DNA of 64,000 nucleotides from Enterococcus pallens ATCC BAA-351 (GTDB lineage Bacteria; Bacillota; Bacilli; Lactobacillales; Enterococcaceae): the NCBI RefSeq assembly GCF_000407485.1, contig NZ_ASWD01000002.1, forward strand, positions 806,001-870,000, in the 5' to 3' direction. This document shows positions 1 through 64,000 of this stretch, piece by piece. A program made the position numbers and the translations under genes. The notes beneath the pieces were generated by a model. It had not been told where the DNA came from. It made no database searches and saw only the letters and a program-made list of their open reading frames with translations. Every line of letters begins with the position of its first letter. The first letter of the stretch is position 1.

Positions 1-202
1 CCTTCTAAGTTTTCCGTTGCTAAGTCTCTTAAGTCAAAAGTTTTTTAACATATATGTAGTATCTACAAATAATTTAGTTTTAGTGTTATTGCTACCGTTT
101 GTCCAATCAATACTAATCAGTGTCCTGTCATACTTATTATTTCTTAAAATTAATCCTGCTACCAAAATGAAACAAGGTGATCCTAATGATTCGTTTAAAT
201 GA
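1..202 (+). CDS. C-terminal end of an ABC transporter permease (5' end outside window)
   Basis: The reading frame is open from the first base and ends at 202, so this is the tail of a longer gene. The visible 66 or so residues hold one or two strongly hydrophobic segments and end in NPATKMKQGDPNDSFK. A Pro-Ala followed by basic residues and Gly-Asp is a common ending of FtsX/MacB-type permeases. It overlaps the start of the next gene, an ABC ATPase-permease, which suggests a translationally coupled transport operon. The substrate cannot be told. TTG at 17 is a possible internal start, but I think the gene begins upstream of the window. Confidence 0.6.
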   Translation, partial: LLSFPLLSLLSQKFFNIYVVSTNNLVLVLLLPFVQSILISVLSYLLFLKINPATKMKQGDPNDSFK

Positions 203-2042
203 TGTCAGTAAAAAATACAAAGATTTGGATATATTACTTCATACAAATTATAGCTTTAAAGATTGTACGTTAACTTGCGTTTTAGGTGATAGTGGCTCTG
301 GTAAATCAACGTTATTAAATTTAATAGCAGGTTTAGATACAGAATATGAGGGTGTAATTGAAAATGTATGTTTTAAAGAGCCAAGCTTATCTAATAAAAA
401 CTTGTCTAATTATAGATTCAACAATGTAGGGTTCATTTTTCAAGATTATCATCTCTTAGACGGATATACAGTGATTGAAAATGTAATAATGGGTGTTCAT
501 TTAAACTCTGAATTGACTAAAGAGAAGAAAAAAGAAAAAGCATTAAAATTATTAACGGAACTGGGATTAAAAAATAAAGCAAACCAAATGGTGCATGAGT
601 TAAGCGGTGGTCAAAAACAAAGGGCTTCTATAGCAAGAGCACTAATGAACGATCCTAAAATAATTCTTGCAGATGAACCAACAGCTGCGTTAGATGAACT
701 AACTGGTGATGGTGTAATGAGGATACTAAAAAGATTGGCAAGAAATAGAACAGTGATTGTTATTACACATAGTGAAACAGTTTCAAAGTACGCCGATGAA
801 ATAGTTTGTTTAAAAAATCATACGCTAGAGATAGTGAAAGAAAAAGCTAAGCATGAATTAGACAACAACAAAGAAAATAAGTCTTTTAAAACTAAAGAAA
901 ACAAAGATATAGTTCCGAAAATCAACTCAAAATTACTTTTTGGGATCGCTATGAAGAATTTTAGAATACATTTTTTCAAAAACTTACTTGCTATCTTACT
1001 AATTTCATTAGGCTCGGTCTCCTTTATTGCGACACTAGGGATAAAAGGGACCATAAACAATGAAATACAGTTATTTAAAGAGAAAAATGCTTACTATAGT
1101 AAAGGATCAATTGCTTTTTCAAATAAGCCTTTATCTGAGGGGATTACTTATTTGCATTCATTGCCTAATGTTAAGGATGTTTATTATCAGTATAATCTTC
1201 AAAATATTAATCTTAAATACGATCATAAGAATAAACACTTAGATACTAAACCGCCAACATTGATTTCTTCAAATCTTTCGATGATTTATGGAGATATGCC
1301 TAAGGATAATAAGAATGAGATATGCTTATCTCTCAGTATTGCCTCCTCTTTAAATAAAAATATCAGTAAATTAGTTGGGAAATATATAGACTTTGAATAT
1401 TTTGATAAGCATGGAGAAAAAAATAGAATAAAAATGAAAGTCAGCGGCATTTCAAACGATTCTTTAGATAATTTTACAATGAGCACGAAGATGGAAAAGA
1501 AAATTTATAGAGAAATAAATAAAGGTAAGGCCTCTGCCATAGCATTTAGTGTAAAGAACTTTGAGGATATTCCCATAGTTCATCGCCAGCTGAAAAATGA
1601 AGGATATGATGTATATACTAAGGAAAAAGATATTCGTGCTTTCAAAAATAGTTTTGCTGATACTGTAAAGTTGTTCACACTATTATCCAATTTACTTTTG
1701 ATCATATTTATTTCTGTTAGTTTTATTATAATATATCGTATATCTATCACTAGATATTCTGAAATCGGTATATTAAGCTGTTTAGGATATAGTATCAAAA
1801 ATATTTCTAAGATATTGATAAGAGAAACGGCTCTATTTTGTATCCTGTCAATACTATTGAGTACACTATTACTTCTTAGTTTTTCTACTGTTTATAGCTA
1901 TAAATTGGGTTACAATTTAGATTTAAATTTCCAACTAGCTATGCTTTTATTATTGGTAAATATTGGCTTAGTTTTTGGAATAACTACTTTTGCTAATTAT
2001 CGATTGGTCAATATATCGCCTAGTCTGGCTTTGAAAAAATAA
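186..2042 (+). CDS. ABC transporter, fused ATP-binding and FtsX-type permease domains
   Basis: The N-terminal 220 residues form a complete ABC ATPase: Walker A GDSGSGKST, signature LSGGQKQR, Walker B ILADEPTAALD, and switch His in ITHSE. After a lysine-rich linker a first TM helix (about residue 265) is followed by an extracytoplasmic domain of about 220 residues and then three TM helices, the MacB/FtsX layout. Such fused proteins usually export peptides or lipoproteins or give resistance to antimicrobial peptides; the substrate here is unknown. I chose ATG 186, preceded by AAGGTGAT, over GTG 177. The gene overlaps the preceding permease fragment. Base composition is clearly more AT-rich than the PTS operon that follows, consistent with transfer. 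Confidence 0.85.
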   Translation: MIRLNDVSKKYKDLDILLHTNYSFKDCTLTCVLGDSGSGKSTLLNLIAGLDTEYEGVIENVCFKEPSLSNKNLSNYRFNNVGFIFQDYHLLDGYTVIENVIMGVHLNSELTKEKKKEKALKLLTELGLKNKANQMVHELSGGQKQRASIARALMNDPKIILADEPTAALDELTGDGVMRILKRLARNRTVIVITHSETVSKYADEIVCLKNHTLEIVKEKAKHELDNNKENKSFKTKENKDIVPKINSKLLFGIAMKNFRIHFFKNLLAILLISLGSVSFIATLGIKGTINNEIQLFKEKNAYYSKGSIAFSNKPLSEGITYLHSLPNVKDVYYQYNLQNINLKYDHKNKHLDTKPPTLISSNLSMIYGDMPKDNKNEICLSLSIASSLNKNISKLVGKYIDFEYFDKHGEKNRIKMKVSGISNDSLDNFTMSTKMEKKIYREINKGKASAIAFSVKNFEDIPIVHRQLKNEGYDVYTKEKDIRAFKNSFADTVKLFTLLSNLLLIIFISVSFIIIYRISITRYSEIGILSCLGYSIKNISKILIRETALFCILSILLSTLLLLSFSTVYSYKLGYNLDLNFQLAMLLLLVNIGLVFGITTFANYRLVNISPSLALKK

Positions 2043-2162
2043 GAGTTGAAATTTTTAGTTATCCTACCCATTTATCGTCAACAGGATATTGTTTTGTTTA
2101 CTACTCATTTACACACCGCATTTTTTCTGTCTAGCCTAGTATATCCAGTGAGATGTATTAAT

Positions 2163-2316
2163 CTCTACAATCGGGTAAAGCACTATGAAGAAAAAAGCAA
2201 AGCTGATTTAGAAGATAATCGTGGACAAAGAAAAGCTCAACAAGAAAGTTTGACACCAGAAGAAGCGTAAATAAGAATCACTCAACTCGAGGAACAAGTA
2301 AAACACAAGCAGACGA
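2163..2316 (+). pseudogene. Remnant of an IS3-family transposase OrfA
   Basis: The translation reads YNRVKHYEEKSKADLEDNRG, then QRKAQQESLTPEEA, a stop, and in the same frame IRITQLEEQVKHK. This matches the middle of IS3-type OrfA proteins, where a helix-turn-helix is followed by KYEE-x-LEDRRG, LTPEE and a KQLE leucine-zipper helix. There is no N-terminal HTH, an internal stop after LTPEEA, and no OrfB. It is a decayed insertion-sequence fragment at the edge of the AT-rich ABC region. No terminal inverted repeats were recognised. Confidence 0.6.
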
Positions 2317-2341
2317 ACCGTTCAAGACAGTTCGTCTGCTT
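2307..2341. terminator. Strong 12-bp hairpin at the 3' end of the PTS operon
   Basis: AAGCAGACGAAC (2307-2318) pairs perfectly with GTTCGTCTGCTT (2330-2341). It lies where the plus-strand remnant and the minus-strand operon converge and includes the last codons of the YczE-like gene. T-runs are short on both sides, so efficiency is uncertain. Confidence 0.6.
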
Positions 2342-2933
2342 TCATTCTCAAACTAACCTTTGTGCCTAGATTCAGAAACAATTGAATCGTAGGTCCTAAC
2401 AAAAAGATGGCAAATAATGTACCCCAGCCGACAAAGCTGCCTAGCAGCAAACCCGCTAAGACAATCAAGAAATCCAACAACACTCTTCCTCGTTGCAGCG
2501 AGACCTTTAACAAACTGCAAACACAAAACATCATGCCCTCTAAAGGTCCTGAGCCTAAATCAGCGGCTAAATATAAAGCTGTACCCGCAGCCATAATTAG
2601 AAAACCGAAGAAGGAAACCATCAGCTGATCGTGCAGCCCTTCAACACTGTCTATAAACGGCTGCACCCAGCGAATCGTTTCACCTACTAACAAAGTATTA
2701 ATCACACTGCCAATTCCCAGCATTTTTCGATTATATAAAAAACTGACTGCTAAAAATATTAGACTAATAATCTGACTCCAGCGGCCGAAGGGAATACTCG
2801 TATGCTGCATCAACCCACTGATTAAGGTACTAACCGAATCCATTCCCTGACCAGCAGTCACAATTACCTGTATCCCTAGTCCCATCAGCATTGTGCCGAT
2901 GCAGACCTGAATAATACGTCCGACTTTATTCAT
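2322..2933 (-). CDS. YczE/YyaS-type integral membrane protein
   Basis: About 203 residues, almost entirely hydrophobic, with five to six predicted TM helices. Motifs GLGIQVIVTAGQGMDSVSTL near the N-terminus and AADLGSGPLEGMMFC in the second half resemble the YczE/YitT-like membrane protein family, often encoded beside regulators; the molecular role of the family is not established. The start overlaps the stop of the PRD regulator (ATGAATAA), implying translational coupling. A TTG at 2942 in the same frame is an alternative start. The C-terminus lies inside the 2307-2341 hairpin. Confidence 0.7.
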   Translation of the reverse strand: MNKVGRIIQVCIGTMLMGLGIQVIVTAGQGMDSVSTLISGLMQHTSIPFGRWSQIISLIFLAVSFLYNRKMLGIGSVINTLLVGETIRWVQPFIDSVEGLHDQLMVSFFGFLIMAAGTALYLAADLGSGPLEGMMFCVCSLLKVSLQRGRVLLDFLIVLAGLLLGSFVGWGTLFAIFLLGPTIQLFLNLGTKVSLRMKADELS

Positions 2934-4824
2934 CCGCTTCAACCATCATTTTCAATTTCAAAATAAATTCATCATAATCCTCGCTCATACTCAGCTGCTT
3001 AGTGTTCACCGGCTCCGAAACGATCTCGATAAACTTCTCGAAGAAATCATTGAAGGTATTGGCTTCCTCCTTATTGATTGCAATAAAGGCCACCAGCTTC
3101 ACGGGGTAATTCGCCCAGATTAGCGGCTCTTGCAGTGTCATAATCGCAACTCCGCTTTTCTTGGCCTCAAGCTCAACCGAGTGAGGTACCGCAATCCCAG
3201 AAGGAAAGCTGGTGGGTGACATGCGCTCCCGTTTTTCTACTCGTTGAATAAAGTATTCATCCACCAAGTCAGCAGCTACCATTTGCTGGCACAGCTGTTG
3301 ACGAATCTCCTCTGGATTTAGTTCCGAGGGATCAATTTGGTTAAAATATAATTCCGGCAAAATAAAGGCATCAATGGCTTGATACATGCGTTTCTTTTCT
3401 CGCTGTGATTTGACTGCCTCTATTCGGTTTTCAATCTTTTTAATGTCCTTGGTGGTCAGAAAAGGATGAATAAACACTGAACCGGCATGCGCCGAGGCTA
3501 CCCTGCGATCCGTTGTCAACAGCAAGTCGCAAGCAGCCAAATTCTCAGCCTGACGCTCAGTGACTAGAACTACCAGACTATCACTGAATTTCTCCTGAAT
3601 TTGCTTGCTTAACTGCTGACCAATGTCGTGATAATCATTCACAATTAATCGAATAGTAATCTGATTTTGATGATGCCGCTTCGTCTCCAAAAAGGCGCCA
3701 ATGTGCAAAGCAATAAAGGAAATCTCATCGTCGTTGAACCAGATATCCAAGCGTTCCTGAATCAGCGAGGAGATGTACACTGCTAAGTCATAGGTCAAAG
3801 GATAGGCCGTTTTGATATCTAATAAGCTGCTGTTGCGAGTAAAGGTTTCATAATGAGAGCGGTAGTACAGACTTTGAATATGGATCGCCAGCTTATTGAA
3901 AAAATCCTGATCGTGCAGCTCCACTAAGTAGGTTTGCTCCACTTCATACAGTACATCCTTGAGTACACGGATAATTTTAGGATCAACAAAGGTCGATAGC
4001 TGCTGATCGCTCTCTTTTGCTAAGTTTTCGTTTTGCATACCAATAAATAATAAGGACAGCTGCTCTAATTCCATTTTCGAAAAATGAATGTCATATTCCT
4101 GAGCCAGCGAGTCGCCAATTTCTTCGGCTAATAAAAATTCTGGCTTCTCTTGTAATAGGGGAATGCTGGGGCCAATATTCAGACTGTGTCCTTGACGAAT
4201 CCGTTCAATACTAATGGCGTAATGCAGCACAATATTGTTCAAAGAATACTGATTGATCTGAATCTCGTGAGCTGCCAGCGTTTGTTGGATGGTCTGCTGC
4301 AGCTCTTCCAACGAAATGTAGCCAATCATCTGCTGAATACTGTGCTTTAGTTTTTCTTGCAGATCACTTTCGTTATACAGCAAAGAGATCAAATAGCGGC
4401 GTTTGGCCCGTTCTGGTCCCGTCAGCTTAACAAAATCCTGCTCAAAAGCAATCTGAATCGCATCGTTGGTAATTTCCTTTTTTAATTGCTGGATATCATT
4501 CTTTAAGGTTGATTCTGAGACAAACAGCTTTTCAGCCAGCTCAAAGACATCGACACCTTTAGAAGAATGCTTTAAAAGCTCAAGAAAAATGCGCGACTTT
4601 CGATCCTCCACCCCTTCTTCAGCAATTGCTACCGCTGAATTTAGCTGATAGCCTAAATGACTGGTTAAAACAAGTTCTGGTGTTTGCTGGTTGATTTTTG
4701 CGACACGATTGCGAATGGTTCGGGTTGTACATTGGCAGAATGCGGCCAGCTCCTTGGAGGTAACCCACTGCGGCTGCTTCTTTTCTAAAAATCCAACTAA
4801 TTCCTTTTCTTTTTCCGTCAGCAT
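2926..4824 (-). CDS. PRD-containing transcriptional regulator/antiterminator with PTS EIIA domain
   Basis: A 632-residue BglG/LicR/MtlR-type regulator. In order: an N-terminal HTH (LTEKEKELVGFL to TRTIRNRVAKI), a second HTH around VFELAEKLFVSESTLKNDIQ, two PRD domains carrying His in NIVLHYAISIERI and FIALHIGAFLE, a degenerate EIIB-like segment (LIVNDYHDIGQQL, without the usual Cys), and a C-terminal EIIA-Fru/Mtl-like domain with IAVPHS. By family knowledge, phosphorylation of the PRD and EIIA histidines by HPr and the EII proteins tunes activity to sugar supply. It lies downstream of the GH1 enzyme and very probably controls this operon. Start ATG 4824 follows GGGGTGAG. Confidence 0.85.
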   Translation of the reverse strand: MLTEKEKELVGFLEKKQPQWVTSKELAAFCQCTTRTIRNRVAKINQQTPELVLTSHLGYQLNSAVAIAEEGVEDRKSRIFLELLKHSSKGVDVFELAEKLFVSESTLKNDIQQLKKEITNDAIQIAFEQDFVKLTGPERAKRRYLISLLYNESDLQEKLKHSIQQMIGYISLEELQQTIQQTLAAHEIQINQYSLNNIVLHYAISIERIRQGHSLNIGPSIPLLQEKPEFLLAEEIGDSLAQEYDIHFSKMELEQLSLLFIGMQNENLAKESDQQLSTFVDPKIIRVLKDVLYEVEQTYLVELHDQDFFNKLAIHIQSLYYRSHYETFTRNSSLLDIKTAYPLTYDLAVYISSLIQERLDIWFNDDEISFIALHIGAFLETKRHHQNQITIRLIVNDYHDIGQQLSKQIQEKFSDSLVVLVTERQAENLAACDLLLTTDRRVASAHAGSVFIHPFLTTKDIKKIENRIEAVKSQREKKRMYQAIDAFILPELYFNQIDPSELNPEEIRQQLCQQMVAADLVDEYFIQRVEKRERMSPTSFPSGIAVPHSVELEAKKSGVAIMTLQEPLIWANYPVKLVAFIAINKEEANTFNDFFEKFIEIVSEPVNTKQLSMSEDYDEFILKLKMMVEADE

Positions 4825-4843
4825 CGTCTCACCCCTATTCAAA

Positions 4844-4872
4844 GAAAAGCTGGCCAAAGGGACCAGCTTTTC
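4844..4872 (-). terminator. Intra-operon hairpin between GH1 gene and regulator
   Basis: GAAAAGCTGG pairs with CCAGCTTTTC around a 9-nt loop, followed on the minus strand by a short T-rich tract. It sits just after the GH1 stop and before the regulator start, so it probably gives partial termination and lowers regulator expression relative to the PTS genes. Confidence 0.65.
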
Positions 4873-4878
4873 GATTCG

Positions 4879-6333
<1,455 letters not shown>

Positions 6334-6675
6334 TTATTTTTGACTAAACGCTTCAAAAAGCTTCACTAAATGCTCCCCAATTAAAATTTCGCTTTGAGCA
6401 GTCATCAAAGTATCCTGCGCATGACAAAACAATGTCGAGTAGCGTATCTGTTCACCTGAAGCCTCCAGCTGCAATGTATCCGTCTGAAGACCATGAGCGA
6501 CGACTACTTCCTTGCGAGCAGCTGTCACTTCAGTTTTAGCCTTTTCAAAATCCATTGTTTCTAAGCTTTCTAATGCCTGAACTAAATGATCTCGGGCATT
6601 GCCAGCATGAACCAGAATATTCATGGATAACTGGTTCAGCTGATCGTTTTCTTCTATATAAGTTGTCTCTTCCAT
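6334..6675 (-). CDS. PTS lactose/cellobiose-family EIIA component
   Basis: 113 residues, typical for EIIA-Lac. The protein is all-helical, with MNILVHAGNARDHLVQAL at the N-terminus and FCHAQDTLMTAQSE near residue 90, where the family carries its phosphorylatable His (HAQD). It passes phosphate from HPr to the EIIB encoded two genes upstream. ATG 6675 follows GGAGGTCGCAT. The gene sits between the EIIC gene and the GH1 gene, with 28 bp and 12 bp gaps, consistent with one operon. Confidence 0.9.
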   Translation of the reverse strand: MEETTYIEENDQLNQLSMNILVHAGNARDHLVQALESLETMDFEKAKTEVTAARKEVVVAHGLQTDTLQLEASGEQIRYSTLFCHAQDTLMTAQSEILIGEHLVKLFEAFSQK

Positions 6676-6703
6676 ATGCGACCTCCTGCTTTCGTTGCTA
6701 AGC

Positions 6704-7972
6704 TTATTGTGCTGCTGCGTTCATTTGTGCTTCTTCTAATGCATCCTTTTCTTCCTGTTTCAATAAAGAGTTATCGTAAGCCTTAAAGAATGGCAGGAAG
6801 ATCAACCAAGTTACCGCAAAAATAATGACACTTACTACAATGGCCCGCCAATCCTGTGTTGCCAAATAAGAGGTGATTGGATAAGGCATATACCATAATA
6901 AGAACGTCTGGGAAGGGATATTTACCAGCCCCAAGGACATCGTCACATAAGCAATAGTCGGAACAATAATACTGTTGATCCACATTGGCACCATCAAGTA
7001 AGGGTTAAATGCAATCGGTGCACCAAACACCAGCGGTTCATTAATATTAAAGATGGACGGAACAATGATCGCCTTACCAATCGCCTTCAGCTGAGCGGAA
7101 CGACTCAAAATCAGCATCATTACTGACAAGGCCAGCGTAGTTCCAATTCCTCCCATCGAAGAAAAAGCATAACAAGTTTCTTGCGTAGCGATATGCATAG
7201 CTTCGCCGCCACTTGCGACTGCTTGGGCATTTTCCGCTAGACCTGACATATACACCGGATAGATTACCGGCATCATTACCCAACCAGAGATCCCAAAGGT
7301 ATATAAGAATACCGGAATAAAAACGGATAACACAAAACCAGGGTAAGATTGAACAATTTTCGCCAGTGGGCTGAAAATCAAGATAATCACATCAAAGAAA
7401 TCCACTTGCATTTGGAAGGTAATTAACCAACCGACAAATAAAACAAAGGTAATCGGCAGCAAGCTGTTAAACCAACCCACCACGAAATCTGGAATCGGCG
7501 TATCTTCATCAAAGAATGATTTCTTGACAGCTAAATTCATAACAAACGCCACGAATAGTCCAGTAACAATTGACAAGAACATCCCAGTTGACCCAAAACG
7601 AGAAAGAATAAAAATTGCTTCGCCATCCTCCGTAATCGTCGGAAACAGCAGCATCATAAACAGAACCAATGAGGTAGAACCGGAAATCAGCTTTTGCCCG
7701 CCGTGACCTTTCTTTTCCATTAAATAGTAAGGAATTAGAAAAGCGACGACTAACCCATACATCCCAAAGGAGAAGCTGCTGATCATAGAAAAGTCTGGCA
7801 TCCCACTAAAAATGTTCCCCAATAAAGAAACGACTGTCACTAACGAACCCACAAATACTAAAGGCAGTGCAATCATAATCGAATCCTGAATCGCTGAAAT
7901 CCACGGATTCTTCACGACCTTATTCACCTTAGGAGCAAAGGATTCCGTCATAAATTTCATAATATTATCCAT
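6704..7972 (-). CDS. PTS cellobiose-type EIIC permease
   Basis: About 422 residues with around ten TM helices and the EIIC-Lac/Cel features NPWISAIQDSIMIALPLVF at the N-terminus and FNINEPLVFGAPIAFNPYL in the substrate-loop region. It forms the transmembrane sugar channel and works with the separate EIIA and EIIB proteins of this operon. ATG 7972 follows GGAGG with an 8-nt spacer; an in-frame TTG immediately upstream is less likely. The specific sugar is inferred to be a beta-glucoside such as cellobiose because of the GH1 partner. Confidence 0.9.
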   Translation of the reverse strand: MDNIMKFMTESFAPKVNKVVKNPWISAIQDSIMIALPLVFVGSLVTVVSLLGNIFSGMPDFSMISSFSFGMYGLVVAFLIPYYLMEKKGHGGQKLISGSTSLVLFMMLLFPTITEDGEAIFILSRFGSTGMFLSIVTGLFVAFVMNLAVKKSFFDEDTPIPDFVVGWFNSLLPITFVLFVGWLITFQMQVDFFDVIILIFSPLAKIVQSYPGFVLSVFIPVFLYTFGISGWVMMPVIYPVYMSGLAENAQAVASGGEAMHIATQETCYAFSSMGGIGTTLALSVMMLILSRSAQLKAIGKAIIVPSIFNINEPLVFGAPIAFNPYLMVPMWINSIIVPTIAYVTMSLGLVNIPSQTFLLWYMPYPITSYLATQDWRAIVVSVIIFAVTWLIFLPFFKAYDNSLLKQEEKDALEEAQMNAAAQ

Positions 7973-7975
7973 CAA

Positions 7976-8281
7976 TTAATCCTCCAAACTTAGAATCAAG
8001 TCCAACGCCTTTTCACCATTTAACGCTCCGTAAACATTTTGCGGAATTACCGCTGCTTTCACCTGTTTATCTTTTGTTTGTTCCTGAATATCATTTAGCA
8101 TGTAAGACAAATGAGGCCCAATCAGCAAGTAATCGATTTCATTAATTCGATCATCTAACTGTGATTCACTTGCCGCCTTTACCGTTACCCCCACGCCACG
8201 CTTCTTAGCTGCTTTTCTGATTGCTGCCGCCATAAACCCGCTGGAAGCACCGGACCCACAAATTAATAGAATATTTTTCAT
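7976..8281 (-). CDS. PTS cellobiose-type EIIB component
   Basis: 101 residues. The N-terminus ILLICGSGASSGFMAAAI has the EIIB-Lac/Cel active-site loop, with the phosphocysteine in CGSGASSG. It accepts phosphate from EIIA and phosphorylates the sugar as it passes through EIIC. ATG 8281 follows GGTGGAG; an in-frame start nine bases upstream is possible. It is the first gene of the PTS operon, about 33 bp downstream of a clear promoter -10, and its stop lies just before the EIIC start. Confidence 0.9.
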   Translation of the reverse strand: MKNILLICGSGASSGFMAAAIRKAAKKRGVGVTVKAASESQLDDRINEIDYLLIGPHLSYMLNDIQEQTKDKQVKAAVIPQNVYGALNGEKALDLILSLED

Positions 8282-8313
8282 TTTCTCCACCGCTCTCTTT
8301 TCTTGATACTCTT

Positions 8314-8342
8314 ATTATAGGAAGTCCAGACCTCCCCCACAA
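8314..8342 (-). promoter_or_regulatory. Sigma-A promoter of the PTS operon
   Basis: On the minus strand TTGTGG (8342-8337), a 17-bp spacer and TATAAT (8319-8314) stand about 33 bp upstream of the EIIB start. The perfect -10 and exact spacing make this a likely operon promoter. No convincing cre box or RAT-like terminator was seen beside it. Confidence 0.7.
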
Positions 8343-8433
8343 ACTTACTTTTTTCCTATGGGTAGGAAAGAGGAAAAAAGACTGGAAAGGATGCTTTCCA
8401 GCCTTGGATACTATATGATCGTGTATTTGATGG

Positions 8434-8463
8434 AAAAAACACCCAATCATCAGTGATTGAGTG
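8434..8463 (-). terminator. Terminator at the end of fibre locus A
   Basis: CACCCAATCA pairs with TGATTGAGTG around TCAG; on the minus strand a run of six T follows. It lies just after the winged-helix gene. Loci B and C end in hairpins of related sequence (CGCTCAATC). Confidence 0.85.
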
Positions 8464-8474
8464 CTCTTGGTTAA

Positions 8475-9242
8475 CTAATTCATCGCAGAATAATACTTTA
8501 ATTCTTCCAGCTGCTGAGAGTTTTCTAGCCAGTATTCGTAAAAGGAACTGCTTAATTTGTAGCCCCTGCCCCACAAGGTAGTGATGGTTTCGCCCTTAAT
8601 ACCATGCAATTCGAATTTGTGCTTCAATTTGTTGATTAAGCAAGATAGCTGGCTCATGTTTGAAGACGTACTGCCATCCTGCCACAAGTAATTGCATAGT
8701 TCTTGGCGAGATAAAACGCCACTAGTAGAGTAGGATTGGATGAGGCATTCAAAAACGCGTTTCTCTGTTTTGGAGAGACTCTTAATCAATAACTTCAAAT
8801 TATTCGGAGTGGTTTCCTCTCCTGGTGTCGTTGGGAAGTTCAGAATCTGATTACCTGTCACTGCATCTTGTTTCACTTGTTGCTGCAGTTCGTTCATTTT
8901 TTCGCGTAAAAGTTCATAGCTGGTTTCTTTTGATATCCAGTCGACTAGGCCTCGTTCTTGCCAGTAGGCCTGTTCTTCTTCATTCGGAATAGTTTCTACT
9001 ACTCGCAAAACCAATAGAGGATGATTTTTTAGCATTTGCAGAATATGTTCAACTTCCGAATTACATAAACTTTCACTCAAGATAATCCATTGGAAATAAG
9101 AAAGAAATGGGCTGATCGTTCCTGCTTTTAGCCGTTTGAACAGATCTGTTGAACAGAGAATTTCACAATTCATTCGTTGTAATTTCTGAACCAGCGGCTC
9201 TTCAGCCAAGGAGTTTTTCGTTAAAATAAGTACGTGTTGCAT
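8475..9242 (-). CDS. Winged-helix regulator with degenerate receiver domain (locus A)
   Basis: 255 residues. The C-terminal 100 residues form an OmpR/PhoB-type winged helix (LSKTEKRVFECLIQ, then SQLSCLINKLKHKF, ending TLWGRGYKLS, the usual wing). The N-terminal 120 residues follow a receiver-like pattern (HVLILTKN, WIILSE, PLLVLRV), but the acidic pair is TK and the phospho-acceptor Asp is Ser. It is therefore probably not a phosphorylated response regulator. It is the last gene of the locus, 18 bp after the tethered pseudo-recombinase. I infer a locus-specific regulator; its targets are unknown. Confidence 0.75.
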   Translation of the reverse strand: MQHVLILTKNSLAEEPLVQKLQRMNCEILCSTDLFKRLKAGTISPFLSYFQWIILSESLCNSEVEHILQMLKNHPLLVLRVVETIPNEEEQAYWQERGLVDWISKETSYELLREKMNELQQQVKQDAVTGNQILNFPTTPGEETTPNNLKLLIKSLSKTEKRVFECLIQSYSTSGVLSRQELCNYLWQDGSTSSNMSQLSCLINKLKHKFELHGIKGETITTLWGRGYKLSSSFYEYWLENSQQLEELKYYSAMN

Positions 9243-9259
9243 GGGGACTCACCTTCTCT

Positions 9260-10003
9260 TTAAATTTTTGGTGTTTTCTTCTCTTTCATGGGCGGCTTGG
9301 TCTCGATTTCTTCAGTATCAATCAGTACGTTCCACAGGATGACTAAAGTTACAACTACACAAATAGCTACTTGAATCCATAGCTGGTCAAAATAAGATTC
9401 AGCTAGTTTGATACTAAAAATTGCCAGCAGGAAACAAACCACTAGGATAATCGCTAGTTGGACTTGTTTTAGTTCCTGTTGCACACGATACGCTGTCTCT
9501 ATTGGTACACGTTTTTGCTGGGCTACCTGTCGAACGGAATTTTTCTCGGCTAAAAGCCAGATCATTTCACGATACAGCTTTCGTGCTTCTGGTTCCTTAC
9601 TAAACAAGGAGTAAGCATCTTTACTGCGATCTCGCTCTTTTCCTGCCTTGACTAGCACTGGATGGAGTAACCGATCGTTGCGTAAGGACCAACGAAAAAC
9701 TTGGCGCCATTCTTCAATGGTGAGTTGAGGCAGGTTCAATACATCCAAGGTTAACTCCTGTGTTTCCAACTGATCCAAGCAAGCCAGCAGCTGGCGATAA
9801 TCACGGGAAATAACTTCCCAAGAAGCAATTACTAGATGATCACCTGGTTGAGCAAAGTTCATTAATGCCTGGAATTCACTTGTTGGTGAATGTAGAGCTT
9901 CCACCTCTTGTGCGCCATCAGAAAAGAGTTCGTCCACTGGGTAATCTTCCAGCATATCCAATTGTTGGGTCAGTTGAAACCCGCGTGCATAGCCAAGATT
10001 CAT
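9260..10003 (-). CDS. Membrane-tethered, catalytically dead serine-recombinase homologue (locus A)
   Basis: 247 residues. Residues 1-110 align without gaps to the start of the resolvase/invertase catalytic domain (GYAR...TQQLD, then a helix and SRDYRQLLACLDQL). The catalytic Ser of the family motif YARVST is Phe (YARGFQ), and the conserved Arg residues equivalent to gamma-delta resolvase R45 and R68 are absent; the YAR and SR arginines remain. A Hin/resolvase-like helix-turn-helix (NSVRQVAQQKRVPIETAYRV) follows, then two TM helices (LAIILVVCFLLAIF and VAICVVVTLVILW) and a basic tail. It should bind DNA from the membrane but not recombine it. Its ATG overlaps the stop of the upstream mini-protein. 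Confidence 0.8.
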   Translation of the reverse strand: MNLGYARGFQLTQQLDMLEDYPVDELFSDGAQEVEALHSPTSEFQALMNFAQPGDHLVIASWEVISRDYRQLLACLDQLETQELTLDVLNLPQLTIEEWRQVFRWSLRNDRLLHPVLVKAGKERDRSKDAYSLFSKEPEARKLYREMIWLLAEKNSVRQVAQQKRVPIETAYRVQQELKQVQLAIILVVCFLLAIFSIKLAESYFDQLWIQVAICVVVTLVILWNVLIDTEEIETKPPMKEKKTPKI

Positions 10004-10179
10004 CGTGTCCTTCCTCTTTCTGTTGAAGTTTTTCGTTTGATATTATTCGGTTGCGGCCTTCTCAACAGCAACCGAGTCATTTTTTCCTGCAAGTCCTGTT
10101 GGCTTCGCATCAGCGAGAACAGTAGATAGCTTTGAACCAGTACAATCAGGCCTAGTACCAGTAATAATAGATAGACCAC
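10000..10179 (-). CDS. One-TM mini-protein (locus A)
   Basis: 59 residues starting at GTG 10179 (VVYLLLLVLGLIVLVQSYLL) after GAGGCGAGG. A single N-terminal TM helix is followed by a short coiled-coil stretch (SQQDLQEKM) and a basic tail. It is equivalent to the 62-63 residue proteins at 27536-27727 and 50763-50951, which confirms that it is real although short. TGA overlaps the ATG of the pseudo-recombinase gene (ATGA), so the two are probably coupled and may act together at the membrane. No known family is recognised. Confidence 0.7.
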   Translation of the reverse strand: MVYLLLLVLGLIVLVQSYLLFSLMRSQQDLQEKMTRLLLRRPQPNNIKRKTSTERGRTR

Positions 10180-10200
10180 GTTCTGCCTCGCCTCTTTCGT

Positions 10201-13200
10201 TTACTTGGTTTTGATTTTTCCTAGGTCGTTCTTTTTGTAGTCCCAACTGTAGGGTTGTGGGCCATCTTGATTCAGCTTAGGTTTTAGATAAATAGTAATA
10301 AAATATTCTTCGTCGTTGTAAAGCTCGTCCCGCTTGAAGATTAAAGAAGCTTTATTGCTATTTGCTTCAGTTTTCCCTGTGTGGCTTGCACCATTTGGGT
10401 CTGCATTTCCTAAAGTTAGATAGTTGCCTACTATTTCATAATATTCAGGGATAATTAGCTTCAACTCCAATTCATCCAACGGATCATCCATGTGGTCTGC
10501 ATTCACAGCAATCGTTTCAAAGGCTGAATTATCGGCATTCTTACCTGATGAAATCCTTACCTGTCGTAACTGATCTGCATTTTCTATTGTTGTTCCAGAC
10601 ACTCCATCGTAATCATTGGTCGCCATTCTTAAGTAGCCTTCTTCAGGTACGACCAACTGATTGGAATCACCTACAATCACCTGGCGTACATGCAAGAGTA
10701 TATCGCCTGTGAGTGTGACATCTAGTCCTCCAAGAGTAGGCTTTGTCGTTCCGGCCTGATGATTGCCATCCACGGTTCCATCCCATTCATAACGAATCAT
10801 AGGTGCTCCATCCGGTGGACTGGAATCGATTAAGCCAGGTTGAGTAGCTGATTTAATCGCATTAAGATTGACTACTTGTAGTTTGGAAGAATTGGTTGTC
10901 TTATCTGCTAATACAGGCAGCTCAGTATCTGTTTCATGAGTAGAATCATAATAGTCATACACACGAACATTGCCTCGATCTAATACATCGGCTGCAGTAT
11001 GTCCACTTCTTAACCGAAATGGCAAAGAATAATCATCTGCATAATAGACTACACCATTGGTATCAGCAGGCGTTACCTCTGGATTAGTTTTACTATTTGG
11101 CACTGTATTTTTTGTGGTAACAAAAACCCAGACCCGATTCCTGATTTCAATGCCGTTTTCAGGTTTATAGATCACATCGACTGGATAAGGTTTTGCGACC
11201 TTTGCGTTTTGAAGTGCTTCTAGCTGATCCACATTTATCACAACTTTGCTTGACAACTTATTAGTATCTGTTCCATCTTCATCTATAGTTGCATTCGCTG
11301 TATTCCAAGCCATTGTTTTTGCCAACTCTTTGAATTTGTCAGCATCAGGCATAGAAGTATTTAGTTTATTCAAAGGAATGTGGAAGTTTTGTGCGTCCAG
11401 CATATACTCGTCCTCTACCTCTGTTTGTGGTGTCTTACTATTCACCCATCGGGATGTTGCAGCAGGTTGATTTTGTGTGTCTGTTACAAAATACGTCACA
11501 AGCTGTGGTCCAGTTTTTGAAGCATCAAATCCTAAACTTTTCCATTGAATTGATGCGGAAATATCCTTAGGGTTTCGATTAATACGTTTTTGAAGCCATT
11601 CTTCTCTTTCAGCAGATGTTCCAGCAATGGAAGAATCATTGCTATCAAAATAATCGTAAACTTTGATTGCAGAAGAGTCTGCTATAGTCCCATTTTTTGA
11701 GCCGGTAATTAGCCAGCGATCTAAGGTATTCCATTCTCTATAATTAGTTGCAACAGGATTAGTAACAGCTTTATCAGTAATGTCTACTAAAATATTATTA
11801 TCACTGCTTATTATTGGTGCATAATCATCATTGATATTCAATGTACCTATAAATCCACAATTACTTGAAGGATTTCCAGCTGGATTAAGATAGATACCTT
11901 GGGGACCTTCATCGATAGTGTATGTTTGATTAGGAAAGATATCAAAATCGTTTGTAATCCCCCCTATAAAAATTTTGTTATCTTGGCCTTCTAATGCATA
12001 ATCAGCGGATATCGATCCGTCCACCTCGAAAGCTCTCAAACTTCTAATATCCAGATCATCAGCGCTACCTGTTATTCCTTCAACCGTACCATTTACGAAG
12101 AAATGACTTCCTATGGTTGGATTAGCTGGATAATAATTGGAAGCAAATTCTCCTGTTAGACTAGTAGTTGTTCCATAGTATGAGAAAGTCCCATCTGTAT
12201 TCTTAAAAAAATTTATATTTGTTGCTCGAGGATACACTTTAATTATTTCATCTGTATAAGTATTTAAATCCACACGAATTAATTGAGTTTCTGTTTGATT
12301 TTCCACAGTGAAATAAATATATTCACTATTACACATATTCTTTATCACTTTATAAGAATGGTTATTTCCAGTTACAATATCACTTTTTATTTGTTCCACA
12401 GTCCTATGCTGGTATACACGTTCCTTCAAAATTGGATTTACCATCCCTGGATTTATGTCTCCCCTTTCTTGAACGTTAACATTCGCATCAAAGACTTGGA
12501 AGGTCTGCTGGTTTTTCCGTATTCCATGTTGATATCCAGCATAATTTATCAGTCCAAAAATATAATTGTCTAACTTATATATATCTGACCCGCTCACTGA
12601 ACAGACATTAGCTCCTTGCGACTCATCAAGATTTAGTTCTTCATACATCAATAAAGATTCTAAGGTATATTGATAGGTGGATTCACTGTTAAATCCTCCT
12701 GTTTCCCATCCGCTATTATTTATGGCTCCTATTGAAATTCTTTTTCTGTAAACACCTGGAGAAGCAGGATGTCCTGGATAAGATCTACCAATGATTAGTG
12801 CATCATTCGAATAATTTGAAAATTGATCAATGATAATATGAGTATCAATTTTAAGTGCAGTATTAGGATTCCCCGTAACAACCCCTACCGGATATTGGTA
12901 CCGGTCAATTGTTACGGGGGTTGATGTATCATTTACTGTGTACCTAAACCAAGTATTATTGAAAGTTGTTACTAAGAAAGTGTTGTTGCTCCTGTTATAT
13001 ATTTTAGTGCCAACTCGAAGATTCACATTATGTCTTGTGCCAATACTATTTGATGCTAGTTCGTTCCCCTCTTTATCATAAACAGCTGTTCTAGTAATTC
13101 CACCAACACCGCCACCAGCTATTTGAAAGAGCACAAAATAATTACCATTTTCTGTTTCCTCGATACTTTGAATGTTTACACCTATATCAGCACCATTCGA

Positions 13201-13530
13201 AGCTCGTTCACTACCATAGGCACTAACGTTTTCCTTATTTAAAACTGGAACCTTATCACTTCCTTGAACATAGCCATCAAATTGCGATCCTAAATCCCTA
13301 AGCACCTGCTCTTCCAACTGTGTTGCATCTAAAGGAACTGTAAACTTCGTGCCGCCACTTCCTAATTCAATTGTACTAGCGGGATGGGCAGACACATGCT
13401 TTTTTTCCTGAAAAAAACTTACTAAGAAAACAATGCTTGATAAACAAACTCCTAGAATACAAATCAGTCCTAAGCACTTTTTCCAGCTTCTATTGTTTGA
13501 CAATTTTTGATTAAATTTAACCTTTCTCAT
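10201..13530 (-). CDS. Large surface protein of locus A, unique N-terminal region
   Basis: 1,109 residues. A signal or anchor segment (CLGLICILGVCLSSIVFLVS) lies near residue 25. The first 600 residues are repeated beta-rich segments with NGNYFVLFQI and NNTFLVTT motifs that could form a propeller. Two segments of the type NVRVYDYYDS are followed by the C-terminal module HVRQVIVGDSNQLVVPEEGYL to PQPYSWDYKKNDLGK. That module is shared with the large proteins of loci B and C, whereas the N-terminal two thirds are unrelated to theirs. There is no LPXTG. The shared end may dock it on the fibre; the variable part may bind a surface or host ligand. It follows the minor exported-protein gene across a hairpin leader. 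Confidence 0.7.
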   Translation of the reverse strand: MRKVKFNQKLSNNRSWKKCLGLICILGVCLSSIVFLVSFFQEKKHVSAHPASTIELGSGGTKFTVPLDATQLEEQVLRDLGSQFDGYVQGSDKVPVLNKENVSAYGSERASNGADIGVNIQSIEETENGNYFVLFQIAGGGVGGITRTAVYDKEGNELASNSIGTRHNVNLRVGTKIYNRSNNTFLVTTFNNTWFRYTVNDTSTPVTIDRYQYPVGVVTGNPNTALKIDTHIIIDQFSNYSNDALIIGRSYPGHPASPGVYRKRISIGAINNSGWETGGFNSESTYQYTLESLLMYEELNLDESQGANVCSVSGSDIYKLDNYIFGLINYAGYQHGIRKNQQTFQVFDANVNVQERGDINPGMVNPILKERVYQHRTVEQIKSDIVTGNNHSYKVIKNMCNSEYIYFTVENQTETQLIRVDLNTYTDEIIKVYPRATNINFFKNTDGTFSYYGTTTSLTGEFASNYYPANPTIGSHFFVNGTVEGITGSADDLDIRSLRAFEVDGSISADYALEGQDNKIFIGGITNDFDIFPNQTYTIDEGPQGIYLNPAGNPSSNCGFIGTLNINDDYAPIISSDNNILVDITDKAVTNPVATNYREWNTLDRWLITGSKNGTIADSSAIKVYDYFDSNDSSIAGTSAEREEWLQKRINRNPKDISASIQWKSLGFDASKTGPQLVTYFVTDTQNQPAATSRWVNSKTPQTEVEDEYMLDAQNFHIPLNKLNTSMPDADKFKELAKTMAWNTANATIDEDGTDTNKLSSKVVINVDQLEALQNAKVAKPYPVDVIYKPENGIEIRNRVWVFVTTKNTVPNSKTNPEVTPADTNGVVYYADDYSLPFRLRSGHTAADVLDRGNVRVYDYYDSTHETDTELPVLADKTTNSSKLQVVNLNAIKSATQPGLIDSSPPDGAPMIRYEWDGTVDGNHQAGTTKPTLGGLDVTLTGDILLHVRQVIVGDSNQLVVPEEGYLRMATNDYDGVSGTTIENADQLRQVRISSGKNADNSAFETIAVNADHMDDPLDELELKLIIPEYYEIVGNYLTLGNADPNGASHTGKTEANSNKASLIFKRDELYNDEEYFITIYLKPKLNQDGPQPYSWDYKKNDLGKIKTK

Positions 13531-13577
13531 CCCGATTCCCTTCTTTCAATACTCATCAAATCAATGTTCTACTTACT

Positions 13578-13642
13578 AAAACACTCACCTCATGAGTGTT
13601 GTTTCTTTTTATAAAGAGACACAGCGGGGAAACTGCATCTCT
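13578..13642 (-). promoter_or_regulatory. Two leader hairpins before the large surface-protein gene (locus A)
   Basis: AACACTCA/TGAGTGTT (13580-13600) with T-rich flanks resembles a terminator or attenuator. A second stem from AGAGACACAG to CTGCATCTCT (13615-13642) includes the stop of the upstream gene. Both recur at the same place in loci B and C. They probably reduce or regulate read-through into the adhesin gene. Confidence 0.6.
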
Positions 13643-14288
13643 AATTTTCTGTTTTTCCCGTTAATGCTTCATCTACTATCTTTAAAGGATCTCCATTCAC
13701 ACTAGGAACAACACCTTGCCACCAAGCGTCACGATATACATGTTTCGCACAGTTAATGGTTTCAACCTTTAGTGAGATGGTGAATGTGGCATCATGATAC
13801 TGATCACTTATTTGAGCGGATAATCTGATTTTTTCAAAAAGCGCTGTTGTTGGCTTACCAGGTTCTAGTGCCTCCTTAATATAGTAGTAATACCCATCTT
13901 CTCCATCTACCCATTCAGTCGCATCCAGTCCCTCTAAAATCAAATCTGTTCCAAGCTTTAAGGACAATATCTGATAATTATCAGGATCTCCAGCAATGCT
14001 CGTTCGGACCTCTGGCAAAATCATCACTCGTACGAATTGATTGATTGTACCGGTATTTTTAATCTTTACAGTCTTTGTAACCGAAGTATTCTTTTTTATC
14101 TCTTGAATACCTTCGTTGAAAACTTCGTCCAGCTCGGTTTCTACCTGCCCGATTAAAAAATCATTCTCTTTCTTGTCCTCTGCCGTCATTGCTGCATACA
14201 CTAAATAACTTCCACCAAGCAATAGGAGGAGACAACTAACTGCAATGAAAAGATAGAACTTTCGACGATTTTTTCTTCGCTGCTTCAT
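13641..14288 (-). CDS. Minor SipW-type exported protein, 215 aa (locus A)
   Basis: The basic N-terminus KQRRKNRRK, a hydrophobic core (FIAVSCLLLLLGGSYLVYAA) and MTAEDKKENDFLIGQ directly after it form the SipW-type signal pattern seen in TasA/CalY/BsaA proteins. The mature part has VKIKNTGTINQFVRVM, matching the IxNTGxxxxFVRV strand of the larger fibre subunit, and ends without an anchor. It is probably processed by the SipW-like peptidase of this locus and incorporated as a minor pilin-like subunit or assembly factor. The ATG follows AGGAGGAGCAAG, 12 bp after the preceding gene. Confidence 0.75.
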   Translation of the reverse strand: MKQRRKNRRKFYLFIAVSCLLLLLGGSYLVYAAMTAEDKKENDFLIGQVETELDEVFNEGIQEIKKNTSVTKTVKIKNTGTINQFVRVMILPEVRTSIAGDPDNYQILSLKLGTDLILEGLDATEWVDGEDGYYYYIKEALEPGKPTTALFEKIRLSAQISDQYHDATFTISLKVETINCAKHVYRDAWWQGVVPSVNGDPLKIVDEALTGKTEN

Positions 14289-14300
14289 CTTGCTCCTCCT

Positions 14301-15149
14301 TTACTTGACTAGTTTATCTTTGTATAACTGATAGGCATGATCATCGGTAGGTTGAATTCCCCAGTCACTGATTAGTTCGTTGGTCAGGTCATGGGCATTC
14401 ATCTCAGGAACTAATTTGTACAAGGCTCCTTTGTGTTGATTCTCATAAGCTGCACTTAAAGTAACACTATCCAACAAATTAGGCGTAACTTCCGTTGGTT
14501 GAAGAACCTCTGAATAATAGAAATATCCCTTCTCGTAATACCAGTAATTGGTGTCACTAGCAGTTGGAGGCATACTTTGATCAAAGACTTTTCCAGCTTC
14601 AAAGTTCAATTCAATAGACGGTAAAGGATTTGCTCTTGTTCCTTTATAAGGATACGTCTGATCTATCAAGGCAACGTTTGCTTTGTAATGCGTATTGGCC
14701 TTCGTTCCATACGTGTTGCCAACAACCCAGGTATTGGTTTTCTTGACATCAATCGTTGTTGCACTGGGTGTGCCATAGACTTTCAAATCCCCATTGCCAT
14801 CACCAATACCATGATTGTCAGTGACATCTGTTTCAAAACCAACGAAGAATTCTTTTAGAGAAATGCGCACAATTGCTGGTGTTTCTCCCGTGTTACGCAC
14901 TCGAACGTTTTTCTCCTTCGTGGTTCCTGGTGACCAGTGAAAGACTTGGCCGAAGTCTTCTTCTACAATCGCTGACAACTTTCGATGATTGGCATCCGTC
15001 CGGTTGACCCGTTCATCGGCAGAGGTAATCCACGCATAGGTACTGCCTACGATTAATAACAAGCTCAACACTAGAGAGAAGCAGGCGAACAGTCCTTTAC
15101 TGCGGACAAAGGTCTGAAATAGATGTTTTCGCTTTTCCTTCTGGTTCAT
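14301..15149 (-). CDS. SipW-type exported protein, 282 aa (locus A)
   Basis: The hydrophobic segment LFACFSLVLSLLLIVGSTYA is followed by WITSADERVNRTDAN, the WITS/AxDxRxNR signature of SipW-dependent signal peptides in these loci. The mature protein contains VRVRNTGETPAIVRISLKEF, the same NTG strand as the other subunits, and YYEKGYFYYSEVL. I place the start at ATG 15149, which overlaps the LPXTG gene stop (ATGA) and follows GGAGGAGCAGGG; an in-frame ATG 30 bases upstream lies inside the LPXTG gene. The likely role is a second structural or accessory component of the extracellular fibre. Confidence 0.75.
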   Translation of the reverse strand: MNQKEKRKHLFQTFVRSKGLFACFSLVLSLLLIVGSTYAWITSADERVNRTDANHRKLSAIVEEDFGQVFHWSPGTTKEKNVRVRNTGETPAIVRISLKEFFVGFETDVTDNHGIGDGNGDLKVYGTPSATTIDVKKTNTWVVGNTYGTKANTHYKANVALIDQTYPYKGTRANPLPSIELNFEAGKVFDQSMPPTASDTNYWYYEKGYFYYSEVLQPTEVTPNLLDSVTLSAAYENQHKGALYKLVPEMNAHDLTNELISDWGIQPTDDHAYQLYKDKLVK

Positions 15150-15916
15150 CCCTGCTCCTCCTCTCGACGTTTTTTCCATAGAAACAATGCAATCATTACC
15201 AGTAATAAACCAGTCAGAAACATGTAGACCACTTGTTCACCTGTTTGCGGCAATAGCTTCCGACTAGAAGGGTTTCCTTGTCCAGTGGACGGCAAATTGC
15301 CTGATCCTCCAGACGAACTGGGGATTGTGGGTTCAGATGGTTGCGTTGGTGTCGTAGGTTCCGTTGGCTTCGTCGGCTGTGTGGGTTCTGTTGGTTGATC
15401 TTTCGTTCCCACAAAGGTCCACAGAAAATCTAACGTGCTTTTTGTTTTCAAATTCTCATTGGTCAAATCAGCATCTATTACAAAGGTTGCTTGCATGATT
15501 TTGTCTGTTCCATAGGTACAAACACCTAATTCCAGAGGTGTCTTACTCCAATCTCGACTGGCATCCCCCAGTAATGGACCATGATAAATTTCTTTGCCAT
15601 CTAAAACCAAGGTCATGGTAATATGATTCTTCCAGTCCACCGACCCGCTGGAGTCAATCTCTTCGACTAACATTCCTAAGGAAAATGGTTCTTCCAGATC
15701 CAAGCTGCGAATCGTAATCTCTTTTTCAAAGACATCTCCGGGGAGAATATCTACTAAATCAATGTAGTACTCTCCCTCAGAGGTGGCATACATCCCATCG
15801 GAATCGCCGATCACCATGCCGGGGGGAAGTGCTTTTGCCGCTTGCACAGTGGACATGCCGCAAAAGAAGAAACAAAAACACAGGATACTACTAAATAAAA
15901 TCCTAAGTTTTCTCAA
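15146..15916 (-). CDS. LPXTG wall-anchored protein of the fibre locus A
   Basis: 256 residues: a Sec signal peptide (ILFSSILCFCFFFCGMSTVQA), an ectodomain with GEYYIDLVDILPGDVFEKEI and TIRSLDLEEPFSLG, a Pro-Thr-rich spacer of PTEPTQPTKPT repeats, LPQTG, a TM helix and KKRREEEQG. A housekeeping sortase, not encoded here, should link it to peptidoglycan. The ectodomain resembles the SipW-exported neighbours but uses an ordinary signal peptide, so it may be the base that tethers the fibre to the wall. The start codon appears to be TTG 15916 after GGGAGAGGTGACAGAGG. Confidence 0.85.
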   Translation of the reverse strand: MRKLRILFSSILCFCFFFCGMSTVQAAKALPPGMVIGDSDGMYATSEGEYYIDLVDILPGDVFEKEITIRSLDLEEPFSLGMLVEEIDSSGSVDWKNHITMTLVLDGKEIYHGPLLGDASRDWSKTPLELGVCTYGTDKIMQATFVIDADLTNENLKTKSTLDFLWTFVGTKDQPTEPTQPTKPTEPTTPTQPSEPTIPSSSGGSGNLPSTGQGNPSSRKLLPQTGEQVVYMFLTGLLLVMIALFLWKKRREEEQG

Positions 15917-15957
15917 CCTCTGTCACCTCTCCCTTCTTTTCATGGCGTGCTCATAGC

Positions 15958-17274
15958 CTAGATGCCTGCTTTAAGTTTGTTTACAATTGCTAATGTATCG
16001 CCTGTTGGTGTTGAACCGCCACCTAATTCCCAACCTGCTGAATCAGTTAGTGCATCCGCGTTGGCTTGAACGGCTTCCATTTTCACTACTAAATCGTAAG
16101 AAGCATTCGTATACTCTGTACCCATTGCACTTTCAAAGACTAGTTTCTCCAATAGATTCTTGGTTGTTTCACCTGATTTCACTGGTACAGTGTAGTAGAA
16201 CCAACCATCATCCTTGTTGTATACCCACTTGTCACTACCTAGAGTAGCGATGTCTGTAACATCTGCACTGTAGCCGATCTTGATCTCACTCTTACCTAAA
16301 CCTTTGGTATCTGCTTGAACGTCTTTTTTACCTGTTGCTGTTGGGATTTGATTCGTTACTGTTGCTGGTGTAACCGCTGGTAGGTCTGTAGCGGCAGCAT
16401 AGCCTAATCCACCGAAGGTATAGTCATAGTCAACACTGTAACGGACACCGTCTGTTCCCAGCAACGCGCGACCGGTTGCTGCACCGTCTTCATCTGGTAG
16501 AGATGATTTTGCCCAGTTGACAGTGGTATTCTTGTACCCATTTTCGTAGTAACCGTATTTCACATTGGTCAAGGCAAAGTTCCAGTCTTTGGCATCCAAT
16601 TTGCTGTTTTCATTGGTTACTGAGATATCGAAAGTCATGGATTGGTATTTATTTTTACTTGCATCGTAACCAGTATCGCCAGGATTTTTTCCATTGTTGT
16701 CCGTATGAGTAAAGTATTCATGCATCATTTTTGCTTCATAACTAATTTTTTCAGCACCAGTAACTGGGTCAACCGTCTTTCCACCCTTAACCAATAATTT
16801 TGCATTGTCATCTGCTGGCGTTGCCAACCCAGTAATTTGTCCAGCTGGCACTTGGACAAAGCCATCTTTATAGGTTTGGTCTCCATTGAAATTAATTGGC
16901 ATATGTTTGTTCAATCCTGAATCATTCGCTACATAGGTGTATTTTGCACCCGTAACTGAACTTGGATCATACTTTTCTGCACCTAATTTGTCCAAATGTT
17001 TCAACACTTCTTCATAAGAAACTCGAACAAATACACTCGCTGTACCAGTATTCGATACGGCAACTTCTTTAGTTGCTTCAGTTCCTGGTACCAATGGTTT
17101 TGGTTCCCAGGTTTCCTTTACTGTCACGCTGTTGTCACTTACTGCTGCAGATTCCGCCCGGTTAATCCGTTGATCCTGCGCAGTAATCCAGGCGAATGTC
17201 CCGGAGATGGCTGCGATTAACGCCAAAGCCGCTGCGGCAGCCATCAGCTTTTTCTTTTTACTATTCTTCTTCAT
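15958..17274 (-). CDS. Major SipW-dependent fibre subunit, BsaA/TasA-like (locus A)
   Basis: 438 residues from ATG 17274. The lysine-rich start (KKNSKKKKL), alanine-rich hydrophobic core and ISGTFAWITAQDQRINRAES form a SipW-dependent signal peptide. The mature part has WEPKPLVPGTEATKEVAVSN and NTGTASVFVRVSYEEVLKHL, the CalY/TasA-like strand, then WFYYTVPVKSGETTKNLLEK and YDLVVKMEAVQA. There is no wall anchor or TM tail. By analogy with BsaA of Clostridium perfringens it is expected to polymerise outside the cell; the fibre role is inferred. Its own strong SD (TAGGAGG) and an upstream hairpin suggest higher expression than its neighbours. It is very similar to the locus C copy. Confidence 0.85.
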   Translation of the reverse strand: MKKNSKKKKLMAAAAALALIAAISGTFAWITAQDQRINRAESAAVSDNSVTVKETWEPKPLVPGTEATKEVAVSNTGTASVFVRVSYEEVLKHLDKLGAEKYDPSSVTGAKYTYVANDSGLNKHMPINFNGDQTYKDGFVQVPAGQITGLATPADDNAKLLVKGGKTVDPVTGAEKISYEAKMMHEYFTHTDNNGKNPGDTGYDASKNKYQSMTFDISVTNENSKLDAKDWNFALTNVKYGYYENGYKNTTVNWAKSSLPDEDGAATGRALLGTDGVRYSVDYDYTFGGLGYAAATDLPAVTPATVTNQIPTATGKKDVQADTKGLGKSEIKIGYSADVTDIATLGSDKWVYNKDDGWFYYTVPVKSGETTKNLLEKLVFESAMGTEYTNASYDLVVKMEAVQANADALTDSAGWELGGGSTPTGDTLAIVNKLKAGI

Positions 17275-17317
17275 TCCTTTTTTCCTCCTATACATCCTTT
17301 TTTCTTTTTATATAAAT

Positions 17318-17333
17318 ACTTGTACAAACAAGT
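17318..17333 (-). promoter_or_regulatory. Hairpin between sipW-like and fibre genes (locus A)
   Basis: ACTTG and CAAGT pair around TTTGTA directly after the sipW-like stop, followed by ATTTATATAAA. The same arrangement with different sequence occurs in loci B and C, so the structure is conserved rather than the sequence. It could stabilise a processed fibre mRNA or act as a weak terminator. Confidence 0.5.
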
Positions 17334-17335
17334 AG

Positions 17336-18277
17336 TTATACCCCTCTTGGATAATTCCTTTGTTTGGTGGGTCTTCTCACTGGTTCTGGCTGTAGAAAAT
17401 ATGCCTTCAAAACTAGGAAGAAGCCAAAGGTAGACAAGACACATACCAGACATAACCACAGATTTTCCTGTACAAAGTTCAAGACACTCCCCATTTTAGG
17501 AATGACAAAGGTGACTTTTCCGTAAACTCTGTCAGCAAAGATTGGTGGATCCTTACTGTTATTGGCGTCCCCTTTGGTAACGATGTAGTCACCTTCTTGT
17601 CCGTTTAATTCAGTTAATCGCTCCACCATTCTATGGGTCAGATAACGATCGCCTTCCCCAACCTGAAAAGTGACAATATCTCCTTCTTTGACTTGACTGC
17701 CATCGGTCATCTTCACTAACACAATATCTCCCGCATAGAATCCTTTCGACGGAGAATCCGGCTGTGGTGCCATCGAATCTGTCAAAACCTGGTAAAAGCG
17801 ATAGCCAAAAATAGCCGCATCGGACTTTTCACTAAAGGCAAACATCAGCGAACTCAACAAAATCCCTATCGTCAACGTGTAAAAGAACAGGTTATACACG
17901 AATAAGAAAATCTTGCGATTCGTAGATTTCTTGGCTTCTTGTAGTGGTGGCGCTCCTTGTTGGACAGGTCTAGGACGTTGTGGTCGCGCTCTTGGCGGTA
18001 TTGATTGATTCTGATCATAAGGTCGCGACCGTTCATATCTTTCCGATACCCTTCGAGAAGGATAGGAACCTCGGACGGGTGGAACCTCTCGACGAGGATA
18101 GCAGCCTTCTCGTCCTCGATTAACTGGTCGTTGCGGTGGATAGGATCTTCGATCGTCATACTCATCTTCGTAATAGTCATATCTTCTTGGTGGTCGGTGG
18201 CTCGAAGGGGCCCTGTCACGATACGGTGGTTCATCAAATTCATAGTCATGATCCCGGTATTCACGTTGTCTCGACAT
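17336..18277 (-). CDS. sipW: SipW-type signal peptidase I with disordered N-terminal tail (locus A)
   Basis: 313 residues from ATG 18277. The core (about residue 122 onward) has a TM helix (FVYNLFFYTLTIGILLSSLM), catalytic Ser168 in VLTDSMAP, DIVTFQVGEG, and His215 in LTHRMVER in place of the usual Lys. This is the Ser-His ER/archaeal type typical of SipW. A second TM helix (LWLCLVCVLSTFGFFLVL) ends the protein. The first 120 residues are an unusual Arg/Tyr/Pro-rich low-complexity tail, predicted cytoplasmic and probably interacting with a partner. It should cleave the SipW-type signals of the three downstream proteins. The start lies 13 bp after the glucosaminidase stop. Confidence 0.85.
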   Translation of the reverse strand: MSRQREYRDHDYEFDEPPYRDRAPSSHRPPRRYDYYEDEYDDRRSYPPQRPVNRGREGCYPRREVPPVRGSYPSRRVSERYERSRPYDQNQSIPPRARPQRPRPVQQGAPPLQEAKKSTNRKIFLFVYNLFFYTLTIGILLSSLMFAFSEKSDAAIFGYRFYQVLTDSMAPQPDSPSKGFYAGDIVLVKMTDGSQVKEGDIVTFQVGEGDRYLTHRMVERLTELNGQEGDYIVTKGDANNSKDPPIFADRVYGKVTFVIPKMGSVLNFVQENLWLCLVCVLSTFGFFLVLKAYFLQPEPVRRPTKQRNYPRGV

Positions 18278-18290
18278 ATCTCCCCTTCTT

Positions 18291-19376
18291 TCATTGGACA
18301 CTTCGATTGCCAGATAGCTGCTTTGCCGGTCTTTGGGCAGTCGGTGGAAGCATGACTGCTGTTTGTGTTGTTTCACTAACAATAATTGGCTGCTTCCTAT
18401 TCTCATTGGAAGCTTTCACTGTTTGTTTTTCTTCCGAATTGTTTTCTGGTTTAATTGGATCATTGGCTGATTGTTCATGCTTCACTTCAGTATTTTTCGC
18501 TGGATCGTTATCGTAGGTTGTTAAATCGTATGCATCAATTAAAGCAATCAATTTCTTGTCGTAGGATGTATCTGTCGCGTATTTTCCAGTTAAAGCCTTT
18601 GCCGCTTCTTGATACGTTGCAGCAGTTGATTTCCACGTTCCTTGGTAGAAACCATCATTGCCTGAGAGACCATTTTTCAAAAGGGTTGCGTAATCTTTTA
18701 AGGATTCTTTATAGCTTGGATACTGTCGAAAAGCCGATTGAATCGTATACAACTCTCCATTCCCTTTATCTTCTTGTGTTTTGAAAGACACCTGCTTGCC
18801 TTGATAACTGCCTTTGATCCCGAACAGATTATGATAAGGTGGCTGAGCTAACTGACTGTTGCCTGATCCCGTTTCTAGTATCGCTTGAGCAATCATGACC
18901 GAAGCATATAAATCTTCCTGCCAAGCAATTGCTTGCGCATCTTTCCCTATGACTTGAATGAAGATTTCGGTTGTCTGATTTTTACTTACCGAGAATTGGT
19001 AGTTTTCTTCTACTTTTTTAGTAGGTAGTGCTGTTTGAATCTTAGCTTGAGCTGTTTCTAGAACAGATGATGAAGAGTCGAGTGTCTCTTCCGTTCTTTC
19101 TTTTTGTTCATTTGAATTTGAGGTAGTTGACTCTTGTGTTTCATCTCTCTTGCTTTCTCCCATTAAAGAAGTCTCTGAATATATCGTTGACGCGATCGAT
19201 TCCTGGGCTGCGCTGCTGCTAGTGCTATTCATCATAATTGATGCTGTTTTTTCCTGTCGCAAAGTTGAAACAGTGGATTCCTTTACCTCTGCCAATACGA
19301 TTTGCATGGATGCCTGGTAAATAGTAAATAAGAAAACACTCATCCCAAAACCAACCAATAAGACTTTACCTTTCAT
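18291..19376 (-). CDS. Secreted glucosaminidase (GH73/FlgJ-like) of locus A
   Basis: 361 residues. An N-terminal hydrophobic segment (VLLVGFGMSVFLFTIYQ) precedes a Ser/Thr/Glu-rich linker and a glucosaminidase domain with SVMIAQAILETGSGNSQLA (Glu in ILETG is the expected acid), NLFGIKGSYQGK, FRQYPSYKESLKDYA and TDTSYDKKL. A low-complexity tail follows. It probably opens peptidoglycan to let the fibre pass or remodels the wall. Unlike the B and C copies it has no lipobox Cys, so it may be secreted or anchored by its signal helix instead of a lipid. Its start overlaps the 104-aa gene by 11 bases. Confidence 0.85.
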   Translation of the reverse strand: MKGKVLLVGFGMSVFLFTIYQASMQIVLAEVKESTVSTLRQEKTASIMMNSTSSSAAQESIASTIYSETSLMGESKRDETQESTTSNSNEQKERTEETLDSSSSVLETAQAKIQTALPTKKVEENYQFSVSKNQTTEIFIQVIGKDAQAIAWQEDLYASVMIAQAILETGSGNSQLAQPPYHNLFGIKGSYQGKQVSFKTQEDKGNGELYTIQSAFRQYPSYKESLKDYATLLKNGLSGNDGFYQGTWKSTAATYQEAAKALTGKYATDTSYDKKLIALIDAYDLTTYDNDPAKNTEVKHEQSANDPIKPENNSEEKQTVKASNENRKQPIIVSETTQTAVMLPPTAQRPAKQLSGNRSVQ

Positions 19377-19680
19377 TGGATTTTAGCCTTTCCTGAGGAT
19401 GTGATCGCGGCTTTCCTCTTGGCCGCCTTGTTTTAGCTGCCGCTTGTTGCAGTCTTAAAAGAACACTATGATAATGCAGCGCGGTTATTCGTAAATAAAC
19501 AGCCAATAGCATTAATAGCAATAGTAAGAAAAGCTGACTAACCGTCACTACCTCTTGAAAATCTGTAAAATAGAAGAAAATTCCTAATACAAGAACTCCT
19601 AACAGCACCACCAAGGAAAACAACCAGTAAACCCAATACCAAAAGGTGTACCATTCAATTTTTTCTTGCAATGTTTTCAT
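19366..19680 (-). CDS. Small two-TM protein with basic tail (locus A)
   Basis: 104 residues: an N-terminal amphipathic segment (MKTLQEKIEWYTFWYWVYWL), two TM helices (FSLVVLLGVLVLGIFFYF and LFLLLLLMLLAVYLRITA), and an Arg/Lys/Pro-rich cytoplasmic tail. It is nearly identical in loci B and C up to about residue 80, which makes it the best conserved small protein of the system. No known family is recognised. It overlaps the signal peptidase stop (ATGA) and the glucosaminidase start, so the three are translationally coupled and possibly form one membrane complex. Confidence 0.75.
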   Translation of the reverse strand: MKTLQEKIEWYTFWYWVYWLFSLVVLLGVLVLGIFFYFTDFQEVVTVSQLFLLLLLMLLAVYLRITALHYHSVLLRLQQAAAKTRRPRGKPRSHPQERLKSNER

Positions 19681-20084
19681 TTATTACTGTTCCCCTCTTG
19701 GACGATACCTAAAATTTGTTTTTCTGAGACTAATCCGAAAATTCGGCTGTCTTTAGAAATGGTGCGATTGTCTCCCAAAACAAAGTAATAGCCTTCTGGA
19801 ATTGGTTCCTTTGAGATACTCTCCCAAACAAAGTCCTCTGTTCGATAGGCGAAAGTGTCGGCTATTACTTCATGGTTAACGAGTAACTCACCAGCTTGAT
19901 AATCAATTCGTTCCCCTGGCAAACCAATTACTCGTTTTAAATACAACTCATCAGGGGAATCTGGTGGATGCAACACCACCACATCGAAACGTTTCGGCTT
20001 GCGATGGGCTTTCACTTGGACAATCTCTTGTTCCCAATAGGTGGGATTCATGGATTCCCCACTGACAAAATATCTTGGATACAA
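19677..20084 (-). CDS. Type I signal peptidase, Ser-Lys type (locus A)
   Basis: From TTG 20084 the product is 135 residues with catalytic Ser11 (VSGESMNPT), Lys50 (LYLKRVIGLPGERID), and the box GDNRTISKDSR. This is a complete S26A domain. The N-terminal membrane anchor (GIFVICYFVFLVAF) lies upstream in the same frame, but no ATG, GTG or TTG precedes it. The frame is open back to the TGA that ends the 380-aa gene at 20181-20183. The true protein must therefore start at a non-canonical codon or arise by TGA read-through. The last bases overlap the next gene (ATGA). Confidence 0.8.
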   Translation of the reverse strand: MYPRYFVSGESMNPTYWEQEIVQVKAHRKPKRFDVVVLHPPDSPDELYLKRVIGLPGERIDYQAGELLVNHEVIADTFAYRTEDFVWESISKEPIPEGYYFVLGDNRTISKDSRIFGLVSEKQILGIVQEGNSNK

Positions 20085-20183
20085 CCAGTAATAGGTCCGG
20101 AATGCAACAAGAAATACGAAGTAACAAATAACAAATATGCCTGCCAGCTTTGAAGCTATTGACCACTGAAATCTCCGACCTCA
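20085..20183 (-). other. In-frame TGA junction between the 380-aa gene and the signal peptidase (locus A)
   Basis: The codons after the TGA read GRRFQWSIASKLAGIFVICY and run without a stop into the peptidase. A strong AGGAGG lies five bases before the TGA, within the codons for QEVG. The equivalent junctions in B and C are also in frame, with different linker lengths that are all multiples of three. Confidence 0.7.
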
Positions 20184-21344
20184 GCCAACCTCCTGAGCTT
20201 CTTTGACTGGCGCATCCTGTTGTTCTCGAACCATTCGTTCCAGCAAAGCACTTTCTCCTTGAAGCAAATCAAAATAGGCTGCCTTACTTAACAAATTGTC
20301 ATAATCCATCTTCATTAGTTTGACGTAGGGTTTTCTGAACCACGGTCTGGCATGGACCTTGGCTCGTGATTCAATCACCTGGCACTCATACAGTACAAAG
20401 TGAATATCTCTCGCCGAAAGATTCGCTTTGATTTGTTTGACTTGATCTCGTTCGTAAACTAGCTTATTGCCGGTAACGGTCATTTTTTCGGTTTTATTCA
20501 CCAGCTCACCATTGAGATTCCACATCTGTTCCAAAAATCTTGCCTTCTGTAGCAGATAGGTATACTCCCGCAAGCTGATCTTGATTCGTTTATCCCAATC
20601 ACTTTCTTCTTTGCTCTCTTGATTGAAGTATTGAATCCCGCTGTAAAGCATGGAGAGCTCCAGCTTCTCGATTACCATTTCCAGCTTTTGATTGACCGCT
20701 CGTAACCTAGCCTTACTTTGACTTTCTTGTTTGACTTCTTCCTGTTGGACTCGGTTAACTGATACTTCTGCTTCCTTGACCTGTTCTGCTACTTCCTTAA
20801 CTGGAATAGTCTCAACCTTTTCTGTTACTTCCTTCGACTTAGGTGGTACATCTGACAAATGCTGCCCTGCCAATTCAAGCAATAACTGTTCTGCTCGTTC
20901 TAAAGCTTCTTCGGCAGACAAAGGAAACTGTTGTGTCAGGCTCTCCTCTAAATGAATCGCAAAGGGAAACCCGACTTCGCGAAAAGTTAATGGAATAAAG
21001 TCAAATCGATAGACCCGTCGGCCATACTTGGGTTCTTCCGTTTGGGCCTTGATCCAAGCAAATTGTGGAAAGAACTGATGCAGCGACTGCCAAAAACCGG
21101 TCCAATCAAAATAGTCGGTTGGCAACAACAACTCCACATGATAGCTGCTGTTCATCAAACGAAACAACTGCTCAAAGTGCTGATAAATCTTTTTCCGCTG
21201 GTCCTCGTTTAAGGTGCCATGCGGTGCATATAAATATTCACATGCCCGTTCAATTTCTTCTAACAGCGGCTGTGAAACCAACACTTCTTGCATAGCAGGA
21301 GCTGGTGTTGGATAGAGGGCGAGCTGATTCTGTGCTTGTTTCAC
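20181..21344 (-). CDS. Conserved protein of unknown function, about 388 aa (locus A)
   Basis: I do not recognise the family. All three copies start with YPTPAP, have an N-terminal region with EEIERACEYLYAPHG and FDWTGFWQSLHQFFPQFAW, a variable Glu-rich linker, and a highly conserved C-terminal half (KARLRAVNQKLEMVIEKLEL, then KMTVTGNKLVYERDQVKQIK and HARPWFRKPYVKLMKMDYDN). There is no signal peptide or TM helix, so it is cytoplasmic unless fused by read-through to the membrane peptidase that follows in frame. The start is probably GTG 21344. It may be a scaffold or ATP-independent assembly factor; this is inference from context only. Confidence 0.7.
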   Translation of the reverse strand: MKQAQNQLALYPTPAPAMQEVLVSQPLLEEIERACEYLYAPHGTLNEDQRKKIYQHFEQLFRLMNSSYHVELLLPTDYFDWTGFWQSLHQFFPQFAWIKAQTEEPKYGRRVYRFDFIPLTFREVGFPFAIHLEESLTQQFPLSAEEALERAEQLLLELAGQHLSDVPPKSKEVTEKVETIPVKEVAEQVKEAEVSVNRVQQEEVKQESQSKARLRAVNQKLEMVIEKLELSMLYSGIQYFNQESKEESDWDKRIKISLREYTYLLQKARFLEQMWNLNGELVNKTEKMTVTGNKLVYERDQVKQIKANLSARDIHFVLYECQVIESRAKVHARPWFRKPYVKLMKMDYDNLLSKAAYFDLLQGESALLERMVREQQDAPVKEAQEVG

Positions 21345-21362
21345 CAAACCTCATCCCCTCTT

Positions 21363-22310
21363 CTATTCGTCATCCAACAAGTTGTCGCTCGTTGCTAACA
21401 AACGCACAAAAAATTGGGTAGTTTCTTCTTGAACTGAACGCAGACGCTTGCGGTAATTCCTGATTTCCTGCTTCATCACGCGTAATTCCAGTGAAGCATC
21501 GTGAATCACTTGATGGGCTTCCTGTTCAGCTTGGCTGCGAATTCCTTTAGCTTCGTATTCTGCTCGTTCCAAAATCGCTCGTTCCTGTTTTTTGGTTTCA
21601 ATCAGGATCGTCGCCAATTCTGCTTTCATGTCTTCATTTTCCTTCTGGGTTTGTCTCAAGGTGTCAATTTGGCGTTGGGCCTGAGCCAAGGCTTCACTTT
21701 GATGAGTTTGATCCTTTTGAAGGTCGTTTTTCAATTGAGACAGTTGCTCCTTCAATTCATTGATTTGTTGGTCCTTTGCTGCCAGCTGCACTTGGATTTT
21801 CTGTTGATTTTCTGTTTGCAGGGCTTGGAGCTCGTGTTTCTTTTCTTCCTGCAAGGCTTCTATTTGTTGTTCTGCTTTAGTTTGATACTCCTGGAATGCT
21901 TGATCTTTTTCAGTCAGGGTAGTCGCCATCCCTGTCATTTCAGTTTGCTTGACCTCCAACTGGTGCTTCAGCTGAGCCACTGTTTCTTCCAAACGCTCGA
22001 TCTCTTGTTGCAGTGGCGACTCTTGTCGTACAGGTTGCTCTTCCTCGAAAGCGGGTGAGTGCTTTGGTTCAGGCTCACCACCATAACGAGTGTCATAACG
22101 CTCCTCTGCAGAAGGTTCTGCTCGTCTGCGTGAGCGCCGATCTCCACGGTCATAGTCCCGATAATTTTCTACTGGCCGCTCATATTCTTCTTCGGGATAC
22201 GAGTCATATCCGTAATCATCTTCGTACCCTTCGTCATATTCGTCGTAATAGTAGTCGTCTTGATTCGTTTCTTGATAGCTATCCTTCTTCTGTTTGCCAA
22301 ATCCAAACAT
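21363..22310 (-). CDS. DivIVA-like coiled-coil protein with acidic Tyr-rich N-terminus (locus A)
   Basis: 315 residues from ATG 22310 after GAGGAGG. It starts MFGFGKQKK, followed by an acidic tyrosine-rich region (DDYYYDEYDEGYEDDYGYDS), a charged linker, then about 200 residues of heptad-repeat coiled coil. The C-terminus (ILERAEYEAKGIRSQAEQEA) matches the DivIVA/GpsB-like ending. It is cytoplasmic, with no membrane helix. As the first gene downstream of the switch it is the first to be transcribed after inversion. The acidic tail could pair with the basic tails of the SipW-like and two-TM proteins and place the machine at a cell site; that is inference. Confidence 0.75.
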   Translation of the reverse strand: MFGFGKQKKDSYQETNQDDYYYDEYDEGYEDDYGYDSYPEEEYERPVENYRDYDRGDRRSRRRAEPSAEERYDTRYGGEPEPKHSPAFEEEQPVRQESPLQQEIERLEETVAQLKHQLEVKQTEMTGMATTLTEKDQAFQEYQTKAEQQIEALQEEKKHELQALQTENQQKIQVQLAAKDQQINELKEQLSQLKNDLQKDQTHQSEALAQAQRQIDTLRQTQKENEDMKAELATILIETKKQERAILERAEYEAKGIRSQAEQEAHQVIHDASLELRVMKQEIRNYRKRLRSVQEETTQFFVRLLATSDNLLDDE

Positions 22311-22406
22311 GCCGCTTCCTCCTCTATCCACTAACTCCTAAATACTGCTTTTTGATAATTCTGCTTGTTTCATCTATACTTTTAGCAAGCACAAAAAAGC
22401 TGCTTT

Positions 22407-22431
22407 TTTCATAGTCTTTGGAAGACTATGA
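22407..22431 (+). repeat. Left inverted repeat of invertible segment A
   Basis: A 25-bp sequence containing CATAGTCTTTGGAAGACTAT. Its reverse complement matches 24012-24036 at 24 of 25 positions. Each copy is itself a dyad (CATAGTCTT around a 3-bp centre), as expected of a tyrosine-recombinase core site. It lies 97 bp upstream of the DivIVA-like start. Confidence 0.85.
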
Positions 22432-22459
22432 AACCTCCCTAAAGGCTTATCAGACCAAC

Positions 22460-22483
22460 AAAAAAAGACCGTCCTTTGACGGT
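22460..22483 (-). terminator. Recombinase terminator inside segment A
   Basis: ACCGTC/GACGGT stem with loop CTTT and, on the minus strand, seven T. It lies between the recombinase stop and the left repeat and should stop recombinase transcripts from entering the fibre genes in the present orientation. Confidence 0.75.
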
Positions 22484-22493
22484 TGTTGACGGT
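22476..22493. repeat. Paired TTGACGGT repeats, candidate recombinase arm sites (A, left)
   Basis: Two TTGACGGT copies with a 10-bp period, one helical turn. A third copy occurs at 23826-23833 near the other end. Recombinases with an AP2-like N-terminus, such as Tn916 Int, bind arm repeats of this kind. Confidence 0.55.
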
Positions 22494-22606
22494 ATAAAAA
22501 ATGTATGTACTCTTTTTCATCACTTCAATTAAACAATTTCTCCGGAAAATAAAACAACCAGTCACACAAAGACCGGAAAATCCTTGAACCATTACCTCAC
22601 CTTCGA

Positions 22607-22620
22607 AGAAAGCGCTTAAC
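22607..22620. promoter_or_regulatory. cre-like AGCGCTT motif in segment A
   Basis: AGAAAGCGCTTAAC is close to a CcpA cre box. Equivalent AGCGCTT motifs, each followed by GAAAAAG after 5-6 bases, lie 60-85 bp downstream of the recombinase stops in B and C. Function unproven. Confidence 0.4.
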
Positions 22621-22677
22621 TAGAAAAAGATAAAAAAAGCCTCCCCAATGAAGAATATCGTCTTTTTTGAAAACGGT

Positions 22678-23784
22678 TTAGCTAATTGCCTTCTCCATTT
22701 GACCAACTACCTGGAACCGTTGTTCCATGAGAGAACCTGCGTATGTATCTAAGGTCATTTGCGTGGAGCTATGTCCCATTAAGGCGCTGACACTCATGAT
22801 ATCCCCACGACTTTCTAAGCAGCGAGTCGCAAAGGTATGTCTCAATTGATGAAAATGGATTGTCGACAATTTAGCTTTTTCACGGATCTTATGAAAATGA
22901 TAGGTCAACAGTCTTGGCTCTACCGGTTTCTCATGATTGGTGAGAACAAATTTGCCCTTTGACCGCTGTTTCTGTTTCAACAACACTTGCTTTAGCAGTT
23001 GACTCATTGGAATCAAGCGCGTGGAAGAAGCTGTTTTTGAACTGGTATAAACTAACTCAGATTTCTTTCCATTGAATACCCCGATGATACGCTGCACCGT
23101 TGAATGAACATGAATCAAGTTGTTTTCAAAATCAAGATCTCCCCAAGTAAGAGCAGAAATCTCTCCGATTCTCAAACCAGCATGAAGAGCCAGCAACGTT
23201 GCGATTCCGCGCCCTTTCTTTTCCGACAAAGCCAGCGTTTCCAAGCCTTTTTGTTCCTGTTTTGTAAGGGCCTGATTCTTATTCTTCACCAGTTTAGGCA
23301 GCTTTACTGAAGCAAATGGATTCTCATTAATCATTTTTTTTCGGATGGCTAGATTGATGCATTGTTTGGTAATGCGGAAGACCGCATGAATTGTTGAAGG
23401 CTTCAATTGGCGTTTTTCTAGGTCTCTTAATAAGCTTTCTGCCGCAGCTTCATCTAGTTCATTCAGACTATATTCCCCAAGTACTCCTAGTACATAATGT
23501 TCCAATTTATGCTCATAATTCGCATAGGTGGACTGCTTCACATTGGCTTGAACCTCCTGAAGCCACAGGTAGGCCCACTCGTTAAAACTGATTGCAGCAG
23601 TTCCCTGATTATTTTGGATAAATTGATAATGCAGCTTTAAGGGGTACAGCTTTTCACGGACTTCTTTTAAAGTCTTGCCGTACACTGATCCGTACATAGT
23701 TTTGCCTTCTGCGTTTTTGCCTTTGGAATAGCGGCCCTCCCAGCGTTTGTCTTTGCGGCGATAGATATTTTCACCTCTGCGCAT
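22678..23784 (-). CDS. Tyrosine recombinase, AP2-type N-terminus (switch A)
   Basis: 368 residues from ATG 23784 (MRRGENIYRRKDKRWEGRY), an AP2-like arm-binding domain as in Tn916-family integrases, then a SAM-like core-binding domain and a catalytic domain. Catalytic residues: Arg in HAGLRIGEISAL, His-x-x-Arg in FHQLRHTFATR, His in MGHSSTQMT, and Tyr in LDTYAG. All are present, so it should be active. It lies wholly inside inverted repeats with no excisionase, relaxase or cargo, which argues for an inversion enzyme rather than a mobile-element integrase. A longer in-frame start exists at 23811. A minus-strand TATAAT lies at 23797-23802, just before the chosen start. Confidence 0.85.
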   Translation of the reverse strand: MRRGENIYRRKDKRWEGRYSKGKNAEGKTMYGSVYGKTLKEVREKLYPLKLHYQFIQNNQGTAAISFNEWAYLWLQEVQANVKQSTYANYEHKLEHYVLGVLGEYSLNELDEAAAESLLRDLEKRQLKPSTIHAVFRITKQCINLAIRKKMINENPFASVKLPKLVKNKNQALTKQEQKGLETLALSEKKGRGIATLLALHAGLRIGEISALTWGDLDFENNLIHVHSTVQRIIGVFNGKKSELVYTSSKTASSTRLIPMSQLLKQVLLKQKQRSKGKFVLTNHEKPVEPRLLTYHFHKIREKAKLSTIHFHQLRHTFATRCLESRGDIMSVSALMGHSSTQMTLDTYAGSLMEQRFQVVGQMEKAIS

Positions 23785-23927
23785 GTCTTCACTTCTTTCT
23801 ATTATATTCATTAAGGACGTGATTTTTGACGGTGAATAGATTTTCCGTCTATTTCAAGGGATTCCTACTCTGTTAACCAGAGCAAGAAGTTCCAAAGAAA
23901 TAATTTTAATTATTTTTATAAAACATA

Positions 23928-23956
23928 TTGCGTATTTCTACCTCCTAATCTATAAT
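23928..23956 (+). promoter_or_regulatory. Outward promoter of invertible segment A
   Basis: TTGCGT (23928-23933), 17-bp spacer, TATAAT (23951-23956), preceded by the AT-rich tract ATTTTAATTATTTTTAT that is also present before the locus B promoter and looks like an UP element. It faces the right repeat and away from the fibre genes. Confidence 0.8.
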
Positions 23957-24011
23957 TAGACTAGTTAATAATCCATAAATATAAATAAACATAATTACTT
24001 ACGAAATCATC

Positions 24012-24036
24012 TCATAGTCTTCCAAATACTATGAAA
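24012..24036 (+). repeat. Right inverted repeat of invertible segment A
   Basis: It contains CATAGTCTTCCAAATACTAT and pairs with the left repeat at 22407-22431 with one mismatch (G/T near the centre). Confidence 0.85.
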
Positions 24037-24052
24037 TAAATTCAATTCTTTC

Positions 24053-24083
24053 AGTCATTCATCATTATTGAATGGCTTTTTTA
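24053..24083 (+). terminator. Terminator facing the OFF-oriented promoter A
   Basis: AGTCATTCA pairs with TGAATGGCT (one G-T pair), followed by six T. It starts 17 bp beyond the right repeat and would stop transcripts from the outward promoter when the switch is OFF. Confidence 0.75.
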
Positions 24084-24372
24084 TTTCCAAAGATTAATAA
24101 CCCCTTGTACATTATATAGATTAACCAAGCTAAAAAAACGATAATTTTTGTTAGATACATCAAAAAAGTCAATGAAAATTAGTTTTCTACCTCAACCCAC
24201 TAAATCTCTGGCTGCTTCCCTTGCTATTCACCAAAATAAATAAGCATCTGCTAATGAAGTTCAGCCTTCCGCAAATGCTTAATTACTGTTTTATGATATT
24301 AGTAGGACAGGCTCTTATCAGCTGGTAATGACGAATTTTCAAAACGAATCAATTCGTTTCTAACAGCTCTCA

Positions 24373-24478
24373 TAGGAATGGTCCTAATTTTACAGTAGTT
24401 ACTTACTCTGTATATTAATCATCGCAATTCCTGTATACAAAACCCTTTATCCGAAATTCACAAAAACGTTCAATCTCT
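24373..24478. repeat. 106-bp direct repeat, copy 1
   Basis: It starts TAGGAATGGTCCTAATTTTA and matches 25891-25996 with only about four or five differences. Copy 2 runs into the terminator of locus B; copy 1 ends in a similar but truncated CGTTCAATCTCTGATTGAGCGT hairpin. The repeats bracket 1.4 kb with the small membrane-protein gene. Confidence 0.85.
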
Positions 24479-24559
24479 GATTGAGCGTCAGACCATGAAA
24501 GTCGGACTGCTAACGGTAGAACACTTCTCCTCGATTATTCAATTGTCTATTTCAACACA

Positions 24560-24593
24560 AAAGCGCCGCCATACTCTTCGCTGGCGGCGCTTT
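24560..24593. terminator. Bidirectional GC-rich hairpin
   Basis: AAAGCGCCGCCA pairs perfectly with TGGCGGCGCTTT around a 10-nt loop. It sits in a stretch without recognisable genes (24,479-25,196). Confidence 0.7.
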
Positions 24594-24800
24594 ATGTGAA
24601 ATACTCATAGATTATACTCGCTTGAAAGTCTGTATCCCTTTTGTTTCTCAGAGTTTGTCCAAGTTCCATAATTTCACTCCAATTAGTCGTTTAAATGTCA
24701 TTCAAACTAAACAGTCTATTCACAATTCGGTCATATCTTCCAGGTATTATATATTCATACCAACAAACAACCCTAACACTTTTTCATTTTTAACTCCTTT

Positions 24801-24832
24801 GCTAGTCGGCCACCCACCGACTAGCTTTTTTT
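24801..24832 (+). terminator. Strong plus-strand terminator without an obvious gene
   Basis: GCTAGTCGG/CCGACTAGC with a 7-nt loop and seven T. No convincing coding sequence precedes it; a short RNA between 24600 and 24832 is possible but no clear promoter was found. Confidence 0.7.
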
Positions 24833-25033
24833 GTTTTCGATTAGGTGTTGTAGCTTATTCTCGCTTTTTCAGTCAACACAATTTATCCTCCACCTCGAGT
24901 ATTTACTTCTCTTGAAAAGAAAGTTCTTATCTTCTTCCCATCAGAAAAATAGGCCATCCCAAAGAAGCAAAATAGGCTAATGTTTAAAAAAATCAATCGA
25001 ACAAAAAAATGAGAATTAGCTTGAATAACAAGC

Positions 25034-25085
25034 AAAAAGCCGAACGATTTTATCTCTATTCACTGAGATAGAATCATTCGGCTTT
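25034..25085 (-). terminator. Terminator of the 25.2-25.8 kb membrane-protein unit
   Basis: A long imperfect stem (AAAGCCGAACGATTTTATCT with its partner at 25066-25085) followed on the minus strand by five T. Confidence 0.75.
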
Positions 25086-25164
25086 ATTGTGCTGATTTCT
25101 CTTCAAAGAGACTTTTAGATTGTCATCTTTTCTATGGTTTTACGATTCAATTATAATTTTTAGA

Positions 25165-25372
25165 TGTTATTCTGATGAGTAAAGCCCCAACTTGACCCTC
25201 CTCGGTTGACGGTTATAGCATGAGTGATGCCACAAGCAGAGGTAATTTGTAATACGTAATATCCCATTCGGAACTCCCTTTACTCCCAGCAGCCATTGTC
25301 TCCTTAGTAGTATCAGTTGTGTTCACTGAATAAGGCAATTGTCATCAAGATAGTTAAAGCCAATTTTTTCAT
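25165..25372 (-). pseudogene. Possible decayed small secreted peptide gene
   Basis: On the minus strand ATG 25372 starts MKKLALTILMTIALFS, a clear signal peptide, but TGA follows three codons later. Shifting frame gives VNTTDTTKETMAAGSKGSSEW, and a further shift gives VLQITSACGITHAITVNRGG and SSWGFTHQNNI to a stop. The pattern of signal peptide, Gly/Ser start and HAITV recalls lactococcin 972-type peptides, but the match is weak and rests on two frameshifts. It lies directly downstream of a small membrane protein that could be a partner or immunity protein. Confidence 0.3.
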
Positions 25373-25375
25373 TTT

Positions 25376-25768
25376 CTATTCTCTTTTTATTAGTTGGATA
25401 AAAAATACAGTTAGTCCAGATATCAGTATGACGAATATGGATACAAATCCGAACCTTTCGAAAAACAACTTTGAAAATACCGGAAACCCCATAAAAGTCG
25501 GAAAGAATATCAACAGAGCAATGAATACTGATATTAGCCCACTTGCAAAATTCAACCATTTTTTTCTTTTAACAGTGATTAAAAGCACGATTAGTGTTGT
25601 CACATAGGTATAAATGATGGGGAATTTTATAGAGAATACCTGAAATCCAGTATAGTCTAAAAGTCTGTATAACGATTGGCTCATAACTATATCTTTATAC
25701 CACGTTAAGGGAAGTAACAGAGCAATAGACAAAAATAGCACAACGGGGAAATAAGTTTTGTATTTCAT
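25376..25768 (-). CDS. Small integral membrane protein, four TM helices
   Basis: 130 residues, almost all hydrophobic: TM segments near residues 6-24, 48-66, 73-92 and 105-125, with short basic loops (VKRKKW, LIKRE). ATG 25768 follows GAGGTGCCTCT. I recognise no family. It sits between two copies of a 106-bp direct repeat, upstream of a decayed secreted-peptide gene and a terminator, so it may belong to a degenerate bacteriocin-type unit. Composition is AT-rich relative to the fibre loci. Confidence 0.6.
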   Translation of the reverse strand: MKYKTYFPVVLFLSIALLLPLTWYKDIVMSQSLYRLLDYTGFQVFSIKFPIIYTYVTTLIVLLITVKRKKWLNFASGLISVFIALLIFFPTFMGFPVFSKLFFERFGFVSIFVILISGLTVFFIQLIKRE

Positions 25769-25890
25769 AGAGGCACCTCTTCCCTAAGGTAAACGTTTAT
25801 AAATCAATTATATCATGCTCTTACTTTCCCACTCCCTCTAATTTTTCACATCTTTGAAAATTAATAAATAATTTCACTGTTGTTAAACAA

Positions 25891-25996
25891 TAGGAATGGT
25901 CCTAATTTTACAGTAGTTACTTACTATATATATTAAGCATCGCAATTCCTGTATACAAAACCCTTTATCCGAAATTCACAAAAACGCTCAATCTCT
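25891..25996. repeat. 106-bp direct repeat, copy 2
   Basis: Partner of 24373-24478. It directly adjoins and overlaps the locus B terminator, so it represents the native 3' flank of locus B. Copy 1 probably marks a duplicated or lost locus end. Confidence 0.85.
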
Positions 25997-26010
25997 TCCT
26001 GATTGAGCGT
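25980..26010 (-). terminator. Terminator at the end of fibre locus B
   Basis: ACGCTCAATC/GATTGAGCGT with loop TCTTCCT, followed on the minus strand by five T. Related to the locus C terminator. Confidence 0.85.
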
Positions 26011-26024
26011 CCCCGTTTCATCAT

Positions 26025-26786
26025 CTAAATAACCGACTGAGGAGAATAAAGCTGCGCTTCCTGTTCTTCAGCTAACCAGCGTTGATAAAACTCTTCATTT
26101 AGCTTATAACCTCTGCCCCATAAGGTAGTTATGATTTCATGAGTCACCCCAGCATGTTCAAACTTTATTTTGATTTTATTAATCAAACAAGATAGCTGAC
26201 TCATATTGGACGAGGTTTGTCCGTCCTCCCACAGATATTCGCACAACTCCTGTCTGGATAATACACCACCATGACTTTGTGCCCATAATAATCGTTCAAA
26301 TACCTTCTTCTCTGTTTTGGAAAAGGTCTTGTGAACTTTTTTTAACATACCAGCCTCTTCTGTTACGACTTCACTCATTGGAAAACTCAAAATTTGATTC
26401 GTCCCCACCCGTTGATCTTCCAATAGGCGGATTGCTTCTACTAGTCCTTCTCGCAGCTCTTGAATGGTCGGACTTTTAGTAATCCAATGATGAATCCCCT
26501 GCTCCTGCCACATCGCCTGTTCACTGGATGGCAAAGGTTCGCCCACCCGTATAACGGCTAGTGAATAGCGATTTAAAGTTGGCAAAAGTTGTTCAGCTTC
26601 GCTGTTGCTGACTGTTTCGCTGATAATTACCAGTTGGAAATAAGCGATGACTGGTGACATTCTTCCTTGCTGTAGAGATTGAATCAAATCAGCGGAGCAT
26701 AAGACTTCATAATTCAAATAGTGAAGCTGCTGAATCAAGGGTTCTTCGGATAAAACATTTTTGGTTAAAATAAGTACATGTTGCAT
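26025..26786 (-). CDS. Winged-helix regulator with degenerate receiver domain (locus B)
   Basis: 253 residues, equivalent to the protein at 8475-9242. The winged helix (FSKTEKKVFERLLW, SQLSCLINKIKIKFEH, TLWGRGYKLNEEF) is well conserved; the receiver-like half has diverged more (LVIISETVSNSEAEQL in the phospho-acceptor strand, again without Asp). That pattern fits a shared DNA-binding mode with locus-specific sensing or partners. It is 16 bp downstream of the pseudo-recombinase and last in the locus. Confidence 0.75.
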   Translation of the reverse strand: MQHVLILTKNVLSEEPLIQQLHYLNYEVLCSADLIQSLQQGRMSPVIAYFQLVIISETVSNSEAEQLLPTLNRYSLAVIRVGEPLPSSEQAMWQEQGIHHWITKSPTIQELREGLVEAIRLLEDQRVGTNQILSFPMSEVVTEEAGMLKKVHKTFSKTEKKVFERLLWAQSHGGVLSRQELCEYLWEDGQTSSNMSQLSCLINKIKIKFEHAGVTHEIITTLWGRGYKLNEEFYQRWLAEEQEAQLYSPQSVI

Positions 26787-26801
26787 AAGGTTCCACCTTC
26801 T

Positions 26802-27539
26802 CTAGTGTTTAGATTTTTTTATTGCTTGCTTTGGCTCAGCTGCTTCATCACTATCGACTAAGACATTCCATAAAATAATTAACGTGACCACGATGCAAAT
26901 TAAGACTTGAATCCAAATTTGATCAAAGTAAGCCTCCACTAACTTGATACTGAAAATTGCCAGCAGGAAACAAATGACCAGGATAATGGCTAATTGTAGT
27001 TGCTTCAATTCCTGTTGAATCCGATAGACCGTTTCTACTGGCACTCGTTTTCGCTGGGAGATTTGACGAACGGACATCTTCTCTACCAGCAACCAAATGA
27101 CTTCTCGATAGAGTTTGCGAGCTTCTGGTTCTTTACTAAATAATGAATAAGCATCCTTACTGCGGCTTCGTTCTTTGCCTACCTGAACTAAATATGGATG
27201 AAGGATACGATCATTGCGAACAGACCAGCTGAAAATTTGGCGCCATTCTTCCAAACTTAGTTCCGGCATGTTTAAGACTACCAGTTCCATTTCAAGCGCC
27301 TGCAGCTTATCTAAACAAGCCAATAGCTGGCGATAATCTCGCGAAAGAACGTCAAGCGAAGCCACCACGAGTACATCCCCCGCTTTGGAAAAATCCAAAA
27401 GTGCTTGAAATTCACTCACAGGAGAAAACAACGCTTCTGCCTCTTGATGACCATCTGAGAACATCTCATCTACTAAATAGTCTTCTAACAAATCCAATTG
27501 TTGGGTAAACTGATAGCCGCGTGCATAGCCTAGATTCAT
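26802..27539 (-). CDS. Membrane-tethered dead serine-recombinase homologue (locus B)
   Basis: 245 residues. The active-site Ser position reads Tyr (YARGYQFTQQLDLL); DVLSRDYRQLLACLDKL keeps one Arg. The helix-turn-helix (MSVRQISQRKRVPVETVYRI) and both TM helices (LAIILVICFLLAIFSIKLV; VLICIVVTLIILWNVLV) are strongly conserved with A and C. The highest conservation lies in the HTH and membrane part, so these rather than catalysis seem to be under selection. ATG overlaps the mini-protein stop (ATGA-type). Confidence 0.8.
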   Translation of the reverse strand: MNLGYARGYQFTQQLDLLEDYLVDEMFSDGHQEAEALFSPVSEFQALLDFSKAGDVLVVASLDVLSRDYRQLLACLDKLQALEMELVVLNMPELSLEEWRQIFSWSVRNDRILHPYLVQVGKERSRSKDAYSLFSKEPEARKLYREVIWLLVEKMSVRQISQRKRVPVETVYRIQQELKQLQLAIILVICFLLAIFSIKLVEAYFDQIWIQVLICIVVTLIILWNVLVDSDEAAEPKQAIKKSKH

Positions 27540-27727
27540 CGCCGTTGGCCTCTTTCTTCTCCATTTTTCTGTTTCCGTGGTGGTTGTTTAGCGCCAGGAG
27601 GCCGTTTTCTACGGGCCAACTGAGCTACTTTTTGTTCCAATTCACGTTGTTTTTGAAGCAAATTAACTAGTAAGTAGCTTTGAACCAGCAGCACTAGTCC
27701 CAGCACTAATAATAAAAGATACACCAC
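27536..27727 (-). CDS. One-TM mini-protein (locus B)
   Basis: 63 residues: TM helix VYLLLLVLGLVLLVQSYLLV, a short coiled coil (LLQKQRELEQKVAQL) and a very basic tail (ARRKRPPGAKQPPRKQK). The charge of the tail could contact membrane phospholipid or DNA. It overlaps the pseudo-recombinase start and follows the large surface-protein gene by 20 bp. Confidence 0.75.
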   Translation of the reverse strand: MVYLLLLVLGLVLLVQSYLLVNLLQKQRELEQKVAQLARRKRPPGAKQPPRKQKNGEERGQRR

Positions 27728-27747
27728 CGCTTGTTTCTTCCTCTCGT

Positions 27748-30700
27748 TTACTCAGTAATTTTTCCTAAGTCATTGTGTTTGTAATCCCAGCTGTAGGGTT
27801 GCGGCTTCCCGTTGTTTGTGCCATTTGGTTCTAGATAGAGAGTGATCCAGAATTCACCTTGATCATAAATCTCTTGGCGACTTAAGGATATCTTGTCATC
27901 AGTATAATCTGGCGTATTTGTATGACTTGCTTGATCATTCGATAGAGAATAACCACTTACCTTATAGAATTCTGGAACAATCACAGATAGTTGTACTTGG
28001 TCTTGTGCATCCGCTAAATGGTTAGTTGCAAAAATCACCTTAGTGAATTCTGGATTGTTGTTTTGCTTATCCGATGAAATTTTTGTATTTAATTGATAAT
28101 TTCCATTTATTGCAGGACTGCCACTATTGTGAGCTTGGTGTTGTACCTTCAAATATCCTTCTTTAGGAACAACTAGGTCAGTATTGGAATTGACAATCAC
28201 TTGCCGGATATTTATGTCTGCTTTTCTCAAGGAATAGATTAGTTTCCCTTCTTGATACGTATTGGTTACTGTGTAAGAAAGACCTCTTTGCGCTCCGTCC
28301 GAATCCTGCGCTTCAAGAAATGTATAAAACTCCAACTCTTTTGGTTGAACTGTAATGGCTTTTCCAAGCCGCAATTCTTGATCATAAAGAATATCGCCTA
28401 ATGGCAATGCCCCACCTTTGTCATCGTAAGCCTTCAAAGAAATTTTTTGAGGAATTGCCGCACTCCAGCAAAGATCTGTAATCTCTTCGCCTTCGGTTTG
28501 ACCACCATATTCGGAGAACTCAACATAATATCCCTTCATGTTAATCTCATTGTATGTCCACTCTCCCTGCAAATCATTCCAAAATTTCTTTTTAGCTTGG
28601 GCAAATTGTAACGCATATTCATTTCCACCACTATTGTTAGGTTCTGTTGAAGAAAAGGCGCTATATGCACCTGAAGGTGTGTAACTTTCATTTCGCACTT
28701 TCCCTACAAAAAAAATCTTTCCTGTCTCTGGGCCATTTGCCCAGTACCATTCATCATAATTTGTATCATAATCCTCGGACCTTTGAGGCACCGTTTCTTC
28801 ATCATTAATTTTAGTTCCATTCCTTAATCTACCTCTTGTCCCACCTAACCAGCCTGGCTCTTTAGCAATATTTTCAAAAATAAAATCATGTTCTTCTTCT
28901 GACATAATAGTCGCTAAATATCCAGTCAATCCTCTGTAGGTCAACTTCTTAGCACTATTATAAGCTTGAAACCAATTCTTCCCAGGAGCTGTAAACTCTG
29001 GCATAAACACGTAATAATGTGCCACTCCGTTTTCATCTATCCACGAAGTATATACCTTCTCATGTAGGATAACTTTAATACTTCCTGAATCATTTACTGG
29101 ATTTTTTATTGTAAATAATAGACTTTCAAGAAAATCCTTAATAGTTGCTGCAGCATTATTGTCTTCCATCGCAAAACTAAAAGAATAATAGTCATCGGTT
29201 TCACTGTTCTCAAATGAATACCAGTCGGATGGTAGAGTTAATGAAGTAAAATTCTTGATCTCTGTGTTCTTTGGAATTTGTATTTCAATGGATTTCATCT
29301 TGTCACCAATTGAAGGATCAATAGCCACATCTACTAGCTTAGCTTCATCTGCGGTTCGTTCAACTTCAAAATCTACTGGCTGTATTAAATCTTTAATTTG
29401 ATTACTAGAGACAGTACTAATATTATTCGCCCGATCTACTGCTAAAACATGAACATACTTTTCAGAGGTATTCTTTTCAGAAATAGTTGTCAGTGCAGAA
29501 GTATCATAGTCAACCGAATCATCATCAGGAGCAACATATATATCATATTCACTAGGATCAATGCGTCCATACTCATCTTTTAAACTTTCAACTCTAGTTG
29601 CCAGATTCGTTGTTGGGGAATCAGTCACTTCATAAAAATATCCGGCAATATTACTAATAATGTTTTCTTTTACCACATCTGATTTTTTTAATCCAGCATC
29701 TCGAGTATCTGCTTCAACATAAAATTGATACTCTTTTCCTTTATCTTTAGCATCCATTTTGATACTTAATGTTTCATCACTTCCACAGCGAATAATAGTT
29801 TCTGGTTTTTCAGGCACTTTGTCATCCAAAACAGAGTAATCTGTTGCATTATTCTCTAAAGAAACTTGTGCTAAATTATACAACGTATTTGCTATGATCT
29901 TTCTTTCATCTATAGAGGATTGACTCATACTATGCCCTGTCTGAATCATTGCAAGATTATTATTCGTGATTAAATAATAATTCCCATCTCCGCCTGAAGT
30001 ATTGATGTTACTACTAAATGGAGCAATGAAAGATAACCATTTAGTTAATTTTGAGTTTGCTGGAATAGATTGATTAAACGTATGCGTTTCAGGGATACTT
30101 AATTCAGCTCCATTTGGAATTTCAAAAGGGTATTTCATTAAATAACCGTCATTATTTACTTTTATTTTTTCACTACGAATACGAACAATAATGTTGGGAG
30201 CTACACTACTAGGTAGGGTTATACCTAATTGATTTGCAAACTTACCAAATTGTGGTTTCCCTTTTCCACCAGTTATTACACCAGTAAGAGTATCGTGACC
30301 AAAAAGCACTCCCCGATCGGAGTCTATATATTCTTGTACAGCTTTTGCTCCAATTGAAGAAAGATCACAACTATAAAACCAATCCCAACTTCCAAACATT
30401 ACTACATCATACTGATATTCACCTGAGCCGTTCTTTAAATAGTTATTGGGATTTGCATTGAAATCCGTGATTGTGACAGGTGTTACCTGAATCAAATTTG
30501 TGTTATCATTTGCCTTTAATTCTAAGCTGTCCATCCAAGTTTTAAGAGTATTAGAAGCTTCTATATCAGGATAAACATTCAACACCTTAATACTCTTCCC
30601 ATACGAAAGTGATCGAATCTCCCAATTTATCCCGTTTTCAGACTGATAAAGCTTATATCCAGATTGTGTCAAATTTGGAATACTGTCCCAATCAAGTTGA

Positions 30701-30915
30701 GCATAATTTCGCTTTGCAGTATTATCCCATTTATTATTTGCTGTCAAACGAAATTCTCCCGTTGTTACTACTGTAGAAGCCTCAATTTTTTCCGTGTCTT
30801 TCTTCGCTTCTGATTGAAATAACCAAACTCCTGCTACAATTAAAAGTGCTGCAAGTGAACAAAAGATACTTCTGTGAATCCATGTTTCTATTCGATTTTT
30901 TTTTCTTTTATTCAT
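27748..30915 (-). CDS. Large surface protein with C-type lectin-like domain (locus B)
   Basis: 1,055 residues from ATG 30915. A signal/anchor helix is followed by a domain with SGYKLYQSENGINWEIRSLS and KVLNVYPDIEASNTLKTWMD, then YDVVMFGSWDW, RGVLFGHDTLTG and MIQTGHSMSQS, which looks like a glutamine-amidotransferase-like fold (DUF5057-like, tentative). After beta-rich repeats comes a C-type lectin-like domain (GKNWFQAYNSAKKL, WLGGTRG, TEPNNSGGNEY, FWNDLQGEW, YYVEFSEYG) with no cysteines. The C-terminal module (IRQVIVNSNTDLVVPKEGYL to PYSWDYKHNDLGK) is shared with the locus A protein. There is no LPXTG. Probably the adhesin or tip of the locus B fibre. Confidence 0.75.
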   Translation of the reverse strand: MNKRKKNRIETWIHRSIFCSLAALLIVAGVWLFQSEAKKDTEKIEASTVVTTGEFRLTANNKWDNTAKRNYAQLDWDSIPNLTQSGYKLYQSENGINWEIRSLSYGKSIKVLNVYPDIEASNTLKTWMDSLELKANDNTNLIQVTPVTITDFNANPNNYLKNGSGEYQYDVVMFGSWDWFYSCDLSSIGAKAVQEYIDSDRGVLFGHDTLTGVITGGKGKPQFGKFANQLGITLPSSVAPNIIVRIRSEKIKVNNDGYLMKYPFEIPNGAELSIPETHTFNQSIPANSKLTKWLSFIAPFSSNINTSGGDGNYYLITNNNLAMIQTGHSMSQSSIDERKIIANTLYNLAQVSLENNATDYSVLDDKVPEKPETIIRCGSDETLSIKMDAKDKGKEYQFYVEADTRDAGLKKSDVVKENIISNIAGYFYEVTDSPTTNLATRVESLKDEYGRIDPSEYDIYVAPDDDSVDYDTSALTTISEKNTSEKYVHVLAVDRANNISTVSSNQIKDLIQPVDFEVERTADEAKLVDVAIDPSIGDKMKSIEIQIPKNTEIKNFTSLTLPSDWYSFENSETDDYYSFSFAMEDNNAAATIKDFLESLLFTIKNPVNDSGSIKVILHEKVYTSWIDENGVAHYYVFMPEFTAPGKNWFQAYNSAKKLTYRGLTGYLATIMSEEEHDFIFENIAKEPGWLGGTRGRLRNGTKINDEETVPQRSEDYDTNYDEWYWANGPETGKIFFVGKVRNESYTPSGAYSAFSSTEPNNSGGNEYALQFAQAKKKFWNDLQGEWTYNEINMKGYYVEFSEYGGQTEGEEITDLCWSAAIPQKISLKAYDDKGGALPLGDILYDQELRLGKAITVQPKELEFYTFLEAQDSDGAQRGLSYTVTNTYQEGKLIYSLRKADINIRQVIVNSNTDLVVPKEGYLKVQHQAHNSGSPAINGNYQLNTKISSDKQNNNPEFTKVIFATNHLADAQDQVQLSVIVPEFYKVSGYSLSNDQASHTNTPDYTDDKISLSRQEIYDQGEFWITLYLEPNGTNNGKPQPYSWDYKHNDLGKITE

Positions 30916-30966
30916 CTTTCTAAACCCCTTTTCTCCAATACTCATCAAATCAATGCTTTAGTCGTA

Positions 30967-31026
30967 AAACACTCACCTCATGAGTGTTGTTTCGTTTACT
31001 TAGGACACAGTGGGGAAACTGTATCC
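30967..31026 (-). promoter_or_regulatory. Two leader hairpins before the large surface-protein gene (locus B)
   Basis: ACACTCA/TGAGTGT (30969-30987) and GGACACAGT/ACTGTATCC (31003-31026), matching the pair in locus A in position and partly in sequence. Confidence 0.6.
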
Positions 31027-31028
31027 TG

Positions 31029-31670
31029 TTAGTCCTCTACTTTTGTTTTTAGTACATCATCTACATCTTTTAATGGCGAGCTGGTCGGTGTGGTACCTTG
31101 CCACCAAGCATCACGGTAAGCAAATTCCGCACAATTGACGGCTTCAACTTTCAAGGTGATGGTTAGCGTCGCTTGTTCATAACGGCTACTTAGTTGGTTA
31201 GACAATTTTACCTTCTTAAACAGATAACTGGTGTATTCTTTAGGTTTTACTGCTTCTTTATAGTAGTAATACCCATCCTCACCTTTAATCCAATCCGCTG
31301 AAGCCATCTCCTCCAGTTCAATATCCGTTCCTATATTCAATGGCAGAACCTGTTTGTTTTGCTCGTCACCTACAATTTTTGCCCGTACTTCTGGTAAGAC
31401 CATTACCCGAACAAATTGTTTGATTGTCCCAGTGTTTTTGATTCGGACTTCTTTGGGAACTGCTGTATTCTTGGGTATTTCCGTAAGATCTTCATCGAAG
31501 TTTTCTTCAAACAGCTGAGTTTCCACCTGTCCAATTTGGAAATCATTTTCTTTACGATCAGATGCGGTCATCGCCGCATACACTAGGTAACTGCCACCAA
31601 TCAATAAACCAACACAAGCAATCGCAATAACCAGATAAAATCGGCGGTGAATAGTTTTGTTTTTTTGCAT
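31029..31670 (-). CDS. Minor SipW-type exported protein, 213 aa (locus B)
   Basis: Signal core FYLVIAIACVGLLIGGSYLV followed by YAAMTASDRKENDFQIGQVE. The mature part has VRIKNTGTIKQFVRVMVLPE and a conserved end (AYRDAWWQG, PLKDVDDVLKTK). Two Cys remain, one in the signal core and one in VNCAEFAYRD. Its ATG abuts the stop of the 304-aa gene. Shared features with 13641-14288 include the C-terminal WWQG, which may be an assembly contact. Confidence 0.75.
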   Translation of the reverse strand: MQKNKTIHRRFYLVIAIACVGLLIGGSYLVYAAMTASDRKENDFQIGQVETQLFEENFDEDLTEIPKNTAVPKEVRIKNTGTIKQFVRVMVLPEVRAKIVGDEQNKQVLPLNIGTDIELEEMASADWIKGEDGYYYYKEAVKPKEYTSYLFKKVKLSNQLSSRYEQATLTITLKVEAVNCAEFAYRDAWWQGTTPTSSPLKDVDDVLKTKVED

Positions 31671-32584
31671 TATCCTCCGCCTCCTTGATTACTTTTACTC
31701 ATATAGACCAGCTGATCCTTATACATTTCCTCCACTGGACTGCCAGTGATTCCCCAATCACTTAGGAGTGATTCTGTAATATCATGGGCATCCATTTCTG
31801 GAACTAACTTATAAAGGGCGCCTTTGTACTGATTGGCATACCCAGCATCCAAGGTGATGCTTTCTAACAGATTAACTGTCAGATTGTCCTTATGAGGTGT
31901 TGCTGGATCATCTTTTGCCTGCAAGACTTCAGAATAATAGAAGAATCCTTCATGATAAAACCAGTAGTTTTCTTCTCCTACTGTATCGTCAAGATCATCA
32001 AACACCTTCGCTGATTGAAAGTTCAACCGAAAAGCAGACAATGGTTCTGTTCTTGCCGCTTTATAAAGATAGTCGTGATCTTGTACACTGGCATTGGCTA
32101 CATAATGCTTCGTTCCATCTACCGAATAGACATTACCGATCTCCCAAGTACTTGTATCTTTTGTGTCAATTAACGTATCATTCTGCTCATCCAACTCATG
32201 AAGGGTCAGATTCGCATTCCCGTTTAGAATGTTGACATCCTGTCGGTGATTATCAGTCGTGTCGACTTCAAACCCTACAAAGAACTCTTTAAAAGACAGC
32301 CGGACAATTGCCGGTGTTTCTCCATCATTGGTCACTCGAACAGCCTTGGTTTGAGTCGTTCCTGGTGCCCAATGAAAGACTTGGTTAAAGTCTTCATCAA
32401 TTCGAGCAGACAACTTCCGTCGATTGGCTTCTGTTCGATTCACTCGTTCATCCGCTGAAGTAATCCAAGCGTACGTACTGCCTATAATCAAAAGGAAGCT
32501 CAACACGAGCGAGAAGCAGGCGAACAGGGCTTTACTTTTAAGAAATACTTGAATTAAATGGCGCCGTTTTTCTTTTGGGGTCAT
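31670..32584 (-). CDS. SipW-type exported protein, 304 aa (locus B)
   Basis: From ATG 32584: LFACFSLVLSFLLIIGSTYA, then WITSADERVNRTEANRRKLS. The mature part has VRVTNDGETPAIVRLSFKEF (NDG where A has NTG) and FYHEGFFYYSEVLQAKDDPA. It is about 20 residues longer than the A and C equivalents because of an insertion near NILNGNANLTLHELDEQND. The start overlaps the LPXTG gene stop (ATGA) after a strong GGAGGAACAGGG. Confidence 0.75.
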   Translation of the reverse strand: MTPKEKRRHLIQVFLKSKALFACFSLVLSFLLIIGSTYAWITSADERVNRTEANRRKLSARIDEDFNQVFHWAPGTTQTKAVRVTNDGETPAIVRLSFKEFFVGFEVDTTDNHRQDVNILNGNANLTLHELDEQNDTLIDTKDTSTWEIGNVYSVDGTKHYVANASVQDHDYLYKAARTEPLSAFRLNFQSAKVFDDLDDTVGEENYWFYHEGFFYYSEVLQAKDDPATPHKDNLTVNLLESITLDAGYANQYKGALYKLVPEMDAHDITESLLSDWGITGSPVEEMYKDQLVYMSKSNQGGGG

Positions 32585-33357
32585 CCCTGTTCCTCCTCTC
32601 GTCGTTTTTTCCATAAGAACAAGGCAATCAGTACAAGCAATAGGCCGCTGAGAAACATATACACCATTTCTTCACCGGTTTGCGGCAATCGTTTGCCAGA
32701 GCCGGAGGTATGGGGAGTCCCTCCAGCTGCTGGCAACGTTCCACGACCGGGCCCTGAAGTTGAATCAGAAGGAACCGTCGGTGTCGACGAATCGGACGTC
32801 GAAGGTTCTGTCGGTTTAATCGGCTGTTGATCCTTGGTTCCCACAAAGGTCCAATAGAATTCCAACCGACTTTGTTCTCTCAGGTCTTCATTGGTTAATG
32901 CAGAATCCATAGTAAAGGTTGCCTGCAACACCTTATCCGTACCATACGTGCAAACACCCAACTCCAACGGTGTCTTCGACCAGTCGAATTCACCATTGCC
33001 CAATAAGGGGCCTTGATAGATCTCCTTCTCATCCAGTACCAACGTCAACGTGATATGGTCTTTCCACAACACGGAACCACTAGAGGAAACTTCTTCTACC
33101 AACAGACCTAGAGAAAAAGGTTCCTCTAGATCCAAACTGCGAATCGTAATTTCTTTCTGATAGCTTTCACCTGGCAGAATATCCACTAAATCAACATAAT
33201 ATTCGCCTTCAGAAGTCGCATGGATGCCATCTGAATCACCAATGACAAGCCCTGGCGGCAATGTATTGGCAGCTTCACTGACTAGTCCATGACCAAAAGA
33301 TAGGAGGAAAAGAGAAAGTCCCAGTAAACAACGGATGATTGATTTCGGGTATTTCAT
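32581..33357 (-). CDS. LPXTG wall-anchored protein of fibre locus B
   Basis: 258 residues. Sec signal peptide (IIRCLLGLSLFLLSFGHGLV), the conserved LPPGLVIGDSDGIHATSEGE segment, an ectodomain like that of A, a spacer of Ser/Thr/Pro/Gly rather than the PTEPT repeats of A, LPQTG at residue 225, TM helix and KKRREEEQG. The spacer therefore evolves quickly while the anchor and ectodomain are kept. It is 28 bp after the fibre-subunit gene. Confidence 0.85.
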   Translation of the reverse strand: MKYPKSIIRCLLGLSLFLLSFGHGLVSEAANTLPPGLVIGDSDGIHATSEGEYYVDLVDILPGESYQKEITIRSLDLEEPFSLGLLVEEVSSSGSVLWKDHITLTLVLDEKEIYQGPLLGNGEFDWSKTPLELGVCTYGTDKVLQATFTMDSALTNEDLREQSRLEFYWTFVGTKDQQPIKPTEPSTSDSSTPTVPSDSTSGPGRGTLPAAGGTPHTSGSGKRLPQTGEEMVYMFLSGLLLVLIALFLWKKRREEEQG

Positions 33358-33384
33358 ACACCTCCCCCTCTCTAGTCCTCATTT

Positions 33385-34641
33385 TTATGCACCAATTCGT
33401 TCAACTAGCTTTTCAACAATCTTGCCTGTCGTACTATCGTCCGCTGCACTGCCTAATCCCCAACCTGATGTATCTTTCAACGCTTCTTCAGTGGCTTGGA
33501 TCGCTTCCATTTTCACCACTAAATCATAGGTAGCATTGGTATATTCGCCGCCTAATTCTTTGTCATAGATCAATTTTTTCAACAAGTCAGGCGTTGTTGC
33601 GCTTGGTTTCAATGGTTCAGTATAGTAGAACCAGCCATCCTCTTCGTTGTAGATCCAGCTAGTTGCAGCTAAATCTTCAACCTTGGTAATAGCTGTTCCA
33701 TACCCGATACGGATATAGTTCGTACCCAAACCTTTTTTATCTGCCTGCACGCCTTTAATTTCTTCATTAGCAAGTGGAATCTGATCTGAATCTGTTGCTT
33801 TAGTTGGATCTGGAATAGACGCAATTCCTAATTTTTCAATCGTATAGTCATAATCGACCCCATGACGATTACCTTCTGTGCCCAGCAAAGCATGTCCTGT
33901 TTTAATGTTATCTTTATTCGGTAAAGAAGATGTTGCCCAGTTCACCACGGCATTTTGGTACCCACCTGCGTAGTAACTGTATTTCAAATCACTAACGGTA
34001 AATTTCCAATCTTTTGCAGCGAGAGCTCTGTCAGGAATATCTTCGGTTGGTGTAACGGTATATTGCATCGCCTGGTATTCACCTGGTGCATATTCATGAA
34101 CAACCACTGCTTCGTAGCTAACGGATCGCTCGTTTGTCGTAGGATCAACCGTTAATCCACCTTTGACAAATAACTTCGTATTTGGCTCTAATCCAGTTAC
34201 TTGTGTACTCGGATCGGTCACTTCAGAAAAGCCATTGGCGGCACTGATTTTATCTGCACTGTACTTAACGGGTACCGGATCGGTTAGCGCATGATCAGCA
34301 TCTGGATCATATTTCGCCCCGGCAACATCCTTGTCACCATGAGAGATAACCCCTTTACTTGCCAAGTGTTTCAATACTTCTTCATAGGAAACCCGAACAA
34401 ACACATTGGCATTCCCAGTGTTGGTCACACTGACTTCCTTGGTTGCTTCCGTTCCTGGAACCATTGGTTTTGGTTCCCATTTTTCATTTACAGTGACACT
34501 GTCGTCGACTACCGCCGCCGACTCCACTCGGTTAATTCGTTGTTGTTGTGACGTAATCCAGGCAAATGTCCCGGAAATCACCGCAATTAATGCCAGCAGT
34601 GCGGCAATGGCCAACAACTTTTTCTTTTTACGTTCTTTCAT
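33385..34641 (-). CDS. Major SipW-dependent fibre subunit, BsaA/TasA-like (locus B)
   Basis: 418 residues. Signal: KERKKKKLLAIAALLALIAV, ISGTFAWITSQQQRINRVES. The first mature strand (WEPKPMVPGTEATKEVSVTN, NTGNANVFVRVSYEEVLKHL) is conserved, but the central 250 residues differ strongly from A and C, with segments such as HEYAPGEYQAMQYTVTPTED. Locus B therefore probably makes an antigenically distinct fibre, while A and C make closely related ones. No anchor, no cysteine in the mature part. Confidence 0.85.
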   Translation of the reverse strand: MKERKKKKLLAIAALLALIAVISGTFAWITSQQQRINRVESAAVVDDSVTVNEKWEPKPMVPGTEATKEVSVTNTGNANVFVRVSYEEVLKHLASKGVISHGDKDVAGAKYDPDADHALTDPVPVKYSADKISAANGFSEVTDPSTQVTGLEPNTKLFVKGGLTVDPTTNERSVSYEAVVVHEYAPGEYQAMQYTVTPTEDIPDRALAAKDWKFTVSDLKYSYYAGGYQNAVVNWATSSLPNKDNIKTGHALLGTEGNRHGVDYDYTIEKLGIASIPDPTKATDSDQIPLANEEIKGVQADKKGLGTNYIRIGYGTAITKVEDLAATSWIYNEEDGWFYYTEPLKPSATTPDLLKKLIYDKELGGEYTNATYDLVVKMEAIQATEEALKDTSGWGLGSAADDSTTGKIVEKLVERIGA

Positions 34642-34683
34642 TTCTTTTCTCCCCCTAAAAAAATTTGTCTTTTTTTATATAAT

Positions 34684-34702
34684 CATTTGTGTGAAACAAA
34701 TG
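34684..34702 (-). promoter_or_regulatory. Hairpin between sipW-like and fibre genes (locus B)
   Basis: CATTTGT/ACAAATG around a 5-nt loop, directly after the sipW-like stop and followed by an AT-rich ATTATATAAA tract. Confidence 0.5.
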
Positions 34703-35623
34703 TTATATCCTTGATGGTGACGGATTCGTCTTTTCTGATGGCAGAAAGTAGGCTTTCAATACGAGGAAAAAACCAAAGGTGGACAAGGCGCAGACCAAAC
34801 ACAGCCAGACATTTTCTTGAATAAAGGCTAAAACAGTGCCCATCTTAGGAATAACAAACGTCACCTTGCCGAAGACTCGCTCTGCAGGTATCGGCGGATC
34901 ATTGGTGTTATTGGCATCTCCTCTAGTCACGATATACTCCCCTGGTTCGCCATTTAGTTCATCCAAGCGCTCTACCATCCTATGGGTTAAGTAACGGTCG
35001 CCTTCTCCCACGCCAAAGGTCACCACATCGCCTTCTTTGACCTCAGACCCATTCATCAATTTGACAATGACAATATCCCCTGCGTAGAAACCGCCTTTCG
35101 GCGAATCGGCCTGCGGTGCCATGGAATCCGTCAATACCTGATAAAACCGATGTCCTAAAATAGCCGCATCCGATTTCTCACTGAAGGCAAACATTACCGA
35201 ACTCAAGAGAATCCCAATCGTCAAGGTATAGAAAAACAAGTTGTAAACAAACGAAAAGAGTTTATGATTGGTAGTCTTCTTCGCCTGTTGCAGCGGATAA
35301 CGACCCTCGTAAACAGGTTCCCTTGGATACGCTCTTTGCCGCTGAGGTGGCACTTCGCGATCATAAGGATAATACGGTCGCGAAGCAGGTCTTCTAGGTG
35401 GTTGTTCCCTCTGTCGATACTCCTTCTGTCGCCTTGGTCGTTCCCTTTGTTGCTCCGGATAGTCTCGATAGCGGGGACGCTCCTCATAGAAATAGTCGTC
35501 TTCTTCCTGATGCCTTCTAGCAGGCCGTGGTTTTGAAGGAGGACGTTGATACTCATTGGATGACCGATAATAGGGTAGTGCTTCACGATCTTCCCGCCTG
35601 CTCTCTTCTTTTTGTCTCGTCAT
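34703..35623 (-). CDS. sipW: SipW-type signal peptidase I with disordered N-terminal tail (locus B)
   Basis: 306 residues from ATG 35623. The N-terminal 115 residues are Arg/Glu/Tyr/Pro-rich (RRHQEEDDYFYEERPRYRDY) and differ completely in sequence, but not in composition, from the A tail. The core is conserved: TM helix, Ser in VLTDSMAPQADS, His in YLTHRMVERLDE, GDANNTNDPP, VTFVIPKMG, and the C-terminal TM. It is encoded 13 bp after the glucosaminidase gene and just before the fibre gene. Confidence 0.85.
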   Translation of the reverse strand: MTRQKEESRREDREALPYYRSSNEYQRPPSKPRPARRHQEEDDYFYEERPRYRDYPEQQRERPRRQKEYRQREQPPRRPASRPYYPYDREVPPQRQRAYPREPVYEGRYPLQQAKKTTNHKLFSFVYNLFFYTLTIGILLSSVMFAFSEKSDAAILGHRFYQVLTDSMAPQADSPKGGFYAGDIVIVKLMNGSEVKEGDVVTFGVGEGDRYLTHRMVERLDELNGEPGEYIVTRGDANNTNDPPIPAERVFGKVTFVIPKMGTVLAFIQENVWLCLVCALSTFGFFLVLKAYFLPSEKTNPSPSRI

Positions 35624-35636
35624 CCTGTCCCTTCTT

Positions 35637-36698
35637 TCATTCCACAATTTGCTTTCCTGCGACTTGTTTCGCAGGTCGTTGTGTGACCGGTGATACCTTC
35701 ACAACAGATTGCTTAGTTTCTGTTATCACTACTTGGCTTTCTTCTATAGAATGATTAGAATCATTCGTTTCAGAGGTCGGTTCCTCTGGTTTTGGTAATT
35801 CTTCTAAAGACTCAGCTGTCTCAGGTGAGGTCACTTCTGCTTCTCGATTGGGTTCCTGATCAAACTTAGTTAACTCATACGCCTCAATCAAAGCATTCAG
35901 TTTCTTATCATACGAGGTGTCTGTCGCATATTTTCCGGTTAATGCTTTAGTTGCTTCGCGATAGGTTGTTGCGACTTCCTTCCATGTCCCTTGATAGAAC
36001 TGAGGATTTCCAGAAAGACCCTTTTTCAATAGAGAGGCATAATCTTCCAACGATTCCTTATAGCTGGGGTATTGTCGAAAAGCGGAACGAATCGTATACA
36101 GCTGTCCGTTGCCTTTATCCTCTTTAGTTGGAAAAGTTATTTGTTTGCCTTGATAACTCCCCTTTATCCCAAACAAATTATGGTGCGGTGGTCGAGCCAG
36201 TTGACTATTGCCAGAACCCGTTTCTAGAATCGCTTGAGCAATCATCACCGAAGCATAGAGTCCGTTGTCCCACGCAATCTGTTGGGCATCATTTCCGATT
36301 AGTTGAATAAATTCCTCCGTTGTTTGATCCTTAAGCACTGAAAATTGATCATTCGCCTTAGCATTTTTGTTCGTGCTTGGTGGTTGAATGAGTTCTGCAG
36401 GTGCTGTTGATTCAGGAATCACGGCTTCACTTGATTCTATTGAAGAAGACGCGAAACCTTCGCTTGTTTGGCTGTTTTCCTCTTGGATAGACGTTTCTAC
36501 CAAGAGGTTCGATTCCCGCAGTTGACTATTGGATGGACTGCTTTGGACCGTTGAATCCTTTTCACTTTGTGCTGTCTCTTCTTGGACAATTCCAGAATCA
36601 ATGGTTTCCGCCCCAACAGCTTCTTTTATCTGAGAGCGACAGCCCATTACCCCAAAGCAACTAACCAGCAAGATAATCAATGCTCGTTTATTATTCAT
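35637..36698 (-). CDS. Lipoprotein glucosaminidase (GH73/FlgJ-like) of locus B
   Basis: 353 residues. The N-terminus LIILLVSCFGVMGCRSQ carries a lipobox (VMGC), so the mature protein should be a membrane lipoprotein. A Ser/Glu-rich linker leads to the catalytic domain: YASVMIAQAILETGSGNSQL, HHNLFGIKGSYQGK, FRQYPSYKESLEDYASLLKK, TDTSYDKKLNAL. A second low-complexity stretch ends in VTQRPAKQVAGKQIVE, a motif kept in all three copies (TAQRPAKQLSG in A, FAQRPAKQVTG in C) and perhaps a wall- or partner-binding tail. Confidence 0.85.
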   Translation of the reverse strand: MNNKRALIILLVSCFGVMGCRSQIKEAVGAETIDSGIVQEETAQSEKDSTVQSSPSNSQLRESNLLVETSIQEENSQTSEGFASSSIESSEAVIPESTAPAELIQPPSTNKNAKANDQFSVLKDQTTEEFIQLIGNDAQQIAWDNGLYASVMIAQAILETGSGNSQLARPPHHNLFGIKGSYQGKQITFPTKEDKGNGQLYTIRSAFRQYPSYKESLEDYASLLKKGLSGNPQFYQGTWKEVATTYREATKALTGKYATDTSYDKKLNALIEAYELTKFDQEPNREAEVTSPETAESLEELPKPEEPTSETNDSNHSIEESQVVITETKQSVVKVSPVTQRPAKQVAGKQIVE

Positions 36699-36981
36699 TG
36701 GACTGCCGTCTTTCCGGTGGTCTTCGCCTTCTTGGTCGAGCCATTCGTTTTAAGTCTTGAAGTGTCGAATGATAATGCAAAGCTGTCATCCGTAAATAAA
36801 TCGCCAATAACATCAGTAACAACAATAGAAACAATTGACTGACAGTTACCACTTCCTGAAAATCGGTGAAGTAAAAGAAAATTCCTAACACTAAGACACT
36901 TAACAACACCACAAGTGAAAACAACCAATATACCCAGTACCAAAAGGTGTACCATTCGATTTTTTCCTGCAGTGTCTTCAT
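36691..36981 (-). CDS. Small two-TM protein with basic tail (locus B)
   Basis: 96 residues, practically identical to the A copy over the first 75 (EKIEWYTFWYWVYWLFSLVV). The tail is shorter (RMARPRRRRPPERRQSNE). It overlaps the signal peptidase stop by four bases and the glucosaminidase start by eight. The extreme conservation compared with its neighbours implies tight contacts inside the membrane. Confidence 0.75.
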   Translation of the reverse strand: MKTLQEKIEWYTFWYWVYWLFSLVVLLSVLVLGIFFYFTDFQEVVTVSQLFLLLLLMLLAIYLRMTALHYHSTLQDLKRMARPRRRRPPERRQSNE

Positions 36982-37358
36982 TTTCGATAGAGCCCCTCAT
37001 GGACGATCCCTAAGATTTGGGGCTCGGTAATCAAACCAAAATGGCGGCTGTCGCAAGACAGTTCCCGATTATCTCCTAAAATAAAGTAATAGCCTTCCGG
37101 GATTCGATCTCGAGAAAAGTCATCCCAGTTAAAATCCTCAGTATCTGGGGCAAACGGATCGTGTACCCGCTTTTTATTGACAAATAATTTCCCATTGTGA
37201 TAATCAATCCGCTCTCCTGGCAGACCAATCACTCGTTTTAAATACGTTCCTTCTGGGTTTTCTGGCGGATGCAAGACAATCACATCAAAGCGTTTAGGTT
37301 TATGATGGGCAGTAATTTGAATCACTTCCTCTTCTTTAAAGGTTGGGTACATGGACAA
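36978..37358 (-). CDS. Type I signal peptidase, Ser-Lys type (locus B)
   Basis: From the first canonical start (TTG 37358) the product begins at the active site itself (SMYPT, catalytic Ser as residue 2) and lacks its membrane anchor. The anchor (VALLFVGLYLIFFSFFQAYH) is encoded upstream in the same frame, back to TGA 37494-37496, with no ATG, GTG or TTG. Lys in TYLKRVIGLPGERIDY and the GDNRELSCDSR box are present. A functional enzyme thus needs a non-canonical start or TGA read-through. This is the clearest case of the three. Confidence 0.75.
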   Translation of the reverse strand: MSMYPTFKEEEVIQITAHHKPKRFDVIVLHPPENPEGTYLKRVIGLPGERIDYHNGKLFVNKKRVHDPFAPDTEDFNWDDFSRDRIPEGYYFILGDNRELSCDSRHFGLITEPQILGIVHEGLYRK

Positions 37359-37496
37359 GCCACTGACTGAGTATTTGGGATACAGCCAGTGATACGCTTG
37401 AAAGAAACTAAAAAATATCAGATACAGTCCGACAAAAAGCAGGGCAACTTTCGTTGGAAGCGGCCATCTGCTGAAAGGATTGAGTCTCCCACCTCA
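37359..37496 (-). other. In-frame TGA junction (locus B)
   Basis: After the TGA the frame reads GGRLNPFSRWPLPTK and the TM anchor without any canonical start or stop for 46 codons. GAGGAGG lies just before the TGA. Confidence 0.75.
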
Positions 37497-38621
37497 ACCC
37501 GCCTCCTCGGCGTCTTTTACCGGGGGATCCTGATGGTCTCGAACCATCTTTTCTAAAATAGAACTTTCACCTTGGAGTAGATCAAAATACGCTGCTTTGC
37601 CTAACAGATTGTCATAGTCCATTTTCATCAATTTGACGTAGGGCTTACGAAACCACGGTCTGGCATGAACCTTTGCCCTAGATTCAATGACCTGGCATTC
37701 ATAGATCACAAAATGAATATCACGCGCAGAAAAATTGGCCTTAATCTGCTTCACCTGATCGCGTTCGTAGACCATTTTATTTCCGGTAATAGTCATCTTT
37801 TCCGTTTTATTGATTAACTCACCGTTAAGGTTCCACATTTGTTCTAGAAATTTGGCTTTCTGAAGCAAATACGTGTACTCTCGCAGACTAATCTTAATCT
37901 GTTTGTCCCAGTTGCTTTCTTCTTTCTGCTCCTGTTTAAAATATTGAATGCCGCTATAAAGCATGGAAAGCTCTAACTTCTCAATCACTAACTCCAGCTT
38001 TTGGTTCACCGCTCGCAGGCGGGCCTTGCTTTGGCTTTCGAGGTTTTCCTCCTCTTTTTGAACTCTATCGATTGATGATGTTTCGATTGAATCAACCGCT
38101 GTAGTAGTGGTTGATTGCTCTAATTCTTTCTCCAGTTGTAGGGCAGCTAATTCTTGGAAAAGCTGTTCGGCTCGTTGCAAGGCTTCCTCTGGTGCCAAGG
38201 CAAATTGTTGAGACAGGCTTTCTTCTAAATGAACCGCAAAAGGAAACCCTTCTTTTCTTAATGTCAGCGGCACAAAATCAAAACGATAGACTTGTCGTCC
38301 ATATTTAGCTTCTTCCGTTTGTGCCTTTAGCCAAGCAAACTGAGGAAAGAATTGTTGAATAGCTTTCCAGAAAGCTTGCCAGTCGAACTCGCCAGGCTCT
38401 AGCAATAATTCCAAATGATAGCTGCCGTCCATCCATTGGAATAATTGTTTAAAATGGGTGTGAATTTTTTCTCGCTGCTCACTAGTTAAACTACCTTCCG
38501 GTGCATACAAATACTCACAGGCTTTTTCGATAGCCACTAATAAGTCTGTTTCAGCCAAGACATCGGTCATCTTTGGTGCCGGGGTGGGATACAGTGTTAC
38601 TTGTGTCTGGTTCGTCTTCAC
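37494..38621 (-). CDS. Conserved protein of unknown function, 375 aa (locus B)
   Basis: Equivalent to 20181-21344: VTLYPTPAPKM at the start, FDWQAFWKAIQQFFPQFAWL, a Glu/Thr-rich linker (STTTTAVDSIETSS), then the conserved C-terminal half (KARLRAVNQKLELVIEKLEL; HARPWFRKPYVKLMKMDYDN; GKAAYFDLLQGESSILEKMV). The 180-residue C-terminal block is about 90% identical between loci, higher than any exported protein, as expected of a core machine part. No catalytic motif is apparent. It ends DAEEAG-TGA. Confidence 0.7.
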   Translation of the reverse strand: MKTNQTQVTLYPTPAPKMTDVLAETDLLVAIEKACEYLYAPEGSLTSEQREKIHTHFKQLFQWMDGSYHLELLLEPGEFDWQAFWKAIQQFFPQFAWLKAQTEEAKYGRQVYRFDFVPLTLRKEGFPFAVHLEESLSQQFALAPEEALQRAEQLFQELAALQLEKELEQSTTTTAVDSIETSSIDRVQKEEENLESQSKARLRAVNQKLELVIEKLELSMLYSGIQYFKQEQKEESNWDKQIKISLREYTYLLQKAKFLEQMWNLNGELINKTEKMTITGNKMVYERDQVKQIKANFSARDIHFVIYECQVIESRAKVHARPWFRKPYVKLMKMDYDNLLGKAAYFDLLQGESSILEKMVRDHQDPPVKDAEEAG

Positions 38622-38639
38622 TGTGGATCATCCCTTCTG

Positions 38640-39473
38640 TTACTCTTCATCTAATAGATGATCGCTGTTGGCTAATAATTTCACGAAGAATTGGGCCGTT
38701 TCTTCCTGCACTGCTCGCAGGCGCTTGCGGTAATTCTTGATTTCCTGTTTCATCACTCGCAGCTCCAAGGCCGCATCATGCATCAATTGTTGGGCTTCAT
38801 GCTCGGCTTGATGGCGAATGCCGTTGGCTTCGTATTCCGCCCGTTCCAGAATTTCCCGCTCTTGTTTTTTGGATTCCACCAAAACACTGGCCAGTTCATC
38901 CTTCATTTCCTCATTGGCGGACAACTCTTGTTTCAGTTGATCAATTTGTTGCTTAGCCTCAATCAATGCAGAGGCATCGGATTCTTTTTCATCTAATTCT
39001 CGATTCAACTGTCGCACTTCTTCTTTCAAGTAAGTGAGTTGATCGATTTGTTCATTGAGCTGATTGCCTTGCAGCTCATTGGCAAGTTTCTGATCTTGAA
39101 GCTGTTGTTCTTTTTCGGTCAACGTTGTTGCCATACTCGTCAACTCGGTCTGCTTCACTTCTAATTGATGTTTTAATTGCGCCACGGTTTCTTCTAGGCG
39201 TTCAACTTCCTGTTGTAATGGCTGTTCCTTAGCAGTTGTTACTTCCTTTCGTCCTATTTGTTCCTCTTGAGAATGATCTTCCGTTCGTTGTCGCGAACGT
39301 CTGCCTCCCCGTTCATACTCGTTATACGATTCAACTGGTCGTTCGTACCCTTCTTCTGGATAAGAATCGTACCCGTAATCCTCTTCATAGCCTTCTTCGT
39401 ACTCATCATAGTAGTAGTCTTCCTGTGGACCTTCTTGAAATGTCTCTTTTTTCTGCTTGCCAAATCCGAACAT
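38640..39473 (-). CDS. DivIVA-like coiled-coil protein (locus B)
   Basis: 277 residues: MFGFGKQKK, acidic tyrosine-rich segment (EDYYYDEYEEGYEEDYGYDS), basic patch (RGGRRSRQR), then a coiled coil with LQQEVERLEETVAQLKHQLE and a DivIVA-like end (ILERAEYEANGIRHQAEHEA, MKQEIKNYRKRLRAVQEETA). The coiled coil is about 40 residues shorter than in A. ATG 39473 follows GAGGAGG. It is the first gene after the left repeat of switch B (93 bp). Confidence 0.75.
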   Translation of the reverse strand: MFGFGKQKKETFQEGPQEDYYYDEYEEGYEEDYGYDSYPEEGYERPVESYNEYERGGRRSRQRTEDHSQEEQIGRKEVTTAKEQPLQQEVERLEETVAQLKHQLEVKQTELTSMATTLTEKEQQLQDQKLANELQGNQLNEQIDQLTYLKEEVRQLNRELDEKESDASALIEAKQQIDQLKQELSANEEMKDELASVLVESKKQEREILERAEYEANGIRHQAEHEAQQLMHDAALELRVMKQEIKNYRKRLRAVQEETAQFFVKLLANSDHLLDEE

Positions 39474-39565
39474 GCAGTTTCCTCCTCTGTCTCATCCCCG
39501 TTAGTTTTGATCTATTCATATAATTGCTCTATACTCTTATCAGTCATTCCGCTCATTTTTTTACT

Positions 39566-39582
39566 TGGTCTTAAGAAGACCA
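39566..39582 (+). repeat. Left inverted repeat of invertible segment B
   Basis: TGGTCTTAAGAAGACCA, the exact reverse complement of 41184-41200. Each copy is a perfect dyad TGGTCTT/AAGACCA around three bases. Confidence 0.8.
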
Positions 39583-39611
39583 GGATAACTACCATAAAGA
39601 CTGTCAGAACA

Positions 39612-39635
39612 ACAAAAAAGACCGCCCTTGGACGG
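39612..39635 (-). terminator. Recombinase terminator inside segment B
   Basis: On the minus strand GACCGTCC and GGGCGGTC form a stem followed by six T. Confidence 0.75.
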
Positions 39636-39646
39636 TCACCGACGGT
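39631..39646. repeat. Paired GACGGT repeats, candidate arm sites (B, left)
   Basis: GACGGTCACCGACGGT, period 10. A second pair lies at 40977-40994 just upstream of the recombinase start (GACGGT and TTGACGGT). Confidence 0.55.
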
Positions 39647-39773
39647 GGAATCCATTGAAAACCACCTCTTCATTTTCTTGTTTTCAATAACACTGCTCAA
39701 GAGCAGGTGTTTTTAGCATAATTAATCATCGATTATGTCCTTTCAGCTGTCACAATTAACATACCTTATTTTA

Positions 39774-39786
39774 GGAAGCGCTTACT
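39774..39786. promoter_or_regulatory. cre-like AGCGCTT motif in segment B
   Basis: GGAAGCGCTTACT followed by TGGAAAAAG, at the same place as in A and C. Confidence 0.4.
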
Positions 39787-39842
39787 TGGAAAAAGCAGTA
39801 AAGTTCCTCCCAGGAACTATCAATTATAATTTTGAAAGCGGT

Positions 39843-40955
39843 TTATTTAGTTATAATAAACTTTTCCATTTGATTCACAACATGGATCCGCTGCTCCATC
39901 ATGGAGGCGGCATAGGTATCTAACGTCATCTGAGTAGAGCTATGCCCCATTAACGCACTCACACTGACAATATCTCCTTGACTTTCCAAGCAGCGTGTCG
40001 CAAATGTATGGCGCAGTTGATGGAAATTAGTCGCTTCAAGCTGGGCTTTCTTACGAATCTTATGAAAATGATACGTGATCAAACGCGGCTCCACCGGCTG
40101 CTGCTTTCTGGAAACGACGAATTCACCGGTTGCTTCCTTCTTCTGTTGCGATAATACTTTTCTTAACGTTTGACTCATCGGAATCGTACGTGTCGATGTT
40201 TCTGTCTTTGAACTACTGTGAATCAATTGGGTTTTCTTTCCATTAAACACACCAATGATCCGCTGGAACGTTCCTTGTACATGGATAACATTGGTATCAA
40301 AATCAACATCTTGCCAAGACAAGGCCGCAATTTCTCCAATCCGTAATCCAGCGTGGAGTGCCAATAGTATAGGTAGTCCTTTTCCTTTTTTCTCCGCCAG
40401 AGCAGCTGTTTCAAGACATTTTTGTTCTCTTTTAGTCAGCACCTGATGCTTTTTTTTCACTAACTTAGGCAACGAAATTTGCGTAAATGGATTTTCTTTT
40501 AACAGCTTTTTGCGGATAGCCGCATTGATGCACTGCTTCGTAATACGAAAGACCGACTGAATCGTTGATGGACTTAGCTTTTGTTGCTTCAAGGAATCCA
40601 ACAATTTCTCACCGCTTGCTTCGTCTAGTTCATTCAGTGCACAATCCCCCAAAACGGACAACACATAATGGGTCAGTTTATATTCATAGTTGGCATAAGT
40701 GGATTCTTTAATGGTTTCTTGCGCTTCAGCCAGCCACTGATGCCCCCATTCATACACCGACATGGTTACTTTCCCTTGATTCTTTAGGATCAGTTGATAC
40801 TTCACCTTCAAGGGATACAGCTTTTCGCGAACTTCTGCAAGTGTTTTCCCGTATACCGAACCATATTTTGTTTTACCATTTTCCTTTTTACCTTTGCAGT
40901 ACCTCCCTTCCCATCGTTGATCTTTGCGCCAATAAATGTTTTCGCCTCTTCGCAT
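39843..40955 (-). CDS. Tyrosine recombinase, AP2-type N-terminus (switch B)
   Basis: 370 residues from ATG 40955, preceded by AAGGAGTG; a longer in-frame start at 41030 has no ribosome site. MRRGENIYWRKDQRWEGRYC, core domain, then Arg in HAGLRIGEIAALSW, FHQLRHTFATRCLE, LMGHSSTQMTLDTYAA: all catalytic residues present. Closest to the switch A enzyme (both have the TMSV/AISF-EWG/EWA core segment), yet its repeat sequence differs (TGGTCTT versus CATAGTCTT arms), so site specificity has probably diverged. Confidence 0.85.
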   Translation of the reverse strand: MRRGENIYWRKDQRWEGRYCKGKKENGKTKYGSVYGKTLAEVREKLYPLKVKYQLILKNQGKVTMSVYEWGHQWLAEAQETIKESTYANYEYKLTHYVLSVLGDCALNELDEASGEKLLDSLKQQKLSPSTIQSVFRITKQCINAAIRKKLLKENPFTQISLPKLVKKKHQVLTKREQKCLETAALAEKKGKGLPILLALHAGLRIGEIAALSWQDVDFDTNVIHVQGTFQRIIGVFNGKKTQLIHSSSKTETSTRTIPMSQTLRKVLSQQKKEATGEFVVSRKQQPVEPRLITYHFHKIRKKAQLEATNFHQLRHTFATRCLESQGDIVSVSALMGHSSTQMTLDTYAASMMEQRIHVVNQMEKFIITK

Positions 40956-40976
40956 GGTATACACTCCTTCGTTTTC

Positions 40977-40994
40977 GACGGTGCCATTGACGGT
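40977..40994. repeat. Candidate arm sites (B, right)
   Basis: GACGGT (40977-40982) and TTGACGGT (40987-40994), directly upstream of the recombinase gene, where binding could also repress it. Confidence 0.5.
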
Positions 40995-41108
40995 CTCTGG
41001 AACACCTGTCAATCCTCCGTCTTTTCTCATCGCTTCTAGTCAAAACTCTTCATTTTTATCGTAAACCAATCATAAAATTGCCATTTTAATTATTTTTATT
41101 GAAAGATA

Positions 41109-41137
41109 TTGCGTAATTATTCATCGTATTCTATAAT
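41109..41137 (+). promoter_or_regulatory. Outward promoter of invertible segment B
   Basis: TTGCGT (41109-41114), 17 bp, TATAAT (41132-41137), with the same upstream AT tract as switch A. Confidence 0.8.
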
Positions 41138-41183
41138 TATATTAATCAATGGTAAAAAAAGATTCGTTTACCCGAGGAACTCT

Positions 41184-41200
41184 TGGTCTTCTTAAGACCA
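41184..41200 (+). repeat. Right inverted repeat of invertible segment B
   Basis: TGGTCTTCTTAAGACCA, partner of 39566-39582. Confidence 0.8.
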
Positions 41201-41687
41201 TGAAACTTCTTAACAAAATAAATAACATTTGTTTTTGTAATTTCCTTTATCATACTTGTGATACCCACCTAAATACCTTCATTATTACTTTAAGTATTAT
41301 ACTCAAAAAAACACTTTTCGCATAAATTGATTACCGTACGCTTTCATCGCTGATTTTCATATGAAATTATTTTTCAGAATGACTTTACAAAATAACTAAA
41401 TCATGTGTATGATCTAGTTATTGATAACTATTACCAGATAGTTATTAGTAACTTCGTCAGTGACGTTTGAGATCATCAAAAAACGCTTTTGACTGATCAC
41501 TCGCTTTGAAGAATCGCTTTTTCCTTCCAATTCTTCTCGTGCGCACGAGCCTGTACCTGCTTCAAAGCAGTCAACGCTTCTGACAACCACTTTTTTGATT
41601 TGAATCAAAACCATTCAAGTAGTATTTTCTAACATTGAAACGATTAATTGAGCGACTAAAAATAGAAAAGAAATAGGAGTAAGGATT
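41201..41687. other. Gene-free region with several dyads upstream of the ComK-like gene
   Basis: No coding sequence is convincing here. It contains TAGTTAT/ATAACTA (41416-41431), a GTTA/TAAC partner nearby, and the perfect 14-bp palindrome CTCGTGCGCACGAG (41536-41549). These could be operators for the downstream gene. Confidence 0.5.
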
Positions 41688-42461
41688 ATGCAAAAAGAAA
41701 CTTCCCCTGAGGAATTTGTTGGGGCCAACTCATTATTACTAGATTGCGAAAAGGATTCCGACGTCTGGCAAGGACTGTTAAGCCAAGCAGAACCCTATGT
41801 ACCACAGGAAAATCAACCGCTCTCTTTCGTGCTGCCTGTTCCAGAACAAAATGTGAGCATGATTTTTTATCAGGATACACACTATTACTACCCGAAACAG
41901 ACCTTCACTACTCTTAAAATCTATGAAAAAGCGCATAATTTTCTGGATTATTCTGTATTAACGAAAGTATTGAGACGCTTTAACTGCTTTGGCCATTATC
42001 GGATGCCGATGGTCAGCTTTACGTCTGTCTTGTTTCCCTTGGGGAAACCTAACCATACCGCTTGGATCAATCCGTTTGAAATTTTGGAACTAAAAGAGGA
42101 GGGGCCATTTACGTGGATCTATTTCTGTAATGGACCAGCTATCAAGGTTCCTTTAACCAGCCAAACGATTCGAAATTACACCGAAAATGCCTTAGTGATT
42201 TTAGCCACGGTTGCACGGGATCATTTCTCCACTGGGATGATTGGGCCGGTCTCTCCGTTGTCTGTCTTAGGTATCCCAGACACGCCTTTTGCCCGTTCCC
42301 TTAGTCAACGACCGAAGCTGCAGAAATTTCCGCTGCCTCTGCGGCTTCTTAAAGAGGCGTATGAAAAAGAACTCGCTCTACAAACGATTTTGCGTTTTGG
42401 CTATCAGAGTGGCTTGGAGCATTGGAACCATCAAACCTTTTACGATTTATTTGATCAGTAA
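41688..42461 (+). CDS. ComK-family regulator-like protein
   Basis: 257 residues. The middle part, RMPMVSFTSVLFPLGKPNHT, AWINPFEILELKE, IYFCNGPAIKVPLTSQTIRN, follows the ComK pattern (PPIMV...FLFPT...GWISH...VTFSNGKTMELPISYNSF) at matching spacings. The first 60 residues and the C-terminal 70 are extra. ComK is the master activator of competence in Bacillus; enterococcal relatives have no established role. ATG 41688 follows AGGAGTAAGG, and a strong terminator comes 23 bp after the stop. It is single and plus-strand between loci B and C. Confidence 0.65.
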   Translation: MQKETSPEEFVGANSLLLDCEKDSDVWQGLLSQAEPYVPQENQPLSFVLPVPEQNVSMIFYQDTHYYYPKQTFTTLKIYEKAHNFLDYSVLTKVLRRFNCFGHYRMPMVSFTSVLFPLGKPNHTAWINPFEILELKEEGPFTWIYFCNGPAIKVPLTSQTIRNYTENALVILATVARDHFSTGMIGPVSPLSVLGIPDTPFARSLSQRPKLQKFPLPLRLLKEAYEKELALQTILRFGYQSGLEHWNHQTFYDLFDQ

Positions 42462-42483
42462 TCTCTAGTCAACACAACCGAAG

Positions 42484-42536
42484 AGTTGTTTCCGTTATTT
42501 TATTTCCCTCTTGGGAAGACGGAAACAACTTTTTTT
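42484..42536 (+). terminator. Terminator of the ComK-like gene
   Basis: AGTTGTTTCCGT pairs with ACGGAAACAACT across a longer loop with an inner stem, followed by seven T. Confidence 0.9.
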
Positions 42537-42649
42537 CGTTCCTTTTTTCTGATTCACAAGTATGAACGCCTTAAATACGGCAATAATGTACCTTTTTTTC
42601 ACAAAACACAGGAAGTTTACATAAAACCTACAAACTTTTTCTGACCCTC

Positions 42650-42756
42650 TGATTAGCCACCTTTTTCTTTACCCGAAAAATACAAAATCCCATGAAATCA
42701 AGATTCTTCAAAAAATTTAGAGGGCTAATCATGCAGTCCGAGAGCTAATCGTGCAG
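42650..42756. repeat. GCTAATC repeat cluster upstream of the DUF1659/DUF2922 genes
   Basis: GGCTAATCATGCAG (42723-42736) and AGCTAATCGTGCAG (42743-42756) are direct repeats with a 20-bp period, two helical turns; TGATTAGCC (42650-42658) is an inverted copy of the core. This looks like an operator for the downstream unit. Confidence 0.55.
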
Positions 42757-42859
42757 TTTTCAATTTTTTGTTATTGAAGTATGGTTTAGTCACCGGCCGG
42801 GAAACACAACAAGCAACACCAAATACCAACCAAAAACAGAAAACGGAGGAATGAAAAAA

Positions 42860-43075
42860 ATGATTCAGAAGTTAGGCACGAAATTACAAGTACAAATCGA
42901 ACAAGCAGGAGAAGATAAACAGAAGAAAGTGAATTTTTCAAACGTGATTGACAATCCACCCGAAGAAGATGTGGTGAAATTAGGCGAAATTATGGCAGAT
43001 CTGTCTCAACAAGGCAGCTCATTGGATAGTGTAATCATGACCGTGCAGTCACGAATTACGAAGGAGGTTGAATAA
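42860..43075 (+). CDS. DUF1659-like small protein
   Basis: 71 residues (MIQKLGTKLQVQIEQAGEDK, then KVNFSNVIDNPPEEDVVKLG, EIMADLSQQGSSLDSV). The FSNV-P-ED-V--LG-I pattern fits the DUF1659 family, which typically lies next to DUF2922 genes in Firmicutes. The function is unknown. Of two nearby ATGs, 42860 is at the proper distance from GGAGG; 42851 is too close. Two bases separate it from the DUF2922-like gene. Confidence 0.65.
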   Translation: MIQKLGTKLQVQIEQAGEDKQKKVNFSNVIDNPPEEDVVKLGEIMADLSQQGSSLDSVIMTVQSRITKEVE

Positions 43076-43077
43076 GG

Positions 43078-43320
43078 ATGAACCGAGTCGTGAAATTAGT
43101 CTCATTGTTTAGAAATGGTGCAGGAAAAAGCCAAACGTGGAGTTTAAACAATCCAGATACGACTAAAACGCCATCCCAGATCAAAGGATTGTTAGAAGAA
43201 ATGTCCAAACTAAACTTGTTCCAAAAAGACGGCATTCGTCTCTTTGATACCGTTGTTAGTGCTAAATATGTCGAAACAATTGAAACACCGATCTTTGAAG
43301 AAGTCCCTGTTACACGCTAA
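43078..43320 (+). CDS. DUF2922-like small protein
   Basis: 80 residues: VVKLVSLFRNGAGKSQTWSL, NNPDTTKTPSQIKGLLEEM, LNLFQKDGIRLFDTVVSAKY. The strand-Asn-Pro-Asp-helix pattern with a closing VVxAKYVET segment is that of DUF2922 proteins. It is directly coupled to the DUF1659-like gene (GGAGG before ATG). Its N-terminal 70 residues are closely related to the start of the longer protein at 43896-44489. Confidence 0.65.
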   Translation: MNRVVKLVSLFRNGAGKSQTWSLNNPDTTKTPSQIKGLLEEMSKLNLFQKDGIRLFDTVVSAKYVETIETPIFEEVPVTR

Positions 43321-43329
43321 TTATTAATT

Positions 43330-43360
43330 GAGAAGCTGCGACAGACGTGTCGTGCTTCTC
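43330..43360 (+). terminator. Hairpin after the DUF2922-like gene
   Basis: GAGAAG/CTTCTC with an inner CGACA/TGTCG stem; the following T-tract is weak, so partial read-through to the next genes is likely. Confidence 0.55.
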
Positions 43361-43444
43361 TTGCACTATTTTATGCTTGAACCAACTTTCCTAGGTAGTT
43401 GAGTTCAATGAATACTTACTATAAAGAGAAATGAGGAATCCATT

Positions 43445-43837
43445 ATGATGTCAGAGCAACCCTTCACCCACCAACAACTGTTTAACCTAAAACTCGAAAC
43501 TATCGAACAAAGACTCATGGAATACTACCAGGAAACCCAAAATGGCACCATGACCATCAAGCTATTACTTGCTTTACGTGTCCGATACCAGCTTGGTGCG
43601 AAGGAATTCGCTCTGGTATTGCAGGACTTAGTTCGTTACTTATTTATGAATACCAAAGCTACGAAAACTATGAAGCAATTCTTCTGGTATTTCGTGGATT
43701 ATTTTGAAACCAGTGAGTTGCGGATCTTGAACTTAAAACTGAATCCAGTTCGCAACTTTATCGAAAAAACCAAGTCTCTGATTAAGTCACAAGTTGCCAA
43801 GCTATTTCATACTGAAGCTGACACTGAAGCCACCTGA
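43445..43837 (+). CDS. Unknown protein, 130 aa
   Basis: A mostly helical soluble protein (HQQLFNLKLETIEQRLMEYY; MKQFFWYFVDYFETSELRIL) with a basic C-terminal part and an acidic end (FHTEADTEAT). No family is recognised. It lies between the two DUF2922-like genes with a GAGG-type ribosome site; ATG 43445 or 43448 may be used. Probably part of the same small accessory unit. Confidence 0.55.
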   Translation: MMSEQPFTHQQLFNLKLETIEQRLMEYYQETQNGTMTIKLLLALRVRYQLGAKEFALVLQDLVRYLFMNTKATKTMKQFFWYFVDYFETSELRILNLKLNPVRNFIEKTKSLIKSQVAKLFHTEADTEAT

Positions 43838-43895
43838 TAATGTACTTATCGTCTGCCTCACCTACGCGAATAAATGAAAGAAAGGAGTCAAGTAA

Positions 43896-44489
43896 ATGAT
43901 CAAACTAGTATCCACCTTCCTAAACAGTGCAGGAAAAACGCATAATTTTACAGTTAAAAATCCGGATACGACGAAAAGTCCGGAAGAGATCAAAGAGTCA
44001 TTGCAGCTGTTAAGCAGTTTACATCTGTTTGAAAAAGATGGTGTGGTTCTGTTCCAAGAAGTGGTCAAAGCCAAATTTGTAGAAACCATTGAACATCCAA
44101 TCTTCGAAGGTGATGAATTGTTTGGTGTTCCAGTACCAGAAGAAAAACCGGAAGAAATTGAACAGCCACAACAACTGTCAGCACTTCATTGTATCTGGCA
44201 AGAAACACCAAAAATTCCAGAAGTATCTGTAGATTTACCACCAATTAGAAGTGAGGTGCACGATACTCTGCGTTCTGTAGTTGAGAACGATGGAGAAGTT
44301 AAGGAGGTTACTGAAACTAGCTGTCCTTCTATTGAAGTAACAACTACTTTAGATAAGGAAGCACCTTTGAATCCTCCTGCCGGAAGTCCTTATGATGCCG
44401 TGAAAGAAATGATTCGCCGGAGAAAACGGAGGAAAGACAAAGAAAAAGAGCGTCAGAAACGGAATGGTCCGCCTGACACCCCTTCTTGA
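43896..44489 (+). CDS. DUF2922-like protein with extended C-terminus
   Basis: 197 residues. The first 70 (IKLVSTFLNSAGKTHNFTVK, NPDTTKSPEEIKESLQLLSS, VVKAKFVETIEHPIFEGDEL) duplicate the protein at 43078-43320. The remaining 125 are Pro/Glu-rich and end in a basic coiled stretch (EMIRRRKRRKDKEKERQKRN). Duplication followed by fusion to a charged tail is the simplest origin. ATG 43896 follows GAAAGGAGTCAAG. Function unknown. Confidence 0.6.
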   Translation: MIKLVSTFLNSAGKTHNFTVKNPDTTKSPEEIKESLQLLSSLHLFEKDGVVLFQEVVKAKFVETIEHPIFEGDELFGVPVPEEKPEEIEQPQQLSALHCIWQETPKIPEVSVDLPPIRSEVHDTLRSVVENDGEVKEVTETSCPSIEVTTTLDKEAPLNPPAGSPYDAVKEMIRRRKRRKDKEKERQKRNGPPDTPS

Positions 44490-44565
44490 TAGTCTGATCA
44501 TTTACCAGCGTAGGTAGATTAATCTCGTCTGGGTCGTGATTCTGCACATGAAAGGAGGTGATAAA

Positions 44566-44658
44566 ATGCACCCTTTTGTGCAGTATATTCTAGCCCCGAT
44601 TATTGTCGGTGTGGTTCTGGCGATTGTGAACCATTTGTTAGACGATCATGATCCATGA
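44566..44658 (+). CDS. Fst-family type I toxin-like peptide
   Basis: A 30-residue peptide, MHPFVQYILAPIIVGVVLAI then VNHLLDDHDP. It matches the Fst/pAD1 toxin plan: a single TM helix starting LAPIIVG and ending in a WLD/LLD polar tail. AAAGGAGGTGAT precedes ATG 44566. Fst toxins are held off by an antisense RNA transcribed from the opposite strand past a shared terminator; the hairpin at 44675-44709 could serve that role. The antitoxin RNA is inferred, not seen. Confidence 0.7.
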   Translation: MHPFVQYILAPIIVGVVLAIVNHLLDDHDP

Positions 44659-44674
44659 CGAAGAATCAACAACT

Positions 44675-44709
44675 GACACTTGCGAATCGGGCCCATTCGC
44701 AGGTTGTCG
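44675..44709. terminator. Hairpin after the Fst-like toxin
   Basis: GCGAAT/ATTCGC with imperfect outer pairing (GACACTT to AGGTTGTC). It probably terminates the toxin mRNA and may be shared with an antisense RNA. Confidence 0.6.
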
Positions 44710-44811
44710 CTTTATTCCTACGATAAAAATTCGTTCTTTGAAAACAGAATAGTAGCTGCGAAACAAAAAAGGACCCCCGTTTCCCAGAGTCCAATCATTT
44801 ATCTCCTATAT

Positions 44812-45574
44812 CTAACTTGCTAAGAATCCAACTAAAAATGTGAGCGTATCAAATGTAAAGTGAACCAGAAAGGACGCCCAGATGGATTTCGTTCGAATAT
44901 AGGCTATTGTTTCAAAAATTCGTGCGAGTCCGATCACAAAAAAAACCTGCAGCCAGTTCCACTGATAAGTTGGCAAATGCAATAACCCGAAGATCAATGA
45001 AGAAAGCATTAAAGCAACTCCTATACTTTTGCTTCTTGACCAATTCATTCGTTGATAAAAAAAAGTATAAAAGAGCTAGGAATGGTAATGTTGCCAGAAA
45101 TTCTTCTCCTAAAAGAGTAGGGATATCAGATAAGGTATTTAATAGCAGATGCGTTAAGGCACGACTTCCCTCTGCATGAGTAATCGCAGCTGGATTGGCA
45201 TTGGTTTTAGAAAAAATCCCAACAATTCCGCTGGCAACGAGTGAATAAACAATATTCAGGATTAAAGTGCCCAGCAGAAACGGCAAATCCTTGACATTGA
45301 ATTTTTTGAATAATGTAAAAGCGTCTTTCCCAGCAAAAATACTCAAGCTTCCTAAACCAAAAATAAGATTCATGCAACTAAATAAAACAACAATTAAAAT
45401 AGTAAATGCTCCTGGTACATTAGGTATCCAGAACGAAGCAATTAAGAAACCGATGAAAACAATTCCTAACATAATCAACCATTGAGACATTGCTATGCTT
45501 CTTGGCTGACCATTATAAAAAGGAAAATCTCGCGGGTCATTTTTCTTTTCAATAAAAAAACGGTCCTTCATCTT
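44812..45574 (-). pseudogene. CPBP-family intramembrane protease, frameshifted at a T8 tract
   Basis: Two overlapping frames encode one CPBP (Abi/CAAX-protease) protein. The first, from ATG 45574, has the TM helices and the EE motif TLLGEEFLATLPFLALLYFF. The second has MLSSLIFGLLHLPTY (motif 2) and FLVHFTFDTLTFLVG (motif 3). They join at a run of eight A on the plus strand (45057-45064); seven would restore the frame. It is therefore a recent frameshift, a slippage-prone phase-variable tract, or a base-call error. CPBP proteins often serve in bacteriocin self-immunity or protein processing. Confidence 0.75.
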
Positions 45575-45677
45575 AACCATCCTTTCTTTTCTCAAGCATA
45601 GCTTGATTAATAAGAAAGAGGAAAAGAAATGCTCTTTTGATGTAGAGCAAGAAAAGATATTCCATTATTTTAGCAGC

Positions 45678-45717
45678 AAAAAACCGAAAGTCTCTTTATT
45701 GAAGATACTTCCGGTTC
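45678..45717 (-). terminator. Terminator of the displaced adhesin gene
   Basis: On the minus strand AACCGGAAGTATCT pairs with AGAGACTTTCGGTT, followed by TTTTTT. Confidence 0.85.
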
Positions 45718-45738
45718 ATTACTTAATTCTACTGGTTG

Positions 45739-48700
45739 TTACGATGGAAGAATAGTATGAACTTTGTCGAATTTATTTCGTTCATAATCCCAGCTATAAA
45801 CTTCTGGGGTATCACCATCTCTTTTAGTGGAGCGTACATAGAGGGTCAGCCACTGTTCCTGATCCGTGTAGAAGCTGTCTCGACTGATTGCTGGTACACT
45901 TGGTGTTACTACGGTATTTGCCTGATGGCTTGCACCGTTCGGATCTTGTTGCTGAGTCGTTAAGTGGTAACCTTCGTATTGGTAATAAGCTGGCACTGTC
46001 AGTTCAAATAATGATGCATCCTGTCCGTCTTTTTGGTGCACCGTTGAGAAAATTACCTCCGTAAAATTCGGATTATCCTCTTGCTTTCCAGATGAAAGGA
46101 TTCGATTATTTTGATACTCAGTGTCTAAAGTTGGACTATTATTATTGAATTGCTTATTCCTAATTTTCAAATATCCTTCCTTAGGTACTGGAATCTCGTC
46201 ATTTGCATCCAAGATTACTTGGCGAACATGCAGCTTGGCTCCACGAGAGGTATAGATTAGCTTACCTTCTTGATGCTGAGGTCCCACGATATAATTCATA
46301 TCTCTTGGAGTATCTGTCATATCTCGCAGCTCTACGAATTTATACAAGTCGATGTCTTTAGGTTCAGCGGTAATGCCTTTTTCTAATCGTAGTTGTTGAT
46401 CGTAAACCAAATCACCGTATGGGAGGCGTGATCCTCTTTCTTCATAGGCTTGGAGGGTAATCTTTTGCGGCATTTCCGCAGTCCAGCCTATATCGGTTTC
46501 TTCGATGCCTTCTTTTTGGTCACCGTATTCCGAAAATTCTACGTAATATCCGTGATTGCTCGCCCAAAAGCCTAGATCACCTGGTAAGTCGTTCCAATAT
46601 TTACTGTTACTTTGGGCGAATTGCAGCGTAAACTCTGATCCTCCAGAATTGTTTGGCTCTTTAGAATTAAACGCACTGTATGCTCCGGCAGGTGTTTTCC
46701 CACCGCTATAGGTTATGCCATTGTAAAATACTTGTCCTGCTTCTGGGCCGTCTGCCCAATACCAATCCTTTAAGGTGAGATTATAATCTGAGACATTCTG
46801 AGGTACAGTGGCTTCATCATTGATTTTGCGGTTGCCTGTCTTGACGACTCCCCGTGTACCGCCTAACCATCCAGGTTCTTTAGAAATATTGTTGAAGACA
46901 AAGTCATGCTCCTCTAGAGAGGTTATGGTTGCCAGATAACCTGTTAGTTGTTTGTACCTTAACTGCTTCGCACTATTATAGGCTTGGAACCAGTTTTTAC
47001 CTGGTAAAGACATCTCTGGCATAAATACGTAATAATGGTTGGCACCGTTTGGATCGATCCATGAGGTATATATTTTCTCATGGAAGATAATGTTTATCCG
47101 TCCTGGATCATTCACATTATTCTTCAAGGTAAAGCGCAAGGATTCTAAAAATGATTGAATAGTTGCCAGACTGTTGTTGGTTTCCATCGCAAAGCTGAAG
47201 GAATAATAGCTGTCCGTTTCACTGTTTTCAAAAGAGAACCAGCCAGTTGGCAGCTGCAGTGAGTTAAAATCCTTAATCTCGGAATTTTTAGGAATCTGAA
47301 TCTCAATTGATTTCATTCGGTTATCAATCGTCGCAGCATCCATCGTTAGATCCACAATTTTCGCCTCGTCTCCGGTTCGTTCCAAGCCGAAGCCCATCGG
47401 TCTAGTAAGATCTCGCACTGGCTGGCTGGCAATCTCACCAATATTATTGGCACGATCGACAGCAACTACATGGAGATATTTGCCGATAACGTTATTTGCT
47501 GAGACTATTTTACTGCCGGAAGTGTTGTAGTCAGTATCACTGCTGTCTGGTGCTACATATAAGTCATACTTACTAGGATCAATTCGCCCAAATTCATCCT
47601 TTAATCCATTGACCCGATCAGTTAAGGTACTGTTGGGAGAATCAGACAGCTCGAAGAAGTAGCCAGCAACGTTACTGGTAACTGTCTCTTTTACTATATC
47701 TGACTGCAATACACCACGATCCTTAGTATCTGCATCAACATAGAATTGATAATCTTTCCCTTTGTCAGTCGCCTCTACTTGCAGGCTTAAATCCTTTCCG
47801 TTGCTGTTCCTTGCTGTAACTTTAGGCTTAGCTGGCCCTTGATCGTCAGTCACTGAATAGTCCGTTGCATTACTTTCTAAGGAAACTTGAGCCAAATTAT
47901 ACAGAACATTCGCAATAATTTTACGTTCATCCTGTGTCGATTGACCCCCGCTATGCCCTGTTTGAATCATCGCGGCATTATCATTGGTTTTCAAATACCA
48001 ACCACCGCGCCAAATACCAGCATCATAGGGTTGATTAGGGTAACCACCGGAAGGTTCAATAAATTCAGACCAGACGGTTCCAACATTTTTGTTGCTTAGT
48101 TCAATATTGTGCGCATATGGAATCGTCAAAACAAGTCCATTCGCCATTTCGAAAGGATACTTCATTAAGTAACCATCGTTAATAACCTTTACCTTTTGGG
48201 AGCCTGTCCAATAATTGCTGGTAACGATTCCGTTCGATCCTTCCATGGCTTTCTCGTGACCTATCCCTAAATAATCCTTTTTGTCGTGAAAATAGGTCCA
48301 AAAGTTCTTCGATTCCGTTTTAGAAACAACCGTATCATGACCGAACAATGCGCCTCGGCCAGAGCTAAGAAATCGAGTAGTAGCCTCAGCAGCGGCTACA
48401 GAAATATTTTTATTATTGTTGCTGTCCCAACTGCCAAACATGATTACATCGTATTGGTATTCACCAGCGCTATTTTTTAAATAGGAGTCTGCAGCACCAT
48501 TAAACGTTGTAATCGCTACAGGTGTAACCTGGATTAAATTGCTGCCATCCGTGCCTTTTAGATTCAGTCCGTCCATCCATCCCTTTAAGGTATTTGATGC
48601 GGCACTATCAGGATAAACATTTAATACCTTAATACTCTTTCCGTAGGTTGTTGAACGTATATTCCAATCTGACCCATTCTCTGACTGATAAAGCTTATAA

Positions 48701-48942
48701 CCAGATTGGGATAGGTTAGCAATTTTGTCCCATTTCATGTCGACATAGCTTCTTTTAGCTGAGTTATCCCAGCTATTCTTCGCAGTTAAGCGAAAATCAC
48801 CGGTCGAAACCACAGAAGATGCTTGAATCGTTTGGATAGGCTCTTTTCCAAAATAGAAAAACAGCCCAATTCCTACTAGGATTGTTCCTAATAATAAGCC
48901 TAAAATACCTTTAGGAACTCTTTGCTTGCTCCTTTTAACCAT
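45739..48942 (-). CDS. Large surface protein with C-type lectin-like domain, displaced from locus C
   Basis: 1,067 residues, equivalent along its whole length to the locus B adhesin: signal/anchor helix, KVLNVYPDSAASNTLKGWMD, YDVIMFGSWDSN, GRGALFGHDTVV, MIQTGHSGGQSTQDE, beta repeats, a cysteine-free lectin-like domain (GKNWFQAYNSAKQL, WLGGTRG, KEPNNSGGSEFTLQF, YWNDLPGDL) and the common C-terminal module ending YSWDYERNKFDK. It lies downstream of the locus C terminator (49203-49233), not between the minor exported protein and the mini-protein as in A and B. It needs its own promoter or read-through; no strong minus-strand promoter was found upstream. Confidence 0.75.
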   Translation of the reverse strand: MVKRSKQRVPKGILGLLLGTILVGIGLFFYFGKEPIQTIQASSVVSTGDFRLTAKNSWDNSAKRSYVDMKWDKIANLSQSGYKLYQSENGSDWNIRSTTYGKSIKVLNVYPDSAASNTLKGWMDGLNLKGTDGSNLIQVTPVAITTFNGAADSYLKNSAGEYQYDVIMFGSWDSNNNKNISVAAAEATTRFLSSGRGALFGHDTVVSKTESKNFWTYFHDKKDYLGIGHEKAMEGSNGIVTSNYWTGSQKVKVINDGYLMKYPFEMANGLVLTIPYAHNIELSNKNVGTVWSEFIEPSGGYPNQPYDAGIWRGGWYLKTNDNAAMIQTGHSGGQSTQDERKIIANVLYNLAQVSLESNATDYSVTDDQGPAKPKVTARNSNGKDLSLQVEATDKGKDYQFYVDADTKDRGVLQSDIVKETVTSNVAGYFFELSDSPNSTLTDRVNGLKDEFGRIDPSKYDLYVAPDSSDTDYNTSGSKIVSANNVIGKYLHVVAVDRANNIGEIASQPVRDLTRPMGFGLERTGDEAKIVDLTMDAATIDNRMKSIEIQIPKNSEIKDFNSLQLPTGWFSFENSETDSYYSFSFAMETNNSLATIQSFLESLRFTLKNNVNDPGRINIIFHEKIYTSWIDPNGANHYYVFMPEMSLPGKNWFQAYNSAKQLRYKQLTGYLATITSLEEHDFVFNNISKEPGWLGGTRGVVKTGNRKINDEATVPQNVSDYNLTLKDWYWADGPEAGQVFYNGITYSGGKTPAGAYSAFNSKEPNNSGGSEFTLQFAQSNSKYWNDLPGDLGFWASNHGYYVEFSEYGDQKEGIEETDIGWTAEMPQKITLQAYEERGSRLPYGDLVYDQQLRLEKGITAEPKDIDLYKFVELRDMTDTPRDMNYIVGPQHQEGKLIYTSRGAKLHVRQVILDANDEIPVPKEGYLKIRNKQFNNNSPTLDTEYQNNRILSSGKQEDNPNFTEVIFSTVHQKDGQDASLFELTVPAYYQYEGYHLTTQQQDPNGASHQANTVVTPSVPAISRDSFYTDQEQWLTLYVRSTKRDGDTPEVYSWDYERNKFDKVHTILPS

Positions 48943-49202
48943 TTAATTCACCCTTTTTCAGCCCTCATTCAACTAAGCCTTTCTGAGGAAAGCTGGATAT
49001 TGTTCCAATCTGTTCTCTTTATGGCTATAATATGAAAGGTTCATATCTCCATCGAAAGCAAATGATGTTCCTAAATTCTTGCTTTGTTTTCGTTGTAAAC
49101 ACAGATCTTCCTAAAACAAGGGCTATTTATTTTTTACTGCTGGTTGTTTTTATTCTATATGCTGACTTCATAATATTAGCTGCTGTCTACACCTTTATTG
49201 GC

Positions 49203-49233
49203 AAAAGCGCTCAATCAAAGAAATGATTGAGCG
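49203..49233 (-). terminator. Terminator at the end of fibre locus C
   Basis: CGCTCAATCA/TGATTGAGCG with a 6-nt loop and four T on the minus strand. The short T-run may allow read-through into the adhesin gene. Confidence 0.75.
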
Positions 49234-49243
49234 GCTTCTTTGT

Positions 49244-50005
49244 TTAGTTTGTTGCTGAGTACTGGACTACTTCTTCCTGTTGGCTGTTTTCCATCCAGTA
49301 CTCATAGAACTCACTACTTAATTTGTAGCCTCTCCCCCATAGCGTTGTAATGGATTCACCAGAAATCCCGTGCAGCTCAAATTTTCGTTTCAATTTATTA
49401 ATCAAACAAGATAGCTGGCTCATATTAGATGAGGTTTCACCGTCACACCATAGCTGTTCACACAACTCTTTACGAGAAAGTACGCCGGTGCTGGGATACG
49501 CTTGGATAAGGTTTTCCAATACTCTTTTTTCCGTTTTTGATAAACTTTTTACCAAGGCTTTCAACCCCTTATTTCCAAAGACATTAGCTGTAATTGGGAA
49601 GTTTAGGATTTGACTTCCCGTTGTACTTTCTTCTTGTAATTGCTTTTGCAAGCAATTTATCTTTTCACGAACGGTCGTAAAAGTCGCATCGCTTACTATC
49701 CAGTCAGCTAGTCCGTAATTCTTCCATTCTGTTTGTTCTTCTTCTGTCAGCTGACTCTCAGTTATCCGTATAGTCAATAAAGGCAGACCTTTTGTTTGGC
49801 AAAGCAGCTGTTCAACTTCTTCATCACATAGAGTTTCACTTAAAATTACCCATTGGAAGTAAGAAAGAAATGGTAAAGCTGTGGATTGCTGCAGGCGATA
49901 GAGTAAGTCAGTTGAGCAAAAGGTTTCAAAATTCAACTGCTGCAGCTTTTTGATTATCGTTTCTTCTGCTAGAGTATTTTTTGTTAAAATTAGTGCATGT
50001 TGCAT
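49244..50005 (-). CDS. Winged-helix regulator with degenerate receiver domain (locus C)
   Basis: 253 residues, closest to the A copy (SLSKTEKRVLENLIQAYPST, SQLSCLINKLKRKFELHGIS, TLWGRGYKLSSEFYEYWMEN). The receiver-like half has WVILSETLCDEEVEQLL in the acceptor strand, again Ser for Asp. The conserved Cys in LSCLINK at the start of the recognition region occurs in all three copies. Confidence 0.75.
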   Translation of the reverse strand: MQHALILTKNTLAEETIIKKLQQLNFETFCSTDLLYRLQQSTALPFLSYFQWVILSETLCDEEVEQLLCQTKGLPLLTIRITESQLTEEEQTEWKNYGLADWIVSDATFTTVREKINCLQKQLQEESTTGSQILNFPITANVFGNKGLKALVKSLSKTEKRVLENLIQAYPSTGVLSRKELCEQLWCDGETSSNMSQLSCLINKLKRKFELHGISGESITTLWGRGYKLSSEFYEYWMENSQQEEVVQYSATN

Positions 50006-50022
50006 CGTGATTCCTCTTCTCT

Positions 50023-50766
50023 TTAGTTTTTTGATATTTTTTTCTCTTTGGCAGATACTTTCACTTCGTCATCTTCAGTATCTACTAGAACATTCCACAA
50101 AATAATTAGTGTGACCACCACACAGATGGCCACTTGTATCCATAGTTGATCAAAATAGGATTCGGCCAGCTTAATACTAAAAATGGCTAACAGGAAGCAA
50201 ATGACTAATACAATTGAAAGCTGGATCTGTTTTAGTTCCTGTTGAATCCGATACACCGTCTCCATGGGTAATCGCTTTTGCTTTGCAACTTGACGAACCG
50301 ATTGATTCTCGACTAGCAGCCAAATCGTTTCTCGATACAGCTTGCGAGCTTCTGGCTCCTTACTAAATAAAGAGTAAGCATCCTTGCTGCGATCCCGTTC
50401 TTTGCCAGCCTTAACCAAAAAGGGATGCAGTAAACGCTCATTGCGCAGCGACCACAGAAATATTTGCCGCCATTCAACAAGTGTTAGCTGGGGAAGATTG
50501 AGTACGTCTAAGGTTAACTCACGTTTTTCCAGCTGCTCCAAATAGCTCAGTAATTGGCGATAATCTCTAGAGATCACCTCCCAAGAAGCAATGACCACAT
50601 GATCACCCGGCTGAGCAAAATTGAGTAACGCCTGCAATTCACTAGTAGGAGAGTTCAGCTCTTCAATTTCCTGATGCCCATCGGAAAAGAGTTCATCAAC
50701 TGGATAGTCTTCCAGCATATCCAGTTGTTGGGTAATTTGATACCCCCGTGCATATCCCAGATTCAT
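50023..50766 (-). CDS. Membrane-tethered dead serine-recombinase homologue (locus C)
   Basis: 247 residues, about 80% identical to the A copy. Active-site segment YARGYQITQQLDMLEDYPVD with Tyr for Ser; EVISRDYRQLLSYLEQLEKR; HTH QSVRQVAKQKRLPMETVYRI; TM helices LSIVLVICFLLAIFSIKLAE and VAICVVVTLIILWNVLVDTE. Its survival in locus C, which has lost its own adhesin copy, suggests the tethered DNA-binding protein serves the switch or transcription rather than the adhesin. Confidence 0.8.
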   Translation of the reverse strand: MNLGYARGYQITQQLDMLEDYPVDELFSDGHQEIEELNSPTSELQALLNFAQPGDHVVIASWEVISRDYRQLLSYLEQLEKRELTLDVLNLPQLTLVEWRQIFLWSLRNERLLHPFLVKAGKERDRSKDAYSLFSKEPEARKLYRETIWLLVENQSVRQVAKQKRLPMETVYRIQQELKQIQLSIVLVICFLLAIFSIKLAESYFDQLWIQVAICVVVTLIILWNVLVDTEDDEVKVSAKEKKISKN

Positions 50767-50951
50767 CGCGGCCTTCCTCTTTCTATCGTTTTTGTCGATG
50801 GGGCTTTTCTTGCTTCCGGTCGTCTTTTTGTCGGGTGAGTCAAATGGGCTACTTTTGCCTGAAGTTCACGCTGATCTTTTATCAGTGAAACCAGTAAGTA
50901 TCCTTGAAACAGCAGAGCAAGTCCCAATACTAGTAATAAAATATAAACCAC
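50763..50951 (-). CDS. One-TM mini-protein (locus C)
   Basis: 62 residues: VYILLLVLGLALLFQGYLLV, coiled segment LIKDQRELQAKVAHL and basic tail (PTKRRPEARKAPSTKTIERG). It now follows the remnant of the deleted adhesin gene by about 57 bp and overlaps the pseudo-recombinase ATG. Confidence 0.75.
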   Translation of the reverse strand: MVYILLLVLGLALLFQGYLLVSLIKDQRELQAKVAHLTHPTKRRPEARKAPSTKTIERGRPR

Positions 50952-51007
50952 TGATTTTCGCCCCTTTCCTTTTATGTTGTCTTGATTTGAATAAAATTGT
51001 TTGCTTC

Positions 51008-51049
51008 TTATTTTCCTAGTTTATGGTCTGGATCGAGGTATAGTATGAA
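51008..51049 (-). pseudogene. C-terminal remnant of the deleted locus C adhesin
   Basis: On the minus strand the frame FILYLDPDHKLGK then TAA, preceded by a stop, matches the last strand of the large surface proteins (FWITLYLEP and HNDLGK in B, FITIYLKP and KNDLGK in A), with the PQPYSWDY part missing. It lies exactly where A and B carry the end of the adhesin gene. Confidence 0.7.
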
Positions 51050-51427
51050 TTAGATCACTAATTTTCAATGAAGAGCATTTATTTGCAGCTTTTCTGATCA
51101 ATCGATAGCTAAAATAATCTTCATGAAGCTTAGCGAGACTTACTGATCCCAGAAATCACTATTCAATTCTATTTGTCCTTCGGAGCTTCTTTTTTAAAGT
51201 CCTCACTTCCTTAACAGGATTTGATAACTGATTAATGGTTCGAAAAACGCCATTTGAAAAGAGACCCACAAGGACTAAAAAATGATCCAATGTGTTTTTG
51301 CACTTTTTTTATGTATGTCTCTTTATTTGTTTTTGAAAAGCTGATCAAATCAGTATTTTACATAGTAAAACACTCATCTCATAAGCATTGACATTTTTAT
51401 AAGGGATACAGAGGTGTGTCTGTATCC
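51050..51427. other. Gap left by adhesin deletion in locus C
   Basis: No gene. The right end (about 51340-51428) still carries the leader homologous to A and B, with a weakened ACTCA hairpin and a strong GGGATACAGA/TCTGTATCCC stem (51403-51428). The middle 270 bp have no recognised origin. Confidence 0.65.
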
Positions 51428-52072
51428 CTAGCTATCTAGTTTCGTTTTTAAAATGTCATCAATTGTTTTCAGCGGCTCTTCAGTTGGTGTAGTGCCCTGC
51501 CACCAAGAGTTCCGATAAGAATCCTCAGTGCAATTGATTGTTTCTACCTTTAATGATAAGGAAAGTTCAGCATCATCGTATTGGTCGCTGAGATTATCAG
51601 ATAGCATGATCGAATCAAATAAATTGGTAGTTGATTTTCGAGGCTCTACTGCTTCCTTTACGTAATAATAGTAGCCATCTCCGCCGTCCTTCCAATCAGT
51701 TGTATTCAACTGCTCTAATAGTAAATCCGTACCAATCGCCATTGGCAGAATTTGTTTACTTGTTGAATCGCCAACCACAGCTACTTGAACCTCTGGTAAG
51801 ACCATCACTCGAACAAATTGCTTAATCGTACCAGTATTTTTAATGGTTACCTTCATTTCCACACTTTGGCTCTTAGTAATTTCCTTGATATTCCCATCAA
51901 ATACTTGTTCAAGCTTGGTTTCGACTTGTCCAATCTGAAAATCATTCTCTTTTCTATCTGACGCTGTCATTGCTGCGTACACCAAGTAACTGCCACCAAC
52001 TAAAAGGAGTACGAGGCCCATCGAAGCAATGAGATAAATCAGCCGACGAGGCATTGATTTTTGTGGTTTCAT
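51428..52072 (-). CDS. Minor SipW-type exported protein, 214 aa (locus C)
   Basis: Signal core IYLIASMGLVLLLVGGSYLV then YAAMTASDRKENDFQIGQVE; VTIKNTGTIKQFVRVMVLPE; end NSWWQGTTPTEEPLKTIDDI. About equally related to the A and B copies. The stop lies in the strong hairpin that once led to the adhesin gene, which now probably acts as a terminator-like barrier before the last three genes. Confidence 0.75.
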   Translation of the reverse strand: MKPQKSMPRRLIYLIASMGLVLLLVGGSYLVYAAMTASDRKENDFQIGQVETKLEQVFDGNIKEITKSQSVEMKVTIKNTGTIKQFVRVMVLPEVQVAVVGDSTSKQILPMAIGTDLLLEQLNTTDWKDGGDGYYYYVKEAVEPRKSTTNLFDSIMLSDNLSDQYDDAELSLSLKVETINCTEDSYRNSWWQGTTPTEEPLKTIDDILKTKLDS

Positions 52073-52087
52073 CTTTTCTCCTCCTCA

Positions 52088-52933
52088 TTAGTTGGACAAT
52101 TTACTTTGATAAAGGCTATACACGTAATCAGTTGAATTAATTCCCCAATCGGAAATCAAATCCTTAGTGATGTCATGGGCATCCATGGCAGGCACTAATT
52201 TGTAGAAAGCCCCCTTGTAACGATTCGCATAGTCTGCGTCCAAGGTAATACTGTCTAACAAATTACTGGTTTCCTCATTGGGGTGAAGAACCTCAGAATA
52301 ATAAAAGTAGCCGTCTTCGTAATACCAGTAAGCCTTGTCTGTACTGGCAGGCGGTTTATTTTCATCAAATACTTTGCCATTAGGGAAATTTAATTGAATT
52401 GCCGGCAGCGGTTCTGTCCGTGCGCCTTGATAAACGTAGGTTTGATTCCTTAATGCATGGTTCGCTTTATAATGCGTATTTGCGTTCATTTCATACGTCT
52501 TACCGACTACCCAAGTACTAGTATCTTTCACATTAATAACCGGCAAAACTGGTGCGGGATAAACCGTTAAGTCCCCGTTTCCGTTTCCGGCATCATGATT
52601 GTCCTGTACATCCGTTTCGAAACTGACAAAGGATTCAGTCAATGACAGGCGGACAATCGTTGGAACCTCGCCATCATTTTTCACCCGGATTTGTTTCGTT
52701 TTTACTGTCCCAGGTGCCCAGTGTAAGACTGGATCAAGATCCCCGGTGATTTTGGCGGAGAGCTTCTTTTTATTCTCCTCCACGCGGTTCACTCTTTCAT
52801 CACTGGAGGTAATCCAGGCATACGTACTCCCCATTACCAATAGTAAACTCAATAAGATGGAGAAGAAGGCGAAGAAGCCTTTACTTTTATAAAACACTCG
52901 GAGCAAATGACGCCATTTTTCACGCTGACTCAT
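52088..52933 (-). CDS. SipW-type exported protein, 281 aa (locus C)
   Basis: From ATG 52933: FFAFFSILLSLLLVMGSTYA, WITSSDERVNRVEENKKKLS; VRVKNDGEVPTIVRLSLTES; YYEDGYFYYSEVLHPNEETS; conserved end AMDAHDITKDLISDWGI. The ISDWGI end is common to all three copies and could be a donor strand or interaction motif. The start overlaps the LPXTG gene by the ATGA arrangement after a GGAGGAGGAGGG tract. Confidence 0.75.
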   Translation of the reverse strand: MSQREKWRHLLRVFYKSKGFFAFFSILLSLLLVMGSTYAWITSSDERVNRVEENKKKLSAKITGDLDPVLHWAPGTVKTKQIRVKNDGEVPTIVRLSLTESFVSFETDVQDNHDAGNGNGDLTVYPAPVLPVINVKDTSTWVVGKTYEMNANTHYKANHALRNQTYVYQGARTEPLPAIQLNFPNGKVFDENKPPASTDKAYWYYEDGYFYYSEVLHPNEETSNLLDSITLDADYANRYKGAFYKLVPAMDAHDITKDLISDWGINSTDYVYSLYQSKLSN

Positions 52934-53661
52934 CCCTCCTCCTCCTCTCTTCTTTTTTTCCATAGACATAACGCAATCAATACTAACAGCAAACCAGTTA
53001 AAAACTTGTAAACAATTTTTTCCCCAGTTTGTGGTAAGCGTTTATTGTTTGACGCTGTGTTAGGTAGAGTTCCCGGTTCATTTGAAGTACTTGGCTCTGG
53101 TTCTTTCGGTTCTGTGGGCTTAGTTGGTTCAATTGGCTGATCCTTGGTTCCAACAAAGGTCCAGTAAAATTCGACCTGACTTTGTTCTCGTAAATCTTCG
53201 TTTGTCAACGCCGCATCCATTGCGAAGGTTGCGTGCAAAACTTTGTCAGTTCCATACTTGCAGACGCCTAATTCTAACGGTGTTTTCGACCAGTCGAAAC
53301 TACCGTCGCCTAACAATGGTCCCTTATAGATTTCTTCACCGTCTAACGTTAAGGTCATCGTGATGTGTTCTTTCCATAAAACAGAGCCTTTTGAATTAAC
53401 TTCTTCGACTAACATCCCTAAGGAAAACGGTTCTTCCAAATCCAGACTACGAATTGTGATATCCTTTTCGTAGACATCCCCTGGGAAAATATCTACTAAA
53501 TCAATATAATATTCTCCATCAGAGGTAGCATACACTCCTTCAGAATCCCCGATCACCATGCCGGGAGGAAGTGCTTTTGCAGCTTGGACTGGGGCCGTAC
53601 TGCAAAAGAAGAAACCGAAACACAGGATAATGCTTACTACTGTTTTAAGTTTTCTCAACAT
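52930..53661 (-). CDS. LPXTG wall-anchored protein of fibre locus C
   Basis: 243 residues from ATG 53661. Signal TVVSIILCFGFFFCSTAPVQ, ectodomain KALPPGMVIGDSEGVYATSD to FYWTFVGTKDQP, a shorter Pro/Glu spacer (PTKPTEPKEPEPSTSNEPG), LPQTG, TM helix and KKRREEEEG. The ectodomain is nearer to A at the N-terminus and nearer to B around ALTNEDLREQSQVEFYWTF, which suggests past recombination between loci. Confidence 0.85.
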   Translation of the reverse strand: MLRKLKTVVSIILCFGFFFCSTAPVQAAKALPPGMVIGDSEGVYATSDGEYYIDLVDIFPGDVYEKDITIRSLDLEEPFSLGMLVEEVNSKGSVLWKEHITMTLTLDGEEIYKGPLLGDGSFDWSKTPLELGVCKYGTDKVLHATFAMDAALTNEDLREQSQVEFYWTFVGTKDQPIEPTKPTEPKEPEPSTSNEPGTLPNTASNNKRLPQTGEKIVYKFLTGLLLVLIALCLWKKRREEEEG

Positions 53662-53699
53662 CTGCCACTTCTCCCTTCGTTTCATGGTGTCCTTTTCAA

Positions 53700-55016
53700 T
53701 TAAATACCAGCTTTAAGTTTGTTCACAATTGCTAGCGTATCGCCAGTTGGTGCTGCACCTTCACCTAAGTTCCAACCTGCTGAGTCAGTTAATGCGTCGG
53801 CATTAGCTTGGACTGCTTCCATTTTCACGATCAAATCATAAGAAGCATTGGTGTATTCAGTACCCATTTCACTTTCGAAGATTAATTTTTCCAATAGATT
53901 CTTCGTTGTTTCGCCTGATTTCACTGGTACTGTGTAATAGAACCAACCGTCATCTGCATTGTAGACCCATTTACTGTTGTCTAAAGCAGTAGTATCTGTC
54001 ATATCAGTGCTGTACCCAATGCGGATATTATTCTTACCTAAACCGTTTTTATCTGCTTGAACACCTTTGTTACCTGCTGCTGTTGGAATTTGATCTGCTG
54101 ATGTTGCTGGTGTAACTGCTGGCAAATCTGTTGCACTAGAAAAACCTAAACCACCGAATGTGTAGTCATAGTCCACACTGTAACGAACACCGTCAGTACC
54201 AAGCAACGCGCGGCCTGTTACTGCTTTGTCTTCATCTGGTAGAGAAGATTTTGCCCAGTTAACTGCTGTATTCTTATAACCATTTTCGTAATAACCGTAT
54301 TTCACATTAGTCAAAGCAAACTTCCAGTCTTTTGCATCAAGGCTGCTGTTTTCATCGCTGACTGTAATATCAAAGGTCATCGATTGGTATTTGTTTTTGC
54401 TGGCATCGTAGCCGGCGTCTCCAGGATTTTTACCAGCGTTATCTGCATGGGTGAAGTATTCATACATTAATTTAGATTCATAGCTGATTTTCTCTGCTCC
54501 GGTAACGGCATCAATTGTTTTTCCACCCTTAACCAATAGCTTCACGTTGTCATCTGCTGGTGTTGCTAACCCAGTAATTTGTCCAGCAGGTACTTGGACA
54601 AAGCCATCTTTATAAGCTTGATCCCCATTAAAGTTAATTGGCATATGTTTGTTCAGTCCTGAATCATTCGCCACATAAGTATATCTTGCTCCTGCAACTG
54701 AGCTTGGATCGTACTTTTCAGCACCCAATTTAGCTAAATGTTTCAACACTTCCTCATAAGAAACCCGCACAAATACGCTCGCTGTACCTGTGTTGGACAC
54801 GGCTACCTCTTTGGTTGCCTCGGTTCCTGGCACCAATGGTTTTGGTTCCCATGTTTCTTTCACGGTTACGCTGTTATCGTTAACCGCTGCAGATTCCGCT
54901 CGGTTAATCCGTTGATCCTGCGCAGTAATCCAGGCAAACGTTCCTGATATCGCTGCAATTAAGGCCAGAGCTGCCGCAGCAGCTAACAGCTTTTTCTTTT
55001 TACTATTCTTCTTCAT
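53700..55016 (-). CDS. Major SipW-dependent fibre subunit, BsaA/TasA-like (locus C)
   Basis: 438 residues, about 90% identical to the A subunit over its whole length (KKNSKKKKLLAAAAALALIA; ISGTFAWITAQDQRINRAES; NTGTASVFVRVSYEEVLKHL; YTNASYDLIVKMEAVQANAD), with scattered replacements such as SKLMYEYFTHADNAG. Near-identity with A but not B points to recent duplication or gene conversion between A and C; the products might co-polymerise if both loci were on. Confidence 0.85.
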   Translation of the reverse strand: MKKNSKKKKLLAAAAALALIAAISGTFAWITAQDQRINRAESAAVNDNSVTVKETWEPKPLVPGTEATKEVAVSNTGTASVFVRVSYEEVLKHLAKLGAEKYDPSSVAGARYTYVANDSGLNKHMPINFNGDQAYKDGFVQVPAGQITGLATPADDNVKLLVKGGKTIDAVTGAEKISYESKLMYEYFTHADNAGKNPGDAGYDASKNKYQSMTFDITVSDENSSLDAKDWKFALTNVKYGYYENGYKNTAVNWAKSSLPDEDKAVTGRALLGTDGVRYSVDYDYTFGGLGFSSATDLPAVTPATSADQIPTAAGNKGVQADKNGLGKNNIRIGYSTDMTDTTALDNSKWVYNADDGWFYYTVPVKSGETTKNLLEKLIFESEMGTEYTNASYDLIVKMEAVQANADALTDSAGWNLGEGAAPTGDTLAIVNKLKAGI

Positions 55017-55054
55017 TTCTTTTCCTCCTGTTTCCTTTTTCTCTTTATATAAAC

Positions 55055-55070
55055 ACCTGCAAAAGCAAGT
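55055..55070 (-). promoter_or_regulatory. Hairpin between sipW-like and fibre genes (locus C)
   Basis: ACTTGC/GCAGGT (one G-T pair) around TTTT, followed by GTTTATATAAA. Third instance of the conserved structure. Confidence 0.5.
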
Positions 55071-55072
55071 GG

Positions 55073-56056
55073 TTATACCCTATTGGGATACTTGTTTCTT
55101 TGGTTTGGTTGTCTCGTTGGTGGTTCTGGTTGTAGGAAATAAGCTTTGAGAACCAGAAAGAAACCAAAAACTGACAAGACACAAACCAGACATAACCATA
55201 GATTTTCTTGTACAAAGTTCAAGACACTACCCATTTTAGGAATGACGAAGGTTACTTTTCCGTAAATCCGATCAGCTTCAATCGGTGGGTCATTGGTGTT
55301 ATTGGCATCTCCTTTGGTGATAATATAATCACCTTTTTTGCCATTTAACTCATCTAAGCGCCCTACCATTCTATGCGTTAGGTAGCGATCCCCCTCCCCT
55401 ACTTGAAAGGTAACGATGTCCCCCATTTTGACCTGCTTACTATCGACCAGTTTGACCAACACAATATCTCCTGAATAAAAACCACCCTTAGGTGAATCTG
55501 GTTGTGGTGCCATCGAATCAGTCAAAACTTGATAGAAGCGATACCCAAAAATAGCGGCATCAGACTTTTCACTAAAGGCAAACATTAATGAGCTGAGCAA
55601 AATGCCAATGGTCAACGTGTAGAAAAATAAATTGTAGATGAACAAAAATATTTTTCGATTCGTTGATTGCTTAGCTTGCTGCAGCTGTTGGACTCCATGC
55701 GGTAGCGCTGGCTGTCTTGGCGGTCGTGCATGCGGTGGCTCAGGAGTCCCCTGATGAGCATAGGTAGGACGAGTATTTCTATAATATTGCGGTGGTGGGC
55801 CCCCTCCGTTTTGAGGCCTCCTTGGCTCACGCCGTGGATCAGCTTGACGTGGCGGCCGATAATGTTCTCTTCGCGGGGCCTCTCGAACCGGCAGTCTGTC
55901 GTGATAGTGATGACGCTCATGACGGTCATCATAATAATCGTCTTCTTCATACCTTCTAGCAGGTGGTCTATTAGAGGGGGAGCGCTCACGATACTGCGGC
56001 CGGTCATCGAAATCATAGTCAGACTCTCGATCTCGGTAATCACGTTGTCTCGGCAT
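55073..56056 (-). CDS. sipW: SipW-type signal peptidase I with disordered N-terminal tail (locus C)
   Basis: 327 residues. Start MPRQRDYRDRESDYDF; tail rich in Arg, Pro, His and Tyr (HERHHYHDRLPVREAPRREH), the only one of the three with many His. Core: TM FIYNLFFYTLTIGILLSSLM, Ser in VLTDSMAPQPDS, His in YLTHRMVGRLDE, GDANNTNDPPIEADRIYGKV, C-terminal TM. Almost identical to A in the core, which fits cleavage of near-identical A and C fibre subunits. Confidence 0.85.
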   Translation of the reverse strand: MPRQRDYRDRESDYDFDDRPQYRERSPSNRPPARRYEEDDYYDDRHERHHYHDRLPVREAPRREHYRPPRQADPRREPRRPQNGGGPPPQYYRNTRPTYAHQGTPEPPHARPPRQPALPHGVQQLQQAKQSTNRKIFLFIYNLFFYTLTIGILLSSLMFAFSEKSDAAIFGYRFYQVLTDSMAPQPDSPKGGFYSGDIVLVKLVDSKQVKMGDIVTFQVGEGDRYLTHRMVGRLDELNGKKGDYIITKGDANNTNDPPIEADRIYGKVTFVIPKMGSVLNFVQENLWLCLVCVLSVFGFFLVLKAYFLQPEPPTRQPNQRNKYPNRV

Positions 56057-56069
56057 AGGTCCCCTTCTT

Positions 56070-57206
56070 TCATTGTGCTATTCGTTTGCCAGTAACCTGT
56101 TTAGCAGGACGCTGGGCAAACGGCGGAATTATTTTTACTGGTTGCTTTGTCTCAGAAACTTGCAGATTCGATCTTCTATTTTGTTCCGTACTACTGCTTT
56201 CACTTGCTTCATTGAATGCACTGGCTGTTGTTTTAGTTTCCTTTTGATTCACTGCAACTTCAGAGGAATCTTCGCTTTCAGCATTTGGTTCTTTATCATA
56301 AGAAGTTAATTGATAGGTTTCAATTAATGCATTCAGTTTTTTATCGTAAGAAGTGTCTGTAGCATAGGTTCCGGTTAAGGCTTTTGTTGCCTCTTGATAA
56401 GTCGTTGCCTGCTTTTTCCAAACAGCTTGGTAAAAGCTGCTGTTGCCAGAAATTCCATTTTTTAGAAGTGAAGCATAATCTTCCAATGATTCCTTGTAGC
56501 TAGGGTATTGGCGAAAAGACGATTGAATCGTATACAGTTGACCATTCCCTTTATCCTCTTGGGTTGCAAAGCTGGCTTTTTTCCCTTGATAACTGCCCTT
56601 AATGCCAAATAAGTTATGATGAGGTGGCCGGGCTAGTTGGCTATTGCCAGATCCTGTCTCCAAAATAGCTTGGGCAATCATGACTGAGGCATATAAGTCT
56701 TCCCTCCAGGCAATTTGTTGCGCATCCTTGCCAATAGTTTGAATAAATTCCTCTGTCGTTTGATTTCTAGTTACAGAAAACTGGTAGTTTTCCTCTACAT
56801 TTTCGGCTGGTAAAGCTGGGGGAACCTCTTGGATCGCTTCAGGTATCAAAGCAGGTTCTGCAGGAGCTTCCGTTGCTCCGGGTATTTGATTGCTTGTTTC
56901 TATCGGCACTTCACTGCTGGATACTTCATTAGATTCTTCACTGCTGAGAAGCGTACTTTGACTCAGATTATTTTCTGCTGATTCAGACACTCCAGTAGTC
57001 GATGCTGATTCAGAGGATTCTCTTGCAGCCTGCACTAAAGCTTCCTTCTCTTTGGAAGAGAGAGTTGTTCTATCCTGTAAGGTATTCTGTTGTTGGGTAA
57101 CTTCTTTAGTTTCTGCCAAAACGGTTTCCTGTTTTTTCTCTTGGCAGCCAGCTAACAACAGCGTACTTAGCAATAAGAAACTGCCTAATAAACCCTTACT
57201 GTTCAT
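56070..57206 (-). CDS. Lipoprotein glucosaminidase (GH73/FlgJ-like) of locus C
   Basis: 378 residues. Lipobox LLLAGC (LLSTLLLAGCQEKKQE), a long Ser/Glu/Thr linker with SSEESNEVSSSEVPIETS, catalytic domain (SVMIAQAILETGSGNSQLAR, FGIKGSYQGKKASF, RQYPSYKESLEDYASLLKNG, GTYATDTSYDKKLNAL), tail PFAQRPAKQVTGKRIAQ. Longest linker of the three, which would let the enzyme reach further into the wall. Its start overlaps the two-TM gene. Confidence 0.85.
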   Translation of the reverse strand: MNSKGLLGSFLLLSTLLLAGCQEKKQETVLAETKEVTQQQNTLQDRTTLSSKEKEALVQAARESSESASTTGVSESAENNLSQSTLLSSEESNEVSSSEVPIETSNQIPGATEAPAEPALIPEAIQEVPPALPAENVEENYQFSVTRNQTTEEFIQTIGKDAQQIAWREDLYASVMIAQAILETGSGNSQLARPPHHNLFGIKGSYQGKKASFATQEDKGNGQLYTIQSSFRQYPSYKESLEDYASLLKNGISGNSSFYQAVWKKQATTYQEATKALTGTYATDTSYDKKLNALIETYQLTSYDKEPNAESEDSSEVAVNQKETKTTASAFNEASESSSTEQNRRSNLQVSETKQPVKIIPPFAQRPAKQVTGKRIAQ

Positions 57207-57513
57207 CCAACCTCCGCCTCTCGTTATTGCGAGGCTGCTGAGGATTTCTTGGCCGTTTGGGTGGACGAGCAGCCATTCGCTTCAAATTCAGTAGAATCGA
57301 ATGATAATGTAAAGCAGTCATTCGCAAATAAATGGCCAATACCATCAGCAACAGCAATAGAAATAATTGGCTGACAGTTACAACATCTTGAAAATCAGTA
57401 AAATAAAAAAAGATGCCTAGTACAAATACACCTAGCAGCACCACCAAAGAAAAGAGCCAATAGACCCAATACCAAAAGGTGTACCATTCGATTTTTTCTT
57501 GTAGTGTCTTCAT
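57196..57513 (-). CDS. Small two-TM protein with basic tail (locus C)
   Basis: 105 residues. The first 80 are almost unchanged from A and B; the tail reads RPPKRPRNPQQPRNNERRRL. Here it is separated from the signal peptidase stop by four bases instead of overlapping it. Confidence 0.75.
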   Translation of the reverse strand: MKTLQEKIEWYTFWYWVYWLFSLVVLLGVFVLGIFFYFTDFQDVVTVSQLFLLLLLMVLAIYLRMTALHYHSILLNLKRMAARPPKRPRNPQQPRNNERRRLDEQ

Positions 57514-57517
57514 TTTT

Positions 57518-57985
57518 TCAGTTATTCCTCTCTTGGATGATTCCTAAAATTTGTTTTTTCGAAACTACTCCGAAGATTCGACTATCTCTTGAAACAGTCC
57601 GGTTATCTCCTAGAACAAAATAATGGTCTTCTGGAATTGGCTCCTTATACATGCTCTTCCAATGAAAATCTTCCGTTCGATCAGCGAATTCATCGGCAAC
57701 TGGTTTTTCATTTACAAATAATTGTCCCTGCTTAAAATCAATTTGCTCACCAGGCAAGCCAATGATTCGTTTTAAATAAAGTTCTTTGGGATCATCAGGT
57801 GGATGTAGTACGACCACATCAAAACGTTTCGGCTGATGGTGGGCCTTTACTTGGATCACTTCTTGTTCTCGATAGGTGGGGTTCATAGATTCACCGCTGA
57901 CAAAATACTTGGGATACAGCCAGTTATAAGTACGAAATAAACCAAAAAATAGTAAGTAACACGTAACAAAAGTAGTTCCCAACAA
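57518..57985 (-). CDS. Type I signal peptidase, Ser-Lys type (locus C)
   Basis: 155 residues from TTG 57985, the only copy in which a canonical-class start lies before the membrane anchor (GTTFVTCYLLFFGLFRTY). Ser in VSGESMNPT, Lys in LYLKRIIGLPGEQIDF, GDNRTVSRDSR. The TTG has no evident SD, and the frame stays open 12 further codons (GRRKRPFQQQALL) to TGA 58022-58024, so the same read-through or unusual-start question applies. Confidence 0.8.
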   Translation of the reverse strand: MLGTTFVTCYLLFFGLFRTYNWLYPKYFVSGESMNPTYREQEVIQVKAHHQPKRFDVVVLHPPDDPKELYLKRIIGLPGEQIDFKQGQLFVNEKPVADEFADRTEDFHWKSMYKEPIPEDHYFVLGDNRTVSRDSRIFGVVSKKQILGIIQERNN

Positions 57986-58024
57986 AAGTGCCTGTTGCTG
58001 AAAGGGTCGTTTTCTTCGACCTCA
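57986..58024 (-). other. In-frame TGA junction (locus C)
   Basis: DAQEAG-TGA-GRRKRPFQQQ, in frame with the peptidase. AGGAGG lies five bases before the TGA, as in A. Confidence 0.7.
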
Positions 58025-59155
58025 GCCTGCCTCCTGCGCATCTTCAGTTGAAATATCCTTATGCTCTCGGACGATTCTTTCAAGAACAGAGCTTTCTCCT
58101 TGCAGTAAATCAAAATATGCAGCTTTGCTAAGCAAATTGTCGTAATCCATTTTCATTAATTTGACGTAAGGCTTTCTAAACCAAGGTCGAGCATGTACCT
58201 TCGCCCTAGATTCAATCACCTGGCATTCGTAAAGAACGAAATGAATATCTCTAGTTGAAAGGTTGGCCTTGATCTGCTTCACCTGATCTCGTTCATAAAC
58301 TAATTTGTTGCCAGTCACCGTCATCTTTTCTGTTTTATTCACCAATTCACCATTCAGCTGCCACATCTGTTCTAAGAAACGCGCTTTCTGAAGCAGATAC
58401 GTATATTCTCGCAAGCTAATCGTTAATCGTTTATCCCAGTCACTTTCTTCTTTGTCTGGTTGATCAAAATACTTAATCCCGCTATAGAACATAGAAAGCT
58501 CCAGCTTCTCAATCACCATCTCCAGCTTTTGGTTCACTGCACGTAAGCGGGCTTTACTCTGACTTTCCTGCCGGGAATTTTCCTTTTTGACTAGATCTAA
58601 CGAAGTACTGGACTCTTGCTTTTCAGTTGGCTTCTCAGGTTCTTGGGATACTTCATACTCTTCTGAAATTTGTTGCTCAGCTAGCTCCAGCAATAATTGT
58701 TCTGCACGTTTTAACGCTTCCTTCGCTGGCAACGAATATTGCTGAGTTAGGCTTTCCTCTAAATTCACTGAGAAAGGAAAATCCATTTCACTGAACGATA
58801 CCGGAACAAAATCGAACCGGTAAACTTGACGACCATATTTCGGTTCTTCTGTTTGGCATCGTATCCAAGCAAATTGCGGAAAAAATTGCTGCAATGATTG
58901 CCAGAATGTCGACCAATTAAATTTCCCCGGCAACAGCAACAGCTCCATATGATAGCTGCTGTTCATTAGGTTGAATAATTGATCAAAATGCTGATAAATT
59001 TTCTTCCGTTGATCACTGGTTAATGTGCCATGAGGTGCATACAGATATTCGCAAGCTCGCTCGATTTCTTCCAACAATGGCTGGCTGATCAATTCCTCCT
59101 GCATTTTTGGTGCAGGAGTTGGGTATAGCGTGACTTGATTACTGGTTTGCTTCAC
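58022..59155 (-). CDS. Conserved protein of unknown function, 377 aa (locus C)
   Basis: Starts at GTG 59155 (VKQTSNQVTLYPTPAPKM) after AAAGGATGG. EEIERACEYLYAPHGTLTSD; FNWSTFWQSLQQFFPQFAWI; variable linker (EYEVSQEPEKPTEKQESSTS); conserved block KARLRAVNQKLEMVIEKLEL and HARPWFRKPYVKLMKMDYDN. Closest to the A copy. As in the others, no known fold can be named from sequence alone. Confidence 0.7.
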   Translation of the reverse strand: MKQTSNQVTLYPTPAPKMQEELISQPLLEEIERACEYLYAPHGTLTSDQRKKIYQHFDQLFNLMNSSYHMELLLLPGKFNWSTFWQSLQQFFPQFAWIRCQTEEPKYGRQVYRFDFVPVSFSEMDFPFSVNLEESLTQQYSLPAKEALKRAEQLLLELAEQQISEEYEVSQEPEKPTEKQESSTSLDLVKKENSRQESQSKARLRAVNQKLEMVIEKLELSMFYSGIKYFDQPDKEESDWDKRLTISLREYTYLLQKARFLEQMWQLNGELVNKTEKMTVTGNKLVYERDQVKQIKANLSTRDIHFVLYECQVIESRAKVHARPWFRKPYVKLMKMDYDNLLSKAAYFDLLQGESSVLERIVREHKDISTEDAQEAG

Positions 59156-59174
59156 CGCAAAACCATCCTTTCTA

Positions 59175-60047
59175 CTACTCTTCATCTAACAGCGAGTCAC
59201 TGTTAGCCAGTAGACGAACGTAGAATTGTGTTGTTTCTTCTTGTGCTGAACGCAGTCGTTTGCGGTAATTCTTGATTTCTTGTTTCATCACCCGCAGCTC
59301 TAGGGCCGCATCATGGATGACCTGCTCAGCTTCTTGTTCCGCTTGACTGCGAATTCCTTTCGCTTCATATTCTGCTCGCTCTAAGACAGATCGTTCTTTC
59401 TTTTTAGTCTCGATCAAAATAGTCGCTAACTCTGCCTTCATTTCCTCATTTGCTGTTTGTTCCTTTTTCAAGGCTTCAATTTCTTGTTGCGCTTGGATAA
59501 GTGCTTCTGCTTGCTCCTTCACGTTGCTGTCAAGCTGCGCCTTTAAATGAGCTAGCTGTTGTTTCATTTGAACCAGCTCTTGCTCTTTTTTAGCCTGTTT
59601 ATCTTGAAATTGCTGTTCTTTTTCAGTCAGAGTTGTTGCCATATTAGACATTTCTGTTTGTTTGACTTCCAGTTGATGCTTTAGTTGAGCAACAGTTTCT
59701 TCTAATCGTTCAATTTCCTGATGCATGGGAGATTCCTCAATAGGCTCCTCATCTGCTTGTTGAGGAATCATATTTTCTTCCTCCTCATATCGGGAAGCAT
59801 ATCGCTCTTCACGGGAATCGTACCGTTCTTCTGTTGAAGGACTTGTTCTTCGCTGGGATCGTCGGTCTTCGCGTTCACTGTGATCATACTCAGAATAATT
59901 TTCTCTTGGGCGATCGTAGGCTTCTTCCGGGTAAGCTTCATACCCATAGTCTTCTTCATATCCCTCAGCATCGTATTCATCGTAAAAGTAGTCTTCTTGA
60001 TGTGAATCTTGATACGCATCCCTTTTCTGTTTGCCAAATCCAAACAT
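59175..60047 (-). CDS. DivIVA-like coiled-coil protein (locus C)
   Basis: 290 residues: MFGFGKQKR, acidic segment (EDYFYDEYDAEGYEEDYGYE), Arg/Ser/Glu linker, coiled coil (MHQEIERLEETVAQLKHQLE), DivIVA-like end (VLERAEYEAKGIRSQAEQEA; YRKRLRSAQEETTQFYVRLL). The block HQLEVKQTEM to MATTLTEKEQ is invariant in all three copies. It is first in the locus, 137 bp from the left repeat of switch C. Confidence 0.75.
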   Translation of the reverse strand: MFGFGKQKRDAYQDSHQEDYFYDEYDAEGYEEDYGYEAYPEEAYDRPRENYSEYDHSEREDRRSQRRTSPSTEERYDSREERYASRYEEEENMIPQQADEEPIEESPMHQEIERLEETVAQLKHQLEVKQTEMSNMATTLTEKEQQFQDKQAKKEQELVQMKQQLAHLKAQLDSNVKEQAEALIQAQQEIEALKKEQTANEEMKAELATILIETKKKERSVLERAEYEAKGIRSQAEQEAEQVIHDAALELRVMKQEIKNYRKRLRSAQEETTQFYVRLLANSDSLLDEE

Positions 60048-60183
60048 GTTCCTATTCCTCCTCGGTCACTAACCTTGCATTCTAATTCTCAAACTATGAG
60101 AAAGCTTTAAACTACCTACCAAATACATGCCAAATAGTTGTGCTTCGTGATAAAATATAAACAAATAGACACCCCCCGCTTTC

Positions 60184-60208
60184 TATCTTTGAATTAAGGA
60201 AAACAGGA
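60184..60208 (+). repeat. Left inverted repeat of invertible segment C
   Basis: 25 bp including CTTTGAATTAAGGAAAACAG; exact reverse complement of 61800-61824. The sequence is unrelated to the A and B repeats. Confidence 0.9.
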
Positions 60209-60216
60209 TGGCGTAT

Positions 60217-60243
60217 TTAAAGCTTGTAATGACAGGCTTTTTT
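60217..60243 (+). terminator. Plus-strand terminator just inside the left repeat (C)
   Basis: AAGCTTGT/ACAGGCTT (imperfect) followed by seven T. It faces into the segment, so after inversion it would block transcripts entering from the right. Confidence 0.6.
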
Positions 60244-60248
60244 TCGTG

Positions 60249-60267
60249 TGACGATTATTGATGACGG
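60249..60267. repeat. Candidate arm sites (C, left)
   Basis: TGACGA (60249-60254) and TGACGG (60262-60267) in direct orientation. A related pair lies at 61582-61602. Confidence 0.45.
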
Positions 60268-60364
60268 CTTATGATTTTGTAAAAAAAACATTTCATAACA
60301 AGAATGTCATTTTCCTGCTAAAGAATTTATATAGACAATGTTTTATTTGGGCAACTAATTAATG

Positions 60365-60376
60365 TTAGCGCTTTCT
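60365..60376. promoter_or_regulatory. cre-like AGCGCTT motif in segment C
   Basis: TTAGCGCTTTCT followed by CGAAAAAGA, the third instance of the motif. Confidence 0.4.
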
Positions 60377-60449
60377 CGAAAAAGACAAAAAAACTCTCCT
60401 CCGAATCGTCTATTTTCGTTAAAAAAACAGTTGTTATAGATTCTTCAGT

Positions 60450-61556
60450 TTATCCGATTGCTTTCTCCATACTGGAAATAGCCACTACTCTCTGGGCTAA
60501 CATCGAATCCGAATAAACATCCAATGTCATTTGTGAAGAGGCATGACCTAACAATGCACTCACTGATGGAATATCAGCACCGCTTTCTAAACAACGTGTC
60601 GCAAATGTATGACGTAATTGGTGAAAATGTACTTGCTCCAGCTTCGCTTTTTTACGAAGACGATGGAAATGGTACGTCAACAATCGTGGTTCGCAAGGCT
60701 TGCCATTTACTGAAAATACATACTCATCTATTGCCTGTTTTTTGCGTTCTATCAAGGCCTCACGGATTTTTTTTGACATTGGAATTACTCGAAGGGAAGA
60801 AACACTTTTTACGGAGCTATAGCTCATCTTTGTTTTTTGCCCATTCGGCATTGTTAAACGCTGGTAGGTATTTTCAACCATGATCAAATTCTGATCGAAT
60901 AAAATATTCTCCCATTTCAAGGCAGAAATTTCTCCAATTCGCATACCTGTGTGCATTGCCAGTATTACAGATAGTGCCTTCGAGCTCTTGGCTTTCTCTG
61001 CCAGACGTTCTAACTTTCTTTGTTCCCGCTTAGAAAGCGCGCGAATCTTTTTCTTTTTAGTTTTTGGCAGGATCATATTCACACAAGGATTCTTCTCAAT
61101 TTTTCCCAGTTGTTCTGCATTTTTTAGTGATTTGTTCAATAAGCCAACAATAATTTTAATGCTGCTAACAGACAGTCCCTCATCCATCCATGTTTGAATC
61201 ATGCTTTTTAACTGCACATCATTGATTTCATGTAAGGGTGTTTCTTTTAAGTGAGGCATTAAGTATCGGTTGATTTTGTAGCTATAGCTAGCAAAGGTGG
61301 AATCCTTGACCGTATCTTTTATCTCAACAATCCACTGGTTAATCCATTGCTGATAGGTCACCCCACCAACCACTTGATAGTGAGACAACAAAGCAATTTT
61401 CTTTTTCAATGGCTCAAGCTTCTCTTTTACGTCCTTATAGGTTTTCCCATAAATATAACCATAGCGTAGCCGACCGTTTGATTTCCGGCCGATGTGATAA
61501 CGCCCTTCCCATCGACCATCTTTCCGCTTATAAATGTTTTCTCCAGTACGCGCCAT
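60450..61556 (-). CDS. Tyrosine recombinase, AP2-type N-terminus (switch C)
   Basis: 368 residues from ATG 61556 (MARTGENIYKRKDGRWEGRY) after AAGGAG. More diverged than the A/B pair, which agrees with its unrelated inverted repeats. Arg in MHTGMRIGEISALKW, FHQLRHTFATRCLE, LLGHASSQMTLDVYSD: the catalytic set is complete. The core-binding domain (ITDTVKDSTFASYSYKINRY) differs most, as expected if it reads a different core site. No excision factor or mobile cargo is nearby. Confidence 0.85.
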   Translation of the reverse strand: MARTGENIYKRKDGRWEGRYHIGRKSNGRLRYGYIYGKTYKDVKEKLEPLKKKIALLSHYQVVGGVTYQQWINQWIVEIKDTVKDSTFASYSYKINRYLMPHLKETPLHEINDVQLKSMIQTWMDEGLSVSSIKIIVGLLNKSLKNAEQLGKIEKNPCVNMILPKTKKKKIRALSKREQRKLERLAEKAKSSKALSVILAMHTGMRIGEISALKWENILFDQNLIMVENTYQRLTMPNGQKTKMSYSSVKSVSSLRVIPMSKKIREALIERKKQAIDEYVFSVNGKPCEPRLLTYHFHRLRKKAKLEQVHFHQLRHTFATRCLESGADIPSVSALLGHASSQMTLDVYSDSMLAQRVVAISSMEKAIG

Positions 61557-61581
61557 AAAATAACCCACTCCTTCTAATAGT

Positions 61582-61602
61582 TTGACGACGAATTTTGACG
61601 AG
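61582..61602. repeat. Candidate arm sites (C, right)
   Basis: TTGACGACG and TTGACGAG in direct orientation directly upstream of the recombinase start. Confidence 0.45.
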
Positions 61603-61705
61603 AATAGACAAAAAAATTTCTAAAACAAATCCCACGACTTCACTATTCTCGTCCTATCTTTACGTAGATTTTTTAAAAAAAGTAACAGAAAATTTAAAAT
61701 TACCG

Positions 61706-61734
61706 TTGCTTTCTCCCTTATTTTCTTTTATAAT
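61706..61734 (+). promoter_or_regulatory. Outward promoter of invertible segment C
   Basis: TTGCTT (61706-61711), 17-bp spacer, TATAAT (61729-61734), AT-rich upstream. Same geometry and direction as in A and B although the surrounding sequence differs. Confidence 0.8.
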
Positions 61735-61799
61735 TTCCAGAGAATAGAACACAAAGATAAAAGCATATATCAATTACGTAGCTTAAACCTGAGTTTTTT

Positions 61800-61824
61800 T
61801 CCTGTTTTCCTTAATTCAAAGATA
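61800..61824 (+). repeat. Right inverted repeat of invertible segment C
   Basis: Contains CTGTTTTCCTTAATTCAAAG; 25 of 25 positions pair with 60184-60208. Confidence 0.9.
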
Positions 61825-62160
61825 ATTTTCAACTTTTTTCATAATATAGAAAAATCAACTTCATGTAAAACAATTATTTAGTATATTTAATGTTTTCCAT
61901 TAGGTTTAACTCACTCTAATAAAAATAACGAACAAATGATCAGTAGATGTTGGTATAATTTTAAAATCATTTTTCTATTTCTAAATAAGCGTAAACTATG
62001 TATTGTCATCAGTTTTTAAGAAGCAATCTCTTAATTTTATAAACTTCCTTTTCTATGATGCTACGGGCTAACTACCTCAATATTTCCTAAAAAATAGGCA
62101 TATATAAAAACATCTAGTTAGTTCCACAACGGGAGGCTACTAGATGTCTCTTAAAGAATG
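61825..62160. other. Gene-free AT-rich region right of switch C
   Basis: No coding sequence, RNA or clear terminator recognised. In the OFF state transcripts from promoter C would run into this stretch. Confidence 0.6.
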
Positions 62161-62161
62161 C

Positions 62162-62199
62162 AAAAAAACCGGAAGCATCTGTGGTAAAGATGCTTCCGG
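62162..62199 (-). terminator. Terminator of the FtsX-like gene
   Basis: CCGGAAGCATCT/AGATGCTTCCGG (62169-62199) followed on the minus strand by seven T. Confidence 0.95.
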
Positions 62200-62207
62200 T
62201 TCAATTT

Positions 62208-63095
62208 CTATTTCGGATATTTAATACTGCTGCGGACTGCCAGACTAGCGCTCATTCCGCCGATAATGATAGCCAACAAAATGTTAGCACCAATAATACA
62301 TGGGACTAAAGTCGAGAAGTCCAACCAATTGTAACCTGCTGGTATACGTACCCAGTTTGTTACAAAACGACGATACCCGCTCAAGGCTACTGCTCCAGCG
62401 ACTAGTCCGCCTAAGCCCGTTAACAATACACTTTGCAGGAAGAATGGTCGATAGACATAGCCTCTAGTCGCTCCTAACAAGGTGCGAGTACGGATCTCTT
62501 CTTCGCGTGTTTTGATACTCATCAGTAAGGTAGCAAATAGAATTATCCCTGTCACTAGTAAAGTGACGCCTAAAATAATGAAGCCTGTAACCTGTACCCC
62601 ACGTAAGCCAGACAGTAAACTGTCGGCAGCTTCATCGCCGTAGGTTGCCTGGAATACATCTGGCAGCTGACGAATCTGGCGCAGCGTTGCTTGAATCTGT
62701 GAGTTGTCAGCAACCTCTACCGTTAGCTGGTCATACAGCGGATTGGTGTCACCCTCTAACATTTCAAAGGCCTCGCCATAGTGTTCCACCATTTGCTTCA
62801 TGCCTTCATCCTTGGAAATAAAGGTAACCTTGGAAATATTTCCCAAGCTGTTGATTCCCTGTTCTAAGGCTTGAATCCGTGGCTGATCGGCTGTTGAGTC
62901 AATAAATACTTGAATTTGAATATTCTCCTTGGCCTGCTGTGAAAAATGATTGATATTCAGCAGCAAAACCACCAATAAACTAAAGAAGAGTAAAGAAATG
63001 GCGGCAACTAGCCAGCTGATGATCGAAAGAAATCGATGCCGCGAAATGTTCTGCCAGCTTTCTTTCCAAACTTTTTTTATGCGGTAACGAAACAT
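62208..63095 (-). CDS. FtsX-like cell-division ABC permease protein
   Basis: 295 residues with the FtsX plan: cytoplasmic N-terminus (RYRIKKVWKESWQNISRHRF), TM1, an extracellular domain of about 120 residues (IQVQVFIDSTADQP, VTFISKDEGMKQM), then three TM helices with TREEEIRTRTLLGATRGYVY between TM2 and TM3. FtsX with FtsE controls peptidoglycan hydrolases at division. No ftsE lies beside it, so this is probably a stand-alone paralogue rather than the main ftsX; I leave the symbol empty. It ends in its own strong terminator. Confidence 0.8.
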   Translation of the reverse strand: MFRYRIKKVWKESWQNISRHRFLSIISWLVAAISLLFFSLLVVLLLNINHFSQQAKENIQIQVFIDSTADQPRIQALEQGINSLGNISKVTFISKDEGMKQMVEHYGEAFEMLEGDTNPLYDQLTVEVADNSQIQATLRQIRQLPDVFQATYGDEAADSLLSGLRGVQVTGFIILGVTLLVTGIILFATLLMSIKTREEEIRTRTLLGATRGYVYRPFFLQSVLLTGLGGLVAGAVALSGYRRFVTNWVRIPAGYNWLDFSTLVPCIIGANILLAIIIGGMSASLAVRSSIKYPK

Positions 63096-63314
63096 CCTTT
63101 CCCTCCTTTAACATCCTTGCTGGTATTCCATAAAAGTCACTTCTAAATGTATAAATGTTACCCGTTTATTAAGCGAAAATAGCAGTCGGTGGATATATCC
63201 TTCCTGCTTTATCCTTAAAAATTTTACTTGTTCACATTTTTACTAAGATCTTGTTAAATTATTATCTTATGAATTCTTCATCATTGTCAACCTTTTTTCA
63301 GTATTTGCCTGCAC

Positions 63315-63354
63315 GAAAAAAGACGACAAGAAATGGCTTAGATTTCTCGTCGTC
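63315..63354 (-). terminator. Terminator of the P-type ATPase gene
   Basis: GACGACAAGAAAT/ATTTCTCGTCGTC stem (one G-T pair), followed on the minus strand by six T. Confidence 0.9.
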
Positions 63355-63360
63355 GCAGGT

Positions 63361-64000
63361 TTAAATTTCTTCTGGATCAATTTCTGGTGCTTTGTGGAAC
63401 TTGATTAGTTCATTGATGATGATTGGTACAAAGGATAAGATAATCGCAATCATCCAATGAGTCAAACCAATTGGTACTAGGTTAAATAGACCTTGAGTAA
63501 CTGGTACTAAAGCAATCACTGTGGTTATAGTAATAGCTAGTAAAGCCATGCGAGCCAACGATTTATTCGTTAACAGGTTCACCTGGAAGATCGATTTGCT
63601 GCTGCGTACATTAAAGACGTGCAGGATCGATGAGTAAGCCAAGACTAAGAAGGCAACAGTTTGGCCCACTTCAAGACTTGGAGCGATCCAATGGCTGACT
63701 TCGTTAACAAATGCACCTACATAAAAACCAATTAATGTAACAATCGTGAAGATCGTTGCGTTCAGTGCAATTTTCTGCCACAAGCCGCGGGCAAAGATAC
63801 CTTCATCGTGAGGAATTGGTTTTTCATCCATGATTCCTTTTTCAGCTGGTTCGCGACCAAGAGCAAAGCCTGGAAGTCCATCAGCTACCACATTTACATA
63901 CAGTAATTGAACAGCAGTAAATGGTGCTCCCCACCCTAATAACAGGGCAATCAATACGATAAATATCTCTGAGATATTACAGCTTAACAGGAAGTTGATC
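63361..64000 (-). CDS. C-terminal part of a cation-transporting P-type ATPase (5' end outside window)
   Basis: The frame is open to the last base of the window. The segment contains AVQLLYVNVVADGLPGFALG, matching the M6 motif (LLWVNLVTDGLPALALG) of P2A calcium-type pumps, then REPAEKGIMDEKP and four further TM helices, ending HKAPEIDPEEI. Only the membrane C-terminal domain is visible; the phosphorylation and ATP-binding domains lie upstream. Calcium or another divalent ion is the likely substrate by family, not shown by sequence here. Confidence 0.85.
   Translation of the reverse strand, partial: INFLLSCNISEIFIVLIALLLGWGAPFTAVQLLYVNVVADGLPGFALGREPAEKGIMDEKPIPHDEGIFARGLWQKIALNATIFTIVTLIGFYVGAFVNEVSHWIAPSLEVGQTVAFLVLAYSSILHVFNVRSSKSIFQVNLLTNKSLARMALLAITITTVIALVPVTQGLFNLVPIGLTHWMIAIILSFVPIIINELIKFHKAPEIDPEEI

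Follow-up and report, generated by a model that had tools for sequence, protein, structure and literature searches.

The segment at 22407-24036 of the window (the whole stretch of 64,000 nucleotides analysed, from Enterococcus pallens ATCC BAA-351) is very probably a self-contained invertible promoter cassette that switches a SipW/BsaA fibre locus, and one of 26 mostly self-only switches in this genome. The initial annotation had proposed a self-inverting promoter switch in front of such a locus, and this remains the best reading of the segment, here called cassette A, which itself is seen only in the OFF orientation. The conclusion draws on the anatomy of the cassette, its conservation among relatives, the matched centres of its crossover sites, and the in-place inversion of two family members.

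Cassette A and its fibre locus

Cassette A is bounded by two 25-bp inverted repeat arms. The left arm (22407-22431, plus strand) is a core recombination site in which the half-sites CATAGTCT and AGACTATG flank the centre TTGGA; the right arm (24012-24036, minus strand) has the same centre and a single mismatch, located in an outer half-site. The arms are identical at 24 of 25 positions, or at 26 of 28 when extended (22404-22431/24012-24039), and when the two flanks of the recombinase gene are compared without gaps, the top inverted match scores 22 vs. 12 for the best among 20 letter shuffles. The gene between them (22678-23811, minus strand) encodes a 377-aa tyrosine recombinase with a Pfam Phage_integrase match (E=1.3e-24) and the catalytic residues R214, H321, R324, H347, and Y357, in the R..HxxR..H/W..Y pattern of the tyrosine recombinase/Tn916-type integrase family. 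In its first 75 residues, no Pfam arm-binding domain was reported at E 0.01. A promoter, TTGCGT-17-TATAAT (23928-23956, plus strand), with TTGCGT at 23928-23933, 17 nt, and TATAAT at 23951-23956, is directed outward and exits through the right arm. Arms, domain, and promoter bear out the initial description of 24/25-matched inverted repeats around a tyrosine recombinase and an outward promoter, and inverted repeats enclosing a segment with an outward promoter are the arrangement of an inverton.

Several smaller elements lie inside the arms. The hexamer TGACGG, a candidate arm-type site, occurs twice near the left end (22477-22482 and 22487-22492) and once near the right (23827-23832), always on the plus strand. 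Between the recombinase gene and the left arm there is a terminator-like hairpin with a T-run on the recombinase strand (22460-22483, minus), identical in sequence to the hairpin of the near copy L032, which scored -8.5 kcal/mol; it would insulate the fibre operon in the OFF state. Two palindromes, AAGCGCTT at 22610-22617 and AAACGGTT at 22671-22678, the latter at the end of the recombinase gene, are cre-like.

The target operon reads from 22331 down to 8475 (8475-22331, minus strand). It encodes a coiled-coil protein, an S26 peptidase, a glucosaminidase, a SipW-like peptidase, BsaA-family proteins, an LPXTG protein, a 1109-aa protein, a resolvase-domain protein, and a winged-helix regulator; for two more proteins no clear family emerged. 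TIGR04090 (BsaA) exceeds its 60-bit cut-off in two proteins (75.8 and 63.2 bits) and stays below it in a third. The signal peptidase matches sigpep_I_arch with 69.4 bits against a cut-off of 51.85, while the SipW model falls below its own cut-off. BsaA-family proteins together with a SipW-like signal peptidase characterize a SipW/BsaA biofilm-matrix locus, and both are found here; BsaA is dealt with in PMC7395162.

As assembled, the promoter is directed away from the fibre operon, which lies to its left, so the operon reads as OFF. We propose that the encoded recombinase acts on the 25-bp core sites at both ends of the cassette, its N-terminal part probably also binding the internal TGACGG repeats, and that recombination would invert the 1.63-kb segment containing the recombinase's own gene. 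In the present orientation, the recombinase transcript would stop at the hairpin before the left arm, and the promoter, if active, would leave the fibre operon unexpressed. After inversion, the -10 box would lie upstream of the ATG at 22310, probably the first, with about 176 nt between them (55 nt, then the arm of 25 nt and a leader of 96 nt), which would turn the SipW/BsaA locus ON. The initial annotation had the inverted promoter aimed at a 12-gene fibre locus; orientation and position agree with this, and only the gene number does not, since 13 open reading frames are counted.

Two sister cassettes lie in the window, both OFF. Cassette B (39566-41200) has its recombinase at 39843-41030 on the minus strand, its promoter at 41107-41135 on the plus strand, and the centre TAAGA. 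Cassette C (60184-61824) has its recombinase at 60450-61568 on the minus strand and arms matching at 25/25 positions; L016, a near copy of C at another place in the genome, has the inverted orientation relative to it. Two further observations concern the surroundings of the cassettes. Resolvase-N-domain-like proteins adjoin the winged-helix regulator in fibre operons (9260-10003, 26802-27539, and 50023-50766); the 9260-10003 copy, the one tested, matches PF00239 with 24.2 bits (cut-off 23.3), and the E. raffinosus gene at the matching place is annotated as a recombinase family protein. A direct repeat of 107 bp, 96% identical, is located between cassette A and the next locus (24372-24478/25890-25996).

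The cassette family in Enterococcus pallens and its relatives

The genome (5.44 Mb, 13 contigs) contains 26 members of the recombinase family, cassette A included, each keeping a recombinase reading frame of at least 364 aa. Paired end sites are present in 26/26, in 23 by an inverted-repeat score of at least 15 and in L011, L026, and L031 by the half-site scan described below. The first target genes belong to 11 SipW/BsaA fibre loci, five WxL loci, four loci starting with a glucosaminidase/M23 protein, three winged-helix genes, and one each of sortase pilin, LPXTG coiled coil, and other secreted protein; families were assigned via one representative per cluster, the glucosaminidase via tblastn, and, by visual inspection, the M23 part and LPXTG coiled coil. 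Within the 11 fibre loci, SipW and BsaA genes are seen in those of A, B, C, and six others; the locus of L016 was read over its first five genes and that of L026 near the switch only. Eight glucosaminidase-first loci had been labelled SipW fibre in the tree, and no SipW match was found in the five of these eight that were re-checked (L174 being a longer L021). The label is unsupported, so the 18 changes counted on the tree (shuffled 81.2) are an approximate figure.

Across the genus, the recombinase is present in 12/20 genomes at E 1e-60, and relatives occur in 37/105 genomes and 4/17 genera of Enterococcaceae. Family-wide, cassettes stand before SipW/BsaA fibre, WxL, sortase-pilus, accessory-Sec, and regulator genes, among others. 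A cassette on an E. gilvus plasmid precedes a WxL operon, with a repeat score of only 12, and one on an E. raffinosus plasmid precedes a regulator and an accessory-Sec locus. Absence of the repeats from close homologues would have counted against the initial annotation; they are present, with an inverted-repeat score of at least 15 at 108/132 places in this genome, its relatives, and plasmids, and of the 24 lower-scoring places six are cut by contig ends. A score of 15 was reached in one of 20 shuffles by five of 118 cassettes. Seven of 99 genus matches beyond this genome were left unscored (six partial, one with six stops), leaving 92; the distant relative L038 was excluded from inverted-repeat scoring onward, L167-L174, longer copies of loci of this genome, served for gene content only, and L204 stands mostly outside the counts. 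Three other genera gave 84 matches in nine genomes, and 28 of the 30 loci examined among them score at least 15. Two observations stand beside these figures: in L204, on the E. raffinosus HG-5 plasmid, the cassette integrase is split into two frames, other strains having intact copies; and contigs C1, C2, C3, and C6 of this genome carry seven copies of a three-integrase set (frames of 349, 335, and 451 or 441 aa) outside the switch family, which we take to be perhaps a Tn554-like element.

The internal elements were counted at the 108 places with a score of at least 15. TTGn3-n17-TATAAT is found outward on the recombinase 5' side in 80/108 (shuffled mean 1.1, maximum 4), inward on that side in none, and on the left side in 0 and 1. 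The consensus promoter does not stand out clearly in the other genera, where its relaxed form occurs in 8/28 loci (shuffled mean 3.7, maximum 8). TGACGG lies inside the left end in 95/108 and inside the right end in 86/108, with 0.8 expected for each; 146/153 and 124/126 copies, respectively, are on one strand, and the hexamer occurs outside the segment in 7/108. Among the loci of the other genera scoring at least 15, it is found on the left in 26/28 and on the right in 28/28. The strict hexamer was not found on the right of cassette C, nor on the right of B with the ORF bounds used; in B it occurs at 40988-40993, within the longest B reading frame. Tn916-type integrases have arm-type sites, which the TGACGG repeats inside both ends recall.

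In 78/108 (shuffled 7.4) the palindrome AANCGNTT lies in the stretch from the recombinase stop to the left arm, and several examples have two copies spaced by about 60 bp. There is no enrichment outside the segment, and on the inner right side the count is 14/108 (7.3 shuffled). The longer cre consensus TGNAANCGNTNNCA fits 2/108 only. CcpA binds cre sites, which the palindrome resembles, and control by CcpA through these sites may be envisaged. A terminator-like hairpin lies 3' of the recombinase in 42/108 (7 in shuffles), the cassette A sequence being equal to a counted one. The leaders between left arm and target have promoter-like sites in 4/102 (shuffled mean 7.6).

Orientation and inversion

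Orientation was assessed by clustering the first gene past each cassette end. Among 142 cassettes with a recurring target family (18/160 without one left out; at least six are same-locus strain copies), the target lies on the recombinase 3' side, that is OFF, in 140 and on the promoter side in two. The two exceptions, L016 in this genome and L232 in another genus, are in-place inversions with break points at the repeats. Compared with L144 of Enterococcus sp. 665A, the L016 segment is inverted at 87% identity, while the operon flank is collinear at 95% and the other flank at 81% over 88 nt, 63 nt of these past the arm, with no further alignment; the overlap is the 25-nt arm. Compared with cassette C, the L016 segment is inverted at 84% with flanks at 87% and 76% (136 nt). 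In L016, the promoter is followed by the arm and then by the first fibre gene with its ribosome site. The 1.49-kb segment of L232 (genome G076) is inverted at 84-85% relative to genomes G083 and G090; on the left, the flank aligns collinearly at 78%, with the repeat as its overlap with the segment, and on the right side collinear DNA (80-81%) restarts about 845 nt past the arm.

The comparison of orientation among related genomes, proposed with the initial annotation, gave a divided answer: L016 and L232 occur in the second orientation, while cassette A and the A-type clade show no inverted member among the relatives compared and are OFF throughout. With 140/142 OFF and no inverted A-type member, flipping may be rare or regulated. 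Same-locus comparisons of E. raffinosus strains on megaplasmids showed the same orientation and no strain-level flip. Six places on draft contigs (L084, L104, L118, L135, L145, and L146) end at or within a core site, a measure that is partly true by construction because a match cannot extend past a contig end. Such ends could perhaps reflect both orientations being present in the sequenced culture; in one genome checked, the contig-end arm was found twice only, on the same contig, which fits a mixed orientation and proves nothing.

The cassettes resemble Tn916/Tn1549 integrases in enzyme family, in candidate arm-type repeats inside the ends, and in core-type sites. Among solved structures, the nearest to the cassette A enzyme are the "Int protein" chains 6en0/6emy/6emz, which we take to be Tn1549 Int. 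A dead or minimal integrative element, a phage or Tn916-type relic that sits by chance before surface loci, would account for this kinship and for the repeats inside both ends. Tn916/Tn1549 elements, which encode an excision factor, move by excision and integration; unlike in these, the end sites of the cassettes are inverted rather than direct and the segment holds only recombinase and promoter, with no additional ORF of at least 80 aa wholly inside A, B, or C and no cargo or excision gene seen. The catalytic residues are conserved in 160/160 recombinases examined (H321 in 159), the orientation towards the same target gene families is near-constant, and the segments inverted in place speak strongly against a relic. 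We therefore regard it as very improbable.

Another arrangement that the promoter could serve is an either/or toggle, in which it drives the gene on the other side now, a ComK-like regulator where present, and the surface operon after inversion. One protein family (34 members, 31 of them of 235-277 aa) is encoded 185-682 nt past the right arm, in the direction leading away from the cassette. It is found at 32 of the 104 cassettes with an inverted-repeat score of at least 14 and at least 1500 nt on that side, plus two below that score. One member is the 257-aa gene at 41688-42461 (plus strand), which has no family match of its own and which the promoter of cassette B faces in the present orientation. 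In a search of this genome with PF06338 (ComK), the four best places are the promoter-side genes of L034, L012, L028, and L015, all encoding members of this family (E=2e-51 or better); the best match has 25 bits (cut-off 22.3, E=4.5e-5) and is the only one of the four above the curated cut-off. These matches make the family look like a distant ComK. Against a toggle, 72/104 cassettes have no such gene near the arm, and none is listed for cassette A. Several cassettes have a strong hairpin with a T-run (down to -24.8 kcal/mol) separating the arm from the gene. The ComK match is the gene nearest to the arm in L015 only, being a further one in L034 and L028 and beginning, as an open frame, 963 nt past the arm in L012; only 1/18 aligned members matches ComK individually (E=0.043). 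A toggle appears doubtful. Tandem genes of this family occur on the promoter side of L034 (1824-2582 and 2583-3326) and L028 (7176-7436 and 7869-8633, one of only 86 aa).

Probable independence of the switches, and known systems

A half-site motif with a free centre, derived from repeats already seen, was scanned over each side of 115 cassettes. The core site was found on both sides in 50; in the other 65 the both-side motif was not found. Shuffled 600-nt flanks gave it in 2/1320 trials. The 5-bp centre is identical within the pair, in inverted relation, in 50/50, a scan made with no pre-filter for central identity, and between different cassettes in 38/2450; the set includes a few same-locus or near-copy rows. 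In 44 unique cassettes, pre-filtered for central identity, the five centre positions have zero within-pair mismatches, and the half-site positions -9, -7, -4, +7, and +9 mismatch in 20-36%. Tyrosine recombinases need the crossover regions of their two sites to be identical; hence centres that match within pairs yet vary among them are the expected trace of independent self-recombining pairs. The within-pair and between-cassette matches are as expected if each switch recombines with itself. In cassettes with a recognizable core motif the centre is common to the pair and mostly private to the cassette, so most switches should flip only themselves, and such switches would give many independent on/off choices for surface structures. 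Cassette A has its arms and centre in common with L032, and B shares its centre and a 17-nt run with L022; hence neither pair is insulated by sequence. For most switches, insulation is probable.

One master recombinase might instead flip many promoter segments, as Mpi does in Bacteroides fragilis, which would make the recombinase copies redundant. All 26 cassettes of this genome belong to one enzyme family, 14 have the half-site motif in common, and matching centres alone do not exclude a single enzyme acting on all pairs. Against this stand the frame retained in every one of the 26, the 12 different centres among the 14 motif cassettes, and the arms, which have an identical run of at least 15 in only 2/325 pairs of different cassettes. 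A single master enzyme is accordingly improbable, and self-contained cassettes remain the preferred reading.

Hin is a serine recombinase that works with Fis and an enhancer and switches the Salmonella fljBA flagellar operon. It lies inside its own invertible segment according to passages of PMC5903667 and is also treated in PMC9368917. The cassettes resemble Hin/fljBA in placing a recombinase gene and an outward promoter within one small invertible segment that would switch a surface-structure operon. Unlike Hin, they use an integrase-type tyrosine recombinase with arm-like repeats, in up to tens of copies per genome with mostly private centres; with its Phage_integrase domain, cassette A would work like Hin and is not a member of the Hin-type serine recombinases. 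In three other known systems the enzyme is encoded elsewhere: fimB and fimE are located outside the 314-bp fim segment, and recV and the Mpi gene likewise lie outside the segments that their products invert. The E. coli fim switch (FimB/FimE; PMC9993118) is similar in that the promoter in front of a fibre operon is inverted by an enzyme of the tyrosine recombinase class; unlike it, the cassettes form a family with one recombinase each. Parts of PMC5903667 describe Mpi as one serine master recombinase for at least thirteen invertible regions, and the RecV of Clostridioides difficile as acting on several switches. As with Mpi, many invertible promoters across one genome would diversify the surface, here with one recombinase per switch; the invertible segments of C. 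difficile, those of RecV and others, would share with the cassettes inversion by a tyrosine recombinase in a Gram-positive organism, there in front of cell-wall and motility genes.

The initial annotation considered the arrangement not to be a described system. In the openly licensed literature searched, including passages of PMC5903667, PMC11892184, and PMC11868660, nothing equivalent was found, and no tyrosine-recombinase cassette of such design in enterococci. The design is a Hin-like arrangement with an unrelated enzyme class, multiplied and probably insulated. It is possible, and we suggest it tentatively as a broader view, that enterococci and near kin have made of an integrase a modular promoter cassette which inverts itself, and that copies of it, at least 26 per genome, have come to stand in front of many surface loci, kept independent by private centres. 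The result would be a large combinatorial switchboard controlling fibres, pili, and WxL complexes, coupled to sugar status via cre-like operators and often alternating with a ComK-like regulator.

Bacillus-like Firmicutes of one defined gut community were reported in PMC11892184 to have a median of 0 invertons per genome; for the present genome the count appears to be 26, every one with an enzyme of its own. If this is true, clonal populations of these enterococci could differ independently in fibres, pili, and WxL complexes, and the family is a natural set of recombinases paired with their matching sites and varied in crossover centre, in which the insulation of parallel site-specific switches could be tested directly.
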